Of a DNA stretch of 64,000 nucleotides, positions 1 through 64,000 are shown in pieces. The first letter of the stretch is position 1. Each line of letters opens with the position of its first letter. The stretch covers positions 1 to 64,000 of the forward strand of contig NZ_JAUSKL010000046.1 of assembly GCF_030646925.1 (NCBI RefSeq), read 5' to 3'. This stretch comes from Candidatus Binatus sp. Lineage in GTDB: Bacteria; Desulfobacterota; Binatia; Binatales; Binataceae. Made by a program: the position numbers and the translations under genes. The notes under the pieces were generated by a model, which ran no database searches, was not told the origin of the DNA, and saw nothing but the letters and a program-made list of their open reading frames with translations.

Positions 1-843
<843 letters not shown>

Positions 844-986
844 CGAATCAGCCTTGACAAATTGAGGAATGCTGCACGAATCTTGCCACAAACGCGCGAC
901 GATAGCGCTAGGGGCGCCGCGCGGGTGTCCACAGAAAATCGAACTGAACGGTCGCAGCGGTAACGAAAACGACTGGCGGATGCGCG

Positions 987-1631
987 CTAGTCGGTGGACC
1001 CATGCTTGCCAAAGAGGTAGGTGGCGAGCGCCTCGTGGCGCGCGGCTTCCTTGCCAGGATGGCTCCGGTAAAGCGTCAGCGACTCGATTCTCGAACTGCC
1101 GAATTCGCGATCTTTCATTTCGAGAATTGCCTGGCGCGTTTTTGAAAATCCGCGCAGATTCCGCACCCGTCCGATCGTCAGATGCCCGGTCCAGCGCCGG
1201 CTGTCGCGCTCGAATCCGCATTCGACGCTGAGCGCCTCGACGCGCGATGCGAGCGCGCCCAGTTCGGCGCTGTGCAATCCGACCCAAATCGTGCGCGGGC
1301 GCTGGAGATTCGGAAACGCACCCACGCCTTCTGCGGCCAGCTCGAACGGATCGGTCTCGAGCGCGAAGTCATGCAGCGCCGCGGTGAGATGCTCGAGGCG
1401 ATGCGCATCGACCGACGGTCCGAGGAATTTCAGCGTTACGTGCAGGTTTTCGCGCCGGACCCATCGGACGCCGTCGCGCGGGCGGCTTAGCTCCGCGATC
1501 GTGGCAGCGACGGAATCCTCGACCTGCGCGCCCATCCGAATCGCGACGAACGCGCGCACCCCGGGATGTCCATGCGACGGAAAGTCGTCGCGAGCGTGTT
1601 CGCGCGCATGCCCTTCCGCCCAGTGAACCAT
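987..1631 (-). CDS. thpR: RNA 2',3'-cyclic phosphodiesterase / 2'-5' RNA ligase (ThpR/LigT family)
   Basis: This 214-residue protein has the two HxTx motifs that define the 2H phosphoesterase superfamily, HVTLKFLG and HLTIGRVR, about 90 residues apart, and an N-terminal VRAFVAIR as in ThpR. The family hydrolyses 2',3'-cyclic phosphodiesters in RNA; its cellular role is not settled. The chosen ATG at 1631 lies 5 bp after the stop of the DsbA-like gene and has an AAGGG ribosome-binding site. A GTG 23 codons further in, just before RAFVAI, would match the shorter family length. The same frame stays open far upstream, but that part is antisense-like noise inside the neighbouring gene. Confidence 0.88.
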
Positions 1632-1636
1632 CGCCC

Positions 1637-2233
1637 TTAGCTCGAGAGCGCGTGCTCGACCAGCGGCAATCGATCGTTGCCGAAGAACATCGAGCCCTCG
1701 ACGAACATCGTGGGCGAGCCGAAGCCGCCGCGCTCGATCAATTCCTCGGTGTTGGCGCGCAGCTTGGCCTTGTATTCCTCGGACCCGATCTTGGCGAAAT
1801 ATTCCTTTTCGTCGAGGCCGACCTGGCGCACGATATCGCGCAGCACGTCGTCCTGGCTGATGTCGCGATTGTCGCCCCAGTAGCTTTCGAACACGCGCCG
1901 CGAGTATCTCGAAATGAGATTGTGCTCGTGCGCGACGAACGCGCCGCGCATCGCCTTGACCGAGTTGACCGGGAACACGGTCGGGTTGCCGATCTTGATG
2001 CCGTAGAAATTCGCCCAATCGCGAAGATCCTTGGTGTAGTACTTCGCCTTCACCGGCACCGGCTTGGCGCGGCTTTCATAGACCGACGGATTGACGGTGT
2101 TAAAGAGACCGCCGACCAGAATCGGCTTCCAGACCAGGTCGGCGCGATGACGATGCGCCACTTCCTCGATCTTGGTGAACGCGAGATAAGTCCAGGGACT
2201 GGAGCAATCGTAGAAAAACTCGAGCTTCGCCAT
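1637..2233 (-). CDS. DsbA-family / 2-hydroxychromene-2-carboxylate isomerase-like protein
   Basis: The 198-residue protein begins LEFFYDCSSPWTYLAF, the thioredoxin-fold start typical of HCCA isomerases and kappa-class glutathione transferases, where the usual Ser or Cys-x-x-Cys position is replaced by CSSPW. A C-terminal GSPTMFVEG is the cis-Pro/active-site region of the same fold, and the helical middle fits a DSBA-like domain. Members isomerise aromatic catabolic intermediates with glutathione or act as oxidoreductases; the substrate cannot be told from sequence. It sits directly upstream of the ThpR-like gene, probably in one transcript. Confidence 0.85.
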   Translation of the reverse strand: MAKLEFFYDCSSPWTYLAFTKIEEVAHRHRADLVWKPILVGGLFNTVNPSVYESRAKPVPVKAKYYTKDLRDWANFYGIKIGNPTVFPVNSVKAMRGAFVAHEHNLISRYSRRVFESYWGDNRDISQDDVLRDIVRQVGLDEKEYFAKIGSEEYKAKLRANTEELIERGGFGSPTMFVEGSMFFGNDRLPLVEHALSS

Positions 2234-2324
2234 CGCGGTTAAACTCCGTCGAGATTCGATGCGTACAGAATTACAGCGCGATGCGGCGCTTGGCCAGCAT
2301 CGCGCGCTCGAGCACGCGCCGCGA

Positions 2325-3305
2325 TCAGCGTTCGGCGACGGTATTGCGCCCGTCGATCTCGATCAGATCCGCGCGCACGACGCCGATGAACGCCTGCGAT
2401 TCGATCCTGAGCGGCAGTCGGCGCTTGTCCGCCGAGATCCAGAGCACGGTGCCGTGCGCCTGACTGCGCAGATTGCCGTCGCTCAGATACAGCACGTCGG
2501 GCACGATTCGCCACGCGTCGAAGTCGCCGAGCGAGGTGCGAATCCGCTCGCGCTTCTCGACCTCGAAAGAGAAAACGTAGCGTTGGCTGCCGCTGAAAAC
2601 GTCGAAGGCGTAGCGCTTGCCGACCGCGAATTCCTGCGTCAGAGCCATCATCGCGCCGGACAGCGGACCGTACGGATTCGATGCAATGAATTCCCTGGTC
2701 TGTTTGCCCTTGTGATTTTCCTTGAGCAGCGTGACCTTCTGCGCGGGGCGGTCGAAGGTCACGGTGTAGTAATTGAGCCTGCTGTTCTCGTGCTGAACGA
2801 GGTACAGCTCAGCGCTTTGCAGTGAATCGACCGCGATATTTTCGCGCATGTAATCGCGCATCCGGTAGAACACGTCGGCAAAGGCGTTGGTCTGAACCCA
2901 GATCTCGGGCACCCAGCGCGTCGGGTCCTTTTTCTTTTTGTGGAAGATGATTTTCGCTTGCGCGGCCGGCACCCCGATCCACGACGCCTGATAGACGAGT
3001 TGCTCGCCGTCGTGGAAGGGCAGCGGACCGAGCTTGTAGGCAGGCACCTGCGTCTTGATGTCGTCGGGCAGCGCCATCGGCGTCGGCGATGGCTTCGGAC
3101 TGCGGCGGGCCCGTCGTTGAGCCTTCGCCGCTGGCTCTGCCGCAGGATCGGCAAACAACTGCATCGGAATTGCGATGCCGATCAGCAGGTACAGTGTCGC
3201 AATTACCGATAGTCTGAGAATTCGGGCAGTTGCTCGAGGCCGGAGGAAGTGGGTGTTGGATCGAGATGTATCGTGATCGATGCGCTTGCTTGCAATGGAT
3301 CCCAT
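2325..3305 (-). CDS. DUF3108 domain protein, exported
   Basis: This 326-residue protein has a membrane/signal segment at about residues 35-55 (RLSVIATLYLLIGIAIPM), a Lys/Arg/Pro-rich linker, then a beta-rich domain starting FHDGEQLVYQASWIG that matches DUF3108. That family is found in the periplasm or outer membrane of Gram-negative bacteria and has no established function. The only usable start is the ATG at 3305, which leaves an unusually long N-terminal region before the signal segment. Its start codon is only 39 bp from the divergent HEAT-repeat gene, so the promoters of the two must overlap coding sequence. Confidence 0.8.
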   Translation of the reverse strand: MGSIASKRIDHDTSRSNTHFLRPRATARILRLSVIATLYLLIGIAIPMQLFADPAAEPAAKAQRRARRSPKPSPTPMALPDDIKTQVPAYKLGPLPFHDGEQLVYQASWIGVPAAQAKIIFHKKKKDPTRWVPEIWVQTNAFADVFYRMRDYMRENIAVDSLQSAELYLVQHENSRLNYYTVTFDRPAQKVTLLKENHKGKQTREFIASNPYGPLSGAMMALTQEFAVGKRYAFDVFSGSQRYVFSFEVEKRERIRTSLGDFDAWRIVPDVLYLSDGNLRSQAHGTVLWISADKRRLPLRIESQAFIGVVRADLIEIDGRNTVAER

Positions 3306-3344
3306 AATCACCAATAATTTTGGCCGATCGTGGAGGTCGCGTAT

Positions 3345-4133
3345 ATGTTGAAGCCAGGATATTTGTTCGCAGTCCTCGCGCTTGGTGGAGCGATTGCCGT
3401 GCCACGACTGGCGCTCGCGCAATACGGCGGCCAGGGCATGGGCAGCGCGCTCAGCAACAACGCGATGGTGCATCAAGGCACGATGCGCGCCGGTGTCGAT
3501 GACATGGCGAGGCGCGCCTCGAAGGAAACGCCCTTCAAAATAATCAAGGACGTCAAGCTCGGCCTCAAGGACGCCGACCCGAATGTGCGCGTCGGCGAGT
3601 TGAACAAACTGCGCTGGCTGAAAGACGCCGAAGTGAATGAAATCCTGTTGACGGCGATGTCGGACCCCGATCTCCGGGTGAAGATCAAGGCGATCGATCT
3701 GCTCGGCGCGCGCGAAGCCAACGTCGCCGTCCCCGCGATGGACTCGATGCTGTTTCTGCGCTCGACGGAGCCGATCGTAAAGCTGCATCTGATCGCGGCG
3801 CTCGGCCGGATCGGCGATGCGCAAGCGACTCTGCCGGTCATGCAGTTTCTGAGCGTCGAGCAGGACGAGCGCGGCCGTGGGACCGCGGTGTTCGCACTCG
3901 GCGAGATCGGCAGCGATCAGGCGACGCCGGTACTGACCAAGGTGATCGCGGAAGACAACAGCCCGATGGTGCGGCGGCTCGCGCAGGAAGCGACGCAAAA
4001 GATCAGCGGGGAGTTGCCGACCGAGCACAAGAAGGAACTCGCCTCGCAGACCAACAAGGAAATCCAGCCAACCGATCAGAAGCTCGCCAAGATTCGCGAG
4101 ATGGACAAGAAACTGCAGGATATGGAACGCTAG
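3345..4133 (+). CDS. HEAT-repeat exported protein
   Basis: A signal peptide (YLFAVLALGGAIAVPRLALA) is followed by about four HEAT/PBS-lyase-like helical repeats, with phrases such as LKDADPNVRVGELNKLRWLK, DPDLRVKIKAIDLLG and IVKLHLIAALGRIGDAQA, and a charged C-terminal tail. HEAT repeats are protein-binding scaffolds; no enzyme motif is visible. The ATG at 3345 has a GGAGG eight bases upstream, which decides it over the in-frame GTG at 3330. It is divergent from the DUF3108 gene and followed by a good terminator, so it is probably monocistronic. Confidence 0.8.
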   Translation: MLKPGYLFAVLALGGAIAVPRLALAQYGGQGMGSALSNNAMVHQGTMRAGVDDMARRASKETPFKIIKDVKLGLKDADPNVRVGELNKLRWLKDAEVNEILLTAMSDPDLRVKIKAIDLLGAREANVAVPAMDSMLFLRSTEPIVKLHLIAALGRIGDAQATLPVMQFLSVEQDERGRGTAVFALGEIGSDQATPVLTKVIAEDNSPMVRRLAQEATQKISGELPTEHKKELASQTNKEIQPTDQKLAKIREMDKKLQDMER

Positions 4134-4157
4134 GCGACTCGCGATAACGTCGCGGCA

Positions 4158-4191
4158 AAGCCGTGCGGAATCGATCCGCGCGGCTTTTTCT
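4158..4191 (+). terminator. Rho-independent terminator after HEAT-repeat gene
   Basis: AAGCCGTGCGG and CCGCGCGGCTT form a GC-rich stem around AATCGAT and are followed by a T run (TTTTTC). It lies 25 bp after the HEAT-repeat stop codon. Confidence 0.8.
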
Positions 4192-4200
4192 TTGGATGCG

Positions 4201-4959
4201 CTACATCGCGAGGCCGCCGTCGATCTGGATAACCGCGCCCGTAATGTATGAAGCGGCGTCGCTCAGCAGAAAAGCCGCGAGCGGCGCGACATCCTCGACT
4301 TTGCCGAAGCGGCCGAGCGGGATCATCGCGAGCGCCTGATTGCGATTCTCTTCCGGCAGCGCCGCAGTCATGTCGGTCTCGATAAAGCCCAGCGCGAGCG
4401 CGTTGACGCGGACATTCAGGCGCCCGACTTCCTTCGCGATCGATTTGGTCAGCCCGATCAGGCCCGCCTTCGAGGCCGAGTAGTTCGCCTGCCCCGGCAG
4501 CCCGATAAGTCCGCTGACCGACGTGATATTCAGGATCGATCCGCGCTTCGCCTTCATCATCATGAACACCGTGGCGCGCGCGAAGTTGAACGCCCCCGTC
4601 AGATTGACGCGGATTACCTCGTTCCAGTCGTCCTCGGACATCATCACGAAAACCTTATCGCGCGTGAGGCCCGCGTTGTTGACGAGTCCATCGATTTGTC
4701 CTAACTCTTTCTTGGTCGCATTGACCATCTCGCGCACGCTCTTCAGATCGCCGACATCTACTTTGTAGGCGAGCGCCTTGACGCCGAGCCCCTCGATTTC
4801 GGCCTTCAACTGATCGGCCTGTTGTTCGCTCTTCACGTAGTTGAACGATACGTTGGCGCCCCGCCGCGCAACTTCGATCGCGAGCGCGCGTCCGATTCCG
4901 CGCGTCGCACCGGTAATTATGATGCCCTTGCCTTCGAGGTCTTTCACGATGCTCTCCAT
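4201..4959 (-). CDS. fabG: 3-oxoacyl-[ACP] reductase FabG-like SDR
   Basis: This 252-residue classical short-chain dehydrogenase has the Rossmann motif TGATRGIG, NNAG, the catalytic Ser (NITSVSG) and YSASK, and ends in the family's ITGAVIQIDGGLAM. The NADPH-type Arg after TGxxxGIG and the FETDM-like stretch GFIETDMTA are typical of FabG, which reduces 3-ketoacyl-ACP in fatty acid elongation. The ATG at 4959 gives the family length; the frame extends further upstream only as antisense-like noise through the next gene. It follows the unknown gene at 4976 by 16 bp and is likely co-transcribed. A paralogous SDR role outside lipid synthesis remains possible. Confidence 0.87.
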   Translation of the reverse strand: MESIVKDLEGKGIIITGATRGIGRALAIEVARRGANVSFNYVKSEQQADQLKAEIEGLGVKALAYKVDVGDLKSVREMVNATKKELGQIDGLVNNAGLTRDKVFVMMSEDDWNEVIRVNLTGAFNFARATVFMMMKAKRGSILNITSVSGLIGLPGQANYSASKAGLIGLTKSIAKEVGRLNVRVNALALGFIETDMTAALPEENRNQALAMIPLGRFGKVEDVAPLAAFLLSDAASYITGAVIQIDGGLAM

Positions 4960-4975
4960 TGCGCGCCGTTGCCGC

Positions 4976-5542
4976 TCAAGCCTTCTCGACCGAATCAGCT
5001 TCAGCCATTTCGCGCTCCAGTATTGGGCGATATTGATCGATGTAAGACAGGTAATTGTAGCCGAAGTTGCGCTCGAGTTCGGCGTCATACTTGGGCGGCT
5101 CTGCGCCCAGGTCCTTCGCGAGCCACGTCACCAGCAACCATTCTTCCGAGCGAGGCGCCTTGCGAAACGCATCGCGCCGAACCATTACTTGCGTCGTGCT
5201 CGAGGCGGTAAGCCGCGCGAGCAACGGAATCAATTCGCTTTCGTTGCGAGTCATCTCGTCGCGCGCAAAAAGATTCACCGAATACAGCAGCATCGTGCGG
5301 AGACAGGCCGCGACCGTCTCGGGCGTCGCGCGCTCGCGATACGCGGCGAGCGGTCCGCGCGGCGAAAGTGCGTAGGCTATGAAATCGGCGTTGGCGTCGA
5401 GCAGCGAGGATATGAACTGGATCGCGCGCGGCGATCCGGATTCAGCGAGATGCGCGCGGATATGCTCGAGTCCCGGCCGCGCGAGCCGCCGCATGAAACG
5501 CCGCCGCGCCGGTGAAAGCCAGTAGAGCAATCCGGAAAGCAT
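4976..5542 (-). CDS. Hypothetical helical protein
   Basis: The 188-residue protein is not recognised. It is rich in helix-forming residues, with an N-terminal LSGLLYWLSPARRRFMRRL that could be amphipathic and no signal peptide, conserved Cys cluster or nucleotide-binding motif. It lies immediately upstream of fabG with a 16-bp gap, which suggests co-expression. Codon use is like that of its neighbours, so it looks like a genuine gene. Confidence 0.65.
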   Translation of the reverse strand: MLSGLLYWLSPARRRFMRRLARPGLEHIRAHLAESGSPRAIQFISSLLDANADFIAYALSPRGPLAAYRERATPETVAACLRTMLLYSVNLFARDEMTRNESELIPLLARLTASSTTQVMVRRDAFRKAPRSEEWLLVTWLAKDLGAEPPKYDAELERNFGYNYLSYIDQYRPILEREMAEADSVEKA

Positions 5543-5587
5543 CGCGGGATCGATTTAACACGTGCGCGCGCGAAAATTGAAATCAGC

Positions 5588-5622
5588 CAAAAAAGAAAGG
5601 GCCACCCCGTTTGGAGCGGCCC
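5588..5622 (-). terminator. Rho-independent terminator after erpA
   Basis: On the minus strand GGGCCGCTCC and GGGGTGGCCC pair around AAAC and are followed by TTTCTTTTTT, a textbook intrinsic terminator 23 bp past the erpA stop. Confidence 0.85.
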
Positions 5623-5644
5623 GACGATTCGATTTACTGCGCGG

Positions 5645-6037
5645 CTAGGCGCTGAATGACGACCCGCATCCGCAGGTGCGGCTCGCCCGGGGATTGTCGA
5701 AGCGGAAGCCCGCGCCGTGCAAGCCCTCGACGTAGTCGAGCGTCGTGCCGGCGATGTACGGCAGCGAAATCTCATCGACGTAGATGCGCACGCCGTCGAA
5801 TTCCGCGACGCGGTCGCCTTCCTTCTCGATGTCGAAATTGAGCGAGTATTGAAAGCCCGAGCATCCGCCGCCGGTCACGCCGATCCGCAGTCCGTGCAGC
5901 GCGTCTAGCTTCTCGTTCTCGCGCATCTTGCGGACCATGCCGATCGCTTTCGGCGTAAGCTGCACGTTGGGCAGCGAACTGATGTCGATTCGCTCGACCG
6001 GCGCGGTTTCGGTGTGTTCGTGTGATTCGTGGGACAT
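5645..6037 (-). CDS. erpA: A-type iron-sulfur cluster insertion protein (ErpA/IscA family)
   Basis: The 130-residue protein has the three invariant cluster-binding cysteines of A-type carriers: GGGCSGFQY and, at the C-terminus, TCGCGSSF. A-type carriers accept clusters from scaffold proteins and hand them to apo-enzymes. The ATG at 6037 has GGAGAG eight bases upstream; an ATG five codons earlier overlaps that site and is less likely. The first ~30 residues are a His/Glu-rich extension not needed for the fold. ErpA, IscA and SufA cannot be told apart here. Its divergent neighbour is queG, a [4Fe-4S] enzyme, so a role in cluster supply nearby is plausible. Confidence 0.88.
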   Translation of the reverse strand: MSHESHEHTETAPVERIDISSLPNVQLTPKAIGMVRKMRENEKLDALHGLRIGVTGGGCSGFQYSLNFDIEKEGDRVAEFDGVRIYVDEISLPYIAGTTLDYVEGLHGAGFRFDNPRASRTCGCGSSFSA

Positions 6038-6098
6038 GTCGTATCTCTCCATGCGTCCGTGAGGGGCGCTTACCTGCTCAATCTAACCATCGTCGAGC

Positions 6099-6127
6099 AG
6101 CTAAGCTTAGCGCAAAAGTGGAGTCAA
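6099..6127 (-). promoter_or_regulatory. Candidate erpA promoter overlapping a palindrome
   Basis: On the minus strand TTGACT (6127-6122) and TTAGCT (6104-6099) are spaced 17 bp, a sigma70-like arrangement about 60 bp before the erpA start. The perfect 12-bp palindrome GCTAAGCTTAGC at 6100-6111 overlaps the -10 hexamer, a position expected for a repressor site. No regulator is identified. Confidence 0.4.
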
Positions 6128-6190
6128 TGCATCCGCTATTGCCAACTCGATAATACCGCTAAAATGCTAGTGTTTGTCTCGACCGGGCCA

Positions 6191-7312
6191 ATGAATCGTG
6201 CAAATCAAACCGTGGTTGAGGCTGCCCATCGGCAGGGTTTCGCGCTGGTCGGATTCGCGCTGCTTCGGCGGCTTGATGAACGAGACGATTTCTACCGTCG
6301 ATGGCTCCAGGATGGCCGCCACGGTGCGATGGAATACCTCGCGCTCGGCCCCGAGCGCAGGATCGATCCGCGCACACTCGACGCGCGATTCAAATCGATC
6401 GTGAGCCTCGCCTATCCGTACGCGCCGCCGCAAACCGCGGCCGCAACCTCGATCGATTGGCGCGCTCAGATGCGCGGGCGAATCGCAGCGTACGCGCTCG
6501 GACGCGACTATCACGACTACGTGCTCAACGCGGCGTGCGCCGTCGCGGAAGCGATCGCGGATGCGCGGCCCGGTGCAATCACGCGCGCCTACGTCGATAC
6601 CGGTCCGGTGTTCGAGCGCGAATGGGCCGCCGCCGCGCGCCTCGGATGGTTCGGCAAGAACACGATGCTGCTGAATCGCGATCAGGGCTCATACTTTTTT
6701 CTGGCCGAGATTTTCACCGACGCGGAGTTCGAGCCGTCGCGAGAGCCGTATCGCGAGCATTGCGGGACATGCCGGCGATGCCTCGATCTCTGCCCGACTG
6801 GCGCGCTCGCGGACGGCTACGTGATGGAATCGCGGCTCTGCATCTCGTATCAGACGATCGAGAATCGCGGCGCAATCCCGGTTGCTCTGCGGCCCAAGCT
6901 CGCTAACTGGATCTTCGGCTGCGACGTCTGCAACGAAGTCTGTCCCTGGAACGGGGATGCGAGTTCAGAGGTTAATTCGAAAGATCTCATTCCGTTTTTG
7001 CCCGACTTGCTGGCGCTCGACGAAGGCAGTTTCAGCCGGCGGTTCACCGGCAGCGCGGTCAAACGCGCAAAGCGGCGCGGATTGCTGCGCAACGTCGCAG
7101 TCGCGCTCGGCAACACGCGAAATCCCGATGCAGTGTCGGCGCTTGCACGATCGCTCGATTCAGAGAAAGAGCCTCTGGTGCGCGCGCATGCGGCGTGGGC
7201 GCTCGGACAAATCGGCGGCGTCGATGCTCGCCGCGTCCTCGAAGCGGCGCGAGCGCGGGAATCCGACGATTCGGTTCTCGCGGAAATCCGGGCGGCGCGC
7301 AAAATAATCTGA
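6191..7312 (+). CDS. queG: Epoxyqueuosine reductase QueG
   Basis: QueG reduces epoxyqueuosine to queuosine in tRNA using cobalamin and two [4Fe-4S] clusters. The 373-residue protein has the N-terminal flavin-like/cobalamin fold, then the two ferredoxin motifs CGTCRRCLDLCPTGAL and CDVCNEVCPWN, and a C-terminal HEAT-like repeat (LVRAHAAWALGQIGG), the standard QueG architecture and length. Starts at 6164 and 6191 are both possible; 6191 (MNRANQ) was chosen because QueG proteins start close to this point, though neither has a strong ribosome-binding site. It is divergent from erpA. Confidence 0.93.
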   Translation: MNRANQTVVEAAHRQGFALVGFALLRRLDERDDFYRRWLQDGRHGAMEYLALGPERRIDPRTLDARFKSIVSLAYPYAPPQTAAATSIDWRAQMRGRIAAYALGRDYHDYVLNAACAVAEAIADARPGAITRAYVDTGPVFEREWAAAARLGWFGKNTMLLNRDQGSYFFLAEIFTDAEFEPSREPYREHCGTCRRCLDLCPTGALADGYVMESRLCISYQTIENRGAIPVALRPKLANWIFGCDVCNEVCPWNGDASSEVNSKDLIPFLPDLLALDEGSFSRRFTGSAVKRAKRRGLLRNVAVALGNTRNPDAVSALARSLDSEKEPLVRAHAAWALGQIGGVDARRVLEAARARESDDSVLAEIRAARKII

Positions 7313-7354
7313 AGTAACCCGCTTGTCAAAACGGGCGCGCATTGGAAGACTGGA

Positions 7355-8197
7355 GTGATTGGTGCCAATCCGATGAATGACGCGCGGCGCGAATTCGCGA
7401 TGCTTGCGGCCCGGGAGCCAGTGCCATTGGCGCGGGGCGCGCTGCTGATCGCGAAGGAGGAATATCCGGACCTCGATGTCGAAGCGTGGCTCGATCAGCT
7501 TGCGGCGCTCGCGCGCGAGGCGGAGCCGATCGTGCGCGCGGGCTCGGACACCGTCGAGAAAATCCATCTGCTCTCACACTTCCTGTTCGAGCTGAAGGGA
7601 TTCGAGGGCAACGCGGAAAATTTCGGCGACCCGCGCAATTCATTTCTCAATAAAGTGATCAAGCGCCGCCTTGGCATTCCGATCACCTTGTCGATCATCT
7701 ACCTCGAAGTCGGACGCCGCCTCGGAATCAATCTGTACGGCGTGTCGTTCCCGACTCATTTCCTGGTCAAGGCGGTGGACGAACGCGGCGAACTGATTAT
7801 CGATCCGTTTGCGGGCGGCAAAATTCTCGCGCTCGACGAAATCCGCGCGCGCCTGACGCAGATTTATGGACAACCGGTCGACCTGCATCCCACGATGCTG
7901 AAAGCCGTGGGCGCGCGGCATATTCTCACGCGGGTTTTGCGCAATCTCAAAAATATCTACGCCAACGCGTCGGACTGGAATCGCACGCTGGCGGCGCTCG
8001 ATCGCATCCTGCTGCTCGATCCGCGCGCGCTCGAGGAATTGGTCGAACGCGGTGGTATCTACGAGCGCCTCGAATGCTTCAAGCCGGCGCTCGACGACTA
8101 CCAGAGTTTTCTTTCGCAGGCGCCGGAGCATCCTGCCGCCGAAACGGCGCGGGAAGCGGTGCTGCGGCTGGTGCGCCAGGTCGCGCTGATCAACTAA
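7355..8197 (+). CDS. SirB1-family protein: transglutaminase-like domain plus TPR
   Basis: The 280-residue protein matches SirB1: a transglutaminase-like half with IPITLSIIYLEVGRRLG and GVSFPTHFLVKA, and a C-terminal TPR-like helical region (ALDRILLLDPRALEELVERG). The family is conserved and widespread but its function is unresolved. The GTG at 7355 has GGAAG six bases upstream; the ATG at 7373 is the alternative. It is 43 bp downstream of queG and 18 bp upstream of lutB, so it may be transcribed with either. Confidence 0.85.
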   Translation: MIGANPMNDARREFAMLAAREPVPLARGALLIAKEEYPDLDVEAWLDQLAALAREAEPIVRAGSDTVEKIHLLSHFLFELKGFEGNAENFGDPRNSFLNKVIKRRLGIPITLSIIYLEVGRRLGINLYGVSFPTHFLVKAVDERGELIIDPFAGGKILALDEIRARLTQIYGQPVDLHPTMLKAVGARHILTRVLRNLKNIYANASDWNRTLAALDRILLLDPRALEELVERGGIYERLECFKPALDDYQSFLSQAPEHPAAETAREAVLRLVRQVALIN

Positions 8198-8215
8198 TCG
8201 CATCGACATTCTTTA

Positions 8216-9643
8216 ATGGCCGCATCACCGAAAGGCGACTTCTTCGATTCGAGCAGAGCCGCCGTTCAGGATCGCGAACTGCAGCGCAAGCTCGAGAGCG
8301 CCAGCACGCGTCATCTCGATCACTTCGCAATCGTCAAGGCCGAATTCCCGCTGTACGAAGCCGAGAAAGACGCGGCGCATCGAATCAAGACCGACGCGAT
8401 TGCGCATCTCGACGAGTTGCTGATTCAGCTCACCGACAAGCTGCACGCCAACGGATGCAAGGTGTTCTTCGCCGAGAACGCGGAGCAGGCGCGCAAGTAC
8501 ATCGTCGATCTGGCGAAAGCGAAAGGCGCGACCCGCGTCGTCAAGGGAAAATCGATGACGACCGAAGAGATCGAGCTGAATCCCGCATTCAAGGCGGCGG
8601 GAATCGATCCGGTCGAGACTGATCTCGGCGAGTATATCGTGCAGCTTCGCGGCGAAGGTCCGTCGCACATCATCACGCCGGCGATTCATCTGTCGAAAGA
8701 AGACATCGGGCATTTATTCACCGAGCAGTTCGGAATTGAATATACCTCCGAGCCCGAAAAACTCACGGCTGAAGCGCGCCAGCGGCTGCGCGCGATTTTT
8801 CTCACCGCCGATTTCGGCATCACCGGCGTCAATTTCGCGATCGCGGAGACGGGCACGCTGATCGTCGTCGAGAACGAGGGCAACGGACGTTTGTCGAGTT
8901 CGATGCCGGATACGTTCGTCGCGATAATGGGAATCGAAAAAGTGATTCCGCGGCTCGCGGACTTGAGCCACTTTCTGGAAATTCTCGCGCGCACCGCGAC
9001 CGGACAGAAACTGACCACCTACACCAGTTTCATCTCCGGGCCGCGGCGGGAAGGCGAACTCGATGGTCCGCGCGAGATGCATGTCGTGATTCTCGACAAC
9101 GGGCGCAGCGCGATGCTCGCCGATCCGGTGTTGCGGGAAGCGCTCAACTGCATCCGCTGCGGCGCGTGTCTGAACGTCTGTCCGATCTATCGCAGAATCG
9201 GCGGTCACGCATACAAGTCAGTATATCCGGGACCGATTGGGTCAATAGTCAGTCCAAATCTATTTGGCAGTGCGGCTGGCTATCTGCCGTTCGCCTCGAC
9301 TCTGTGCGGTGCGTGCAAGGATATTTGTCCTGTGAAGATCAATATTCCGCGCATCCTGCTGCATCTGCGATGGAAGGAAACCGAGGGCGAGCGTCCGCTC
9401 AAATGGCCGGCGGCGCTGGAAGGCGCACGGGCGGGGGCGCGGCGATTCGCCGGCATCGCGCGGCATCCGCGGACCATCCGGATGCTCGGGCGGCTGGCCG
9501 CGCAGATGCTGAAGCCATTCGCGCACAACGGTTATCTCCGCCGGATGCCATCACCGTTCAGCAACTGGACGAAATACCGAAACTTCCCGCGACCGCATCC
9601 GCATAAGCGCCGGCCGGCATCGTCCGAAGTTCGGGAGCCTTGA
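8216..9643 (+). CDS. lutB: Lactate utilization iron-sulfur protein LutB
   Basis: LutB is the [4Fe-4S] subunit of the LutABC system that oxidises L-lactate to pyruvate. The 475-residue protein has an N-terminal LUD domain (TRVVKGKSMTTEEIELN; FGITGVNFAIAETGTL) followed by two ferredoxin-like motifs, CIRCGACLNVCPIY and CGACKDICPVKI, in the canonical order. The stop overlaps the start of lutC, showing translational coupling. Gene order here is B-C-A rather than the A-B-C of Bacillus subtilis. Confidence 0.93.
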   Translation: MAASPKGDFFDSSRAAVQDRELQRKLESASTRHLDHFAIVKAEFPLYEAEKDAAHRIKTDAIAHLDELLIQLTDKLHANGCKVFFAENAEQARKYIVDLAKAKGATRVVKGKSMTTEEIELNPAFKAAGIDPVETDLGEYIVQLRGEGPSHIITPAIHLSKEDIGHLFTEQFGIEYTSEPEKLTAEARQRLRAIFLTADFGITGVNFAIAETGTLIVVENEGNGRLSSSMPDTFVAIMGIEKVIPRLADLSHFLEILARTATGQKLTTYTSFISGPRREGELDGPREMHVVILDNGRSAMLADPVLREALNCIRCGACLNVCPIYRRIGGHAYKSVYPGPIGSIVSPNLFGSAAGYLPFASTLCGACKDICPVKINIPRILLHLRWKETEGERPLKWPAALEGARAGARRFAGIARHPRTIRMLGRLAAQMLKPFAHNGYLRRMPSPFSNWTKYRNFPRPHPHKRRPASSEVREP

Positions 9644-10362
9644 CGTTGGCCGAGGCTCACAAAATACTCGCGACGATCAAGACCGCGCTCGAAGCAGGCG
9701 AGAGGCAGCAATATCTCGACCTCGCGAACAATCATGCACCGGTTGTCCCGCCCACGCGGAGGGTGCCGATCGCCGGACCGGAGCATCGCGCGGAATTAGC
9801 TACTTCGCTGGCGCGCGAGCTTGAACTCGTCGGCGGCAAATTTGCCGGAATAGTCAGTCCAGCCGAACTGAGTAATCGAATCGTGACGCTGGCGCGCGAG
9901 ATCGGCGCCAAAGTGATTGCGATTGGCGAGGGCGCCTCGCTCGACATGGACGCGATCGGCGAAGCGCTCGAGCGCGCGGACATCAAGGTAGTGAAAGCAG
10001 TTCCCGTCGCCGACTCCGAACGGTTGACAATGCGCGAACAAATAGCGAATGCGGACTTGGGAATCGCCGAGGCCGAGTACGGGATCGCGTCCACGGGCAC
10101 GCTCGCCGTGATTTCGACCGAAACGCGGCCCGGTTCGCTGACGCTGTTGCCCACGGCGAGCCTGATAATCGTGCAAATCGATCGTGTCGTGCACGATCTT
10201 GCTGCGATGCTCGCCGCGCATGGTCCCGCGCGTCTGATCGAGCATCGCCTGACATTGATCACGGGGCCGAGCCGCACGGCTGACATCGAAAAGCGAATCG
10301 TGCTGGGAGTCCACGGCCCGAAAGCGCTGCACGTGATCGTGGTGTGGCCGCGCGATGAATGA
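9640..10362 (+). CDS. lutC: Lactate utilization protein LutC (LUD domain)
   Basis: The 240-residue protein is a stand-alone LUD domain with the family core GIAEAEYGIASTGTLAV and C-terminal GPSRTADIEKRIVLGVHGP, as in LutC. It works with LutB and LutA in lactate oxidation. The start is a TTG at 9640 overlapping the lutB stop by 4 bp; a second in-frame TTG two codons later is equally possible. Its end overlaps lutA by 8 bp. Confidence 0.92.
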   Translation: MTLAEAHKILATIKTALEAGERQQYLDLANNHAPVVPPTRRVPIAGPEHRAELATSLARELELVGGKFAGIVSPAELSNRIVTLAREIGAKVIAIGEGASLDMDAIGEALERADIKVVKAVPVADSERLTMREQIANADLGIAEAEYGIASTGTLAVISTETRPGSLTLLPTASLIIVQIDRVVHDLAAMLAAHGPARLIEHRLTLITGPSRTADIEKRIVLGVHGPKALHVIVVWPRDE

Positions 10363-11077
10363 AGTCCAGTTGTTTTCGACCTGCCTTGCCGAGGAATTTT
10401 TTCCGCAGGTCAACGACGCCGCCGCGACCGTGCTCGAACGGCTGCGCGTCAAGGTCATCCCGGTGCGCCGCGCGTTTTGCTGCGGCCAGGTCGCATTCAA
10501 CGAGGGACTCCGCCAAGAGGCGGTGGGCCTCGCGCGCCGCTTTCTCAAATCTGTCAAGCCGGGCATTCCAATCGTGGCGCCGTCGGGCTCGTGCACCAGT
10601 ATGCTCAAAATTTTCTATGGCGACTTGCTGGCGAATGAGCCGGCGCTCGCCGAAAAGGCCGCCGCGATTCGTCCGTGGATCTTCGAGTTCTCGCAATTCC
10701 TGGTCAACGTACTCAAGGTCAAATACGTCGGCGCGCGATACGAGCGCGCGGTCGCATACCATCCGTCGTGTCATCTGATGCGCGAGCTGAACGTGCGCAG
10801 CGAGCCGATGACGCTGCTCAGCGCGGTCAGCGGAATCAAGCTATGCGAGGTGCGCGATCGCGAGGAGTGTTGCGGTTTCGGCGGGATGTTCTCGGTCAAG
10901 TTCGCGCATATCTCGGCCGCGATGCTCGGCGACAAGATGGCGCGCATCAAGGACAGCGGCGCGGAAGTCGTGGTGTCGAACGATTGCGGCTGCCTGATGC
11001 AAATCGGCGGCGGACTGAATCGCGCGGGCGCCGCGATCGAAACGCGGCATCTCGCGGAGATTTTAGCGGCACGCTAG
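10355..11077 (+). CDS. lutA: Lactate utilization protein LutA (CCG-domain)
   Basis: LutA has two CCG domains, cysteine-rich modules of the heterodisulfide reductase B type that carry clusters in LutA and glycolate oxidase GlcF. Visible motifs are AFCCGQ, PSGSCTSM, YHPSCHLMRE, ECCGFGGMF and SNDCGCLMQIGG across 240 residues. It completes the lutBCA operon with overlapping ends. Its stop codon overlaps the stop of the convergent small gene at 11074, so the two transcripts end inside each other. Confidence 0.92.
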   Translation: MNEVQLFSTCLAEEFFPQVNDAAATVLERLRVKVIPVRRAFCCGQVAFNEGLRQEAVGLARRFLKSVKPGIPIVAPSGSCTSMLKIFYGDLLANEPALAEKAAAIRPWIFEFSQFLVNVLKVKYVGARYERAVAYHPSCHLMRELNVRSEPMTLLSAVSGIKLCEVRDREECCGFGGMFSVKFAHISAAMLGDKMARIKDSGAEVVVSNDCGCLMQIGGGLNRAGAAIETRHLAEILAAR

Positions 11078-11235
11078 GACCGCAGCGGAATCGTGGCCAG
11101 CGAGTTCGCGATCTTCATCACGCGCTCGTCGAGCCTGGTGAGTTGCTCGGCGACTTCAGAAAGCTTGCGTTCGAGTTCCGTGATGCGCGCGTCGAGGTCC
11201 TTGGTGAGAATCCGTTTTGCTCCGCCTGCCGCCAT
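11074..11235 (-). CDS. Small coiled-coil protein
   Basis: A 53-residue protein whose heptad pattern (LDARITELERKLSEVAEQLT) predicts a coiled coil; it is loosely SlyX-like in size and pattern but lacks a clear signature. The ATG at 11235 has GGAGG eight bases upstream. The stop TAG overlaps the lutA stop on the other strand. Function is unknown. Confidence 0.55.
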   Translation of the reverse strand: MAAGGAKRILTKDLDARITELERKLSEVAEQLTRLDERVMKIANSLATIPLRS

Positions 11236-11356
11236 TTCCATCCCCTCCGATACGTCGTGTAGCCCCCAGTTTGATTTCGCGCGGATAGCTCCCGCGATTA
11301 GATTAGTACCCCGATAACTCCAGATTGCCAACTATGCCGTCCGGGAGTAGGGCGAG

Positions 11357-11404
11357 AAAAAATCCGGGATTCTTCGGCCGCGCAGCCTTCGCATCAGAAT
11401 GACA
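11357..11404 (-). repeat. Interspersed repeat, copy related to 36227-36273
   Basis: On the minus strand this reads TGTCATTC..GCGA.GGCTGC..GAATCCCGGAT with a T-rich end. The same skeleton occurs at 36227-36273 on the plus strand. The surrounding 11290-11520 region has no credible gene. Confidence 0.55.
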
Positions 11405-11525
11405 AACGTCGTGAGGTCCACTCGCCTTACAAAGACTCACAGACGCTCGGGATGACAAGTGGGGAGCATCGTTCGATTGATGCAGTGGGAGCAAATAGAT
11501 CAGGCGGCGGATTAAACAGGCGGGG

Positions 11526-11900
11526 ATGATTTTTCATATCGTAAAGAGATCGGAGTGGGAAGCGGCGGCGCGAATCGGATCCTATCGCCCGGCGAGCGTC
11601 GATGCGGAAGGCTTCATTCATTGCTCGACGCTCGCGCAATTGATCGGCACTGCGAATCGATTTTATCGTGGAGAGAAAGATTTGGTCGTGCTCTGTATCG
11701 ACGAGAATAGGCTGGCGATGCCGCTGAAGTTCGAAGGTCCATCGATGCCCGATCATGACAAGCTGGATCGTGAAAACGCAGACGAATTGTTCCCGCACAT
11801 TTATGGAGCGCTGAATCTCGAGGCGGTGACGAGGGTCATCGAGTTGCGGTGTGCCGCCGATGGACGGTTCGCGATGCCCGACGAATTGCGCGAAGCCTAG
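11526..11900 (+). CDS. DUF952 domain protein
   Basis: The 124-residue protein matches DUF952: it begins MIFHIVKRSEWEAA, and contains EGFIHCSTLAQL and FPHIYGALNLEAVTRV, the conserved His/Ser and Pro-His-Ile-Tyr positions of the family. DUF952 proteins are small, widespread and related in fold to ADP-ribosyltransferase-like domains, but no activity is established. It converges on the CMD-family gene 5 bp away. Confidence 0.85.
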   Translation: MIFHIVKRSEWEAAARIGSYRPASVDAEGFIHCSTLAQLIGTANRFYRGEKDLVVLCIDENRLAMPLKFEGPSMPDHDKLDRENADELFPHIYGALNLEAVTRVIELRCAADGRFAMPDELREA

Positions 11901-11905
11901 GCGAC

Positions 11906-12508
11906 CTACTTCGCCGCCGGCGCGGGCACCTCGACCATCCGGGCGGTGGTGTCGTGGTCGTACTCGAGATGCAACGCGCGCACGATCATCCCGTGCATCC
12001 GCCAGAGCCCGATCACGTAGAACAATTCCATGATTTGCTCGTCGGGCAGATGGGCCTTGAGCGCGGCGAAGGTGTCGTCTTCGACCAGGTTGCGGCCAAC
12101 CAGTTCGTCGGTGGCTTGCATCACGGCGCGTTCGACCGGCGTGAACTTGTCGCTGACCGCCCATCCCTTGATGGCGGCGAGTTTTTCCTCGGGCAGCCCG
12201 ACCATCCGGGCGACCTTCATGTGTTGAGAGTATTCGAACTTCGAGTCGCCGACGATCCCGGTGCGGACGATCGCGAGTTCCCGCAGTCGGGCCGGTAGTT
12301 TCCGGCCGGGCTGCATCAGGGCCATCAGCGAGTTACGCGCCTGGAACAGCAAATCGGGCACCAGCGCGAAGGTGGTCCAGTAGTCGCCGGGCGTGCCGGT
12401 CGCGGTGCCGGGCTGCGCCACCGGATCGCGATCGCCGAAAAATTGCTTGTAGAGTTCCCTGATTTCGGGCGTCGCTTCCGCGGCTGATACCTGACGTAGT
12501 CGTCCCAT
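11906..12508 (-). CDS. Carboxymuconolactone decarboxylase-family protein
   Basis: This 200-residue all-helical protein resembles CMD/AhpD-like proteins: ARLRELAIVRTGIVGDSKFEYSQH aligns with the conserved helix that in AhpD carries ExxxxxCxxC, but here both cysteines are absent, so a peroxidatic role is unlikely. The family includes decarboxylases and many uncharacterised members. The ATG at 12508 has GGAGAT six bases upstream. No pathway genes lie next to it. Confidence 0.8.
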   Translation of the reverse strand: MGRLRQVSAAEATPEIRELYKQFFGDRDPVAQPGTATGTPGDYWTTFALVPDLLFQARNSLMALMQPGRKLPARLRELAIVRTGIVGDSKFEYSQHMKVARMVGLPEEKLAAIKGWAVSDKFTPVERAVMQATDELVGRNLVEDDTFAALKAHLPDEQIMELFYVIGLWRMHGMIVRALHLEYDHDTTARMVEVPAPAAK

Positions 12509-12720
12509 CGAGCAATCTCCTAAAGTGAATGACGCGCGTTGCGCGAGCATCCGGTTCGAGTCGATGGAACTTTCCCGCAAGTGATCGGCGCGCGTCAAAT
12601 GAAATCAGGCGGCTGAATTATTCGCGGCGAAAATGACGCCGCCGCGATGCGCGGCTCTCATCTCGCACTCTTGCCAGTGCGGCGCGACGGCGCGATAATT
12701 CGAGGCTCGGCTCGATACGT

Positions 12721-12798
12721 GGACGCATAGCTCAGCCCGGTTAGAGCACTTGCCTCACATGCAAGGGGTCGCAGGTTCAAGTCCTGCTGCGTCCACCA
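12721..12798 (+). tRNA. tRNA-Val (anticodon CAC)
   Basis: The full cloverleaf is present: acceptor GGACGCA/TGCGTCC, D stem GCTC/GAGC, anticodon stem CTTGC/GCAAG with loop CTCACAT, T stem GCAGG/CCTGC with TTCAAGT, discriminator A and an encoded CCA. The anticodon CAC reads GTG valine codons. Confidence 0.97.
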
Positions 12799-12813
12799 CT
12801 TTCTCCAACATTC

Positions 12814-12912
12814 TCAAAGACTCTCCTCAGAATAAGTGACCGGTGCGGTCATCTGCTGTGTCAGTTCTGTGTCAGATCGGCGGGTAGCTGCTTTGCCGAA
12901 GAATTTCTGGTT
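12814..12912 (-). pseudogene. Possible remnant of a tRNA-linked integrase C-terminus
   Basis: Just downstream of the tRNA the minus strand has a start-less open stretch ending at 12814 that contains RSDTELTQQMT. This resembles, from memory, the tails of tyrosine integrases that sit beside their tRNA attachment site. The stretch contains the direct repeat TGTGTCAG-TTC-TGTGTCAG. No catalytic part survives, so this is only a suggestion. Confidence 0.25.
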
Positions 12913-13164
12913 TTAGAATCGAGCAGAACGGCGAAGGCTCAGGGCGCGTTCAAGACTCATCTGCGTATTGATTTTCGAACATTGGGACGCTGCATCGGGT
13001 CGCTCACGAGTCGCTTTGCGTCGGCGTGGGGTGGGTGGAGTCTGATGGCTGATGATGGAGCGGTGCGGATGATGGAAAGGACTTTTAGTGATCGAATCGT
13101 AGAACTGCGGCGATTGCCCGCGCGCGAGCACGTGCAAGCACTAACCCAACGGAGATCAACTGAG
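12913..13164. other. Intergenic region without a credible gene
   Basis: Between the tRNA-linked remnant and the SnoaL-like gene I find only short open frames without ribosome-binding sites or family motifs. A GGAG site at 13151 serves the SnoaL-like start. Confidence 0.5.
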
Positions 13165-13562
13165 ATGAGCATCGAGCAAAACAAAGAGACTGCACTCACT
13201 TCCTGAAGAACTTCGAGCATCCCGACGCGAAAGCATACGAGGGCATCCTGACCGACGATTTCGAATTCGAGATGATGGGCCGCTTGCCCGGGATCGAGCC
13301 GATGCGGGGCAAAGCCGTCTTCCTGAAATCGATGCCGAATACGCTGAAAGCGATGTTCCCCAAGGGCCTCAACATGACGTTCCAGACCGTGGTCGGAGAA
13401 GGGCCGCACGTCGCGATCCAGGCGGCGTCGGACACGGTCTCATCCAACGGCAAGAAGTACGCGAATCGGTATCACTTCTATTTTATGTTCAAGGGCGACA
13501 AGCTCGCGCAGGTCCGCGAGTACAACGACGTGAACGACGTCCGCGAAGTTTTCACGAGCTGA
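13165..13562 (+). pseudogene. SnoaL/limonene-epoxide-hydrolase-like protein, frameshifted
   Basis: A good start (ATG at 13165 with GGAG ten bases upstream) reads MSIEQNKETAL and stops at once at 13204. The continuation FLKNFEHPDAKAYEGILTDD, then FEFEMMGRLPG and GKAVFLKSMPN, is in another frame and runs to 13562. Together they form a normal SnoaL-like (NTF2-fold) protein of about 132 residues, so one base is missing or two are extra near 13196-13200. Either the gene is recently broken or the assembly has an error. Members of the fold include polyketide cyclases, epoxide hydrolases and non-catalytic proteins. Confidence 0.7.
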
Positions 13563-13569
13563 AAAAGTC

Positions 13570-13590
13570 GCTTCCGGCCGCTCCGGAAGC
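13570..13590 (+). terminator. Hairpin after SnoaL-like gene
   Basis: GCTTCCGG and CCGGAAGC form a perfect 8-bp stem just after the stop codon. There is no strong T run, so it may be a weak terminator or an mRNA 3'-end stem. Confidence 0.4.
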
Positions 13591-13669
13591 CACTGACCGC
13601 TGACTATGTGACGGGCGGCAGTCAGAAAATCGGCTTCGCAGCACGACCGATTGTGCCCAATCAAGCGGC

Positions 13670-13706
13670 AAAAAGTTCGGGCCGAACAGATTGCTCTGTC
13701 CGGCCC
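13670..13706 (-). terminator. Terminator for the molybdenum hydroxylase operon
   Basis: On the minus strand GGGCCGGACAGA pairs with TCTGTTCGGCCC around GCAA, followed by GAACTTTTTG. It lies about 140 bp past the MoaD-like stop, in the convergent space between that operon and the SnoaL-like gene. A second GC hairpin (CCGGG/CCCGG) lies at about 13717-13746. Confidence 0.5.
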
Positions 13707-13843
13707 TAGCCAACCGGGAAAAGGGGGGCAAACCCCGGCCAGCAACCGTATTCTACGCGACTCGCGTCGAGTTGCAACCAAAATAGAGTAAAAAAAGCTT
13801 TAGATCGCTACGAAAATCACTACCGTCACACTGTCGATTATCT

Positions 13844-14110
13844 TTAGCGCCCGCCGCCTATCGCCGGAATGAAATGAATCTCGCTCGTCGCGCCGACGCT
13901 CTCGAGCACCCCGCCGGTCGCCATCTCGCCATCGATTGAAACCGCCACCGACGGCTTGAGCTCGTCGTGTTCCAGCAGATGCTCCACGATCGCCGGGAAG
14001 CGCTGACCGAGGTTGCGGATAACCTCGCGAATAGTTCTCCCAGGCACATCGACGCGATCGAGGCCGTCGGTGAACTTGCGCAGCAGGGCGGGAATGATCA
14101 CTGTCGCCAT
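13844..14110 (-). CDS. MoaD/ThiS-family sulfur-carrier-like protein
   Basis: The 88-residue ubiquitin-fold protein begins MATVIIPALLRKFTDG and ends IHFIPAIGGGR. MoaD/ThiS proteins carry sulfur as a thiocarboxylate on a terminal Gly-Gly; here the di-glycine is followed by Gly-Arg, so activation would need trimming or the protein is not a classical carrier. It is the last gene of the molybdenum hydroxylase operon (55 bp gap), which suggests a role in molybdopterin sulfur insertion or a dedicated thiolation step for that enzyme. MoaD versus a CysO- or ThiS-like role is not decided. Confidence 0.8.
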   Translation of the reverse strand: MATVIIPALLRKFTDGLDRVDVPGRTIREVIRNLGQRFPAIVEHLLEHDELKPSVAVSIDGEMATGGVLESVGATSEIHFIPAIGGGR

Positions 14111-14165
14111 AGTTTGAAAAAGAAGGGCCGGGCGCGAGGCCCGGCCCGTTCCGAATCGACGTCGC

Positions 14166-16454
14166 TTAGTCGGCCGCCGCCGAATGATGCGCGCTCGATT
14201 GATGCTTCAGGATTGCCTTCAGCACCTTCGGCGGCGACATCGGCGTCTCGAGCATCCGGACGCCCACTGCTCGATAGATCGCGTTGGCCAGCGCCGCAGG
14301 CGGCGGTATGATCGACGCTTCGCCCACGCCGCGAACGCCCAGCGGGTGCCCTGGGTTGGCTTCCTCGACGATGCAGGTTTCGATCATCGGCAGGTCGAGG
14401 CAGGTCGGCATCCGGTAGTCGAGCAATCCACTGTTACGCAGGATGCCCTTGTCGTCGTAGAAGTACTCTTCGTTGAGGCCCCATCCGAGTCCCTGCGCGG
14501 TACCGCCTTGCATCTGGCCTTCGACGTAGCTCGGATGAATTGCCTTGCCCGCATCCTGCGCGATCGTGGCTCGGAGGATCTGCACCTTGCCGGTTTCGGG
14601 ATCGACTTCGACGTCCACGCAGGTGGTCGCAAAGCCAGGTCCGACGCCGCGTCCGTTGACGCTCGCGCGGCCAGTGATTGGTCCGCCGGTGCGGCTTAAG
14701 CGCGGCGCCAGGTCCTTGATCGTCATCGGCGGCACGCCGTTGCCCTTCGCGAAGAACTTGCCATCGCGGAATTCGACTTCCTCGGGCTTCTTCTCCCACA
14801 CCTTGGATGCGCGATTGATCATTTGTTTGACCGCATCCTGCGCCGCCTCGTAAACGGCCATGCCGGTGGCGAACGTGACGCGGCTGCCGCCGGTTACATC
14901 GGTATGCCCGATCGAGTCGGTATCCGCGGTTACTGGACGCACCTCGTTGACTGAAAGTCCGAGCACCTCGGCCGTGATCATCGCCATCGAGGCGCGCGAA
15001 CCGCCGATATCCGGTGAACCAGTCACGACGCTGGCGGTGCCGTCGGCGTGGATATTCACGGTGGCCGATGAGTTCATCCCGGCGTTGAACCAGAAGCCAG
15101 ACGCGACGCCGCGGCCGCGATTCTTGCCGGTCAGCTTCGACTTGTAGTGATCGCTATTCTTGATCGCTTCGCAGGTCTGGATAAATCCGATGCGCTTGAA
15201 CGGAGGTCCGACCGTCTGCAGGTCGCCTTCTTTGACGCCGTTCTGGATGCGGAAATCGATCGGATCGATTCCGCACTTTTCGGCCAGCTCGTCGATCACC
15301 GTCTCCGACGCGAACGCGGCGTTGGTCGCGCCCGGCGCGCGATAGGCCGCGGTCTTGGGCCGATTGCAGACTACGTCGTACGCATCGATGAGGAAATTCT
15401 CGACCTTGTACGGCGTGATGATACACATCGCGCCCGCGCCGACCGGCGAACCGGGGAACGCGCCCGCCTCGTACGCCATCCAGATTTCAGCCGCAACCAG
15501 CTTGCCAGCCTTGGTCGCGCCCATCTTCACCTTGATTTTCGATCCTGAGGTCGGTCCGCTCGCGCGCAGAACCTCGGCCCGCGTCATCACCATCTTCACC
15601 GGCGCGCCGGTCTTCTTCGAGAGCAAGACCGACAGCGGCTCGAGATAGACCGTGGTCTTGCCGCCGAAGCCGCCGCCGATTTCAGCGGGCACCACGCGAA
15701 TCTTGCCGACCGGCATTCCGAGCACCTGGGCGCTCAAGGATCGGACCTCGAAGGGGCCCTGGGTCGAGCAGTAGATCGTCGCGGTGCCGTCCGAACTGTA
15801 GATACCGACCGCGTTGTGCGGCTCGATATATCCCTGGTGCACCATCGCGGTCTTGAACTCGCGCTCGACGATGTAATCCGCGCCCTTGAAGGCCTCGGCC
15901 ACGTCGCCTCGCTTGAACTGGTAGTGCTGCGCGACGTTGGTTTGCTTGTCGCCTTCTTCCTGGTTGCGCAAGCCCTTGTGCAGAATCGTAGCACCCGGCT
16001 TCATCGCGTCGTCCACCGTCATCACCGGCGGCAACACTTCGTACTCGACTTCGATCATCCGCACCGCTTCTTCGGCGATGTGGCCGTTGATCGCCGCCAC
16101 CGCTGCGATCGCATGGCCGTCATACAGCGCGCGGTCGTGCGCCAGGATGTTCAACGAAAGGTGATGCGGATTGATTGCCATCTCGCCGGCTTGCTCGAGC
16201 TTGTCGGCGACCGACGGCAAATCCTTGTGCGTCACGATCGCCTTCACGCCAGGCAGCTTGAGCGCCTTGTCGAAATTGATCGACTTGATGATCGCGTGCG
16301 CGTGCGGGCTGCGCAGCACCTTGCCGTGCAGCATCCCGGGAAAGGTGTAGTCAGCGCCGTACTTCGCGCGCCCGGTCACTTTGTCTGCGCCGTCGTGCCG
16401 AATCGGACGGGTGCCGATTACTTTGTATTTGCCGGTGGTAGTTGATTCCGCCAT
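14166..16454 (-). CDS. Xanthine-dehydrogenase-family molybdopterin-binding subunit
   Basis: This 762-residue large subunit binds the molybdenum cofactor. Visible are RHDGADKVTGRAKYGADY, the first Mo-domain, GGGFGGKTTVYLEP, and the catalytic Glu in GVRGVGEASIIPPP near the C-terminus. The CO-dehydrogenase signature AYRCSFR is replaced by AYRAPGATNAAF, so the copper-binding Cys is absent and the enzyme is a hydroxylase or reductase of the xanthine/4-hydroxybenzoyl-CoA reductase/nicotinate type rather than a CO oxidiser. The ATG at 16454 has GAGG seven bases upstream. It sits in an M-S-L operon; the substrate is not predictable from sequence. Confidence 0.9.
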   Translation of the reverse strand: MAESTTTGKYKVIGTRPIRHDGADKVTGRAKYGADYTFPGMLHGKVLRSPHAHAIIKSINFDKALKLPGVKAIVTHKDLPSVADKLEQAGEMAINPHHLSLNILAHDRALYDGHAIAAVAAINGHIAEEAVRMIEVEYEVLPPVMTVDDAMKPGATILHKGLRNQEEGDKQTNVAQHYQFKRGDVAEAFKGADYIVEREFKTAMVHQGYIEPHNAVGIYSSDGTATIYCSTQGPFEVRSLSAQVLGMPVGKIRVVPAEIGGGFGGKTTVYLEPLSVLLSKKTGAPVKMVMTRAEVLRASGPTSGSKIKVKMGATKAGKLVAAEIWMAYEAGAFPGSPVGAGAMCIITPYKVENFLIDAYDVVCNRPKTAAYRAPGATNAAFASETVIDELAEKCGIDPIDFRIQNGVKEGDLQTVGPPFKRIGFIQTCEAIKNSDHYKSKLTGKNRGRGVASGFWFNAGMNSSATVNIHADGTASVVTGSPDIGGSRASMAMITAEVLGLSVNEVRPVTADTDSIGHTDVTGGSRVTFATGMAVYEAAQDAVKQMINRASKVWEKKPEEVEFRDGKFFAKGNGVPPMTIKDLAPRLSRTGGPITGRASVNGRGVGPGFATTCVDVEVDPETGKVQILRATIAQDAGKAIHPSYVEGQMQGGTAQGLGWGLNEEYFYDDKGILRNSGLLDYRMPTCLDLPMIETCIVEEANPGHPLGVRGVGEASIIPPPAALANAIYRAVGVRMLETPMSPPKVLKAILKHQSSAHHSAAAD

Positions 16455-16508
16455 GGTCAGACCTCTTGTTCGCGTGGTCGTATCTTATGATCGCTCGGAG
16501 CGCTGATT

Positions 16509-17015
16509 CTAGCGCGCCGCCGCAGCTTTGCCGTCGCCGTGAGAACGCAAGTCGGCTGCCGCATCCAATACCGCTTTTACAATCTTGTCGTAACCGGTGC
16601 ATCGGCAGAGATTCCCCGCCAGCGCATACCGCACGTCCGCCTCGTTGGGCTCCGGATTGCGATCGAGTAGGCCCTTCGCCGCCATCAGAAAGCCCGGCGT
16701 GCAGATCCCGCATTGCAGGCTGGCGTGCTCGAGGAACTTACGCTGCAGAGAGTGCAGGGTGCCGGTGGTCGCGAGCCCCTCGACGGTGGTGATGCTGCAG
16801 CCTTGCGCCTCGACGCCGAGCATCAGGCACGAATCCACCACGCGCCCGTCGACCATCACGCTGCAGGCGCCGCAATCGCCCGTGAGGCATCCTTCTTTCG
16901 CGCCGGTCAGCTCGAGGATATCGCGCAGGCTCTCGAGCAGACTTTGGCGCGGCTCGCAGAGGAACTCGACAGTTTCGCCATTAACCTTAGCTTCTACCAG
17001 TGTCTTTTTGGACAT
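16509..17015 (-). CDS. [2Fe-2S]-binding subunit of molybdenum hydroxylase
   Basis: The 168-residue small subunit has both cluster motifs: the plant-type ferredoxin set GCLTGDCGACSVMVDG...DSCLM and the helical set LQCGICTPGFLMAA...GNLCRCTGYDKI. It passes electrons from the Mo subunit to the FAD subunit. It lies between the two other subunits, 54 bp before the large-subunit start, in the usual medium-small-large order. Confidence 0.94.
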   Translation of the reverse strand: MSKKTLVEAKVNGETVEFLCEPRQSLLESLRDILELTGAKEGCLTGDCGACSVMVDGRVVDSCLMLGVEAQGCSITTVEGLATTGTLHSLQRKFLEHASLQCGICTPGFLMAAKGLLDRNPEPNEADVRYALAGNLCRCTGYDKIVKAVLDAAADLRSHGDGKAAAAR

Positions 17016-17044
17016 TTATCTTGTCGCCGTATTTGATTTTCGAG

Positions 17045-17914
17045 TTAGTTCTTTTTCGCGCGTTCGGCCGCAATCGCAAGCACCCGCCGCGTCAGCACGC
17101 CGGTGATGTGGCGTCGATATTCCGCGGTGCCGCGCATGTCGTCGATCGGCGACGTGCACTCACTCGCCAGCCGGCCGGCTTCCGCGAGGGACGCATCGTC
17201 GAGCTTCTTGCCCGCCAGCGATTCCGCCGCTTTGGTCGCGACCAGCGGAGTCGCCGCGACCGCCGCGAGTCCTATGCGCGCCGACTTGATCTTCTCGCCG
17301 TCGAACGTCACCGCCGCGCCGACTCCGACCACCGCGATATCCATCTCGTTGCGCGGGATGAAGCGCAGATACGCGTCACTCGAATGCGGCGCGGGCGGGG
17401 GAATCAGCAGTTCGACCAGCAATTCGCCGGGCTCGAGCACGGTCCGTCCCGGCGATACCACGAACGACTCGACCGGCACCTCGCGCTCGCCCTTCGCGCC
17501 GACGATCCGCGCCTTCGCGCCGAGCGCGATCAGCGACGGCGTCGTATCAGCCGCGGGCGATCCATTGCACAGATTGCCGCCGACCGATGCGCGGTTCTGA
17601 ATCTGCAAGGATCCGATCAGATGCGCCGCCTCGGTCAATCCGGGGTAGTAGCGATGCATCATCTCGCTCTCGTGAATCTCGATACATTGAACGGCCGCGC
17701 CGAGGCGAAGTCCCTTCTTCGGATCGAAGGAGAGACTCCGCAGTTCCTTGATTTTTTTTACATCGACCAGATGCTCGGTGCGGCGAACTCCGGCGCGGAG
17801 CTGGATAATGATATCCGTGCCGCCGCAGAACGGGCGCGCTTTCTCGCCGTGCGCCTTCAGGATGCTGACTGCCTGCTCGAGCGTGCTTGGGGCTTCGTAA
17901 TTTATCGCGTGCAA
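17045..17914 (-). CDS. FAD-binding subunit of molybdenum hydroxylase
   Basis: The 289-residue medium subunit has the FAD-binding hallmarks of the family, FCGGTDIIIQLRAG and the second motif ASVGGNLCNGSPAAD, plus the C-terminal domain (RRHITGVLTRRVL). It is first in the operon. The start is a TTG at 17914 with GGAGG ten bases upstream. Electrons leave through this subunit to an unknown acceptor. Confidence 0.92.
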   Translation of the reverse strand: MHAINYEAPSTLEQAVSILKAHGEKARPFCGGTDIIIQLRAGVRRTEHLVDVKKIKELRSLSFDPKKGLRLGAAVQCIEIHESEMMHRYYPGLTEAAHLIGSLQIQNRASVGGNLCNGSPAADTTPSLIALGAKARIVGAKGEREVPVESFVVSPGRTVLEPGELLVELLIPPPAPHSSDAYLRFIPRNEMDIAVVGVGAAVTFDGEKIKSARIGLAAVAATPLVATKAAESLAGKKLDDASLAEAGRLASECTSPIDDMRGTAEYRRHITGVLTRRVLAIAAERAKKN

Positions 17915-18065
17915 GGGTGGGAAACCTCCGGGGATCGGGCTTACGTTATACCCGACTTTATTCCTTAGCTAGCCTGTTTAAGGCCTTTCGCGGAAAAGGG
18001 CAAGCGCGCGCCGTTGGCATCCGCGGCGTTTAGCGTAATCATCAACCGCGGAGGCGCTCCCCACG

Positions 18066-18749
18066 ATGGCTGATCACGTCGTTTTTCTCTTCGATGTCGA
18101 CAACACGCTGATCGATAACGATCGCATCATCGCCGACATGATGCGTCATCTCGAGCAGGATATCGGCGCCGCGCCGGCCAAAAAATACTGGGAGTACTTC
18201 GAGGAAATCCGCGGCGAGCTCGGCTACGCCGATTACCTCGGCGCGCTGCAGCGCTACCGGATCAATAATCCCCGCGACTTTCACATCGTCTCGGTGTCGC
18301 GCTTCCTGATGAATTATCACTTCGCCAACCGGCTCATCCCCGGTTCGCTCGACGTACTCGAACGTTCCCAGCAATTCGGCGAAATCGCGATCCTGTCGGA
18401 CGGCGACATGGTTTTTCAGCCGCTCAAGGTCGAGCGCTCGGGGCTGGACGACGCCGTCGATGGCAAGGTGATGATCTACATTCATAAGGAGCAGGAACTC
18501 GACGACGTCGCGGCGCGGTACCCGGCCGACCACTACGTTCTGATCGACGACAAGATTCGAATTTTGGCGGCGGTGAAGAAAGTCTGGGGCGATCGCGTGA
18601 CGACCGTGTTCCCGCGCCAGGGACATTACGCGACCGATCTGAAGGAAGTCGCCAAGTATCCAGCCGCCGACGTGATGATCGATCGAATCGATCAGATGCT
18701 CGAGTACGATCTCGCCCGCCTGCGCGCCTCCACCGGCAAAGCGCTGTGA
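18066..18749 (+). CDS. HAD-superfamily hydrolase
   Basis: The 227-residue protein has HAD motif I FLFDVDNTLIDN with both catalytic Asp, motif II LSDGD, a Lys in the motif III region and the acidic motif IV VLIDDKIRI. Residues 20-90 form a helical cap (C1 type). It is a phosphatase-like enzyme of unknown substrate. It stands alone between the molybdenum hydroxylase operon and the amine-dehydrogenase cluster and is divergent from the former. Confidence 0.85.
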   Translation: MADHVVFLFDVDNTLIDNDRIIADMMRHLEQDIGAAPAKKYWEYFEEIRGELGYADYLGALQRYRINNPRDFHIVSVSRFLMNYHFANRLIPGSLDVLERSQQFGEIAILSDGDMVFQPLKVERSGLDDAVDGKVMIYIHKEQELDDVAARYPADHYVLIDDKIRILAAVKKVWGDRVTTVFPRQGHYATDLKEVAKYPAADVMIDRIDQMLEYDLARLRASTGKAL

Positions 18750-18866
18750 GTAGATGGCAGCCGTCGCCTGAGAATGACAACGTGGTGAGCGATCACCCGA
18801 GAAAATCTTCACAAACTCTGAGAGCACGCGCGCGCCGACGGATCGCAAGCTCTCGCGCGCGCCGGT

Positions 18867-19301
18867 CTATTTTTCGGGCGGGCGAATTTTTTGCTCGACC
18901 ATTTCGCCGACTAGTTCCGCGCGCGCTTTCTTGATGTCCATCAGATGATGCGTGCGAGCCTGCGCGATCTCATCGGCTGTGTACGGCTTGAAATCAGCGG
19001 GCAGACGGTCCGTGCTGAACGATTTCAGGATCCAGTTCATCACTGCGGCGGTGTCGGCGTTATTCAGCGCCGACTGCGATACGCCTGGCACCGAGATCAA
19101 ATACTCGCGGCCACCTTTCACCCGCAGAAAATCGGCCGCGTCGCGCAGCGGCGGCGCGGTGCCGGGAATTCCCTCGCCGTGCGGACGATGGCATCCCCAG
19201 CAATTCAGCATATAGAGCTGCTCGGGAGGTTCCGCGAGTGCGAACGTCGGCGCGAGCGCGAGCATCACGACGACGACGATCATCGCGCGCCGGCGCGTCA
19301 T
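18867..19301 (-). CDS. Monoheme cytochrome c of the amine-dehydrogenase cluster (distal)
   Basis: The 144-residue exported protein has a signal peptide (RAMIVVVVMLALAPTFALA), one heme motif CWGCH and a distal Met candidate. Its C-terminal half (LPADFKPYTADEIAQARTHH) parallels that of the adjacent cytochrome (LPKDFTPIAAEEVKQARATP), so the two are tandem paralogues. It overlaps its neighbour by 4 bp (ATGA). By analogy with the cytochrome beside aauBEDA of Alcaligenes faecalis, it may take electrons from the TTQ enzyme; that is inference. Confidence 0.82.
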   Translation of the reverse strand: MTRRRAMIVVVVMLALAPTFALAEPPEQLYMLNCWGCHRPHGEGIPGTAPPLRDAADFLRVKGGREYLISVPGVSQSALNNADTAAVMNWILKSFSTDRLPADFKPYTADEIAQARTHHLMDIKKARAELVGEMVEQKIRPPEK

Positions 19302-19792
19302 GGCGCGGCCCCATCGACAGGATGCGCCTTTTTCAGCTCATTCATCAGCGACTCGCGGAGGCGCGGAAGCTCGGTGGACGAATCCGGCGTGGCGCGCGCC
19401 TGTTTAACTTCTTCCGCAGCGATCGGCGTGAAGTCCTTCGGCAATTTATCCGCGTTGAATTTGGTCAGCACGTAGTTCAACACGTCGGCGATCTCGGCGT
19501 CGGGCAACTGCGCGAACGGCGGCATCAGGCCATTGTAAACGATTCCATCCACATCGACCGGTCCGGTCATGCCGCTGAGCGCAACCTGGATCAGGTACCG
19601 GCGTCCTTGCTTGAGCTTCAGGTCGGCGCCGATCGAGTTTGCCAGCGGCGGATACATCCCCGGCACGCCCTCCGCGTTCAGCTGATGACAGATCACGCAT
19701 CGCGCAATGTAAACGTCGGACTCGGCCGCACGACAGGTTGGCGCGAAGAGAATCAGGATCGCGGGAATCGAAAGTACTGCTCCGAGCCTCAA
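19298..19792 (-). CDS. Monoheme cytochrome c of the amine-dehydrogenase cluster (proximal)
   Basis: The exported cytochrome has one heme motif CVICHQLNAEG, a class-I-like PMYPPLANS region, and a candidate Met ligand in NGLMPPFAQL. A TTG at 19792, 4 bp after the mauA stop, gives a normal signal peptide (RLGAVLSIPAILILFAPTCRA). A TTG at 19813 would add an acidic leader and overlap mauA by 17 bp. Its spacing shows it belongs to the same operon as the amine dehydrogenase. It is the likely direct electron acceptor, replacing amicyanin, for which no gene is seen. Confidence 0.83.
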   Translation of the reverse strand: MRLGAVLSIPAILILFAPTCRAAESDVYIARCVICHQLNAEGVPGMYPPLANSIGADLKLKQGRRYLIQVALSGMTGPVDVDGIVYNGLMPPFAQLPDAEIADVLNYVLTKFNADKLPKDFTPIAAEEVKQARATPDSSTELPRLRESLMNELKKAHPVDGAAP

Positions 19793-19796
19793 CGCC

Positions 19797-20300
19797 TCAT
19801 TTGACTCCGACAATTTCCGCGGTCGAGCAATGATAGACCATCGTCGGCGCGCCGAAGCACCAGATCAGATCGCTGTCGAGTTGCGGACGATAGAGCGGCA
19901 TCTCGCTGATCGTGTTGGCGCAGAGGCATCGCCCGCACGACGTTTTCCCGCAGCAGTCGCGATAGCTGACGATGTAATCGCGGCCGTCGGACGGATGGCG
20001 GCAGGTGCCGACCCACGAAGTTGGCGAGGGAGTCGCGCCGGGCGGGCAATCATGCGAGCCGCCGCCGCAGCAAGTGCATAGAAATCCATCGATGGCGCAA
20101 TATTTCCAATAGTCACACGTCGTGTCGTCCTCGGGGTTGCCTTTGGTATCTTCGGCGCGCGCGGTGGCGGCGACGCGATCGATTGGCAGCAGCGGCAGCA
20201 TCGACGCGCCGAGCAGCATCCGGCCGAGGTAACTCAGAAAACTGCGGCGCGAACTGCGCTGCGCGACGGCGCGAGCCAGGTTCTCGAAAATCTTATCCAT
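19797..20300 (-). CDS. mauA: Amine dehydrogenase light (TTQ) subunit
   Basis: This 167-residue small subunit carries the tryptophan tryptophylquinone cofactor that oxidises primary amines to aldehyde and ammonia in the periplasm. A twin-arginine-like leader (SSRRSFLSYLG) is followed by a 14-cysteine domain. The two cofactor tryptophans are present at W96 (TSWVGTC) and W147 (LIWCFG), as are the maturation aspartates D71 (AIDGFLC) and D115 (YRDCCG), equivalent to W57, W108, D32 and D76 of Paracoccus methylamine dehydrogenase. MauA (methylamine) and AauA (aromatic amine) cannot be separated by eye. It overlaps mauD by 8 bp. Confidence 0.93.
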   Translation of the reverse strand: MDKIFENLARAVAQRSSRRSFLSYLGRMLLGASMLPLLPIDRVAATARAEDTKGNPEDDTTCDYWKYCAIDGFLCTCCGGGSHDCPPGATPSPTSWVGTCRHPSDGRDYIVSYRDCCGKTSCGRCLCANTISEMPLYRPQLDSDLIWCFGAPTMVYHCSTAEIVGVK

Positions 20301-20955
20301 GATGCTGGTTGCCCTTCTCTCCGTTGGCGATCGCGGCCGCTGGCTCCATAGAATCATGCGGATGCAGATTCTTCAGATACTCCTGAATCGAGCCGATTCC
20401 CATCTGCTTCGCCGCCACGATGCTCTCGAGATGCTCGCGCGTATTGACTAATCCTTTGGCCCGCACGATTCCCTCGTGATCGATCAACACTGCATACGGA
20501 AGTTTACTCACTCGGTAGGTCATTCCAAGCTCAGACGATAGTACAAATGAGTATTGCCCAAGTTGGTATTTGCGGATGAATCCTTCCTGCTCAGACGGTT
20601 CGCCGTCGCTGGTGAAAATCAGATCGAGCCATTGCGATTCGGCGGCGACAACCGACTTGACGATCGGCAGAAGTTTTTTGCAAACCGGGCAGGTCGGCGA
20701 GACGAACATCAGGAGGCTGCTCCGCAGGTCGTCGCGCGGCGCGCCGAGAGTGAGCGGTTGATGCGCAAGATCGGTCAACTCGAAGACCGGCGAGCGGTCG
20801 CCAACTTTGGGGCCTTTGTCCATCGTGAGCGCGCCCATCGGCGCGATTCGTTCGTGCAGCACGCCGATTTGCCGAATCAACGCGAGCACGACCGCTGACA
20901 GCGCCAGCACTGCGATCCACAACACGACATGCGAGATGACGAGCGCGTCATGCAT
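20293..20955 (-). CDS. mauD: MauD-like thiol-disulfide protein
   Basis: MauD is needed for folding and disulfide formation of the small subunit. The 220-residue protein has an N-terminal membrane anchor (ISHVVLWIAVLALSAVVLAL), a thioredoxin-like domain with the active site SPTCPVCKKLLP and a cis-Pro region VSKLPYAVLI. The ATG at 20955 lies inside the end of mauE (8-bp overlap), and its own end overlaps mauA, so E-D-A are translationally coupled. The frame is open further upstream, but that part lies within mauE. Confidence 0.92.
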   Translation of the reverse strand: MHDALVISHVVLWIAVLALSAVVLALIRQIGVLHERIAPMGALTMDKGPKVGDRSPVFELTDLAHQPLTLGAPRDDLRSSLLMFVSPTCPVCKKLLPIVKSVVAAESQWLDLIFTSDGEPSEQEGFIRKYQLGQYSFVLSSELGMTYRVSKLPYAVLIDHEGIVRAKGLVNTREHLESIVAAKQMGIGSIQEYLKNLHPHDSMEPAAAIANGEKGNQHHG

Positions 20956-21496
20956 CGGCGATCTCCAGGGCGCGCAGATGCGGCGCGTTGGCAACCAGAT
21001 AATTCGCCGCCGAGTACAACACCGCGAGAGTCGCTGCGGCAAAAGCAATCGTTGCGATATCGAGCGGCGCGAGCGGTCGCTCCGTAGCAGGCAGCATCAC
21101 GATCGCGAGCATCGCGATCATTGCGGCATTGCGCGCGGGCAGCCACCAACTCAGTTGTTGCCGAAGCGCCGGCCCGAAGCATCCGCAATCGATATTGCGG
21201 CGGCCGCGCAGCAGGTTGATCGCGATCGACGCGGTGAAAACGATCAGCAGCATCGAGAGCAGCATCGCGGCGCTACGATGCGTCGCCGGCAGCATCAAGC
21301 CGATTGCGCCGGCGATTTCCGCGATCGGCACTGCGCCTGCGACCAGTCCTGAAATCTGCTCTGGGACGATTCGATAGTTCTCGACTGCGCCGTGAAATTC
21401 ATTCAAGTCGATCAATTTCATTACGGCCGACGCCACGAAGATCAGCGCGAGCGCCACGGAAATCGTCCAGTCGATTGTCGGATCGATCGCGATCAT
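20948..21496 (-). CDS. mauE: MauE-like membrane protein
   Basis: The 182-residue integral membrane protein has five likely transmembrane segments and the MauE hallmark NIDCGCFG in the loop before a membrane helix; the N-terminal part resembles DoxX-type proteins. With MauD it is thought to supply the disulfides of the TTQ subunit. The gene lies 25 bp after mauB and overlaps mauD. Confidence 0.92.
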   Translation of the reverse strand: MIAIDPTIDWTISVALALIFVASAVMKLIDLNEFHGAVENYRIVPEQISGLVAGAVPIAEIAGAIGLMLPATHRSAAMLLSMLLIVFTASIAINLLRGRRNIDCGCFGPALRQQLSWWLPARNAAMIAMLAIVMLPATERPLAPLDIATIAFAAATLAVLYSAANYLVANAPHLRALEIADA

Positions 21497-21521
21497 TGCG
21501 ATGCCACCATGTCGCGCGAGA

Positions 21522-22655
21522 CTACGGCCCGTACGCGAGGAACGGCGTGCCGAGCTGATTCACGACGCCCAAAAATTTGCCATCCGACGCCGTGTATTCC
21601 TCCATCTGCGCTTCTTTTAACGCCAGCGCGTAAACGATCGGGTCTTCGTCCTGGCTTGCGTAGATCGAGTAGGCCGGAGTTTTCAGCGCGATCCGGCTGA
21701 CACGAGTTTTTTTGGCCGCGTCGAAAACCCAGACTTCGTTCCCCGACTGTTTATGCGTCCATTCACCGCCCTGATGCATCAGCACGAAAATGAGTCCTTT
21801 CTTTTCGTTCGCCGCGATCGTCTGCCATCCGCCGGGCCGCCATCCGCTGTCTGTCTCGCCCAGCACCGACCATTCAGGCTCCGCGACCGCCTCCGCGCCC
21901 GACAGATCGAGCACGTGAATCGCGCCGTGATACGAATCGAAATACGCTTTGGTTCCGATCACCGCCGGCTGATCGAACACTGGATCCTTATTCGGATCGA
22001 AGTAGGGCTTGCCCTGCTTTTTTTCCTTGGCGGCGCCGTTGTCGTCGAGCGTAACGATCATGATCGATCCGTCGGCACACATCGAAGAGAACTGGCGATT
22101 GGAGGGCGCGAGCACCTGCACGCATCCGGGCGTATCGATCTCGCCGACGAATTTGCGCGCCTTCAAATCGACCACGCTCACCGACGTGGCGGGCGTCATG
22201 TTCGCGACCAGGAGAAAGCGGCCGTCCGGCGTGACGGCGGTAGTGTCGCGCTTCGGCACGATCAGAATTCGCTTGGGCGGAATCTCAACCTCGGCCTGGA
22301 AATTGAGCGTTTTCGCATCGAAGATCGTGACGACGTCGGTGCGCGTGCCGCGCCATGCGCGCGAGTAGTAGGTATCGATCATGTACATCTCGCGATGGTC
22401 CGGCGAAATTTCGAAGTTGCTCAGGTAGCCGCCGCTCAACTGGCCGAGCATCTTGCGCGTGCTGCCGTCGATGATGTCAAGTTTCGCGACGGTCGTGGTC
22501 GGAAAGCCGGCGTCGAGCACGAACACCCATTTCGGCTCCGGCTCGGGCAGAACTTTGGTCGTCATCTCGTCGGGCGGCAATTGCGCGCGCGCGGGCGCGA
22601 TGAAAGTTGGAATCGCGAGAAACAGCGCCAGCACGATGCTCGATGCTTTAATCAT
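21522..22655 (-). CDS. mauB: Amine dehydrogenase heavy subunit
   Basis: The 377-residue heavy subunit has a cleavable signal peptide (SIVLALFLAIPTFIAPARA) and then a beta-propeller matching MauB/AauB: KWVFVLDAGFPTTTVAKLDI, EMYMIDTYYSRAWRGTRTDV, QGGEWTHKQSGNEVWVFD. It forms the alpha2beta2 enzyme with the TTQ subunit. The ATG at 22655 was chosen as it directly precedes the signal peptide. As first gene of the B-E-D-A operon, its promoter should lie in 22656-22785, where I see no clear hexamers. Confidence 0.93.
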   Translation of the reverse strand: MIKASSIVLALFLAIPTFIAPARAQLPPDEMTTKVLPEPEPKWVFVLDAGFPTTTVAKLDIIDGSTRKMLGQLSGGYLSNFEISPDHREMYMIDTYYSRAWRGTRTDVVTIFDAKTLNFQAEVEIPPKRILIVPKRDTTAVTPDGRFLLVANMTPATSVSVVDLKARKFVGEIDTPGCVQVLAPSNRQFSSMCADGSIMIVTLDDNGAAKEKKQGKPYFDPNKDPVFDQPAVIGTKAYFDSYHGAIHVLDLSGAEAVAEPEWSVLGETDSGWRPGGWQTIAANEKKGLIFVLMHQGGEWTHKQSGNEVWVFDAAKKTRVSRIALKTPAYSIYASQDEDPIVYALALKEAQMEEYTASDGKFLGVVNQLGTPFLAYGP

Positions 22656-22785
22656 AAGAAGTCGGCCCTTCGGTTGAACCTGCATAATATGCGCGGTCGC
22701 GCACGGTCAAGGCAAAGTCCTCGCCGGAAAAAATTGAGGCAGGCGAAATGCTTGCCTCGTGCGAATTGTCCGGCGATCGCGCGGC

Positions 22786-24486
22786 TCAGCGATGCGCGTC
22801 GGTACCGCGCGACACTTCCATCCAGGCCTTGATCAGATCGTCGGCTTCGTCGGGCTCGAGTCGGCCTTCCTTGACCGCGGCGAGGATGTCCATGATCGCG
22901 TCTTCGCTCTTTAGTTTCTCAGTCGCGCCGGGCCTCGCCGACGCCGATGCGGATTTTTCTTCGGCCGCTTTGGACGCAGCGGGCGATTTCGGCGATTCGT
23001 CCTCGCCGCTCGACCATCGCTCGCGCGCCGCGGTGCGGATCGTATCGCGCATCTCGCGCGCCGCCGCACGGACCCGATCGCGCATCTCGCCCCGCGCCTC
23101 GCGCGTACCGCCTCGGACGGCTTGCGAAACCAGTTCGCCGATTTCCTTGCCGAGCCGCGACAATTTTTCGCCTGCGTCGGCGGGTACGGATTTCTCGATC
23201 TCGCCGAATGCGCGCTCGACTTCGCGCAGTCCCTGCGACACGCTGCGTTTGACGTCGCGAATGATTCCAGTCGGCAGCGGGCCGGTGTCCGCGACGAATT
23301 TGCCCGCCGCGTCCATCACGGTGCGCACGAAAGCGGGAACGTCCTCGCCGATTTCGCGCGCCAACTCTTCGAACGGCGCGCCGAAAGCGCGGCCGAAGCC
23401 GCGATCGCCGCGGCCGTGGAAATCACGCTCGCGCGATCCGGCCATCGCGACGATGATGTCGGCGACCTTGGTTTCGATTGTGAGTTTCAAGCGGCCACCC
23501 TCGGCGTTTTCAGCACTCGCGATTTCGGGTCCGATCGTCCCGTGCACGTGATTGCGGCCGCGCCATTTGAATTGCGCGTCGTCGATTCCATAGGTGCGGA
23601 TGCGCCCCCATCCGGACGCCGCGTCGAATTCGATCGACGACTTGTCATCCACATCGACGCTGACTCGCCCGCGGCTTCTGATGCTCCACGATTTGCCCGC
23701 GGGATACGGACCGCTCAGATCGATCGCGCCGCCAACTTCTTCGAGCGTGAGTGCGCCGCCGACTTTTCCGATTCGCACATTGCCGCCGACGAATCCGACG
23801 CCGACTTCCCCGCCGACGCCATCGACTGCGAGCTTGCCGCCGATTTTGCCGGCCCGGAGCGCGCCGCTCAGACTCTGCGCGCGGAGTTTTCCGCCGACGA
23901 CGCCGGCTTCGACCTCGGTCGCGGTTTCGACTTCGAGATTTCCACCGACCAGCCGCGAGATGAACGGTCCGCGGAGTTCATTCAGGCGCACGGCGCCGGA
24001 GATTTTTTCGATTGCGATTTCGCCCTCGACGCCGCGGCAGTAAAAATCGCCGGCGACGCCCCTCAGACTGATCGAGCGCGAGGATTCCACGTTCAGCGAG
24101 CCGCTGATTTTGCGGCCCTCGACGCTGCCGGATTCCTTGAGCGAGAAATTGCCGGCCACCGAGTCGCGAATCGTGACAGCGCCGATTCGCCGCGCGTGAA
24201 AATTGCCGCGCACGCGGGTGAGAAACAGCGGCGCCGCGAAATCCGACGCGTCCAGATTGCCCGCGACATCCTCGACGTCGATCGCGACGCCGGGCGGAAT
24301 CGATATGGTCGCGTTTGAGCGCGTCGAGATCTCGACGACGTTCGCATTGCGGATGATCTCGGGCGCATCACTGGAATCGACTATAACTTTGCCCGATTCG
24401 GACGACTCCGCGCCGCGCAGTTTCAAATTTCCATCGACGCGAACCACGCGGATCGATTCGACGCCTTCAAGAATCGTTTCTGCCAT
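22786..24486 (-). CDS. DUF4097-like beta-repeat protein with C-terminal SHOCT-like helix
   Basis: The 566-residue protein has three parts. Residues ~1-340 are glycine-rich beta repeats of about 20 residues with a V.G.L.V rhythm (GKIGGKLAVDGVGGEVGVGF, VGGNVRIGKVGGALTLEEV), predicting a beta-solenoid. Residues ~350-500 are charged and helical (REMRDTIRTAARER). Residues ~533-558 hold IMDILAAVKEGRLEPDEADD, a SHOCT/LiaX-YvlB-like motif. No signal peptide or membrane helix is seen, unlike many DUF4097 proteins. A closely related motif ends the regulator encoded 29 bp upstream (24516), so the two genes look like a functional pair, perhaps an envelope-stress sensor and effector. Function is inferred only from this. 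Confidence 0.75.
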   Translation of the reverse strand: MAETILEGVESIRVVRVDGNLKLRGAESSESGKVIVDSSDAPEIIRNANVVEISTRSNATISIPPGVAIDVEDVAGNLDASDFAAPLFLTRVRGNFHARRIGAVTIRDSVAGNFSLKESGSVEGRKISGSLNVESSRSISLRGVAGDFYCRGVEGEIAIEKISGAVRLNELRGPFISRLVGGNLEVETATEVEAGVVGGKLRAQSLSGALRAGKIGGKLAVDGVGGEVGVGFVGGNVRIGKVGGALTLEEVGGAIDLSGPYPAGKSWSIRSRGRVSVDVDDKSSIEFDAASGWGRIRTYGIDDAQFKWRGRNHVHGTIGPEIASAENAEGGRLKLTIETKVADIIVAMAGSRERDFHGRGDRGFGRAFGAPFEELAREIGEDVPAFVRTVMDAAGKFVADTGPLPTGIIRDVKRSVSQGLREVERAFGEIEKSVPADAGEKLSRLGKEIGELVSQAVRGGTREARGEMRDRVRAAAREMRDTIRTAARERWSSGEDESPKSPAASKAAEEKSASASARPGATEKLKSEDAIMDILAAVKEGRLEPDEADDLIKAWMEVSRGTDAHR

Positions 24487-24515
24487 GGCTGTTCCTCCCT
24501 CAGTGGCGCGCGCAG

Positions 24516-24914
24516 CTAGTCCTTATCAATGGTGCTTTCGTTCAGCGCGGCCAGCGCTTCCTCGGGCGTGAGTTTGCCCGCCTTCAAATCGGCCAGCACG
24601 GTCCGCCGGCGTGGCGCGGCTTGATCGGGGACATCGTCGCTCGCCGCCTTGCCGGGGTAGCCGAGCGAGCGGATCACGTCGTCGAGGCGCGCGCGAACCG
24701 TGGGATACGAGATGCCGAGTTCGCGTTCGACTTCGCGGATGATGCCGCGGTTCTTGACGAAGACCTCGACGAAATCGATTTGCGCAGGCGTGAGCTTCAG
24801 AAGCGCGGGCATCGCAAAGTCGCCGTCGAGGGTGATCGAGCAGGCGGGGCATCTGAGGCGATTTACCGTGAGGTCGCCGTCGCAAGATGGACATTTAAGG
24901 ATGATTGGCCGCAT
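24516..24914 (-). CDS. DUF2089-family zinc-ribbon/HTH regulator
   Basis: The 132-residue protein has an N-terminal zinc ribbon (CPSCDGDLTVNRLRCPAC), a helix-turn-helix region (VERELGISYPTVRARLDDVI) matching DUF2089, a Pro/Arg linker, and a C-terminal LADLKAGKLTPEEALAALNE motif. It is probably a DNA-binding regulator of itself and the downstream beta-repeat gene. The ATG at 24914 is needed to include the zinc ribbon. There is no ribosome-binding site; the -10 hexamer ends seven bases before the ATG, so the mRNA is probably leaderless. Confidence 0.85.
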   Translation of the reverse strand: MRPIILKCPSCDGDLTVNRLRCPACSITLDGDFAMPALLKLTPAQIDFVEVFVKNRGIIREVERELGISYPTVRARLDDVIRSLGYPGKAASDDVPDQAAPRRRTVLADLKAGKLTPEEALAALNESTIDKD

Positions 24915-24921
24915 TGGTGAT

Positions 24922-24950
24922 ATATTGAATCCAGAAATTAAGATTGTCAA
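24922..24950 (-). promoter_or_regulatory. Promoter of the DUF2089 operon
   Basis: On the minus strand TTGACA (24950-24945), a 17-bp spacer and CAATAT (24927-24922) form a near-consensus sigma70 promoter. Transcription should begin at or within a base or two of the ATG at 24914. Confidence 0.75.
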
Positions 24951-24971
24951 GTATTAAATTGATAATCTTAA
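24938..24971. promoter_or_regulatory. Palindromic operator at the DUF2089 promoter
   Basis: A 34-bp interrupted palindrome, arms TTAAGATT and AATCTTAA with an inner CAA/TTG pair, spans the -35 hexamer. Its AT content stands out from the GC-rich surroundings. Autoregulation by the DUF2089 protein is the simplest reading. Confidence 0.65.
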
Positions 24972-25081
24972 GTTTTAGGCTTGCGGGGAGCTTTTCCCGT
25001 TGAGATCCATCGACTCCGGCAGCCTACGCTCGGGATGACGGAGGATAGCAGCCTCCGCTGGGGAAAATACGTTTGTCTTGC

Positions 25082-26182
25082 TTAGCTTTTTGGGGGAGCC
25101 GGATGCTGCTGGCTCAGGCAATGCACCGAGCCGAGGCCCCATACGAGGTCAGTCGAAGGCACGCCGACGACGCGGCGGCCGGGAAACAATCGCGCGAGCG
25201 TCGCGGCGGCGACGCTGTCCTGCTGGCAGTCGAAAGTCGGCATCACGATGCCGCCATTCGCGATGTAGAAATTCGCGTACGAGGCGGGCAGGCGAGTGCC
25301 GTCGTAGATGATCGCGGGGGGCATCGGCATCGTCTCGATTTGAAACGGGCGCCCATCCTGATCGGTCATCTGCTTCAGCCGATCGAAGTGTTCGCGCAGC
25401 ACGCCGTAATTCTCGTCGGCGGGATCATCCTCGAGCACGGTGACGATCGTGTCGGGCGCGACGAAGCGCGCGAGGTCGTCGATATGCCCGTCGGTGTCGT
25501 CGCCGGCAATCCCGTCGCCGAGCCACAGCACCTTTGCGACACCGAGATAGGTCTTCAGGAAATCTTCGATCTCGGCGCGGGTCAGTTCCGGATTCCGATT
25601 CGGATTGAGCAGGCACGATTCGGTAGTAAGCAACGTGCCCTCGCCGTTGACGTCGATCGAACCGCCTTCGAGGACCATCGGCGCCTCGATCATCTCGAAA
25701 TTGAAACGCGCTCCGAGCTTTTGCGGCACGACGTCGTCGAGATCGAACGCGCCGTATTTCTGGCCCCATGAATTGAATCGCCAGTCGAGCGCGATTTGAT
25801 TCGGTCCGGCGCCCGCGTCGTCGACGCGATTTACAAAGATCGGACCGTGATCGCGCGCCCACGAATCATTGGTCGGTATCGCGAAGATTTCGATGCGCCG
25901 CAAAATCGCATCACCATTCCGATCGATGCGCCGCGCCGCGTCCGCAATCATCGCGCGCACGCCGCCGATTTCCGACTCATCCTGTACCATCAAACGAATC
26001 GCTTCGAAGCTCGCGATCGCGGCGACCATGTGCGCGTAGAGCGGCGGAATCGCGTCGAACTTGCCCGGCCAGGTCTCGACGTTGTGCGGCCAGACGAGGT
26101 AGCAGGCAAGATGCGGCGCCCATTCGGGGGGCATCCGGTACGCGCCAAGCGCGCGGCGATGCTCGGCGGGAATTCGATTCAC
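25082..26182 (-). CDS. aguA: Agmatine deiminase
   Basis: AguA hydrolyses agmatine to N-carbamoylputrescine and ammonia. The 366-residue protein belongs to the peptidylarginine-deiminase-like family: NDSWARDHGPIFV, EGGSIDVNGEGTLLTTESCLLNPNRNP, GDDTDGHIDDLARFV, and the catalytic Cys in GLGSVHCLSQQHP at the C-terminus. It directly follows aguB (18-bp gap), completing arginine-derived putrescine synthesis downstream of an arginine decarboxylase not in this window. Confidence 0.93.
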   Translation of the reverse strand: MNRIPAEHRRALGAYRMPPEWAPHLACYLVWPHNVETWPGKFDAIPPLYAHMVAAIASFEAIRLMVQDESEIGGVRAMIADAARRIDRNGDAILRRIEIFAIPTNDSWARDHGPIFVNRVDDAGAGPNQIALDWRFNSWGQKYGAFDLDDVVPQKLGARFNFEMIEAPMVLEGGSIDVNGEGTLLTTESCLLNPNRNPELTRAEIEDFLKTYLGVAKVLWLGDGIAGDDTDGHIDDLARFVAPDTIVTVLEDDPADENYGVLREHFDRLKQMTDQDGRPFQIETMPMPPAIIYDGTRLPASYANFYIANGGIVMPTFDCQQDSVAAATLARLFPGRRVVGVPSTDLVWGLGSVHCLSQQHPAPPKS

Positions 26183-26200
26183 GGCTTCACGGCTGGCGAT

Positions 26201-27076
26201 TCACGAGCGGAATCGGCGCGTGAGATCGTGGTAGGCGTCGATTCGGCGATCGCGCAGGAACGGCCAACTGCGCCGCGTTTCTTCGATTTTTTTAAGATCG
26301 CATTCGACCACTAGCGTCTCTTCGTCGCTGCCGCCGGCGCGCGCGATCACCTGTCCGAACGGATCGGCGACGAACGAATCGCCCCAGAATTCGAGCTCGC
26401 CCTCGATTCCGACCCGGTTGACCGCCGCGACGAATACGCCGTTGGCGATTGCGTGGCTGCGCTGAATCGTCTCCCATGCATCGCGCTGAACGGGACGGAC
26501 GCCGGCGGGCTCGCCGTGCCACCATCCGATCGCGGTGGGATAGAAAATAATCTGCGCACCCGCCATCGCGGTCAAACGCGCCGCCTCGGGAAACCACTGA
26601 TCCCAGCATACGAGCACGCCGACCGAGGCGTGCGCGGTGGGATGCGCGCCAAAATCGAGGTCGCCGGGCGTGAAATAGTATTTTTCGTAGAAGCGCGGAT
26701 CGTCGGGGATATGCATCTTGCGATAGCGCCCCGCGATCTCGCCGGTCTCGTCGATGACGACCGAAGTGTTGTGATAAACGCCCGCGGCGCGGCGCTCGAA
26801 CAGCGACGCTATGATCGAAATCTTGCGCGACTTGGCGATTTTGCCGAGCGCTTCGGTCGAGGGTCCGGGAATCGGCTCGGCGAGTTCGAATGCGGCCTGG
26901 TCCTCGGTCTGACACGGGTAGTGCGAGCGAAAAAGTTCCTGCGTGCAGACGATTTGAGCGCCGCGCGCGGCGGCTTCCTCGATTTTGGCGATCGCTTTAT
27001 CGAGATTGAGGTGCGGCTCGGGCGCGCAGCTCATCTGGATTAGCCCGATCGCGACCGTGTCGATCTCCGTCGCCAT
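26201..27076 (-). CDS. aguB: N-carbamoylputrescine amidase
   Basis: AguB converts N-carbamoylputrescine to putrescine, CO2 and ammonia. The 291-residue nitrilase-superfamily protein has the Glu-Lys-Cys triad in VCTQELFRSHYPC, GRYRKMHIPDDP and VLVCWDQWFPEAAR, and the amidase-specific YPTAIGWW. The ATG at 27076 gives the family length; upstream open sequence in the same frame crosses the SRP RNA and dnaX on the other strand and is not coding. It is first in the aguBA operon. Confidence 0.93.
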   Translation of the reverse strand: MATEIDTVAIGLIQMSCAPEPHLNLDKAIAKIEEAAARGAQIVCTQELFRSHYPCQTEDQAAFELAEPIPGPSTEALGKIAKSRKISIIASLFERRAAGVYHNTSVVIDETGEIAGRYRKMHIPDDPRFYEKYYFTPGDLDFGAHPTAHASVGVLVCWDQWFPEAARLTAMAGAQIIFYPTAIGWWHGEPAGVRPVQRDAWETIQRSHAIANGVFVAAVNRVGIEGELEFWGDSFVADPFGQVIARAGGSDEETLVVECDLKKIEETRRSWPFLRDRRIDAYHDLTRRFRS

Positions 27077-27163
27077 GTCCAAGTTGATAGCAACCACCGC
27101 CGCTTCATGCCACCGCGGGCACGAATCGCGATGAATCGACGCCGATCGCTCGTCCACGCGGGG

Positions 27164-27192
27164 TTGCATAACTCGCGTCTGTGATATTGTAA
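27164..27192 (+). promoter_or_regulatory. Candidate promoter for SRP RNA
   Basis: TTGCAT at 27164 and TATTGT (27185-27190) or TTGTAA (27187-27192) lie 15-17 bp apart, about 40-60 bp before the SRP RNA. The match is modest. Confidence 0.3.
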
Positions 27193-27247
27193 TGATGCGC
27201 GCAAAATCGATCGCGCATGGAGCAACTTTTCGAAGCTGCCTGCCGCT

Positions 27248-27349
27248 GATAGCCGGGTCCTGCGCAAGGGAAGGCCGCGAACCCCGCCAGGTCCGGAAGG
27301 AAGCAACGGCACCGGCTGCAACCCTGTGCCGCAGGGGTGCCTGGCTATC
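27248..27349 (+). ncRNA. ffs: Signal recognition particle 4.5S RNA (small bacterial type)
   Basis: The conserved domain IV core CCAGGTCCGGAAGGAAGCAA lies in a long hairpin whose base pairs GATAGCCGGG with its complement ending GGCTATC. An outer stem GAAGCTGCC/GGGCAGCTTC extends the fold to 27232-27366. The RNA binds Ffh for membrane targeting of nascent proteins. Its place just before dnaX is a common arrangement. Confidence 0.93.
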
Positions 27350-27382
27350 ATCCGACGGGCAGCTTCGATCTGATATTTCGCG

Positions 27383-29314
27383 ATGGCCGAGACCCCGACA
27401 CATCTGGTACTCCCGCGCAAATGGCGGCCCGAGCAATTCTCCGAACTGGTCGGCCAATCGCACGTGACGCGCACGCTCAGCGAGGCGCTTAGGCGTGGGC
27501 GAATCGCGCACGCGTTCCTCTTCACCGGGATTCGCGGCGTCGGCAAGACGACTGCGGCGCGCATCCTCGCGCGATGCCTCAACTGCGAGAAGGGTCCGAC
27601 GCCCGAGCCGTGCGGCGAATGCGCGGCGTGCGTCGAGATTCGCGCGGGCCGCGCGCTCGACGTGAGCGAGATCGACGGCGCCACCTATCGCAAGATCGAC
27701 GACGCGCGCGCGATCATCGAGAATCTCAGCTACCGGCCCGCGCGCGATCGATTCAAGATTTATATTATCGACGAAGCGCATCAACTGACCGACCAGGCCT
27801 TCAACGCGCTGCTGAAAACGCTCGAGGAGCCGCCGCCGCACGTCAAGTTTATTTTGGCGACGACTGAGCCGCAGAAGATGCCCGAGACGATTCTCTCGCG
27901 GCTGCAGCGCTACGATTTTCGCCGCATCCCATACGCGACGATTCTCGAGCGGCTGAAGGATCTAGCGCATCGCGAGGAGATCGAGATCGAGGAGTCGGCG
28001 CTGAGATTGGTCGCGCGAGAAGCTGGTGGCAGCATGCGCGACGGCGAGCGGATGCTCGAGACAGCGATCGCGACTTCGGCCGGCAAAGTGACGGAGACGG
28101 AAGTCGCATCGTCGCTCGGCGTCGCGAGCCGCACCGCGGTGCTCAAGATCACCGACGCGATTCTCGATAAGAACGCCGCCGAAGCGCTGCGCGGTGTGCG
28201 CGAACTCGCAAATCGCGGCGCCAACCTCGAATCGCTCGGCCGCGATTTGCTCGAGACGCTCCGAAATCTCGCGATCGCGAAGCTGCCGGCAACTGACTCG
28301 CAGAGCGCGCTCGACGACATCCCGGATCACGAAGTCGCGGAATTGAAGCGGCTCGCGGGCCGCGCCAGCGCGCGCGATATCATGCGCCTCTTTCATCTGA
28401 TGGCCGAATCGCAGGAGCAGCTTATCCGCTCGCCGTATCCGGACCTGCTGCTCGAGATGGCCGTGGTGCGGATGGCGTCGCTGGCGGCGGTGATCGATGC
28501 GGATGAGTTGCTGCGCGCGATCGGATCGAGCGGCGCGGCACCGCAGTCGTCGTCGGGCGGAGGCAGCAGCGGAGGATCGCGCGGCGGCGCGCCTCCAGAG
28601 CCGCCGGCGAAGGAGCCCGCCTCGGGCACGCGCCGGCTCCGCGTCGAGGGCGAAGTCAAAGCCGACGCGCCGCTCAGAAAGCCGCTGGCGCCTGATAGCG
28701 GCGCTCGCGATCTGCCCGAACTGCGCGATTTCATTCGCTCGCGCCGTGCTGCGCTGGCGGGCTTCATGGAGCAGGGCGCGGGTCTCGCGATTGCGGGCAA
28801 CCTGCTGACGCTGTCTGCGCGCAACGACATCTATATTCGATATCTGAACGACAACAAGTCGGCGATCGCGGATCTCGCGAGCGAACATTTCGGCCGCAAA
28901 ATCCGCGTCGAGCTTTCGACTGAAGGCCTCGCGTTCGCGGCGTCGAGCGGCACCGGGAATCGCGCGCCGACGACGCCAACTTCGTCGAATGAATCTCCGC
29001 GCGAGCCGGAACGTGCGGCGCCCGCTGCGATGCAGGCATCGAAGGCGGCGATCGCACCTGCGCGATCGGCTGAGTCATCGCAGAATCGAATCGACAGGCT
29101 GCCGCTCAAAAAAAATAATGGAATCGCGTCCGCGGCCACAAATGCGACCGCGCCGCTGCGCGCGGCGACGCCCGAAGAAAAGCAGGCGGTGCTGACGGAT
29201 CCGGCGGTGCGGCGAATTTTCGACTCGCTCGACGCGCGCCTGGTCGAGCTCAAAGTACCGACTTCCAACTCGAGCGTGGCCGAAAAAGGCGGCGCCGATA
29301 TCGATTCAAAGTAG
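27383..29314 (+). CDS. dnaX: DNA polymerase III subunits gamma/tau
   Basis: DnaX is the AAA+ motor of the clamp loader. The 643-residue protein has the Walker A GIRGVGKTTAARIL (~residue 50), a zinc site CLNC...CGECAAC, Walker B IYIIDEAHQLT, sensor-1 ILATTEPQK, domain III up to ~370, a Gly/Ser-rich linker, and a tau-type C-terminal domain (LPELRDFIRSRRAALAGF). It begins 17 bp after the SRP RNA outer stem and is followed by ebfC and recR. An A8 run at 29108-29115 is a possible slippage site that would end the protein near residue 578. Confidence 0.96.
   Translation: MAETPTHLVLPRKWRPEQFSELVGQSHVTRTLSEALRRGRIAHAFLFTGIRGVGKTTAARILARCLNCEKGPTPEPCGECAACVEIRAGRALDVSEIDGATYRKIDDARAIIENLSYRPARDRFKIYIIDEAHQLTDQAFNALLKTLEEPPPHVKFILATTEPQKMPETILSRLQRYDFRRIPYATILERLKDLAHREEIEIEESALRLVAREAGGSMRDGERMLETAIATSAGKVTETEVASSLGVASRTAVLKITDAILDKNAAEALRGVRELANRGANLESLGRDLLETLRNLAIAKLPATDSQSALDDIPDHEVAELKRLAGRASARDIMRLFHLMAESQEQLIRSPYPDLLLEMAVVRMASLAAVIDADELLRAIGSSGAAPQSSSGGGSSGGSRGGAPPEPPAKEPASGTRRLRVEGEVKADAPLRKPLAPDSGARDLPELRDFIRSRRAALAGFMEQGAGLAIAGNLLTLSARNDIYIRYLNDNKSAIADLASEHFGRKIRVELSTEGLAFAASSGTGNRAPTTPTSSNESPREPERAAPAAMQASKAAIAPARSAESSQNRIDRLPLKKNNGIASAATNATAPLRAATPEEKQAVLTDPAVRRIFDSLDARLVELKVPTSNSSVAEKGGADIDSK
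29108..29115 (+). other. A8 slippery run in dnaX
   Basis: The codons CTC AAA AAA AAT become AAA AAA AAA TAA after a -1 shift, giving an immediate stop. Bacterial dnaX often makes a short gamma form by slippage at A runs, but here the cut would be late, removing only about 65 residues. Confidence 0.4.
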
Positions 29315-29360
29315 AAGGCGTCGCGGTTCAGGGGACCCGCGGCGGGGAGTGAGATAGATC

Positions 29361-29690
29361 GTGGCACAAATGGATTTGGCGGCGCTGATGCAACAGGCGC
29401 AAGCGCTGCAAGCGAAGATGCAGGAGATGCAGGAAGCGGCGGCGGCCAAGACCGTCGAGGCGCAATCGGGCGGCGGGATGGTGCGGGTGGTGGTGGACGG
29501 CACGATGCGCGTGCGCAAAATCGAAATCGATCATGCGATCGTGGCCGCGGGCGACAAATCGATGCTCGAAGATTTGATCCAGGTCGCGGTCAACGACGGA
29601 ATCGCGCGCGCGCAACAACTGCTCGCCGAGGAGATGGGCAAGCTCGGGCCGCTCGGCAATCTCAAGATTCCCGGTTTCGGCGCCGAATGA
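29361..29690 (+). CDS. ebfC: Nucleoid-associated protein YbaB/EbfC
   Basis: The 109-residue protein matches YbaB/EbfC: an N-terminal helix rich in Gln and Met (LMQQAQALQAKMQEMQEAAA), then VEAQSGGGMVRVVVDG and a C-terminal AEEMGKLGPLGNLKIPGF. It binds DNA as a dimer. The start is a GTG at 29361. The dnaX-ebfC-recR order is widely conserved. Confidence 0.94.
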   Translation: MAQMDLAALMQQAQALQAKMQEMQEAAAAKTVEAQSGGGMVRVVVDGTMRVRKIEIDHAIVAAGDKSMLEDLIQVAVNDGIARAQQLLAEEMGKLGPLGNLKIPGFGAE

Positions 29691-29733
29691 CGGAGCGCGC
29701 AATGACGGAGCCCGCAACTGGGGAGTCCGATTG

Positions 29734-30357
29734 ATGGCGGAGAATCTGAAGCGTCAGGACGGCCTGCCGCCCGCGATGGCGCGACTCGTCAAGGAACTCT
29801 CACGCTTGCCGGGTATCGGCGAGAAGACCGCTGCGCGGCTCGCGTTCAATCTGCTGAATCGTCCGCGCGACCAAGTGATCGCGCTCGCGGAGTCGCTGCT
29901 CGAAATGAAAGAGCGGATCGGTCTCTGCGCGGAATGCTTCGGGCTGTCGGATCATCCGCGATGCCAAATCTGCGACGATGCGGCGCGCGAGCGCGATGTG
30001 ATCTGCGTGGTCGAGGGGCCGGCAGACTTGATGGCGATCGAGCGCGCGCGAAGTTTCAACGGCGTCTATCACGTGCTGAACGGCGCGCTCGCGCCGCTCG
30101 ACGGAATCGGCCCCGACGATGTCAAGATGAAGGAACTGTTCGCGCGCGTCGATCCGCCGGCCGGAATCCGCGAAGTGATCATCGCGACTAACGCGACGGT
30201 CGAAGGCGAGGCGACGGCGCTCTATATCGCGCGGATGCTGAAACCGCTCGGCGTGAAGATCACGCGCCTCGCGCGCGGATTGCCGGCGGGCGGCGATCTT
30301 GAATACAGCGACTCCGCGACCTTGACCAGCGCGCTCAGCGGCCGCCGCGAACTGTAA
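29734..30357 (+). CDS. recR: Recombination protein RecR
   Basis: RecR works with RecO and RecF to load RecA at gaps. The 207-residue protein has the helix-hairpin-helix LSRLPGIGEKTAARLAF, a Cys4 zinc finger (CAECFGLSDHPRCQIC), and a Toprim domain (VICVVEGPADLMAIER; RGLPAGGDLEYSDSATL). The ATG at 29734 has GGAG eight bases upstream and is preferred over the adjacent TTG. Confidence 0.95.
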   Translation: MAENLKRQDGLPPAMARLVKELSRLPGIGEKTAARLAFNLLNRPRDQVIALAESLLEMKERIGLCAECFGLSDHPRCQICDDAARERDVICVVEGPADLMAIERARSFNGVYHVLNGALAPLDGIGPDDVKMKELFARVDPPAGIREVIIATNATVEGEATALYIARMLKPLGVKITRLARGLPAGGDLEYSDSATLTSALSGRREL

Positions 30358-30398
30358 CCGCGCTACCTGAAATCTCGGCGCGATGCTAATCTAGGTTC

Positions 30399-30614
30399 GT
30401 GATCGAACTACCAATCATTCTGGTCCCTGGCGAGGACGGTTACATCGTCGCCGAGTGCCCGATCATTCCGGGATGCATCAGCCAGGGCCGCAATCGCGAA
30501 GAAGCGCTCGACAATATCCGCGAAGCAATCGAGCTCTGCCTGGAGAATCGCGAGAGCGAAGGTTGGGAACTGCCGAGCGACTATGAAGTCGTGCGACTCC
30601 CGCTGCACGGCTGA
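30399..30614 (+). CDS. hicB: HicB-like antitoxin
   Basis: The 71-residue protein has the HicB partial RNase H fold: ILVPGEDGYIVAECPIIPGC, ISQGRNREEALDNIREAIEL and a short C-terminus ending VVRLPLHG. There is no C-terminal DNA-binding domain, as in many short HicB proteins. A GTG start at 30399 is used. It is 3 bp before the hicA-like gene, forming a HicBA toxin-antitoxin pair. Confidence 0.82.
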   Translation: MIELPIILVPGEDGYIVAECPIIPGCISQGRNREEALDNIREAIELCLENRESEGWELPSDYEVVRLPLHG

Positions 30615-30617
30615 GAT

Positions 30618-30845
30618 GTGCCGCCCGCTGCTGGTTTACCGGTAATTTCAGGAGCAGTTTGCATCACTGCGCTCAAGAAACTTGGCTATCGGCAAGCTCG
30701 GCAGAAAGGCAGTCACGTTCGATTGGTTTGCGAAAATCGTGGTCCCGTCACTGTTCCTCTTCACGCGACGCTTGACCGGGGAACTTTACGTGCGATCATT
30801 CGCACTGTCGAAATAACGGTCGAGGAATTCACCGCTCTAATCTGA
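30618..30845 (+). CDS. hicA: HicA-like mRNA interferase toxin
   Basis: The 75-residue protein has the HicA double-stranded-RNA-binding-like fold: LPVISG, ALKKLGYRQARQKGSHVRL with the catalytic His, VPLHATLDRGTLRAIIRTVE. HicA cleaves mRNA and is neutralised by HicB. The start is a GTG at 30618; the family usually starts just before LPVISG, so a few N-terminal residues may be spurious. Confidence 0.85.
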   Translation: MPPAAGLPVISGAVCITALKKLGYRQARQKGSHVRLVCENRGPVTVPLHATLDRGTLRAIIRTVEITVEEFTALI

Positions 30846-30886
30846 TCCCATCAATTCAAATACCCAACGTTCCTAATCCACTTGCG

Positions 30887-31246
30887 ATGAAGAATACGAA
30901 AATCGTTGCCAGGGTTGGCGCCGCGATGCTGGCGCCAATTTTCACAGTGGCGATATCCGCCTGCGGCAAGTCCGCGCCGCGCACGCCCGCGATGCAGGGG
31001 CGAATCGTTTACATGACCAACTGCGTCGTGTGCCACAACGCCGACCCGAATCTGGCCGGCAGCCAGGGACCGCCGATCGCGGGTTCATCGCGCGAGCTGG
31101 TCGAGGATCGCGTGCTTAATCTGCAGTATCCGCCGGGCTACACGCCCAAGCGCACGACCCATGCGATGCGCGCGTTGCCGCAGCTCGCCGGCCAGATCGA
31201 CAATATCGTCGCGTTCCTCGACGAAGCGGCGAAGCAGAAGAAGTAG
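30887..31246 (+). CDS. Lipoprotein monoheme cytochrome c
   Basis: The 119-residue protein has a lipoprotein signal with lipobox ISAC (Cys at about residue 26) and one heme motif CVVCHNADP, with a candidate Met ligand in HAMRALPQL. It is a membrane-anchored electron carrier. It converges on the PuuD-like membrane gene, which in related systems is fused to a cytochrome c domain, so the two could be electron partners. Confidence 0.82.
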   Translation: MKNTKIVARVGAAMLAPIFTVAISACGKSAPRTPAMQGRIVYMTNCVVCHNADPNLAGSQGPPIAGSSRELVEDRVLNLQYPPGYTPKRTTHAMRALPQLAGQIDNIVAFLDEAAKQKK

Positions 31247-31266
31247 CGCGGCAAATTCCTGCGCCG

Positions 31267-31299
31267 AAAAAAGAGCCGTGGATCTCGTTTCCACGGCTC
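31267..31299 (-). terminator. Terminator between cytochrome c and PuuD-like gene
   Basis: GAGCCGTGGA and TCCACGGCTC form a perfect 10-bp stem. On the minus strand TTTTTT follows, so it ends the PuuD-like transcript; the stem may also stop plus-strand transcription weakly. Confidence 0.85.
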
Positions 31300-31323
31300 T
31301 CGTCGATTCGCGAAATTTCTGTG

Positions 31324-32019
31324 CTAGTGGCAGGTCACCCAGATCACGACAATCAAAACCAGCCAGAGGGCCAAGCCTGAGTGAATCGTCCCGGAAATCG
31401 AATCAAGCGGCTTCTTGGTCGGGCCTTGCGTGCCGACGAGCGCATTCGCCTCGACGATCGCGAGTATGATCAGCGTAATCACCAGCCACGCCGTGAGGCC
31501 GCCCGAGGTCGCCTCGTTGAACAGATTGTAGTGGCTCGCGGCGCCCATAAAGAACAGCATCGGAATTGAGAACAAAGTGTTGGTGCGCGAAGCGAGCGCC
31601 GCGCGCCTTCCAGCGGGCGCCGCCGCGGGATTCGCCGCCGCGCCGCCTGCGGTCGCGACCGCGTTGGCGATAATTATTTTCTGATTGGGCCAGATGACGA
31701 ACCACACGTTGGCCCACATAATAAGTCCCATGAAACCGCCGGTGAAGATCGCGACCGTCCACGGCGTCATCGCGTAGTTGAGGCGCATCGCCCACCACAT
31801 CAGCAGGTAGAGCAAGCCGAAAATAACCGTGCCCATCGCGCCCCAGCGGAACCACCAGAGCGCGCGCGGCACCAGTTTCTGGATCGCGCCGCTGCGCACC
31901 GCCGGATCGGTTTCGCCGAAAAACGGCGTCTGTACCAGGTTGAAATAATAGAGCAAGCCGATCCACGTGATGCCGAAAAGGAAGTGCAGCCATCGGAGCA
32001 GCATCAGGGTAAGGTCCAT
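31324..32019 (-). CDS. Urate-oxidase-N/PuuD-like membrane protein
   Basis: The 231-residue protein has about six membrane helices and matches the membrane half of PuuD (urate hydroxylase-type, DUF989): LLRWLHFLFGITWIGLLYYF at the N-terminus, WWFRWGAMGTVIFGLLYL, and WANVWFVIWPNQKIIIA. PuuD has a fused C-terminal cytochrome c domain; here it is absent. The ATG at 32019 has GGAGGA six bases upstream. Many such proteins are uncharacterised, so urate is only one possible substrate. Confidence 0.75.
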   Translation of the reverse strand: MDLTLMLLRWLHFLFGITWIGLLYYFNLVQTPFFGETDPAVRSGAIQKLVPRALWWFRWGAMGTVIFGLLYLLMWWAMRLNYAMTPWTVAIFTGGFMGLIMWANVWFVIWPNQKIIIANAVATAGGAAANPAAAPAGRRAALASRTNTLFSIPMLFFMGAASHYNLFNEATSGGLTAWLVITLIILAIVEANALVGTQGPTKKPLDSISGTIHSGLALWLVLIVVIWVTCH

Positions 32020-32022
32020 CAA

Positions 32023-32391
32023 TTATCCTCCTCGTCCGTTGTGATCCCCCGCGTAGTACAGCGACTTGTTTTTCACAGCATCGGGGCTTTTGCAACAGCC
32101 CGCCGACCAGCAGCACGATAGCGCCTCGATTTGGCGAACTACGCAATAGCCAATGTGACGAGCTACAGAAGTAGCCAATCTGAATAGTCAGTTACGAAGC
32201 AGCGAACTCAACTGAGTAATCGCGCGCGGCCACGCCGACCGAAATTTGCTCCGATGCGGAATCGTGCAGTACAATTCTGGTAGGCACTGGCAGCCTGCCG
32301 CCGAGCGCAATCAACGACGAATCGCCTGCAGGAAATCAACCCCCATACCGCGTCCGGCATCATTGCCGATGCGAAAGGACGGTCTTTTACT
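32023..32391. other. Intergenic region, divergent promoters
   Basis: This 370-bp gap separates the PuuD-like gene from sodB. It holds a candidate sodB promoter, TTGCTC (32246-32251) and TACAAT (32270-32275) with 18-bp spacing. No gene, tRNA or strong hairpin is seen elsewhere. Confidence 0.35.
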
Positions 32392-32973
32392 ATGGCCTTT
32401 GAACTTCCCCCGCTTCCCTACTCGATGGACGCGCTCCAACCTTACATCTCGGCGGAGACGCTCGAATATCATCACGGCAAGCATCACGTGGCCTACGTGA
32501 AGAAGGCGAATGAGCTGGTCGCGAAGAGCAAGTTCGCCAACGCCTCGCTCGAGGAGATCCTGAAAACCGCCGAGCCGGGTCCGCTCTTCAATAACGTCGA
32601 GCAGCACTACAATCATTCGTTCTACTGGAAGACTCTTGCCCCGAAGGCTGGCGGCGAGCCGAAAGGACCGATCGCCGACGCGATCAAGCAAGCGTTCGGC
32701 AGCTTCGCGGCGTTCAAGAAAAAATTCAGCAAGGCGGCCGACGAGCATTTCGGCAGCGGATGGGCCTGGCTGATACGGAACTCGAGCGGCGCACTCGAAG
32801 TGGTATCGACGCACGACGCCGGATGCCCGATTCGGCAAGGGCAGACGCCGATCATCACGTGCGACGTGTGGGAGCACGCGTATTACATCGATTATCGCAA
32901 CGAGCGTCCCAAATACGTCGAAGGATTCTGGAATCTGGTGAACTGGGAATTCGCGAACAAAAATCTGAAATAG
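32392..32973 (+). CDS. sodB: Superoxide dismutase (Fe/Mn family)
   Basis: SOD disproportionates superoxide. The 193-residue protein has the four metal ligands: His in ETLEYHHGKHH, His in QHYNHSFYW, Asp and His in DVWEHAYYIDY. The phrases NHSFYWKTLAP and FGSGWAWL favour the iron type, though metal choice cannot be proved by eye. No signal peptide is present, so it is cytoplasmic. Confidence 0.94.
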   Translation: MAFELPPLPYSMDALQPYISAETLEYHHGKHHVAYVKKANELVAKSKFANASLEEILKTAEPGPLFNNVEQHYNHSFYWKTLAPKAGGEPKGPIADAIKQAFGSFAAFKKKFSKAADEHFGSGWAWLIRNSSGALEVVSTHDAGCPIRQGQTPIITCDVWEHAYYIDYRNERPKYVEGFWNLVNWEFANKNLK

Positions 32974-33069
32974 ACGCGGTGCCGATTTCGCTTTGCGGGA
33001 CCAATTCTCCGTACTAGAGTCGGCTTGATATCGCGACTCGGAAGTGCGCGACAGAAGGAGAATCCCGCA

Positions 33070-33792
33070 ATGCAGCAGCTCGAAAATCGCGTGGCGATCA
33101 TCACCGGCGGCACTGGCGCTCTCGGCCGCGCCGTGAGCGAGAACTTTCTGACGGCGGGCGCGCGCGTCGCGATTCCATGGGTCGTCGAAGCGGAAGTGCC
33201 GATGCTCGAGGCTCAGCTCGGCAACCGGTTTCCCTCGTCCGCGACCTTCCTCAAGAAGGCCGACGTATGCGACGAGAAACTGTTCGGCGATTTCGCCGCC
33301 GAAGTCGAATCGAAGTGGGGCAAGATCGACATTCTCGTGAACCTCGTCGGCGGTTTCTGGGGCGGTTCATCGATCGCTCAGACGAGCATGGCAGAATGGC
33401 AGGCGATGTTCGATCTGAACGTCAAGCCGACTTTTATCTGCTGCAAAACGGTCGCGCCGATCATGCAGAAAAACAAGTGGGGCCGAATCGTATCGGTGAC
33501 CTCGCGCACCGGCCTGCTCGGCGCCGGCGACTACGCCGCGTACGCGGTCGCGAAGGGCGCAATCGCGACGTTTACCGTGTCGCTTGCCGAAGAACTGCTC
33601 GCCGACGGCGTGATGGTCAATGCGATCGCGCCTAGCACGATCGACACTGAAGCGAATCGCAAGGCGATGCCCAATGCGAAGCATGAGAAATGGGTGAAGC
33701 CCGAGGATATCGCGCGGACGCTCAATTTTCTCTGCTCGGACGATTGCCGCGTGACGTCGGGCGCGATCGTCCCGGTTTACGGCAAGGCCTGA
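33070..33792 (+). CDS. SDR family oxidoreductase
   Basis: The 240-residue short-chain dehydrogenase has TGGTGALGRAV, the catalytic Ser (VSVTSRTG) and YAAYAVAKGA, and a C-terminal cofactor-loop region. The ATG at 33070 has GGAG nine bases upstream; the frame is open earlier but without a ribosome-binding site. Substrate unknown. It follows sodB by about 95 bp and may be transcribed separately. Confidence 0.86.
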   Translation: MQQLENRVAIITGGTGALGRAVSENFLTAGARVAIPWVVEAEVPMLEAQLGNRFPSSATFLKKADVCDEKLFGDFAAEVESKWGKIDILVNLVGGFWGGSSIAQTSMAEWQAMFDLNVKPTFICCKTVAPIMQKNKWGRIVSVTSRTGLLGAGDYAAYAVAKGAIATFTVSLAEELLADGVMVNAIAPSTIDTEANRKAMPNAKHEKWVKPEDIARTLNFLCSDDCRVTSGAIVPVYGKA

Positions 33793-33810
33793 GAAACAGG
33801 TCTGCGACGA

Positions 33811-34623
33811 TCAGTGGCCCGGGTCGGGATTCGATACCGCGAGCCGGAGCCGCGGCCGAAGCGGCAATGCGAGGCGAGCGGCTATTACTCGATACACGTC
33901 GGCGCTGAACGCCATCCCGACGTGACTGCCGAGCACTTCGACGTTCTCGATCGTCGGCGCGTCGGAGTTATCGACGCAACTTTGCCAATGCACCACGCCA
34001 TCGGTGCGCGAGTACACCACCGTGGTCGGCACGTCTTTCGGCGAAGTCTCGCTCATTCGCAATCCGCATGAGCACGCTTCGCTGAGGCATCTTTCGGCTT
34101 TGCCGCGGATGCGCGCCATCGAACGCGCCACCGCCGCGACCGCGTGATTGGAAGAATCGCGTGGCCATCGGATCGGAGAACCCAGAGTGATCACGCGCTC
34201 GACCAGTTGTGGATTGCGATGAGCCAGTTCGCGCGCGTAGATGCCGCCGAGGCTATGCCCAATTACCACGATCGGAGAATCCCACCGATCGGCGGTGCGA
34301 GCGAGCCGACTGCTCAGATGTTCGACCGATTCGCGCGGACACTGCGAGTTCGACCAGATCCCGGCAAAAACCGCGCGATGCCCCAGCCAGCGACAAAAAT
34401 TTGCCATCGGCGCGAGCGTCACGTCACCCGCCATGAAGCCTGGGATCAGCATCACCGTTTTGCTGTTGGCGCGCTCAACGCGCGGCCACGGATAGCTGAG
34501 CGCGCCGAGCCAGAATAGCGAAGCCTCGAACGGAAAGCGCAGTTCGCCGAGCGAATCGAGCAAGGAGGGACGCTGTGGTTCTGCTTCCTCTGGATTGTCC
34601 GTCATGGCGTATGCTTGTGCCAT
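33811..34623 (-). CDS. Alpha/beta hydrolase (lipase/esterase-like)
   Basis: The 270-residue protein has a nucleophile elbow VVIGHSLGGIYAREL, an oxyanion region VMLIPGFMAGD, and a C-terminal catalytic-His candidate in VLGSHVGMAF. It resembles triacylglycerol-lipase-type hydrolases and has no export signal. Starts at 34623 and 34605 are both possible. It converges on the SDR gene. Confidence 0.8.
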   Translation of the reverse strand: MAQAYAMTDNPEEAEPQRPSLLDSLGELRFPFEASLFWLGALSYPWPRVERANSKTVMLIPGFMAGDVTLAPMANFCRWLGHRAVFAGIWSNSQCPRESVEHLSSRLARTADRWDSPIVVIGHSLGGIYARELAHRNPQLVERVITLGSPIRWPRDSSNHAVAAVARSMARIRGKAERCLSEACSCGLRMSETSPKDVPTTVVYSRTDGVVHWQSCVDNSDAPTIENVEVLGSHVGMAFSADVYRVIAARLALPLRPRLRLAVSNPDPGH

Positions 34624-34800
34624 CGGTGATCTAGCTCAGCAGCTCGCACCGGCAACGACGGGGAGACTATTCGTTCGCGGGGCGAAACCGCAGCCACAAT
34701 CAACCCATCCACAACCATAACATAACCATTTTGTTGCGAAATCTTCAATCGAAAACTCTGCTATAGAAATGAGCATAACCAGTGCCATGAATATCTGCAT

Positions 34801-34854
34801 ATGACCGCCGAACAGGCGCTTGAAATAAGGCGCAAATTGGGCGAAATAACCTGA
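34801..34854 (+). CDS. Very short open frame resembling an HTH start
   Basis: Seventeen codons encode MTAEQALEIRRKLGEIT, which looks like the first helix of an XRE-type antitoxin before a stop. It could be a remnant of a truncated HTH gene, a leader peptide of the LLM gene 15 bp downstream, or chance. Confidence 0.15.
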   Translation: MTAEQALEIRRKLGEIT

Positions 34855-34868
34855 TTGCGAGGTGACCT

Positions 34869-35855
34869 GTGGAATTCGGTATCCAAATTGCGAATATGCC
34901 CCCGGCCAGGTTTCGCGAAATCGCGCAAACCGCCGAGGGCCTCGGCTTCGATCTGATCCTCTTTCCGGATCATATCGTGATGGAAGGTCCGGAGCGGCAG
35001 ATGGATCCGCACGCGCTCGCTTACGATCATATCGCGGTGGCCGCGGCGCTGATGGAGGCGACCAAAAAAATCCGTATCGGGCACCTCGTGCTGTGCAACC
35101 TGTTTCGCCATCCGGCGATCACCGCGCAAAGCCTGATGACGCTGGATCACTTAAGCAATGGCCGATTGATCGCAGGCCTCGGCACCGGATGGACTGAGAC
35201 GGAATTCAGGATGACGGGAATCAGCTTCCCGCCGATCGCGGAGCGGCTCCGGATGCTCGACGAAGCGCTGACCTGTATCCGCTCACTGTGGAGTAACGAG
35301 CAGACCAATTTCGACGGCGAGTTCTATCATCTGAAGGACGCGATCCTGTGGCCCAAGCCGATCCAGAAGCCGTATCCGCCGATTCTGCTCGGCGGCGGCG
35401 GCAAGGGATTGCTGCGAATCGCGGCTAAGCATGCCGATATCGTGAATATCATCTCGGAAGCGGGCAAAATGGGGCACATCTCGCTCGAGTACATCCGCAA
35501 GATGACCACCGACGCCTTTCGCGAGAAGGCCGATTTCGTGCGCGCCGAAGCGAAGAAACATGGCCGCAATCCCGCCGCGATCCGCTTGAGCAATGCTATC
35601 TTCGCGCCGACGGTCACCGAGACTCGCGAAGAAGGCCGTCAGGCTGCCGAGATGATGGCGCAGATGTTCGGAATGAGCGTTGATGCGGTCAGGCAATCGC
35701 CGCTCGCGCTGATCGGTACGCCCGACGAATGCGTCGTCGAGTTGAAGCGCCGCGCCAAGGAATGGGACGTGACGCAATTCATCTTTTCGGGTCCGATCGG
35801 CCAGGATGAAAAGGGGCTCCGCCGGCTCCGCGAAGATATCCTGGCGCACGTGTAG
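34869..35855 (+). CDS. LLM-class F420-dependent-type oxidoreductase
   Basis: The 328-residue TIM-barrel protein has the luciferase-like monooxygenase pattern: MEFGIQIANMPPARFREIAQ, LGFDLILFPDHIV, NGRLIAGLGTGW, PYPPILLGGGGKGLLRIAA and a C-terminal GTPDECVVELKRRAKEW. Members use F420 or FMN to oxidise or reduce diverse substrates. The start is a GTG at 34869. No F420-synthesis gene is in the window, so cofactor identity is inference. Confidence 0.85.
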   Translation: MEFGIQIANMPPARFREIAQTAEGLGFDLILFPDHIVMEGPERQMDPHALAYDHIAVAAALMEATKKIRIGHLVLCNLFRHPAITAQSLMTLDHLSNGRLIAGLGTGWTETEFRMTGISFPPIAERLRMLDEALTCIRSLWSNEQTNFDGEFYHLKDAILWPKPIQKPYPPILLGGGGKGLLRIAAKHADIVNIISEAGKMGHISLEYIRKMTTDAFREKADFVRAEAKKHGRNPAAIRLSNAIFAPTVTETREEGRQAAEMMAQMFGMSVDAVRQSPLALIGTPDECVVELKRRAKEWDVTQFIFSGPIGQDEKGLRRLREDILAHV

Positions 35856-35881
35856 CAAGGGAAGCGCGAAAAGAAAAGAGG

Positions 35882-35951
35882 GGAGAAATCTGCGAAACCC
35901 CTCACGGGTTTCGCGCTTCCTGGGGCGATAATATGCGCGCTCCGCGCTGAT
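35882..35951 (-). repeat. Structured interspersed element, copy B
   Basis: This 70-nt element is the partner of 49118-49186 (opposite strand), with 46 of the first 60 aligned bases identical. Two hairpins are conserved; the second, on the minus strand, is GCGAAACCC/GGGTTTCGC. Three base pairs differ between the copies by compensatory changes on both sides. Confidence 0.6.
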
Positions 35952-36016
35952 AATAGCATCCTGAAAAGCGCGGCAGCGATGACGAGTCTCGCTCCCCCCG
36001 CAGCGCGCGATCGCCC

Positions 36017-36177
36017 GGGTAGAGCGGGCGTCCCTGCCCGCCGCTGATTGCCGGCGCCGATGCAATCGCACAATATCTACGCCGCATCGCTTGCCCCGAC
36101 GCATGCATTCCGCGTCAATGCTCCGCCAGCATCGCCGCCACGCAATTCGGAGGCGGGCAGGGACGCCCGCCCTACCC
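36017..36177. repeat. Foldback element with 26-bp inverted arms
   Basis: Arms at 36017-36042 (GGGTAGAGCGGGCGTCCC onward) and 36152-36177 are reverse complements with 25 of 26 bases matching, 109 bp apart. Each arm itself contains a smaller stem (GGCGGGCAGGGACGCCCGCC). No transposase is nearby, so this looks like a MITE-like or REP/BIME-like element. Confidence 0.55.
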
Positions 36178-36226
36178 ACTTTTGAGCGAAGGCTGCCGGA
36201 GTCGAAGGATCCCTTGCGCTCCTTTC

Positions 36227-36273
36227 TGTCATTCCCGCGCGATGGCTGCCGCGCGAGGAATCCCGGATCTTTT
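36227..36273 (+). repeat. Interspersed repeat, copy related to 11357-11404
   Basis: Reads TGTCATTC..GCGA.GGCTGC..GAATCCCGGAT with a T-rich end. Internal CGCGC/GCGCG can pair. The minus-strand copy at 11357 shares the skeleton. Confidence 0.5.
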
Positions 36274-36288
36274 GCGGATATCGTGCGA

Positions 36289-36723
36289 TTAAATGTTGAA
36301 CGACAGCGCGTGCTTGCGCTTGTCGGCGAGCGATTGCAGCGTCGCCGTGCGCAGGATCGAATTGACCGTATCGCGCACCTCGCGCCACACGTCGCGCATC
36401 GCGCACGCTTGCTCGCGCGGGCAGTTCGCCGAGTTTTCCTCGAGGCATTCGACCGGGACGTAGTCGCCCTCGACGATCTCGACCACGTCGGCCATCGTGA
36501 TTCGCGACGGCGGCTTGGCGAGCATGTAGCCGCCGCTCGGTCCCTTCTGGCTGGCGACCAGGCCGCCGCGTTTAAGCTCGATCAAGAGCCGCCGCAAGTA
36601 GTTCTCCGGGATGTCCTGGGTCTCGGCGATCTCCTCGACCCGGATCGGGATGTTCGATGGATACCGCTCCGCCAGATGCAGCAAAGCCTTCAGGGAATAA
36701 TCAACGCCGACGCCGAATTTCAT
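36289..36723 (-). CDS. Rrf2-family iron-sulfur/cysteine regulator
   Basis: The 144-residue protein is a winged-helix Rrf2 factor: VDYSLKALLHLAERYPSN, IPENYLRRLLIELKRGGLV with the DNA-reading helix, GPSGGYMLAKPP, and three cysteines in VECLEENSANCPREQACAM. That C-x7-C-x5-C set resembles the [Fe-S] ligands of IscR, suggesting a cluster-sensing regulator. It is divergent from the sulfite reductase operon, which it probably controls. Confidence 0.88.
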   Translation of the reverse strand: MKFGVGVDYSLKALLHLAERYPSNIPIRVEEIAETQDIPENYLRRLLIELKRGGLVASQKGPSGGYMLAKPPSRITMADVVEIVEGDYVPVECLEENSANCPREQACAMRDVWREVRDTVNSILRTATLQSLADKRKHALSFNI

Positions 36724-36795
36724 CTTTGATCCAACGCCTTTGTAGCATATCGTCCGAATAGATGGAATAGACGACCGACTTTGTCATCTAATTAA

Positions 36796-36824
36796 TTGAC
36801 TAAGTTACTCACACTAGTTATGTT
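36796..36824 (+). promoter_or_regulatory. Promoter of the sulfite reductase operon
   Basis: TTGACT (36796-36801), a 17-bp spacer and TATGTT (36819-36824) form a good sigma70 promoter about 60 bp before the reductase start. The region is AT-rich and contains repeated ACTAAGTTA/ACTAGTTA, which may be part of an Rrf2 operator. Confidence 0.55.
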
Positions 36825-36882
36825 TTACCTACTCGCGCCCATCAAAGAGGTGCAAGCAAGCATCCTGTAGAGGAACGCTGTA

Positions 36883-38502
36883 GTGCCGAGGAAAGAACCA
36901 CAATCCTGGGAAATGGTCTTGAAGCGCAACTCGGTCGAGCGCCTCAAGCACGAACTGTTTCCCACCGAACTCGCCGGCCAATGGAATCGCCTGGCCGAGA
37001 CCTCGTACGAGAAGCTGCCCGAGGAAGATATCGTGCGTCTGCAGTGGTTCGGCATGTACCACGACAAGCCGAAGATCGGCACCTTCATGATGCGCGTGAA
37101 AATTCCGAGCGGCATCCTGAGCGCCGACGGGCTCCGCGCGATCGGCGAGATTTCCGAGACCTACGGACGCGACCAGGGCGAGCTCACGACGCGCCAGAAC
37201 TTCCAGCTTCATTACATCACGCTCGATAAATTTCCCGAGATTCTCGAGCGCCTGAAGCGCGTCGGGCTCACCACGATGGGCGGCTGCGGCGACGTGGTGC
37301 GCAATATCACCGGATGTCCCGTCGCGGGCGTCGATCACGACGAGCTGTTTGACGTGACGCCGCTGATCGCAGAGGCGGCCGGCTTCTTTTACGGCAATCG
37401 CGAGTACTCGGATTTGCCGCGCAAGCACAAGATTACGATCGCGGCGTGCCGCTATCACTGCAATGCGCCGGAAATTAATTGCGTCGCGCTGATCGGGATG
37501 GTCCGCGACGGCCGCGAAGGATTCGCAGTGCGGGTCGGCGGCGGGCAATCCTCGACGCCGCGCCTCGCACGACATCTTGGCGTGTTCATCACGCGCGAAC
37601 AGGCGATGCCCGTGATGCGCGCGATCATCGACGTGTGGAAAGGCACCACCGAGTACCGCATCTCGCGGGTCAAGGCGCGCCTCAAGTTCATGATCGACGA
37701 TTACGGCCCCGCGGAGTTCCGCAAGCTGGTCGAGGCGCGGCTCGGTTACGCGCTCGAGGATCTCGCCGAGACGCCGCTTCCTGACGATGAAAGCGATCAC
37801 ATGGGAATCAGCGCGCAGAAGCAGGACGGCCGCCACTACGCGGGCTTTCCGGTGTACCTAGGCCTGATGAGCGGGCGTCAGATGCGCGCGATCGCAGACC
37901 TGGTCGGATCGTTCGGCGGCGATATCCGGCTCACGCGCCGGCAGAATTTCATCATCACGGGAATCCCGACAGCGCAACTCGACGACGTGATCGCAAAGGT
38001 CGGCGAGATCGGATTTCCACTCAGCGCGAACGGCCTCTATGCGTCATCGATCGGATGCATCGGCGATCCGCATTGCAACTACGCGGTGACGCCGACCAAG
38101 ACCAAGCTCGCGACGATTATCGAGCGCCTGGTGGCCGAGTTTGGCGAACAGGTCGGCGGCCTGAAGCTCAATCTCGACGGATGCCCGCATGCGTGCGCGC
38201 AGCATTGGACCGGCGATATCGGGCTGCAGGGCACCACCGGACGCGGGCCGAACGGCGAGCCACTCGAGGCCTTCGATATCATCCTGCGCGGCGGACTCGG
38301 CAGGGACGCGGCAATCGGCAAGCCGGTGCTGCGCCGCGTGCCGTCCGCGATGGTCGAAGATCAGGTGACCCGCCTCTTCGGCGCATACCTCGAACGACGA
38401 CAAGCGGGCGAGTCCTTCACGCGCTTTTGCGTGCGGACCTCCGACGCGGAATTGACCTCAATCGCAAACGGCAACGCAATCGGCGCTGACGCCGCCGCCT
38501 GA
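36883..38502 (+). CDS. Assimilatory sulfite (or nitrite) reductase, siroheme type
   Basis: The 539-residue enzyme contains two copies of the nitrite/sulfite reductase ferredoxin-like half (GELTTRQNFQLHYI near residue 100; GDIRLTRRQNFIITGI near 350) and the siroheme/[4Fe-4S] cysteines as CIGDPHC and CPHAC. Position directly before an APS reductase indicates sulfite reduction to sulfide. The start is a GTG at 36883 with AGGAA eight bases upstream. It is co-transcribed with cysH. Confidence 0.92.
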   Translation: MPRKEPQSWEMVLKRNSVERLKHELFPTELAGQWNRLAETSYEKLPEEDIVRLQWFGMYHDKPKIGTFMMRVKIPSGILSADGLRAIGEISETYGRDQGELTTRQNFQLHYITLDKFPEILERLKRVGLTTMGGCGDVVRNITGCPVAGVDHDELFDVTPLIAEAAGFFYGNREYSDLPRKHKITIAACRYHCNAPEINCVALIGMVRDGREGFAVRVGGGQSSTPRLARHLGVFITREQAMPVMRAIIDVWKGTTEYRISRVKARLKFMIDDYGPAEFRKLVEARLGYALEDLAETPLPDDESDHMGISAQKQDGRHYAGFPVYLGLMSGRQMRAIADLVGSFGGDIRLTRRQNFIITGIPTAQLDDVIAKVGEIGFPLSANGLYASSIGCIGDPHCNYAVTPTKTKLATIIERLVAEFGEQVGGLKLNLDGCPHACAQHWTGDIGLQGTTGRGPNGEPLEAFDIILRGGLGRDAAIGKPVLRRVPSAMVEDQVTRLFGAYLERRQAGESFTRFCVRTSDAELTSIANGNAIGADAAA

Positions 38503-38523
38503 ACCTCCTCTGAGGACTGTCTG

Positions 38524-39366
38524 ATGGCTCTGCAAATCGAATTGGACGAACAGGTCGAAACTCCCAAGCTCAGCCTGATCATGGATGAACTCGAGGCGGG
38601 TGAAGCCGCCGTCGAGCTCGACGACCGGGACCCGCAAGCAGTCATCGCGTGGGCGATCGATCGCTTCGGCAGCGAGCTCGCGATCTGCTCGAGCTTCCAG
38701 GCCGAGGGCTGCCTGCTGATCGACATGGCGTGGCGAATCGATCCGAAGATTCGCGTCTTCACGATCGATACCGGCCGCCAGCCGCAAGAGACTTACGACT
38801 TGATCGACAAGGTGCGCGATCGCTACGGGATCAATACCGAAATTTTCCTGCCGGAAACGAAAGTGGTCGAGCAGATGGTCACCAAGCACGGCAACAACCT
38901 CTTCTACCGCGACGTCAATCTGCGCCTGCTGTGCTGCCAGGTGCGCAAGGTGCTGCCGCTCCGCCGCGCGCTGATGAACTACAGCGCCTGGATGACGGGG
39001 CTGCGCCGCGATCAGTGGGCGACCCGCTCGAACATCCGCAAGATCGAGATCGATCACGATCACGGCGGAATCGTGAAGCTCGCGCCGCTAGCCGACTGGA
39101 CCGAAGACGAAGTGTGGGACTACATCCGCGCCAACGACGTTCCCTACAACGCGCTCTACGACAAGGGCTACAAGTCGATCGGATGCGGTCCATGCACGCG
39201 CTCGGTCGGCGAGGGCCAGGACGCGCGCGCCGGCCGCTGGTGGTGGGAAACCGGCGCGCCGAAGGAATGCGGGATGCATTGCGCGATCGAGACCGGCGGC
39301 TTCGAGCATGAGTTGGCGGCACTGCTCGGGCGCAACGGCAACGGGCATTCGAACGGAGGCGTTTAG
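38524..39366 (+). CDS. cysH: Adenylylsulfate (APS) reductase, assimilatory
   Basis: CysH reduces APS to sulfite. The 280-residue protein has the PP-loop-like LAICSSFQAEGCLLIDMA, TIDTGRQPQETYDL, the cluster cysteines LLCCQVRK and IGCGPCTRSVG, and the catalytic Cys in APKECGMHC. The CC...CxxC [4Fe-4S] pattern marks an APS rather than PAPS reductase. It follows the sulfite reductase by 21 bp; a gene of unknown function follows. Confidence 0.94.
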   Translation: MALQIELDEQVETPKLSLIMDELEAGEAAVELDDRDPQAVIAWAIDRFGSELAICSSFQAEGCLLIDMAWRIDPKIRVFTIDTGRQPQETYDLIDKVRDRYGINTEIFLPETKVVEQMVTKHGNNLFYRDVNLRLLCCQVRKVLPLRRALMNYSAWMTGLRRDQWATRSNIRKIEIDHDHGGIVKLAPLADWTEDEVWDYIRANDVPYNALYDKGYKSIGCGPCTRSVGEGQDARAGRWWWETGAPKECGMHCAIETGGFEHELAALLGRNGNGHSNGGV

Positions 39367-39370
39367 AACG

Positions 39371-39862
39371 ATGTCGAGCGACGACGAACCCAAAACGGGT
39401 GAGCCGATAACGCTCGACACTCTGCAGCACGATCTCCTGGTTCCGCAAATCCAGGCATTCCTCGAAGCGACCAATGACCCGCAGGCGCGCGAAGTCTATG
39501 GCGCGCTCGCGGCGGCGATCGATCGCCTCGAAGTACCTCCAGAGCTCGCGGCGCGGCTCGGCGCGATCGTCGAAGTCGCCCTGACCAGCGGGCGTATCCG
39601 CAAACTCTTCGGCCCCGGCGCGGAACTATCGCTGAGCGCGCTCTTCATGAAGACGCCGCGCGGCCGCGAGATCGCGCAATCGCTCGGCGAACTGAACAGG
39701 GCGCTCGCGACGCTGAAGGATCAGACAGTCGAGCAGATTACGGCGTCGCAGCGGAGTCCCGGCGCCTACGCGCTGACGCTCAAGACTAGCGGATGCCAGC
39801 TCGTGATTCGCTTCGAGCAAGCCGGCGTGCGCATCGAAAGCCTGGAAGTCGATCTGGGCTAG
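39371..39862 (+). CDS. Hypothetical protein of the sulfate-assimilation operon
   Basis: The 163-residue protein is not recognised. It is mainly helical (REVYGALAAAIDRLEVPPEL, RIRKLFGPGAELSLSALFMK), with a beta-rich C-terminus (QLVIRFEQAGVRIESLEVDLG). There are no Cys clusters or signal peptide. It starts 4 bp after cysH, so it is very likely co-translated with the sulfur genes. Its role is unknown. Confidence 0.65.
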   Translation: MSSDDEPKTGEPITLDTLQHDLLVPQIQAFLEATNDPQAREVYGALAAAIDRLEVPPELAARLGAIVEVALTSGRIRKLFGPGAELSLSALFMKTPRGREIAQSLGELNRALATLKDQTVEQITASQRSPGAYALTLKTSGCQLVIRFEQAGVRIESLEVDLG

Positions 39863-39875
39863 CGATTTTGATCCG

Positions 39876-41189
39876 CTACGGTTCGAGGCGCTCCATCAGG
39901 CGCGGGAACGGAATCGTCTCGCGGATGTGATGGCTCCCGCAGAGCCATCCGGTGACCCGCTCGATGCCCATCCCGAAGCCCGCGTGCGGCACCGAGCCGT
40001 AGCGGCGCAAATCGAGGTACCATTCGAACGGTTCGAGCGGCAGATCGTGCGCGAGAATTTTGCTCCGCAACGTTTCGTAATCGTCCTCGCGCTGTCCGCC
40101 GCCGATAATTTCGCCGTGACCCTCCGGCGCGAGCATATCGACGCATAGCGCGACCTCCGGCCGCGCCGGATCCTGCTTCATGTAGAATGCTTTGCAGACC
40201 GTCGGGTATCGATGCACCATCACAGGGCGATCGAACTCCTCCGACAGCAGGGTTTCTTCATCGCCGCCGAAATCGTCGCCCCAATTGACGGCTGCGCCTT
40301 TGCGCTTCAGCCGCTCGATCGCCTCGTCATAACTGATGCGCGGATACGGCAACTCGGCGGATTTCTCGAGCTTCGAAGTATCGCGCTCAAGCGTCTTCAG
40401 CTCCGCCGATCTGCGCTCGAGCACGCGGCCGACGATGTACGCGACGAACTCTTCTGCGAGCTTCATGTCGCCGTCGAGATCGCAGTACGCGACCTCCGGC
40501 TCGACCATCCAGAATTCCGTGAGATGCCGCCGCGTCTTGGATTTCTCCGCGCGAAAGGTCGGCCCGAAGCAGTACACCTTGCCGAATGCGAGCGCGCCCG
40601 CTTCGACATAGAGTTGCCCGCTCTGTGTGAGATACGCCTTGCGATCGCCGAAGTAATCGACCTCGAACAGATTGGTCGTGCCTTCGCATGAAGTTGGCGT
40701 CAGGATCGGCGAGTCGAACAGCACGAAGCCGCGCTCGTCGAAGAAATCGCGGCATGCCGACGCGATCTCGCTGCGAATCCGCAATATCGCATGCTGGCGC
40801 GACGAGCGCACCCACAGATGCCGGTTGTCGAGCAGGAACGCGACGCCGTGATCCTTCGGCGTGATCGGATAGTCAGTCGAAGGCGCTACAATCGCGATCG
40901 ATTTGAGCGTCAGTTCGTAGCCGCCGGGCGCGCGCTTGTCGGCCCGCACGACGCCGCTTACTTCGAGCGAAGTTTCCTGGCCCATGTGATCGGCGGCGGT
41001 GAAACTCTCCGCGCCGATATCGCCGATCGAGGCGACGCACTGGCAGATCCCGGTCCCGTCGCGGACCTGCAGGAAATGTATTTTGCCGCTCGAGCGCTTG
41101 TTGTTCAGCCAGCCCTTCAGCGTGACTTCATTGCCTTCGTGGCGCGCGAGGTCTTCGACATAAACGTGATTGGAAGCTGGGGCATCCAT
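39876..41189 (-). CDS. asnS: Asparaginyl-tRNA synthetase
   Basis: The 437-residue class IIb synthetase has an N-terminal OB anticodon-binding domain ([20 protein letters not shown]), motif 2 [21 protein letters not shown] and motif 3 [12 protein letters not shown]. The insertions fit AsnRS rather than AspRS. The ATG at 41189 (MDAPAS) was chosen over one three codons earlier. It stands alone, divergent from cvpA. Confidence 0.94.
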
Positions 41190-41331
41190 GCGCCACATTT
41201 AAGCATATCGGCGCGCGAACTGGAGAGCCGTTCGTCGCTTGCAGGGAACGGCTGCGGTAGGATCGCCGCGAAGGGAGATAGTTCAGCGTGCTGGCATCGG
41301 TGAGAGAATTTGCGGGACGGACTACGTCGCG

Positions 41332-41919
41332 ATGAACGCGCTTGATTACGCGATCATCGCGATCGTCGTGATCGGGGCGTTGCACGGACTCAGGCGCGGC
41401 GCGATCAGGATGGTCACCACGGCGGTGGCGTTGGTCGCCGCGCTGAATTTCGCGTCGTTGTACTATGCACAGGCGGGCGAACTCGCCGGCGCGCAGCTAG
41501 GCGTCAGTCAGGCCGCGGGCGCGGTCATCGGATGGATCGCGGTGTTCCTGTTGATTTTCATCGCGGTCGGAATCATCGGCGCCGCGATCGTTCGCGTGAT
41601 CCATTTCGTGCATCTCGGCTTCCTCGATCGGCTCGGCGGAGCGTTACTCGGCGCCGGGATCGCGACCCTGCTGACGGGAGTCGCGGTGATGCTGATGTCG
41701 GCGATGGCGCCGGACAACACCCCGCTGATTCGCGATTCCCGCTTGGCGCCGCCGCTGATGGCCTATACCGAGAAGATCGACGGATTCATCCCGCAGGAAG
41801 CGAAGCAGACCTATCAGCGCAATCGCGACGACTTGAAGAAATATTGGGACCAGAATGCGACGAAGGGCGCAGGCGTTGCGCTGTTTCCAGACGCGTCGCC
41901 TTCGCCCTCCAGCAATTAA
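41332..41919 (+). CDS. CvpA-family membrane protein
   Basis: The 195-residue protein has four membrane helices and the CvpA pattern: NALDYAIIAIVVIGALHGLRRG and GFLDRLGGALLGAG. CvpA proteins are linked to colicin V production and, more recently, envelope integrity; the mechanism is unclear. The C-terminal tail is soluble and ends in a Ser/Pro-rich segment. It converges on trxA. Confidence 0.85.
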   Translation: MNALDYAIIAIVVIGALHGLRRGAIRMVTTAVALVAALNFASLYYAQAGELAGAQLGVSQAAGAVIGWIAVFLLIFIAVGIIGAAIVRVIHFVHLGFLDRLGGALLGAGIATLLTGVAVMLMSAMAPDNTPLIRDSRLAPPLMAYTEKIDGFIPQEAKQTYQRNRDDLKKYWDQNATKGAGVALFPDASPSPSSN

Positions 41920-41939
41920 CGATTATATAGCGTGCTCGA

Positions 41940-42275
41940 TTACGCGGTGATCGCGCTATCGACTGCCTTTACCAGCGTGCCCCGCGGCACCGCGCCGATA
42001 ATCTGTTCCTTGACCTGACCACCCTTGATGATGAGCAGGTTCGGGATTCCGCGCACGCCGTATTGTGCCGGCGTCGCCGGGTTGTCGTCCACGTTGATCT
42101 TGACGATCTTCAGGCGGCCCGAATACTCGCCGGCGAGGTCGTCGAGGATTGGAGCGATCGCGCGGCACGGGCCGCACCACGGCGCCCAGAAATCGACCAG
42201 GACCGGAGTATCGGACTTGAGAACTTCGTTCTCGAAGCTGCCATCAGTAACATGCACGATTTTGTCGCTCGCCAT
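41940..42275 (-). CDS. trxA: Thioredoxin
   Basis: The 111-residue protein is a canonical thioredoxin with the redox site FWAPWCGPCRAIAP and the cis-Pro GIPNLLII. It reduces disulfides in the cytoplasm, including, plausibly, those of CysH encoded nearby. No export signal is present. Confidence 0.95.
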   Translation of the reverse strand: MASDKIVHVTDGSFENEVLKSDTPVLVDFWAPWCGPCRAIAPILDDLAGEYSGRLKIVKINVDDNPATPAQYGVRGIPNLLIIKGGQVKEQIIGAVPRGTLVKAVDSAITA

Positions 42276-42430
42276 GAATTATTCTCCTGTAGTTGCACAC
42301 TGCAACATAAGTACGGTCGGCTATCCAGTCAAGGCAGCCTGAGCTGTGAACGTGCGGCGCTGCTGACAACATTGTATCTCAATCGCGCGGCTATCGCTTC
42401 ACGATCGTTACGGCGGCGCCGTAGGCCCCG

Positions 42431-42639
42431 ATCGCTTGACCGCGATGCGCTTTCCACTTCGCTGCATAAGCATGCCGGCGCCGATGCTCAATGACGTATT
42501 GCCCGACTTGCTCGAAGAGATGGCTTATCTGCTGAAGCAGCAGGGCGCGGACCCGCTCGAGCCCAAGCTGCGCGCGCTTCGAATCGAGTCGGTATGCGAT
42601 TGCGGTGACGAGAATTGCGCGAGCTTCGCGACCGCGCCC
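42431..42639 (+). repeat. Direct repeat, left copy (flanks oxidase)
   Basis: This 209-bp segment matches 44723-44931 without gaps, with seven substitutions. The two copies flank the minus-strand oxidase gene and carry the 5' part of the gene at 44764. Confidence 0.9.
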
Positions 42640-42660
42640 TTGTCCGCGTCAAACTCATAG
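42472..42660 (+). pseudogene. Truncated copy of the hypothetical gene at 44764
   Basis: Fifty-six residues (MPAPMLNDVLPDLL... to ASFATAP) equal the start of the intact gene, then the frame runs into oxidase-side sequence (LSASNS) and stops. Its TAG overlaps the oxidase stop on the other strand. Confidence 0.85.
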
Positions 42661-44526
42661 CTTCGTGAAGCCGTCCGCGCTCCATTGTTCCGAGCCAACT
42701 CCATTATGGACGAAGAACAGCCCGTCCGGATCGTATTTTCTTTTGATTTCAGCGAGGCGAGGGTGGTTGCTGCCCCAGTACGCTTGCTGCCATCCCTTCT
42801 CGAAGTAATTGCTCTCGCTCACATACGCTCCCGCGTCCGGCACGAGGGCACGAAGCTGACTCATGCATCGATCAACGCGCTCCGCGGCTTTGCGGCCTGC
42901 CGCAACCGATGGTTCATGCCCGGGAATTCCCGGATATGCGGGTCGTTGGCCGTCGGCTACGATCGCGAGAGCGAAGGCGGTCAGCACTGCCGGATTCATC
43001 GCGGTGTCCTTCGCCCCGGCGATCGCATCGGGCGGCGCTCCGGCCAGTCCCTTATTGAAGTGCAGTTCGACACCTGAATAGCGAGAGCTTGCAAAAAACG
43101 CGTCAGCGAGACGCTGCTGCGCGTCATTCTCGAGCAGCGAAGCCGGCAACCACAGCGACTCGAAACCCCAAATGAACCATCCGACCTGCCCGCCGTCTCC
43201 CTTCCACCACGCGTTATTGGGTCCAGCGCCAGGCCGATGGTCGAACTCGAAAACCGGCTGCCGCATCAAGTGTACGAGGGCATAGTCAAACAACGCGGTT
43301 AGGGCATCTCGATTGGGGAAAGCCAGCTCAGCCCAGTGCTCTTTCCACCATTGCACGTCCCACCAGCGCCGCGCCGGTATGCTTCCGATAACCACCCGCC
43401 CTTGAATCGAATATTCGTGCGGCGAACGCGCCACCCAGTCCAGAAACGGCTGCCAGACTTTTTTCGCCTGCCCCGCGTCCAACCCTTGAGAGACCATGCT
43501 GATAACGAGCGTGTTGTCGGGGTTAACGTGGGCCTGCTCTCCCCAATGGTCGTTGAAGAGATTCTCCCGATAGAAGCTCACGAACTCGCGGATAAGGCGG
43601 CGATAGGCGTCATCCGACGCCGCTTTGATCGTGAAGTTGGCGGTGCCGAAGAACTCGGGGAGATCGTGAACGCGCACTGTCACCTTACTCACCACCCCAA
43701 AGCTCCCGCCTCCTCCGCCTTTCAACGCCCAGAACAGATCGGGGTTAGTGCATGCATTCGCGAGGCGAATCTGGCCGTCGGCAGTGACCACTTCGGCTTC
43801 GAGCAAACTTCCTGCGGCGGAGCCGTAGTGCTTCGAGTAACTTCCAAAGCCACCACTTTGAATCAGACCCGCCACGCCTACCGTCGTGCATCCGCCACCC
43901 TGAACGTATTTTCCACCCTTGGTCGTAACCGCGTCGTATGCCTGAATCCCGATCGTTCCGGCGCCGAGCGTCACCGCCGGTTGCGGCTGTTGAGTATGCT
44001 CGCATCCTTGCGGAACAAATCCGGTATGCACCACGATATCGTTCATGTGCCGGGTCCAAATCAGAAGCGAATCAGGCGCATTGGACGTGCCCTGATAGCT
44101 GTGGCCGCCGCCCCTGACCACCAGGCGCAAGTCATTTTCGCGGGCAAACTTCACGGCCTCGGCGATGTCATGGGCATTTCTTGTCGCGACTGCGTAAACG
44201 CTTGGTCTGGTGGCCCATGCGTCCACCCATCCCAAGGTCTGCGTGAGCCCGGGCTGATCGCCGATGTAATATGGATTTTTCAGGTTCTCCGAAAGAAGCT
44301 TGGCTGCAGCGCCCGCTGGATCGGTTTTGAATACCGAAAGGGGAAAGTTTACAGGAATCAAATTTCCGCCGACTGCATCATCGAGTTGCTTCCACGCCGG
44401 CTGCGATGGCCACGTGGCGTCGGAAGGACGGCGCCGGCGGAAATTCGTACTCGCCGAGAGGCGGCGCGGCAAAATCGGCAGGAGCGCCGCCGATCCGATT
44501 GCTTTCAAGAATGCTCTTCTGTTCAT
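42655..44526 (-). CDS. Berberine-bridge-enzyme-like FAD oxidase, bicovalent type
   Basis: The 623-residue protein begins with a twin-arginine-like leader (NRRAFLKAIGSAALLPIL) and has a PCMH FAD-binding domain: LVVRGGGHSYQGTS, whose His is the expected 8-alpha-histidyl link, and YVQGGGCTTVGVAG, whose Cys is the expected 6-S-cysteinyl link, giving a bicovalent flavin. The C-terminal BBE segment ends SNHPRLAEIKRKYDPDGLFF. Such enzymes oxidise sugars, alcohols or alkaloids with O2 and make H2O2. It sits between 209-bp direct repeats and interrupts the local gene order, so it is probably acquired. Confidence 0.88.
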   Translation of the reverse strand: MNRRAFLKAIGSAALLPILPRRLSASTNFRRRRPSDATWPSQPAWKQLDDAVGGNLIPVNFPLSVFKTDPAGAAAKLLSENLKNPYYIGDQPGLTQTLGWVDAWATRPSVYAVATRNAHDIAEAVKFARENDLRLVVRGGGHSYQGTSNAPDSLLIWTRHMNDIVVHTGFVPQGCEHTQQPQPAVTLGAGTIGIQAYDAVTTKGGKYVQGGGCTTVGVAGLIQSGGFGSYSKHYGSAAGSLLEAEVVTADGQIRLANACTNPDLFWALKGGGGGSFGVVSKVTVRVHDLPEFFGTANFTIKAASDDAYRRLIREFVSFYRENLFNDHWGEQAHVNPDNTLVISMVSQGLDAGQAKKVWQPFLDWVARSPHEYSIQGRVVIGSIPARRWWDVQWWKEHWAELAFPNRDALTALFDYALVHLMRQPVFEFDHRPGAGPNNAWWKGDGGQVGWFIWGFESLWLPASLLENDAQQRLADAFFASSRYSGVELHFNKGLAGAPPDAIAGAKDTAMNPAVLTAFALAIVADGQRPAYPGIPGHEPSVAAGRKAAERVDRCMSQLRALVPDAGAYVSESNYFEKGWQQAYWGSNHPRLAEIKRKYDPDGLFFVHNGVGSEQWSADGFTKL

Positions 44527-44722
44527 TAACCCTTTTTCCCGAAAGCTCAATTTTCCTCACGAGGAATATCCGCTCCCCGGCTCAACTGCCGTGGCGTATC
44601 ACGAGACCTGCGCGGGTGCCGGAATCGCGCTTATGAGCCGTCCGACGGCTGTTCACTGATCAGGATTTTGTCGAGTTCCTCGCTCATGCGTCGGACGATA
44701 GCCATCCGCCAGGTGGTGCGCT

Positions 44723-44931
44723 ATCGCTTGACCGCGATGCGCTTTCCACTACGCTGCATAGTCATGCCGGCGCCGATGCTTAACGACGTATTGCCCGACT
44801 TGCTCGAAGAGATGGCTTACCTGCTGAAGCAGCAGGGCGCGGACCCGCTCGAGCCCAAGCTGCGCGCGCTTCGAATCGAGTCGGTATGCGATTGCGGCGA
44901 CGAGAATTGCGCGAGCTTCGCGACCGCGCCC
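44723..44931 (+). repeat. Direct repeat, right copy (flanks oxidase)
   Basis: Partner of 42431-42639. This copy contains the 5' part of the intact gene. Confidence 0.9.
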
Positions 44932-45102
44932 GAGGTCAAAGTTGCGAACTATGTCGAGCTGCAATCGATCGAAGGCCAGGTGATTATCGATCTGAACGCG
45001 GCCGACGAGATTTGCTTTATCGAGGTGCTCGGCCGGCCCGATATCAAGTACCTGCTCGAGGAGTACTACGACGCGCAGAGCCCCGGCGGCTCGAACAGCT
45101 AG
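44764..45102 (+). CDS. Hypothetical protein with CDCGDENC motif
   Basis: The 112-residue protein is not recognised. It has an N-terminal helix (MLNDVLPDLLEEMAYLLKQQ), a three-Cys motif VCDCGDENCASF, and a beta-rich second half (QVIIDLNAADEICFIEVLG). Starts at 44764 and 44776 are equally possible; neither has a ribosome-binding site. A truncated second copy lies at 42472. Its stop overlaps that of the convergent esterase. Confidence 0.6.
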   Translation: MPAPMLNDVLPDLLEEMAYLLKQQGADPLEPKLRALRIESVCDCGDENCASFATAPEVKVANYVELQSIEGQVIIDLNAADEICFIEVLGRPDIKYLLEEYYDAQSPGGSNS

Positions 45103-45929
45103 CCGACTGCGCGCGCCGCGGGGACGGCGCGGAATCGATCGACGAACTCGATCACTTCGCTCGCCACGCGCTCCTTTTCGCTGTCCACCGTGATCACGTG
45201 ATAGCTCTCGTCGAGCACGATCGCACGCTTCTCGGCGCTGCCGAGATGCTTCATCGCGAAGTTCACGTTTTTGCGTTGCGGACAGGTGTGATCGCGCCGC
45301 GCATGAATCACCAACGCCGGCTGCGTGATATGCGCGAGCCGCGGCCGGACCAGCGCCGATAGTTCGAGCAGCTTGAGCGGCGCGTTCAGCGGCATCAGCG
45401 CGCATTGCGGATGAATCCCGCGCGCGCCGGCGTCATGAATGTCCGAGCCCGACGAATTGTAGAGGTAGAGCTTGTCCGCGACGGTACCGAGCATCCGCAC
45501 CGCTTTGAGCATGGTCGTCGTCGCGGGTGGCAGAAAGAACGCCGGCGCGAGCATCACGAGTCCGGCGACGGCCTCGCGCTGATCGGCGGCAAGCCGTGCG
45601 GCGAGCAGCGCGCCCATCGAGAGGCCGACGGCCACGTTGGGATCGCCGTATCGGCGAAGTTCCTCGAATCCCTGCACGACGCTTTCGTACCAGTTCTCGT
45701 GCCCGACCTGGCCGAGCGCTTCGGGCGCCTCCGCGTGCCCCGCGAGTCTAACCCCGTGCACGCGAGCGCCGCGCGCCGCGATCCGCTCGCCGAGCGCGCG
45801 CATCTCGTAGGGCGTGCCGGTCAAGCCGTGAACCAGCAGGACGCTGACGCCTTCGCCGGGGAAGAAAAACTCGTCGGTGTTGACGCCCGGATGCTCGGGC
45901 GATGGAGGTTCGTCGGAAGAAGAACTCAT
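45099..45929 (-). CDS. Alpha/beta hydrolase (Est30/monoglyceride-lipase-like)
   Basis: The 276-residue protein has an oxyanion loop VLLVHGLTGTPYEM, the nucleophile elbow AVGLSMGALLAARLA, an Asp in VIHARRDHTCP and the catalytic His in LDESYHVITVD, matching carboxylesterases of the Est30 group. It is cytoplasmic. It lies 31 bp after the PpiD-like gene and may be co-transcribed with it. Confidence 0.88.
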   Translation of the reverse strand: MSSSSDEPPSPEHPGVNTDEFFFPGEGVSVLLVHGLTGTPYEMRALGERIAARGARVHGVRLAGHAEAPEALGQVGHENWYESVVQGFEELRRYGDPNVAVGLSMGALLAARLAADQREAVAGLVMLAPAFFLPPATTTMLKAVRMLGTVADKLYLYNSSGSDIHDAGARGIHPQCALMPLNAPLKLLELSALVRPRLAHITQPALVIHARRDHTCPQRKNVNFAMKHLGSAEKRAIVLDESYHVITVDSEKERVASEVIEFVDRFRAVPAARAVG

Positions 45930-45960
45930 CCTTGTGGAAATCCGCGCGGGCGCGTCCCCT

Positions 45961-47874
45961 CTACATCGATTGCTCAGATGATCCGAGCTGTTCGCTATCG
46001 ATTTTAATCTTTGCCTGGTCCTTCAGATGATCGAGAAACTGCGTCCACGCCTGCGCGCGCCGCTGATCGAGAAATTCCTGCGTGAACGATTTCTGCGCGG
46101 ACTTCCATTGCTCGTCGGTCGGCTCGGTGCGCGATGCGACCTCGAAAATATACGAATTGCCGCGATTTTCCATCACACGATCGATCACGCCGGGAATCGT
46201 CGGCAGCACGCCGGCGGCGTCGGTGACCTCCGGGAACTGCCCGATACCGGGAATCGAGTGCTCGGTGCGCGGAAATGGATCGACGGTTTTGATCGCGAGC
46301 TTGTTGTCGGTCGCGGCCTTGTCGAAGGCGGCCAGAGTCTTGATCGTCGCGATAATCTTCTGCGCCTGGTTGTGCGCGTCCGCGATCGCGGTCGCGCGAA
46401 TGAGCGCATCGCGGACCTGCGCTTCGATTTCTTTGAGCGGCGGAATCCGCGACGGTCGCTTCTCGAGCAGCTTAATTAAGTACGGCGCGCCTTTCACCGG
46501 CACCGCGCGCACCTCGCCGACTTCGAGCTTGAATGCGGCCGGCCCGAGTTCGTGATCCTGCTCGGCGCCGATGATTCGATCGTTCGCAGCGAAGAGCGGC
46601 GTCTCGACCGCCTCGATACCGCGCTTCTTGGCGAGGTCCGGCAGGCTCGCGCCGCCAAGCGCCGCGGTGAGATCTGAATCGAGCGCCTCACGCCCAAGCT
46701 TCGCGCCGGCCTGCGTGCGCAACGCGTCGATCACTTTCGGCCGCGCCTCGGCGATCGTATCGGTATGCGCCGGCTTCGATTCGTCGAGCTTGACGACGTG
46801 ATAGCCGAAGCGCGTCTCGACGAACACGATCTGCCCGGGCTTCATCGCAAACACCGCGTCCTCGAATGGCTTGATCATCTGGCCGCGGCCGAAGGTGCCG
46901 AGATCGCCGCCTTCGATCTTGGTCGAGTGATCTTCGGAATACTTCGCCGCCAGCTTTTTGAAATCGCCGCCCGCCTGCGCCTGCTTGAGGACATCCATCG
47001 CGGCGAGTTTGGCTTTTGCTTTCTCGGCCTCGGTCGCGCCCTCGGCCACCTCGATCAGGATGTGCCGCGCGTGGACCTGGTCGGGATGAGTGAACTGCGT
47101 CTTCAGATTGCGCTTGTAGTAATCGTCGACGTCCTTGTCGCTCGGCGCGTAAGTCGCGGCGAGCACCAGCGGCGCGTAGTGGATGAAGATGATCCGGGCG
47201 CGCGCGGGTTCGCGAAACTGCTCGATATTCTTCTTGTAGTAGTCGGCAATCTGCTGCTCGGTCGGCGCAATCTTCGCGGTGAAATCCGCGAACGGAATCT
47301 CGAAATAGCGGAGCCCGATTTTCTCGTTCTTAAGATTAAAGGCGTGGCGCACCTCGTCGTCGCTGACCTGGATGCCGGCTTCGATCATGTTGCGCAGCGT
47401 CTCCTGGAGCATCACGACGCGTTCGCTCGCTTCGTATTCGTGCGGGAACAGATTGTTCGAGCGGAGCACCTCTTGATAGGTGTCGAGATCAAACTGGCCG
47501 TCGCGCTGAAACGACTTGGTGGTCGCGATTTTCTGCTGCAGGGCTTCGTTGGTGATCGAGAGCCCGAGATGGCGCGCCTGTTCCGTTATCAGTTGGCGCT
47601 CGATTAACTGGTCGAGCGCGGCCTGGCGCAGATTGATGCTCTTTAAGACGGCGGGCGCGTCGGCGCCGTACATCTGGCCGAGCGTGTCGCGCAGCCGGCT
47701 GGCCTCGCGATCGACCTGATCCGAGAGAATCCGCTGGCCGTTGACGTTGGCGACCGGTTTGACCTGGGCGAAAAAGCCGGAGCCGATTCCCCAGAACGCG
47801 AAGATCACCGCGAGACCGCCGAGCACGATCCGGGTTCCCCACGAATAGGCGTGCCGGCGCATTACTTCTAACAT
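45961..47874 (-). CDS. ppiD: PpiD-like periplasmic peptidyl-prolyl isomerase
   Basis: The 637-residue protein has an N-terminal membrane anchor (RIVLGGLAVIFAFWGIGSGFF), a SurA-N-like chaperone domain (LDQLIERQLITEQARHLG), a parvulin rotamase domain at about 250-350 (HARHILIEVAEGA; GGDLGTFGRGQMIKPFE; FGYHVVKL) and a C-terminal helical part. PpiD helps fold outer-membrane and periplasmic proteins at the Sec exit. The ATG at 47874 (MLEVMRRHAYSWG) was chosen; one four codons later is also possible. Confidence 0.9.
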   Translation of the reverse strand: MLEVMRRHAYSWGTRIVLGGLAVIFAFWGIGSGFFAQVKPVANVNGQRILSDQVDREASRLRDTLGQMYGADAPAVLKSINLRQAALDQLIERQLITEQARHLGLSITNEALQQKIATTKSFQRDGQFDLDTYQEVLRSNNLFPHEYEASERVVMLQETLRNMIEAGIQVSDDEVRHAFNLKNEKIGLRYFEIPFADFTAKIAPTEQQIADYYKKNIEQFREPARARIIFIHYAPLVLAATYAPSDKDVDDYYKRNLKTQFTHPDQVHARHILIEVAEGATEAEKAKAKLAAMDVLKQAQAGGDFKKLAAKYSEDHSTKIEGGDLGTFGRGQMIKPFEDAVFAMKPGQIVFVETRFGYHVVKLDESKPAHTDTIAEARPKVIDALRTQAGAKLGREALDSDLTAALGGASLPDLAKKRGIEAVETPLFAANDRIIGAEQDHELGPAAFKLEVGEVRAVPVKGAPYLIKLLEKRPSRIPPLKEIEAQVRDALIRATAIADAHNQAQKIIATIKTLAAFDKAATDNKLAIKTVDPFPRTEHSIPGIGQFPEVTDAAGVLPTIPGVIDRVMENRGNSYIFEVASRTEPTDEQWKSAQKSFTQEFLDQRRAQAWTQFLDHLKDQAKIKIDSEQLGSSEQSM

Positions 47875-48069
47875 TGAGGCATCATACCTTCTGCGCTTTT
47901 CGATGCGCAATTGCGCTATCAGATGCCGTTCACGCGACGGTCGGGGCCCGCCTCGTGGCCGCAGCGGTTATCAAAGCGGCGCGAAGACGGAAACGATGCG
48001 CACGCCTAGAATTAGAAGTAACATCGCGCTTATCAGTACAATCAAAGAATTCGAGGGTCGAGTCGACTA

Positions 48070-48997
48070 TCACGGAGCGGAATTAAAGTCCAAAACTCGG
48101 AGACTCCATTCTTCGTTGCGCGAGATTTGTATCACGCAGGTACAGAGGGGACGGTCTTGGACCGAAAGCCACGAGCATAGGAATCGGGTCTTTTTGGTTA
48201 GAGCGCGTGACAACGGAACAACTAAACCGTGTCCGGGTATTCCGCCAATAACTTCATAGTGCGTCAAGAGTTCTGAAGTGCATCCTGCGACGAGGTCGGG
48301 AATCGAGAGTAGATCCTCAAGTTGCCGATCTTTGTCCGAGGTCGCCGTAGCAATTCGAAGGTCTCCCAAGTTGTGGGTCAGATAGTGAGACGCGATATTC
48401 GCAAGAAACTGCACCGTGTCTTTGTGATGGTTCAAATCGGCGACTATGTCGTCATGGTCGGTCGTCCAGAGGATGTGCTGCCCCGGACCTGAGAGTCCAG
48501 CCAAGAGAATCGATAAAAAGTGCACGATCCGCATGACACGTTCGAAAGAATTCCGATGTCCAGAGGGCTTCAGTGACAAATCCGTCACTTTTGGGGTTGG
48601 GCGTCCGATCTTTGCCAAAGAGACTTTTTATTGAGCGATGAATTGCGAAGGTAACGCAGATGCCTCGGAGATCCCCTGCTGCGCCTAGGTAAGAGTAGAG
48701 AGCGGCTCGGCGTCGACTATCGTTAAGAGATTTGAAGCTCATACGGCGCTTGCCAATCGAGAGACGCGATCTGAGTTCTAGACGTGTTCTCTCCCATGCG
48801 TCCCAAGAGCGAGGGTCGACGATCAAAAATGATATGACCTGATACCGACTGCCTTTGTGATCCCCGGAATAATCAGAGAACACCAGAAGGTTGGGGGCAT
48901 CGGTCAGGGAGGGTAAACGTCCGAAGCGTTCGTCCCATTGGCGAATGAGATCGCTAATAGAGGTTGCGAGACCAAAGCCTTCTACACTTTTCCACAT
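48070..48997 (-). pseudogene. DUF3800-like protein, frameshifted
   Basis: Two open frames join into one protein: the first (from ATG 48997) contains LLVFSDYSGDHKGSRYQVIS and runs out after FAIHRSIKSLF, and the other continues with SFERVMRIVHFLSILLAGLS and ILWTTDHDDIVADLNHHKD to 48070. The Asp-rich start and W-TDHDDI motif fit DUF3800-type proteins, common in mobile and defence regions. The switch lies between about 48575 and 48615. The AT content is higher than in the neighbours, suggesting transfer. A sequencing error would also explain the break. Confidence 0.6.
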
Positions 48998-50425
<1,428 letters not shown>

Positions 50426-50480
50426 TCGCTCCGGCAATTTTTCCCCCTTAACTGACGCCGGGATTTCGAGCTGAATTGAA

Positions 50481-51329
50481 GTGAGAGGCAGCTTTCTCTG
50501 GCGCAACCGTGTGCTGCTGACGGCCGGGATGCTCCTGCTGTTATCGGCCCATCTCATTTCGACCGGAGTGCATCCGGGCGACTTGGCATCGCGTCCGCAA
50601 TCGATTTTTCTCGAGATGCTGCGGCCGATCGACGGCGCGCTGGCGCGCATCTCCGGCGGCGCCCAATCAATCGTAAACAGCTATCTCGAGCTGGTTCACG
50701 TGCGCGAAGACAATCAGCGCCTGCGCGCGGAGCTGGCGAAAGTGACGAACGATCGCGCGCGGCTGGCTGAGCTCGAAGTCGAGAATCAGCATCTCGGCGA
50801 GTTGGTCGAACTGCGCGACGTGCTGGGGCTCAAAGGCGTCGCCGCCAACGTGATCGGCAGCGATGCGATCGGACTGTCGCACACATTGATTCTGAGTTCC
50901 GGCACGAGCGACGGCCTGCACGCCGGGATGGCGGTACTGTCGAACCAGGGCGTCGTCGGCAAGATAATCGCGACCAGTCCCCACGCTTCGCGCGTGCTGT
51001 TGATCGACGATCACAACTCCGCCCTCGACGGCTTCGATCAACGCTCGCGCACGCGCGGAATCGTCGCCGGACTGGTCGATGACGGCCTGATTCTGAAGTA
51101 CGTCGATCGCTCGCAGGATCTGCGCGCCGGCGATACGATCGTCACCTCGGGACTCGACGGGATTTTTCCGCGCGGGCTGCTCGTCGGCACCGTCAAAAGC
51201 GTGCATCGCGAAGGTCCCGGATTGTTCCTCAGTATCGGGATTACGCCCGGGGTTGATTTTCGGAGTCTTGAACAGGTGCTGGTGGTGACGCAGCAGCCGC
51301 CGCATCTCGAAGAAAAAACCAAGGGCTGA
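50481..51329 (+). CDS. mreC: Rod-shape-determining protein MreC
   Basis: The 282-residue protein has a membrane helix near residues 8-25 (LLTAGMLLLLSAHLIS), a coiled coil (ENQRLRAELAKVTNDRARL) and two beta domains with GSDAIGLSHTLILSSG and DTIVTSGLDGIFPRGLLVG, the usual MreC layout. It activates the PBP2-RodA complex. The start is a GTG at 50481. Confidence 0.95.
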   Translation: MRGSFLWRNRVLLTAGMLLLLSAHLISTGVHPGDLASRPQSIFLEMLRPIDGALARISGGAQSIVNSYLELVHVREDNQRLRAELAKVTNDRARLAELEVENQHLGELVELRDVLGLKGVAANVIGSDAIGLSHTLILSSGTSDGLHAGMAVLSNQGVVGKIIATSPHASRVLLIDDHNSALDGFDQRSRTRGIVAGLVDDGLILKYVDRSQDLRAGDTIVTSGLDGIFPRGLLVGTVKSVHREGPGLFLSIGITPGVDFRSLEQVLVVTQQPPHLEEKTKG

Positions 51330-51335
51330 CCGGCG

Positions 51336-51842
51336 TTGCGGCTAATCCTGCTGTTCGCGGTATTCGCACTGCTGGGATTGGCGCTGGAGACCGCGAATTT
51401 TCATCTCATCTCGTTTCGGCCACTGCTGCCCAATCTCATCGTGATTCTCGCGGTGGACCTCGGCTTTCGGCATCACAGTATCACCGCGGCGCTGACGGCA
51501 TTTTCGATCGGCTACGCGACCGACGCGTTCGCCGGCTCGCATCCGGGCCTGAACGCATTTATGATCACGCTGATATACGTGGTGTGCTACGAAATCTCGA
51601 GCCGCTTGCTGGTGACCAACGCGTTCGTCGGCGCGACGGTGGTGTTCTTCGGCGTGATCCTGACCGCGCTCGGCGCGATCGCGATTAGCGCTGGTATCGA
51701 GGCGGTCGGGCAAAGCGGCGGTATCATGCCGACGCTGATGCTCCAGGCGGGAATCTCGGCGATACTCGCGCCGTTCATGTTTTCAATTCTGGCCCGATGC
51801 AAACGCGCGATAGGATTGTCTGTCGCGCCCGCGCGTGAATAG
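51336..51842 (+). CDS. mreD: Rod-shape-determining protein MreD
   Basis: The 168-residue protein has five to six membrane helices and MreD-like FRPLLPNLIVILAVDLGF. It links MreC to the cytoplasmic filaments. The start is a TTG at 51336, 6 bp after mreC. Confidence 0.9.
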   Translation: MRLILLFAVFALLGLALETANFHLISFRPLLPNLIVILAVDLGFRHHSITAALTAFSIGYATDAFAGSHPGLNAFMITLIYVVCYEISSRLLVTNAFVGATVVFFGVILTALGAIAISAGIEAVGQSGGIMPTLMLQAGISAILAPFMFSILARCKRAIGLSVAPARE

Positions 51843-51862
51843 ATATAAGCGGAAATTCATAA

Positions 51863-53752
51863 GTGGCGAAGTTCCACAGCTCAAGAAATAATCAACCGGT
51901 TCCCAAGCTGGACCCGCGAATCGCGGCGCTCACGGCGCTGATGCTCGCGGTGTTCGGCTTCGTCGGCATCCGGCTCTACTATCTGCAGGTGCTGCATCAT
52001 GCCGATGCGATCGAACTAGCCGATCGCAACCGCATCCGCATCCGCCGGGTGCCTGCGCCGCGCGGCCTGGTCTTCGATCGCAATCATCGGCCGCTGGTCG
52101 ATACCAAGCCATCGTTCGACGCGATGTTCGTGCCGGAGGATTCGGACAATCTCTCCGAGACGATCGAGAAGCTCGCCAAATATACCGGCACTGACTACGC
52201 CGCCGAGCGAATCGCCGCGGCAGAAGAGGAAGGCCGCCCGCCATACGAACCGGTCAAGGTCGCGGAACGACTCGATTGGCCGCAAGTCGTCGCGCTCGAG
52301 GCGCATCAGCTTGAACTGCCGGGCGTGAGCCTCGAAATAACTCCGGGCCGCCACTATCTGTACGGCCAGATGGCGGCGCATCTGCTGGGCTACGTCGGCG
52401 AAGTCACCAAAAACGACCTGATTCAAAAAGCCAGCTATCATATGGGCGACGAGATCGGAAAATTTGGTCTCGAACGCGTCTGGGAGGGCTTTCTGCGCGG
52501 CGACGCGGGTGGCCAGGAAATCGAGGTCGATGCGGTCGGGCGGCGCCTTCGCGTGCTCAAGGAAATTCCCGACAAGCCCGGCGAAAGCGTCGTGCTCACG
52601 ATCGATCTGAACTTGCAGCAGGCGGCCGAGCAGGCGATGGCGGGCAAGAATGGCGCGTTCGTCGCGATCGATCCCAACAACGGCGACGTGCTCGCGATGG
52701 TATCGCATCCGGCATTCGACCCCGACGTCTTCAGCGGCAGTATCAAGGCGTCGGCGTGGCACGAATTGATCACCGACCCGAATCATCCGCTGCAAAATCG
52801 TGTGACGCAGGGAATTTATCCGCCCGGTTCGACCTTCAAGATCGTCGATGCGCTCGCGGGACTCGAAGAGGCCACGCTTACACCCGGCACCGCATATCAT
52901 TGCCCGGGCGGACTCTGGTTCGGCGGGCGCATTTATCACTGCTGGCGGCATCAGGGACACGGCACGGTGGCGCTGCACGACGCGATCGTGCGCTCATGCG
53001 ACGTCTATTTTTACAATGTCGGTCAAAAGCTCGGCGTCGATCGAATCGCGAAATGGGCCAATCAGCTCGGCCTCGGCATCAAAAGCGGCATCGAACTGGA
53101 TAACGTGAAGCCGGGCATGATTCCGTCGGCGGCGTGGAAGCAGAAGCGCTATCACGAGCGCTGGTATCCGGCGGAGACGCTGTCCGTCGCGATCGGCCAG
53201 GGTTACGTCGCGACGACTCCGCTGCAGATGGCGCAAGTAGCCGCGCAGGTGGCGAACGGGGGCACCCGCTATCGGCCTCAGTTCGTGAAGTTTGTCGAGG
53301 GACTCGATGGCGGGATCGCGAAGGCGTATCCGCCGATCATCGAGAATCAAATAAAGATCGAGCCTGAAGCGCTCGAAGTGCTCAAAAGCGCGATGGCGGA
53401 CGTCGTCAACGGGCCGGGCGGAACCGCGCACAAAGCCCATCTCGACGACGTGACCGTATGCGGCAAAACCGGCACGGCGCAGGTCGTCGGCGGCAACGCC
53501 CCGGTCGGCGAGAGCGAAGGCGGCGACGACAAGACGCCCGATAAATACAAGGATCACGCATGGTTCATCGCGTTCGCGCCGAAGGAACACGCGCAGATTG
53601 CGGTGGCGTGCATAATCGAGCACGGCGGTCACGGCGGCAGTGTCTCCGCGCCGATCGTGCACGACGTGATGCAGCGTTTCTTCCAGCTTTATCCACCGAA
53701 ACCGCAGCCGGAAATCGCGCGCGTGCTCGAACAGAGCGCGCCGCCCGAGTGA
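51863..53752 (+). CDS. mrdA: Penicillin-binding protein 2
   Basis: PBP2 is the transpeptidase of the elongasome. The 629-residue protein has one membrane helix (ALTALMLAVFGFVGIRLYYL), a dimerisation domain with RGLVFDRNHRPLV, and the transpeptidase motifs STFK (Ser ~323), SCD (~378) and KTG (~535). The start is a GTG at 51863. Confidence 0.96.
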   Translation: MAKFHSSRNNQPVPKLDPRIAALTALMLAVFGFVGIRLYYLQVLHHADAIELADRNRIRIRRVPAPRGLVFDRNHRPLVDTKPSFDAMFVPEDSDNLSETIEKLAKYTGTDYAAERIAAAEEEGRPPYEPVKVAERLDWPQVVALEAHQLELPGVSLEITPGRHYLYGQMAAHLLGYVGEVTKNDLIQKASYHMGDEIGKFGLERVWEGFLRGDAGGQEIEVDAVGRRLRVLKEIPDKPGESVVLTIDLNLQQAAEQAMAGKNGAFVAIDPNNGDVLAMVSHPAFDPDVFSGSIKASAWHELITDPNHPLQNRVTQGIYPPGSTFKIVDALAGLEEATLTPGTAYHCPGGLWFGGRIYHCWRHQGHGTVALHDAIVRSCDVYFYNVGQKLGVDRIAKWANQLGLGIKSGIELDNVKPGMIPSAAWKQKRYHERWYPAETLSVAIGQGYVATTPLQMAQVAAQVANGGTRYRPQFVKFVEGLDGGIAKAYPPIIENQIKIEPEALEVLKSAMADVVNGPGGTAHKAHLDDVTVCGKTGTAQVVGGNAPVGESEGGDDKTPDKYKDHAWFIAFAPKEHAQIAVACIIEHGGHGGSVSAPIVHDVMQRFFQLYPPKPQPEIARVLEQSAPPE

Positions 53753-53766
53753 GGTAGCAGGCCCTG

Positions 53767-54873
53767 ATGGCGGGCCCCGATCGCAGATTCATCCTGCACT
53801 TCGACTGGACGATTTTCCTGCTGACACTCACGCTCGCCGGCGTCGGGCTCATCAGCGTCGTCAGCGCTTCGTATGCGGGACCGCATCGAGCGATCGATCC
53901 GCTGGTGGTGCGGCAATTGATCTGGATCGCGGCCGGCACGCTCGCGATGCTGATCACCGTTTTCCTCGACTATCGCGCGTTTCAAACCTACGCGTACCCG
54001 TTCTACATCATGGTGGTGATCCTGCTGATCGTGGTGCTCGGGATGGGCCACGCGACCGGCGGTTCGAAGCGATGGATCAACCTCGGCTTGTTCAAGCTCG
54101 AGCCGTCGGAGCTGGCGAAAATCGCGGTGGTGTTCGTGCTGGTGCGCTATCTGCGCGAGGAGCCGCCGAAAGGTGGATGGCGGCTCCGCCAGATGATCAT
54201 TCCATTCATCCTGCTTGGCATCCCCGCGGGCCTGGTGCTCAAGCAGCCCGACCTCGGCACCGGACTGACGCTGATCCTGATCACGGTGACGCTGATTTTC
54301 GTCAGCGGGCTCAACTGGCGCACGATGGCGATACTGGCGGTAGCTGCGATGCTCGCGGCGCCGCTGAGTTGGCATTATCTGAAACCGTACCAGCGCCAGC
54401 GACTGGTCACGTTCATCAATCCGCAGGCCGATCCGCTCGGCTCCGGCTATCACATTATCCAGTCGGAAATTGCGATTGGAGCGGGCGGATCGTTCGGCAA
54501 GGGCTTTCTAAATGGCACGCAGGCGCGCCTGAATTTCCTGCCCGAGCAACACACCGATTTTATCTTCGCAGTGTTTGCCGAGGAGTTCGGACTCGCCGGC
54601 TCGCTCATCCTGCTTGCGCTCTATGCGAGCCTGATCGCGCGCGGCGCATGGATTGCGCGGCACGCACGCGATCGGTTCGGCGCGCTGCTCGCGATCGGCG
54701 TCACGGCGATCGTATTCTGGCAGGTCGCGATCAACATCGGCATGGCGACCGGGATGCTGCCGGTGGTGGGAATCACGCTGCCGCTGGTGAGTTACGGCGG
54801 CTCGTCGCTGATCGCGATGATGGCGGCGATCGGGATTTTGATCAGCATCAACACCCGCCGCTTCCTATTTTAA
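53767..54873 (+). CDS. rodA: Peptidoglycan glycosyltransferase RodA
   Basis: RodA is the SEDS glycan polymerase partner of PBP2. The 368-residue protein has about ten membrane helices and family motifs GSKRWINLGLFKLEPSELAK, KQPDLGTGLTLI and LPEQHTDFIFAVFAEEFG, with VVGITLPLVSYGGSSL near the end. It starts 14 bp after mrdA. Confidence 0.96.
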   Translation: MAGPDRRFILHFDWTIFLLTLTLAGVGLISVVSASYAGPHRAIDPLVVRQLIWIAAGTLAMLITVFLDYRAFQTYAYPFYIMVVILLIVVLGMGHATGGSKRWINLGLFKLEPSELAKIAVVFVLVRYLREEPPKGGWRLRQMIIPFILLGIPAGLVLKQPDLGTGLTLILITVTLIFVSGLNWRTMAILAVAAMLAAPLSWHYLKPYQRQRLVTFINPQADPLGSGYHIIQSEIAIGAGGSFGKGFLNGTQARLNFLPEQHTDFIFAVFAEEFGLAGSLILLALYASLIARGAWIARHARDRFGALLAIGVTAIVFWQVAINIGMATGMLPVVGITLPLVSYGGSSLIAMMAAIGILISINTRRFLF

Positions 54874-54977
54874 CCCTCGCACGCCCGTCTGATCACTAAC
54901 GGAGCTTGCGCGAGCCTGAGCCGTGATCTACGAACAACAAGCCTATCTGTCGCGGCCTTCGAAGGATCGCTTCGCGG

Positions 54978-55253
54978 TTAGTGTTTTTTCGGTGACGCGC
55001 AGGTGCCGCATCCGGAATTGCATCCGGCGGCGCCATCGGCCGGCGGCGGCCCGAAGTAGTAGCCCGATTGCTCGAGTTCGCCCGGTCCCACCCAACTGAC
55101 GGCATCCGAGGTCGGCGTGTCGCAATGGACGCACACGCGCCGCTCGATACCATCGTCGTCGAGCGCGACGTACGTCAGCACCGACTTTGCGCACTGGGCG
55201 CAATGCGCCATCGGAAACGACGAATCTCTGGGCGCGGGGGTAGGCATCAACAT
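54978..55253 (-). CDS. Small Cys-rich protein
   Basis: About 91 residues: a zinc-ribbon-like HCAQCAKSVLTYV...CVHCDTPTSD pair of CxxC motifs and a C-terminal GCNSGCGTCASPKKH, reminiscent of FmdB-type tails. The start is uncertain: ATG at 55253, 55247 or 55211, or a GTG at 55328. No function is assigned. It stands between rodA and the UPF0175 gene. Confidence 0.6.
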   Translation of the reverse strand: MLMPTPAPRDSSFPMAHCAQCAKSVLTYVALDDDGIERRVCVHCDTPTSDAVSWVGPGELEQSGYYFGPPPADGAAGCNSGCGTCASPKKH

Positions 55254-55401
55254 CGAAGATACCCGATCGGCCACAACCGTGAAATCGGCAACTTTGGCAG
55301 CTTTCTTTGCGCCTGCATTGTGAGTCACTCGCGAACCATATTTACGAAATTTGGACGCGAACCGTTTTCAAGCCGCATTTCCACTCGTGTAAGATCGTGT
55401 G

Positions 55402-55686
55402 ATGGCTACAACGATTAAGCTCGAACTGCCCGAAGAGATCGCGAGCCGCCTCAGGGCGAAGTGGAAGGACCTCCCGCGTGCCGCGCTCGAGAGTTTGCTA
55501 GCCGACGGCTATCGATCCGAGCTGCTGAGCGCAGACCAGGTCAGGCAACTGCTCGGCTTTGGCAGCCGGATGCGCGTCGATGAATTTCTCAAGCAGCATG
55601 GTGTTTACGACTACACTGCCGAGGACTTCGAACAGGATCGTCTGACTCTCCACCGCCTCAAGCGCCGGGCAGGCAAGCGGCAATAG
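55402..55686 (+). CDS. UPF0175-family antitoxin-like protein
   Basis: The 94-residue protein has an N-terminal beta strand and helix (TTIKLELPEEIASRLRAKW), a middle LLADGYRSELLSADQVRQLL with HTH-like character and VDEFLKQHGVYDYTAEDFEQD, matching UPF0175. These are usually partners of DUF3368 genes, as here (10-bp gap), and presumably act as antitoxin. Confidence 0.78.
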   Translation: MATTIKLELPEEIASRLRAKWKDLPRAALESLLADGYRSELLSADQVRQLLGFGSRMRVDEFLKQHGVYDYTAEDFEQDRLTLHRLKRRAGKRQ

Positions 55687-55696
55687 GATTGCCGAC

Positions 55697-56182
55697 TTGA
55701 GAGTCGTCGCCGATACCACGCCATTAAACTATTTGATCCTGATCGAGGGGGTTCACGTCCTGCCAGAAATATTTGACGAGGTTCTCGTTCCACGTGCCGT
55801 AGCACGCGAACTAAAGCATCCGGGAGCTCCCCTCGTAGTCAGGCAGTGGATTGCAAAGCCTCCGCGGTGGTTGCGGGTTGCCGCCGTCTCGAACCTCGAT
55901 CCTGCTTTAGGGTATCTCGGAAGTGGTGAGCAGGAAGCAATCGCACTCGCGCTCACGCAGCACGCCGACGCGCTATTGATGGACGAGAAGGTCGGCCGAC
56001 GGGAAGCGCAGCGAAGGAATCTCGCCGTGATCGGCACTCTTGCAGTGCTCGACGAAGCTGATCGAGCTGGGCATTTGGATTTCGGCGATGCCCTCGGCCG
56101 CCTGCGTCAAACCAATTTCAGATTATCGCCGGCGCTGCTCAGGATACTCGCTAGACGACGAAGCGAGGGCCAGCGAAGATAA
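55697..56182 (+). CDS. DUF3368 PIN-like nuclease (putative toxin)
   Basis: The 161-residue PIN-like protein has VVADTTPLNYLILIEGVHVLP with the first acidic residue, GSGEQEAIALALTQHADALLMDEKVGRREAQRR with further acidic positions, and GTLAVLDEADRAGHL. It is the likely RNase toxin of the UPF0175 pair. The start is a TTG at 55697. Confidence 0.82.
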   Translation: MRVVADTTPLNYLILIEGVHVLPEIFDEVLVPRAVARELKHPGAPLVVRQWIAKPPRWLRVAAVSNLDPALGYLGSGEQEAIALALTQHADALLMDEKVGRREAQRRNLAVIGTLAVLDEADRAGHLDFGDALGRLRQTNFRLSPALLRILARRRSEGQRR

Positions 56183-56183
56183 C

Positions 56184-57095
56184 CTACGTGCGGTGGTAGG
56201 GTTCGCCGAGCGCGCTGGGGGCGGCGGCTTGACCGCCAAAACTTGCGAGGACCACCAGAGTCAGCGCATAGGGCAGCGCGAGGAAAAGCTGATACGGGAC
56301 CATCGTGCCGAGCGCCTGCAAGCCAAATTGCAGCGCCATCGCGGCGCCGAACAGCAGCGACGCCGCACACAGTCCCCACGCGTTCCATCGCCCGAGAATC
56401 ACCACCGACAGCGCGACGAATCCTCGGCCGGCCGAAATGTTTTCGACGAAGGTGTTCGCATACGCGAGCGTGAGGTACGCGCCCGCCAGTCCAGTCAGCG
56501 CTCCCGCCGCGATCAGCGCCTGCCATCGGATTCGATAGACGTTGAGCCCGAGCGCGTCGGCGGCCGCCGGACGTTCACCCGCCGCGCGCAGCCGGAGTCC
56601 GTAGCGCGTGCGCGAAATGAGATAGGCGAGAATCGGCACCAGCGCGAAGGTGAGATACACCAGCGCGTTGTGATCGAAGAGCACTGGCCCGAGCAGCGGG
56701 ATTTTCGCGAGCGGACCGAGCGGAATTCTCGGCACCGATCGCACCATGAAAGCCTTGCCGGTGACGCCGAACATCCGGCGATAGAAGACGCCGGTGATTC
56801 CGAGCGACAGGATGCTGAGCGCGGTGCCGGAGACGACCTGGTTCACGGCGAGATTCACCACCAGCGCCGCGAAGATCGCGTTGATGACGACGCCGGCGGC
56901 GATTCCGCACGCGAGCCCCAGCAGGAGACTCCCGCTGAAGTACGCGCCCGCGAGCGCGAAGAATGCGCCCGAGAGCATCGCGCCTTCGATTCCGATATTG
57001 ACGATGCCGCTTTCCTCGACGAGCAGTTCGCCGAGCGCCGCCAGGAGAATCGGCGTCGCCATGCTGAGCATCGAACTCAGGAACGCTTCAAGCAT
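56184..57095 (-). CDS. Nucleoside-type ABC transporter permease
   Basis: The 303-residue protein is a BPD_transp_2 permease with 8-9 membrane helices and EESGIVNIGIEGAMLSGAFF, typical of the YufQ/NupC branch of nucleoside importers. It overlaps the second permease gene by 8 bp and pairs with it. Confidence 0.88.
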   Translation of the reverse strand: MLEAFLSSMLSMATPILLAALGELLVEESGIVNIGIEGAMLSGAFFALAGAYFSGSLLLGLACGIAAGVVINAIFAALVVNLAVNQVVSGTALSILSLGITGVFYRRMFGVTGKAFMVRSVPRIPLGPLAKIPLLGPVLFDHNALVYLTFALVPILAYLISRTRYGLRLRAAGERPAAADALGLNVYRIRWQALIAAGALTGLAGAYLTLAYANTFVENISAGRGFVALSVVILGRWNAWGLCAASLLFGAAMALQFGLQALGTMVPYQLFLALPYALTLVVLASFGGQAAAPSALGEPYHRT

Positions 57096-58161
57096 CGGGC
57101 AACTCCGCGGCGGCGATCGGATCGGTCATGACGCTGTCACCAAGCATCGTTTTGCGCATCCCGCTCCAGAGCGGAGTGTCGAACGCGAGCAGGAACAGAA
57201 TCACCATCCCCTGAATCACCTGCACCAACACGGGCGAGACGTTCTGCGAGCGCTGCATCGCCTGCGAGCCGTTGTCGAGCGCGCCGAAAAAGAGCGCCGC
57301 CGCGATGATGCCGAGCGGATTGAGGTGCGCGACCAGCGCGACGGCGATCGCCTCGTAACCCCATCCCGGCGAGAGCTTCTCGAACAATCGATGCGTGATC
57401 GCCGACACTTGCACCGCGCCGCCGAGGCCTGCGAGCGCGCCCGAGAGGGCCATCACCACAATCGTGAGGCGCTCGATTCTGATACGGAAGAAGGTCGCGG
57501 CGCGGCGATTGCGGCCCATCGCGCGCAGCTCGAAACCAGCGCTGGTATGGAACAAAACGACGTAGCACGCAGCCGCGAGGATCACCGCGATCAGCATGCC
57601 CAGGTTGAGGCGGCTCGGCGCAAAATAAAATCCCAGCTCCGCTGACGCCGCAATCGGCGAGCTGGCCGGATAGGAGCGCGACGGTTCCATCAGCGGTCCG
57701 TGCACGACCCAGCTCAGCATCTGCGCCGCAACGAAATTCAGCATGATCGTGCTGATAACTTCGTTCACGTCGCGCCGCGCGCGGAGCCATCCGGCGAGAC
57801 CGCCCCAGATCGCGCCGCCCACTGCGCCTGCGCTCAACACGACAGCGATCGCTACCGGATGCGGCCAGTCGCCGAGCCACGGACCGATTGCGCCGGCCGC
57901 GATCGCGCCGATCACGAGCTGGCCGTCGGCGCCGATATTCCAGAGCGCGCCCGAGAACGCGAGCGAGATCGCGAGTCCGGTGAACACCAGCGGCGTCGCC
58001 TTGACGATCGTGTCGGTGAAGGCATACCAACTGCCGAATGCGCCTTCGCCGAGCGCCGCGAAAACGCCGATCGGCGACGCGCCGAGCGCGAGTAAGATGA
58101 TCGAAATCGACAACGCGGCGAGCGCGAGCGCGGCGGCGGGCTTGGCGACTGACGGCAGCAT
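57088..58161 (-). CDS. Nucleoside-type ABC transporter permease, second subunit
   Basis: The 357-residue BPD_transp_2 permease has GALWNIGADGQLVIGAIAAG and GWGYEAIAVALVAHLNPLGI, as in YufP/NupB. It lies 18 bp after the ATPase gene. Confidence 0.88.
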   Translation of the reverse strand: MLPSVAKPAAALALAALSISIILLALGASPIGVFAALGEGAFGSWYAFTDTIVKATPLVFTGLAISLAFSGALWNIGADGQLVIGAIAAGAIGPWLGDWPHPVAIAVVLSAGAVGGAIWGGLAGWLRARRDVNEVISTIMLNFVAAQMLSWVVHGPLMEPSRSYPASSPIAASAELGFYFAPSRLNLGMLIAVILAAACYVVLFHTSAGFELRAMGRNRRAATFFRIRIERLTIVVMALSGALAGLGGAVQVSAITHRLFEKLSPGWGYEAIAVALVAHLNPLGIIAAALFFGALDNGSQAMQRSQNVSPVLVQVIQGMVILFLLAFDTPLWSGMRKTMLGDSVMTDPIAAAELPDA

Positions 58162-58179
58162 CGACGCGCGCGTCCTGCG

Positions 58180-59664
58180 CTACCGTTGCTCCGCGATTCC
58201 CGCCATCAGCAGGCCAAGTTGCTCGGGGTCGCGCTGCTCGGCGGTGGTGTGATGAATCCTGCCGCGGCTGATCACCATCAGGCGGCCGCAGAGCGCGAGC
58301 AATTCGTCGAGGTCGCTCGAGATGAGCAGCACCGCGCCTCCGGCGGCGGCGAAATCGAGCAGGGTGCGATGCACATCGGCGGTGGCGTTCAGATCGAGTC
58401 CGCGGCAGATATTGTGCGCGACGATGATCCGCGGCTCACCCGCAATCGCGCGCGCGACCTCGAGTCGCTGCCGATTTCCGCCGGACAGCGAACCGGCCAT
58501 CGCGTCGGGTCCGCTCGCGCGGATGCGAAAACGGGTGAGCAGACTCGCGCAAAGTTCGATCGCCTTCGACCGGCTGAGCCATCCACGCGACGTCATCTGC
58601 GCGCGGATCGGATTCGCGAGCAGCAGATTTTCCCACAGCTCCATGTCGAGGATGAGGCCGTCGAGGTCGCGATTCTGCGGTATCACCGCCATCGCGGAGC
58701 CGTCGTTTCCGCCCGCGCCCAGCACCTTGATCGATCCGGCGGTGGCGTCGCGCACGCCCGCCAGCAACTCGACGAGTTCGGTCTGCCCGTTGCCGTCGAC
58801 GCCCGCGATCCCCGCGATTTCGCCAGCCGCGACGCTGAACGAGATGCGATCGAGGATGCGGCGCCGATTCGATTCCAGCGTGAGATTCTCGACCTCGAGC
58901 GCAACCCCGCCAGCGTTCCGCTTCAACAGATTCGCGTCGGGCTGCGCGACCAACTCGCCGAGCATCAGGCGCGCGAGCGCGCTCTCGTCGGTTTCGGCGG
59001 GCGTCATTTTACCGACTACGCGGCCGTGGCGGAGCACGGTGATTCGATCCGCGACCGCCATCGCCTCAGCGAGCTTGTGCGTAATCAGCACGACGATTCG
59101 GCCTTCGCCGCGAAGGCGCCGCAGCAAGTCGAGGAATGCCTTCAACTCAGACGGCGCGAGCACTCCGGTCGGCTCGTCGAGAATCAGCACGCGCGGATCG
59201 AAACTGAGCGCGCGCAGCACCTCGAGCCGCACCCGTTCGGCGACCGAGCGCTGCTCGACCCGCGATTCTGCCGGCGGCAAATCGAAGCCCAGCTTGCGCG
59301 CGAGTTCCGCGCTGCGCGCCGCGACCGCGGGCAAATCGAGGATAGCGCTTTCGCGATCGAAACCGCCGAGCGCGAGATTTTCCTCCCACGTGAACCGCTC
59401 GAACAGCATCGGGCTCTGATGCACCGTCGCGATTCCCGCCTGCAGCGCTGCATGCGGCGAGCCCGCGACGAGCGCCCGTCCGTCGAGCGAAGCCGCTCCG
59501 GCGTCGGGCCGCAACGCACCCGCGATCACGTTCATCAGCGTGGTTTTGCCGGCGCCGTTTTCACCGACCAGCGCGTGAATCTCGCCGGGGCGCGCCTCGA
59601 AATCAACGCCGTCGAGCGCGAGCGTGCGCCCGAAGCGTTTCGATATGGCGCTGGCTTTGAGCAC
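58180..59664 (-). CDS. Nucleoside-type ABC transporter ATPase (double NBD)
   Basis: The 494-residue protein has two nucleotide-binding domains. The first has Walker A GENGAGKTT and Walker B VLILDEPTGVL, but its signature region (VEQRSVAERVRLEVLRAL) is degenerate. The second has a degenerate Walker A (GVDGNGQTEL) and a full signature LSGGNRQRLEVARAI. This asymmetry is usual in the YufO/NupA and sugar families. No BMP-type binding protein gene lies in the cluster. Confidence 0.9.
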   Translation of the reverse strand: MLKASAISKRFGRTLALDGVDFEARPGEIHALVGENGAGKTTLMNVIAGALRPDAGAASLDGRALVAGSPHAALQAGIATVHQSPMLFERFTWEENLALGGFDRESAILDLPAVAARSAELARKLGFDLPPAESRVEQRSVAERVRLEVLRALSFDPRVLILDEPTGVLAPSELKAFLDLLRRLRGEGRIVVLITHKLAEAMAVADRITVLRHGRVVGKMTPAETDESALARLMLGELVAQPDANLLKRNAGGVALEVENLTLESNRRRILDRISFSVAAGEIAGIAGVDGNGQTELVELLAGVRDATAGSIKVLGAGGNDGSAMAVIPQNRDLDGLILDMELWENLLLANPIRAQMTSRGWLSRSKAIELCASLLTRFRIRASGPDAMAGSLSGGNRQRLEVARAIAGEPRIIVAHNICRGLDLNATADVHRTLLDFAAAGGAVLLISSDLDELLALCGRLMVISRGRIHHTTAEQRDPEQLGLLMAGIAEQR

Positions 59665-59667
59665 CGA

Positions 59668-60999
59668 TCAGGTTAGTTCGGTGATGAAGTAATTGTTGAG
59701 CACGAATTCGATCGCGTCCTTGGGCGACGACAACAGCCCGTCGAGCTGCCGGTCCTCGACTTCCTTCAGGATCGCCTTGAAGCGCGGCCCGGGCGCGAAG
59801 CCGAGTTGCTTCAGATCTTTGCCAGTGATCAGCGGCGTCGGACGAATCTCAGCCTTGCCCATCGAGTTCAGCGCATCCCGGCAAAAATTCCAGAAGCCGA
59901 GATACGAACTCGACGCGAACGCATCGAGGAACGCGACTTCCATCAGTTCGTCGAAGCCATCGTCGGCGAGCATCCGCTTGAGCGTCGCTTGGCGCATCCG
60001 CGGCGCCATGCAGAGCTTCAGGTGATTCTTGACCAGGTACGCGACGCGCTCCTGCGTGGCTCGCGAGCGCTTGAGCCGCGCCAGCATCTCCGCCGCGATC
60101 ACCGCGCCCTGCTCGGTATGCCCATAGAAAGTGACCTTGTCGCCACTCACGGCGCGGCATCGCGGCTTGGCGATATCGTGCAGCAGGATTCCGAACGCGA
60201 TGGTCTCGCTGGCTCCGGCGGGCAGCATCGAAACCCCAATCCGCGTATGGGTATAGACGTCGCCCTCGGGATGAAAATTCGCGGGCTGCTCGCATCCGAT
60301 CAGCTCGACGACCTCGGGCAGGAGCAATTGCATCAGGCCGCTTTCGAGCAGCAGATCTATCCCGCGCGCGGCGCCGCCCTCGGTCATGATCATGACCATT
60401 TCCTGGCCGATTCTTTCCGGAGAAATTCCGATAATCGTCGGCGCGGTGCGCTTCATCGCGGCCCAGGTCGCCGGCTCGATCGTGAAATCCATCCGCGCCG
60501 CAAATCTCGCGGCGCGCAGAATCCGCAGATGATCCTCGTCGAAGCGATCGTAGGGATTTCCGATCGCGCGGACGGTTCCGGCCTTTAGATCGCGCATCCC
60601 GCCGACCAGATCGATCACGCGATCCGTGGCGGGATCGTAGAACATCCCACCGATCGTAAAGTCGCGCCGGATCGCATCTTCCTCGATTGTGCCGAATCGC
60701 ACCGACGACGGATGGCGTCCATCGACGTAGGGCGCGTCGGCGCGGAAGGTCGCGACCTCGATCGGCTTGGAGTGGTCCGCAGGCACGACGCCGATCACGC
60801 CGAATTTCGCGCCGACCGCGACCGTATTGTCGAACATCCGCTGCACGACCTCGGGACGCGCGTCGGTGGCGACGTCGTAATCCTTCGGCGTGACGCCAAG
60901 CACGCGATCGCGCACGCATCCGCCGGCGAAATACGCGCGAAAGCCCGCCCTCGTGAGGCGGCGCACGATTCTCAGCGCCTTTGATTCCCTTTCGTCCAT
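59668..60999 (-). CDS. tRNA nucleotidyltransferase / poly(A) polymerase family protein
   Basis: The 443-residue protein has the nucleotidyltransferase motif YFAGGCVRDRVLGVTPKDYDVAT, the RRDFTIGGMFYDP motif, the head/neck LRILRAARFAARMDF, and an HD domain (GILLHDIAKPRC). It adds CCA to tRNA or poly(A) to RNA; the two cannot be separated by eye, though the HD domain fits a CCA-adding enzyme. The tRNA in this window encodes its own CCA. It lies 3 bp before the ABC ATPase gene, upstream in the same direction. Confidence 0.9.
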   Translation of the reverse strand: MDERESKALRIVRRLTRAGFRAYFAGGCVRDRVLGVTPKDYDVATDARPEVVQRMFDNTVAVGAKFGVIGVVPADHSKPIEVATFRADAPYVDGRHPSSVRFGTIEEDAIRRDFTIGGMFYDPATDRVIDLVGGMRDLKAGTVRAIGNPYDRFDEDHLRILRAARFAARMDFTIEPATWAAMKRTAPTIIGISPERIGQEMVMIMTEGGAARGIDLLLESGLMQLLLPEVVELIGCEQPANFHPEGDVYTHTRIGVSMLPAGASETIAFGILLHDIAKPRCRAVSGDKVTFYGHTEQGAVIAAEMLARLKRSRATQERVAYLVKNHLKLCMAPRMRQATLKRMLADDGFDELMEVAFLDAFASSSYLGFWNFCRDALNSMGKAEIRPTPLITGKDLKQLGFAPGPRFKAILKEVEDRQLDGLLSSPKDAIEFVLNNYFITELT

Positions 61000-61114
61000 G
61001 TGCGGCTTCCGCGAAACATTTTATAGCGGCGAAGTCGCGGCGTGCCACCGCGCGCGAGCGGCAATCGTCTCCTATCGAGGGAGATCTTCGCGCCACTGAC
61101 CGGCTGCGCGTCGA

Positions 61115-61792
61115 TCAAAAAACGAGCGGGACCAGCCGATAGCGGACTTGGTGCCGATACTCGGAGTATCCCGGCAAATTTATCGACAGGAATTTTTCTT
61201 CGTCGCGAAGCCTCCACACAATTGCGAGTGCGAGCGCGATGAACATCAGCAGCCCCCACCACGAGCCGAGCGCGAGCGGCGTACCGAACAGCATGATCAG
61301 GCCGCCCGAGTACATCGGATGACGCACGATCGCGTACGGTCCCGTCGAGATGACCTTCTGATCGTCGGCGACCTCGATGATCGCAGCGGTGAAGGTGTTC
61401 TCGCGGAAAACTACGAAGATGATGAGAAAGCCGAGCGCCACCAGGACGTCGCCGGCGATCACGATCGGCACCGGGACATGCGACCAGGCAAAGCGACGAT
61501 CGAGCGCGGGCACCACCATCACGCCGGCAAAAGCGATCGCGGCGATCGCCTGGATTACTTTCTGGCTTGTCTCTTTCTCGGCGGTCGGGCCCGCGTTGAT
61601 GCGCCGTTCGAGGAGTTGCGGATCCTTGTTCCAGAGATAGACGCTGATCACCGCGGTCGATGCGCCAAAGACGAACAGATAGAGCCACGCTTGCCAGTAG
61701 TCGAGCGTCCACGCTGGAAGGAACAGCAAAATTCCCAGCAGGCAGATTAGCTGCACGAATCCGACGATCGTCTTTCGCTTGAGATCGTTCAC
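61115..61792 (-). CDS. Isoprenylcysteine/phospholipid methyltransferase-like membrane protein
   Basis: The 225-residue protein has about five membrane helices and the ICMT/PEMT C-terminal signature GPYAIVRHPMYSGGLIMLFG and RDEEKFLSINLPGYSEYRHQV. Bacterial members methylate lipids or unknown targets with SAM. The GTG at 61792 has AGGG five bases upstream; the longer frame lacks one. Confidence 0.85.
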   Translation of the reverse strand: MNDLKRKTIVGFVQLICLLGILLFLPAWTLDYWQAWLYLFVFGASTAVISVYLWNKDPQLLERRINAGPTAEKETSQKVIQAIAAIAFAGVMVVPALDRRFAWSHVPVPIVIAGDVLVALGFLIIFVVFRENTFTAAIIEVADDQKVISTGPYAIVRHPMYSGGLIMLFGTPLALGSWWGLLMFIALALAIVWRLRDEEKFLSINLPGYSEYRHQVRYRLVPLVF

Positions 61793-61856
61793 GCTTGCCC
61801 TGTCGCGCCTGGATCGCGCGAAGCGATCGCCGCGCGATACTTCATTGTACCGCCAA

Positions 61857-62639
61857 CTAGCCGACGCGGCTCGGGCCCAGCACGATTCCGCCATCGACCG
61901 CGATCACCTGCCCGGTCACGTTCTTCGCGAGGTCGGAGCAGAGCCACGACACCGTGCGGCCGATATCCTCGACCGTCTGCTCGCGCCCGAGCGGAACAAT
62001 CGCTTTAACCGTCGCCTCGAAGGTCGCGCGCGCGTTCGCGTCGCCGCCGCCGAGCGCCGCGCCGAGTTCCTCCCAGATTTTCGTGTAGATCAAACCGGGC
62101 GCGACCGCGTTGACGCGAATCCCGGCGCTGCCGAGTTGCAGCGCGAGCGTCTTGGTGTAGGAAATCACGCCGGCCTTGGCGGCGGCGTACGCGGCGAGCA
62201 CCGGCGTCGCCAACAATCCCGCGATCGACGACGTGTTGCAAATCGCGCCGCCCTTTTGCATCCTCGGCGCGACTTCCTTCGACACGATATAGACCGAGTT
62301 GAGATTCAAATCGACGTATCTGCGCCAGGTATCGACGCTGTCCCATTCGTGCTTGCGGCCGCTTTCGAACCACGCGCGCTCGCCGCCGCCGGCGTTGTTG
62401 CACAGCACCGCCGGATGCTTCCCCAACTTCGCGGTGATCTCCTCGACCGCGCGATGAATCGATTTCTCGTCGGTGACATCGGCGCTGAAGCCATCGACCA
62501 GCTCCGCGATCGCGGCTGGCGGCGGCGCGAGTTCGCGATCGAGTATGGCGACCTTGTCCACGACTTTTTCCTCCAGCAATGCGTTCACGATCCCGAGTCC
62601 GAGTCCGCGCGCGCCGCCGGTTACGATTGCGTATTTCAT
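61857..62639 (-). CDS. SDR family oxidoreductase
   Basis: The 260-residue SDR has TGGARGLGLGIV, NNAGGGERAWFES, the catalytic Ser in NTSSIAGLLA, YAAAKAG and a C-terminal NVTGQVIAVDGGIVLG. The substrate is unknown. It is divergent from the methyltransferase gene. Confidence 0.88.
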   Translation of the reverse strand: MKYAIVTGGARGLGLGIVNALLEEKVVDKVAILDRELAPPPAAIAELVDGFSADVTDEKSIHRAVEEITAKLGKHPAVLCNNAGGGERAWFESGRKHEWDSVDTWRRYVDLNLNSVYIVSKEVAPRMQKGGAICNTSSIAGLLATPVLAAYAAAKAGVISYTKTLALQLGSAGIRVNAVAPGLIYTKIWEELGAALGGGDANARATFEATVKAIVPLGREQTVEDIGRTVSWLCSDLAKNVTGQVIAVDGGIVLGPSRVG

Positions 62640-62806
62640 CGATTTATCACCTCGCTCGATTTCCTTTTTTCAGTTCCGCGTTCGAATGCTCACGCTGTCG
62701 AGCATCATCGATACGGCGCCAAGGATGCAACCGTGATCAGCGGGTTCCCTCGGCGCGCTTTGTATTCCACGCGCAGTTGCGATATCGCTGGCGCCGGAGA
62801 ACCGCT

Positions 62807-63604
62807 ATGACCGAACCCTATTACAAGCAGCACTGGGTCGAGATCGACGCCGACCGCCATTCCGCCTACGACCAGATTCTGGCCTTTCATCCCGCGCTCG
62901 AGCCGATGCTGCGGCCGCTCGATCTTAGACCCGGCTTGCGCGTGCTCGACGTCGGTTCCGGCCCCGGCCACACGACGCTCGAACTTGCGCGGCGCGTCGC
63001 GCCCGGCGGCTCGGTCACCGGCGTCGACATCAATGCCGAGTTCGTCGCGCGATCTTCGGCGCGCGCCCGCGACGGCAAGCTCGATGCCACCTTCGTTCAT
63101 AGCGCGTTTCCGCCGCTACCGTTCCCCGACAATTCGTTCGATCGCGTGTGGTGCAAAAACGTCCTTGAGTATGTCGATTCCGCCGCCGATACTGTGGCCG
63201 AGATGGTCCGAGTCGCAGCACCCGGCGCGGTGGTCGTCGCAGTCGATAGCGACTGGGACATGATCGTGCTCGAGACCACGCCCGATTCGCGCGAGCGCAA
63301 CGACCGCATCCTCGCGGCGTCGAAGGCGATCGCGATCAAGGAGCCTCGCATCGGCCGCCAGCTTCACGGCCTGTTTCGCCGCGCCGGCCTCGATCAGATC
63401 AACGTGGAGATTTTCGCGGGCGCCGATACCGCGGGACGCTCGCTCCCGATGCTGAAGGCTAGTTTTGCGCGCTATGCGCGCGACTCGGGCAAAATCGCGG
63501 CGCCGGAACTCGAACGATGGCTCGCCGACGTCGATTCGGCCGTCAGGGAGGGCTCGTATTTTTTCGTGCTGCCGCAATTCGTCGCGCGCGGAATCAAGAA
63601 GTAG
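62807..63604 (+). CDS. SAM-dependent class I methyltransferase
   Basis: The 265-residue protein has motif I VLDVGSGPGHTTLEL, an acidic SAM-ribose residue in TGVDIN and the post-II region FDRVWCKNVLEYV. It resembles UbiE/MenG-type and small-molecule methyltransferases. The ATG at 62807 has CGGAGA upstream. Confidence 0.87.
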   Translation: MTEPYYKQHWVEIDADRHSAYDQILAFHPALEPMLRPLDLRPGLRVLDVGSGPGHTTLELARRVAPGGSVTGVDINAEFVARSSARARDGKLDATFVHSAFPPLPFPDNSFDRVWCKNVLEYVDSAADTVAEMVRVAAPGAVVVAVDSDWDMIVLETTPDSRERNDRILAASKAIAIKEPRIGRQLHGLFRRAGLDQINVEIFAGADTAGRSLPMLKASFARYARDSGKIAAPELERWLADVDSAVREGSYFFVLPQFVARGIKK

Positions 63605-63649
63605 CTGGCCGCCGCCGTCGGCGCGCGAACAACTTCAGGGGGAATCGAG

Positions 63650-64000
63650 ATGGCAGTTGCGAAACTCGTTTATTACGGCGCGATAGCGGCGTTGGCGCTT
63701 GTCCTCGCCGGAATTCTCCTCGCTTACCTTCACCTGGTCGCGCCCCTCACCGGCTTCCTGTTCTTCATCATCAGCTTCTTCCTGAGTCTCATCGGCGTGA
63801 TCGTTGGTCTGATCGCGATCGTTGTCACCCGCACGCCCGAGCGCCGAGTCGCCCGCCCGCACGCGCTGATCGGTACTGTGATCTCTCTCGCGATCGCGCT
63901 GCCGATCATCACCATGGTCGTACGCGGCATGAAGTATCCGCCAATCAACGACATCACCACCGACGTCGATAGTCCGCCGGAGTTCGTGTTCGCGCTGACG
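63650..64000 (+). CDS. DUF1499-like membrane protein, 3' end beyond window
   Basis: The 117 codons present encode three membrane helices (VYYGAIAALALVLAGILLAY; FFIISFFLSLIGVIVGLIAI; TVISLAIALPIITMVV) followed by GMKYPPINDITTDVDSPPEF, the transition into a DUF1499 domain. Function is unknown. GGGGGAATCGAG precedes the ATG. The gene continues past the right edge. Confidence 0.72.
   Translation, partial: MAVAKLVYYGAIAALALVLAGILLAYLHLVAPLTGFLFFIISFFLSLIGVIVGLIAIVVTRTPERRVARPHALIGTVISLAIALPIITMVVRGMKYPPINDITTDVDSPPEFVFALT

Follow-up and report, generated by a model that had tools for sequence, protein, structure and literature searches.

A modular hairpin repeat dispersed at gene 3' ends in Candidatus Binatus

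The two related hairpin elements in the window (the whole stretch of 64,000 nucleotides of Candidatus Binatus sp. DNA analysed here) belong to a family of about 90–120 copies in this genome, where the original prediction had described a two-copy element. It is probably a new, untagged and modular family of the REP/BIME type, carried, among the genomes sampled, by the host's own genus and part of a second one of the same taxonomic family, with tens to about 100 copies per genome. New copies would be gained in trans, through a copying or transposition process whose products land, or persist, chiefly right behind coding regions, and the enzyme involved is probably not a RAYT. The first hairpin of the unit (H1) would be transcribed in the mRNA 3' end, where it may serve as a 3'-UTR hairpin, stopping 3'-5' exonucleases or punctuating transcription; such a role would explain both the polarity of the copies and their retained pairing. 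Arrays of the last hairpin (H3) would grow via local tandem duplication.

Copy 1 (35882–35951, taken as its reverse complement) and copy 2 (49118–49186) were realigned without gaps over 60 positions, which reproduced exactly the 14 differences counted originally (alignment positions 6, 14, 20, 21, 23, 28, 29, 31, 38, 46, 48, 50, 52 and 60). The three pairs that had been called compensated, 6–14 in H3 (the short GC hairpin) and 38–60 and 46–52 in H1 (the GAAACC/GGTTTC hairpin), are real; they vary in concert across the whole family (C-G/U-A, C-G/G-C and G-C/C-G exchanges), and mismatched intermediates are few. Copy 1 is not in a featureless spacer: like most copies it has its H1 side first, starting 37 nt past the stop codon of a luciferase-like (LLM) monooxygenase gene. 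The coordinates are collected in Table 1.

Table 1. Positions of the two window copies, their parts and the neighbouring genes.
Feature	Position	Strand	Basis
Copy 1, whole short-form unit (leader, H1, linker, H3, tail)	35879..35958	+	R1 83.0 bits, E 1.1e-25
Copy 1 purine-rich leader, from LLM monooxygenase stop codon (35853–35855) to H1	35856..35891	+	sequence
Copy 1 H1, GCGAAACCC-CTCAC-GGGTTTCGC	35892..35914	+	9 pairs, conserved and covarying over 49 and 143 copies
Copy 1 linker GCTTCCTGGGGC	35915..35926	+	alignment A1; CTTCC invariant in 49 short copies
Copy 1 H3, GCGC-TCC-GCGC	35937..35947	+	4 pairs covarying GCGC/GGGC/GGCC
Copy 2, whole short-form unit	49111..49190	-	R1 84.5 bits, E 3.0e-26
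Copy 2 H1, CCGAAACCT-CCCGC-AGGTTTCGG	49155..49177	-	sequence, alignment, pairing count
Copy 2 H3, GGGC-TCC-GCCC	49122..49132	-	sequence, alignment, pairing count
LLM monooxygenase (PF00296), copy 1 at its 3' end	34869..35855	+	Pfam domain
mreB, start 208 nt downstream of antisense copy 2	49385..50425	+	gene; congener comparison

Other repeats were seen next to copy 1. A GTAG-tagged REP, GGGTAGAGCGGGCGTCCCTGCCCGCC, forms an inverted pair just downstream (36017–36042 on the forward and 36152–36177 on the reverse strand), and TGTCATTCCCGCGCGATGGCTGCCGCGCGAGGAATCCCGG, at about 36227–36266, resembles the CGTC/TGTC-tagged REP superfamily; similar units (TCATTCTGAGCGAAGCGAAGAATCCC) are present in other spacers of the genome. 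Elsewhere in the window, the ORFs at 42472–42660 and 44713–45102 have a common start region (MPAPMLNDVLPDLLEEMAYLLKQQGADPLEPKLRALRIESVCDCGDENCASF...), pointing to a duplication that was local and recent. Around 48452–48997, about 1.3 kb between a divergent peptidyl-prolyl isomerase-like gene and mreB has no counterpart in several congeners; it includes an ORF without a Pfam match, and copy 2 lies at its mreB-side edge.

The unit is composed, in this order, of a purine-rich leader, H1, a CTTCCYG linker, an optional hairpin H2 and at least one H3, and measures about 80–125 nt. Both window copies have the short form (∼80 nt), in which the leader ends in AAGAGTC or similar; the leaders of 45 copies were 71% purine, compared with 52% at the 114 gene ends lacking the element. 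H1 has 9 pairs, an invariant GAAAC/GTTTC core and a variable loop of 2–6 nt. The linker (GCTTCCTGGGG or GCTTCCCGTTG) is followed by an AT-rich spacer and GATGC, and H3 has a GCGC/GGGC/GGCC stem, a TNC loop and the tail TGTTAGTA. The long form carries H2, an extra hairpin of about 40 nt (GACGCGAAGCCGACTTCGGGCCGCAGGGCCGAATCGC), between the linker and H3. Further H3 units often follow the first one head to tail every 60–100 nt, and the genome holds 112 H3 units when up to 2 mismatches are allowed. In H1-H3-H3-H3 arrays the units are likewise head to tail, with mostly different spacers. At one locus on contig C34 (L137, 3718–3933) an H3-containing unit is present as nearly identical 97-bp tandem duplications, suggesting recent local growth of that array.

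Two structural candidates were dropped. Loop and linker subtypes among the copies of this genome and its congener palsa_1115 hinted at a pseudoknot of the H1 loop with the linker, but this was abandoned because the loops and linkers of the carrier genomes G314, G149 and G264, inspected by eye, do not keep the complementarity. H1 as a parS half-site was rejected, the arms being in the opposite order. The genome does hold about 22 parS-like palindromes (TGTTTCACGTGAAACA, at most 1 mismatch), clustered on contig C69 (for example C69:6294–7959, and further C89:19545 and C67:33084), some of them adjoining or overlapping the element.

Searched at the DNA level, the genome (4.58 Mb, 126 contigs) yielded 43 matches, 41 of them beyond the window copies. 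The covariance model R1, trained on 49 short copies that include both window copies, gave 119 matches at E<0.01. These DNA and R1 matches rule out a chance resemblance of two copies or a simple duplication. In the genome 89 strong R1 matches were found at E≤1e-6, and palsa_1115 has 74 strong ones, which answers the covariance-model search proposed in the original prediction. Among 37 genomes of the host's taxonomic family, the repeat was present in 5 of 5 of its own genus, in 2 of 6 of a second genus (at least 94 copies in G314 and 7 in G325) and in none of the other 26. Across the phylum (297 genomes sampled), strong R1 matches were confined to the host's own genus and the remainder were weak (≤30.6 bits). 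A scan of 84,980 species genomes, which may omit records very near the window's own genome, matched the H1-linker pattern mainly in MAGs from peat and permafrost, palsa_1115 foremost, followed by palsa_1114, palsa_1003 and ERR1035437_bin.86; the carrier MAGs had been deposited as Deltaproteobacteria. Pattern matches in Ancylobacter, Bosea, Thauera, Hyphomicrobiales, Planctomycetota, Acidimicrobiia and Parvularcula were set aside, since they resemble palindromes that arose by chance. The carrier MAGs would belong to the Binatota/Binatales, whose genomes have been recovered chiefly from soils, peats and bogs (PMC8262859). An Rfam search of the window returned only the SRP RNA and one tRNA; the element did not exceed the gathering threshold of any curated family.

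Base pairing is conserved throughout the family. For 49 copies, 98.6% of the stem cells were paired and 35 double-sided changes were counted, compared with 8.9 in shuffles; for 143 copies from several genomes the values were 98.5% and 203 (74.5 in shuffles). Sliding the partner by one column destroyed the pairing signal of the 143-copy alignment, which leans towards structure because it was built by fitting to the model. The paired changes could come from selection, rapid compensation, subfamily descent or template switching. Template switching at DNA hairpins yields the same concerted stem changes (PMC8794818), and we regard it as a serious possibility, if somewhat less probable than its contrary, that the changes arose by intra-hairpin template switching (quasi-palindrome correction), combined with the descent of copies from a small number of subfamily masters, in which case they would be silent on selection for the fold. 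Exactly this mechanism is described in the cited work; moreover, the stem exchanges left very few mismatched intermediates, and C-G to G-C exchanges occur at 63 of 139 cells of one H3 pair and at 14 of 143 of the outer H1 pair. However, of five orthologous sites common with palsa_1115, two had compensated outer H1 pairs, two had mismatched (uncompensated) ones and one had unchanged ones; hairpin correction is thus incomplete. Template switching also leaves the polarity towards gene 3' ends unexplained. Selection for the fold had been offered originally as the natural explanation; the conserved pairing on which that claim was built stands, but selection does not follow from it, since template switching or subfamily masters give the same changes. 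Compensated changes in repeats need care, as template switching during replication can mimic selection.

The position of the copies relative to genes was assessed with gene boundaries from a purpose-written codon-usage gene caller. All of the 123 copies examined lie outside genes. The side of H1 faces a gene 3' end in 49 of 68 copies of this genome, and the sign of the polarity is the same in two other genome sets (20/31 and 14/22); in about 30% of the copies H1 faces a gene start instead. H1 is typically about 30 nt past the stop codon, and in this genome it follows the stop codon by 11–61 nt in 46 of the 68 copies. Within 65 nt of a gene 3' end, the H1 side was found 46 times and the H3 side 3 times (p about 7e-11). 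Between convergent genes, where both sides of a copy face a 3' end, H1 was the nearer side in 39 of 42 cases (p about 6e-9), made up of 22/23 in this genome, 11/13 in G314 and 6/6 in the other congeners. Tandem gene pairs of G314 showed no polarity (6 versus 5), yet the asymmetry in distance persisted. The copies are thus strongly tied to gene 3' ends with a fixed polarity, at odds with the 'unrelated intergenic places' to which they had been assigned.

Position, polarity and retained pairing, all read from sequence, would fit a transcribed 3'-UTR hairpin, either a stabiliser or a non-canonical form of punctuation. The element could also be a dispersed intrinsic transcription terminator, like the pneumococcal SPRITE; a location ∼30 nt past stop codons, H1 first and with the downstream gene far off, is what such a terminator would show. 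We consider this quite unlikely. In the consensus of the 49-copy alignment (A1) there is no U-tract after H1 (GCTTCCTG) or after H3 (the tail given above), and therefore the element is not a canonical intrinsic terminator. Canonical terminator-like hairpins with a U-tract are present elsewhere in the window, so the organism does not lack them. Their density is uneven: for the two 20-kb stretches 30001–50000 and 1–20000 of the window, one had 8 such sites (20.0 expected, sd 4.7) and the other 28 (19.4 expected, sd 3.9). Beyond the 3'-UTR hairpin itself, we entertain, tentatively and as an unlikely extension, that the element is a portable transcript end: a mobile unit that settles in one orientation after stop codons and gives the host mRNA a 3' hairpin (a stabiliser or non-canonical terminator). 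The ready-made hairpin supplied to the mRNA would then be the reason that the element is tolerated and kept at many genes.

The occupancy of sites differs between related species. The element follows none of the orthologs of the LLM monooxygenase in six congeners (67–86% identity), and copy 2 is absent upstream of mreB in five congeners, in which homology resumes just outside the leader, at CAATTG. As these window copies are missing at the same sites in congeners, the family is dynamic. Eight gene ends were informative for the comparison with palsa_1115; 5 were occupied in both genomes and 3 only in the window's own. Copies appear to be both gained and lost, and each empty site could also represent a loss. 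The dispersed or mobile structured family that had been proposed is borne out, with conserved pairing and sites that are polymorphic between congeners. Several copies on contig C38 are placed after genes from the remnant of a Mu-like prophage (portal PF06074). A decaying Mu-like prophage is present in two species (L133, C38:65001–85000, in this genome and L044/L070 in palsa_1115), with the element repeatedly after its genes and an occupancy that differs between the two. The congeners G264, G326 and G330 possess a second, very similar mreB (94–97% identity to the query), which is absent from the window's genome.

The enzyme behind the gain of copies was sought among known mobilisers. The genome has one ORF for a Y1 transposase, and on either side of it lies a different repeat, GGGTAGGGGTGGGCGTCCCTGCCCACC, that bears a GTAG tag (locus L031; the REP pair downstream of copy 1 is of the same kind). 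A GTAG tag is typical of RAYT-linked REPs. In A1, neither a GTAG nor a CGTC tag is found at H1 (flanks AAGAGTC and GCTTCC) or at H3 (flanks GATGC and TGTTAG). Among the seven carrier genomes scanned, the Y1 gene occurs in this genome only; G314, with its numerous copies, is without one. The original suggestion of a RAYT link fails on these points. Although a Y1 transposase ORF is present and REPs are typically extragenic palindromes in high copy number close to gene 3' ends (PMC3733652), we judge it very improbable that the element is a GTAG- or CGTC-type REP moved by a RAYT (an IS200-like Y1 transposase). Reverse transcriptase was rejected as mobiliser, showing no correlation with the repeat and lacking in the carriers G264, G326 and G325. 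For the element itself no enzyme was found, and neither was a terminal inverted repeat or a target-site duplication, the marks of a MITE; in A1 the leader does not complement the tail, and the empty sites are too diverged for a duplication to be read.

A purely selfish repeat would need no RNA role: its insertion machinery would home in on gene 3' ends in one direction, for instance by way of the single-stranded DNA that transcription exposes, and the hairpins would be recognition sites of the enzyme. The turnover of sites between close species, the spread into a prophage remnant, the high copy number and the absence of interrupted genes all agree with this. However, no enzyme was found to track with the repeat, no duplicated target sites were recognised, and the loops, lengths and spacing of H1 are more variable than expected of a strict recognition site. 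This reading therefore seems rather doubtful, though it deserves real weight, and a repeat gained in trans and retained with H1 as a 3'-UTR hairpin is preferred. Overall, the findings extend REP-like repeats to an uncultured soil lineage and provide a clean natural case of strict polarity to stop codons in a repeat without a detectable RAYT. The choice between selfish DNA, RNA 3' ends or both thereby becomes directly testable by transcript-end mapping.

Several known systems resemble the element in part. The attC sites of integrons are conserved in fold and lie just after a stop codon in fixed orientation, as the element does; its copies, in contrast, are dispersed over many contigs, with GTTAG at the H3 tail only. 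An attC identity was rejected, as in the 49 copies of A1 no R-box pair is conserved at the two ends, nor RYYYAAC at the 5' end. In Streptococcus pneumoniae, BOX elements (PMC3049150) likewise combine a fixed end module with a variable number of internal or repeat modules, form stem-loops if transcribed and occur in about 125 extragenic copies. Terminal inverted repeats and target-site duplications are found in BOX, which also has a related IS, whereas none of these was recognised in the element, and the sequences are unrelated. SPRITE, from the same species, is also a dispersed hairpin repeat located where a terminator would be, but it resembles a Rho-independent terminator with a uridine-rich tract (PMC3049150), which the element does not have. 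The closest likeness is to REPs and BIMEs (PMC3733652): short, palindromic and extragenic, with about 100 copies per genome, mostly near gene 3' ends (that of the upstream gene in unidirectional pairs), and combining several hairpin types. REPs with a CGTC tag also share the lack of a known dedicated transposase (Di Nocera et al. 2013, PMC3733652). The element differs from REPs in being untagged on H1 and H3 and in forming a larger composite unit, and from BIMEs, whose units alternate in orientation with conserved spacers, in its head-to-tail H3 units. While the location of REPs near gene 3' ends was already known (PMC3733652), the fixed end of the element, H1, faces the gene even between convergent genes, and this strict polarity of a composite unit seems to be its unusual part.
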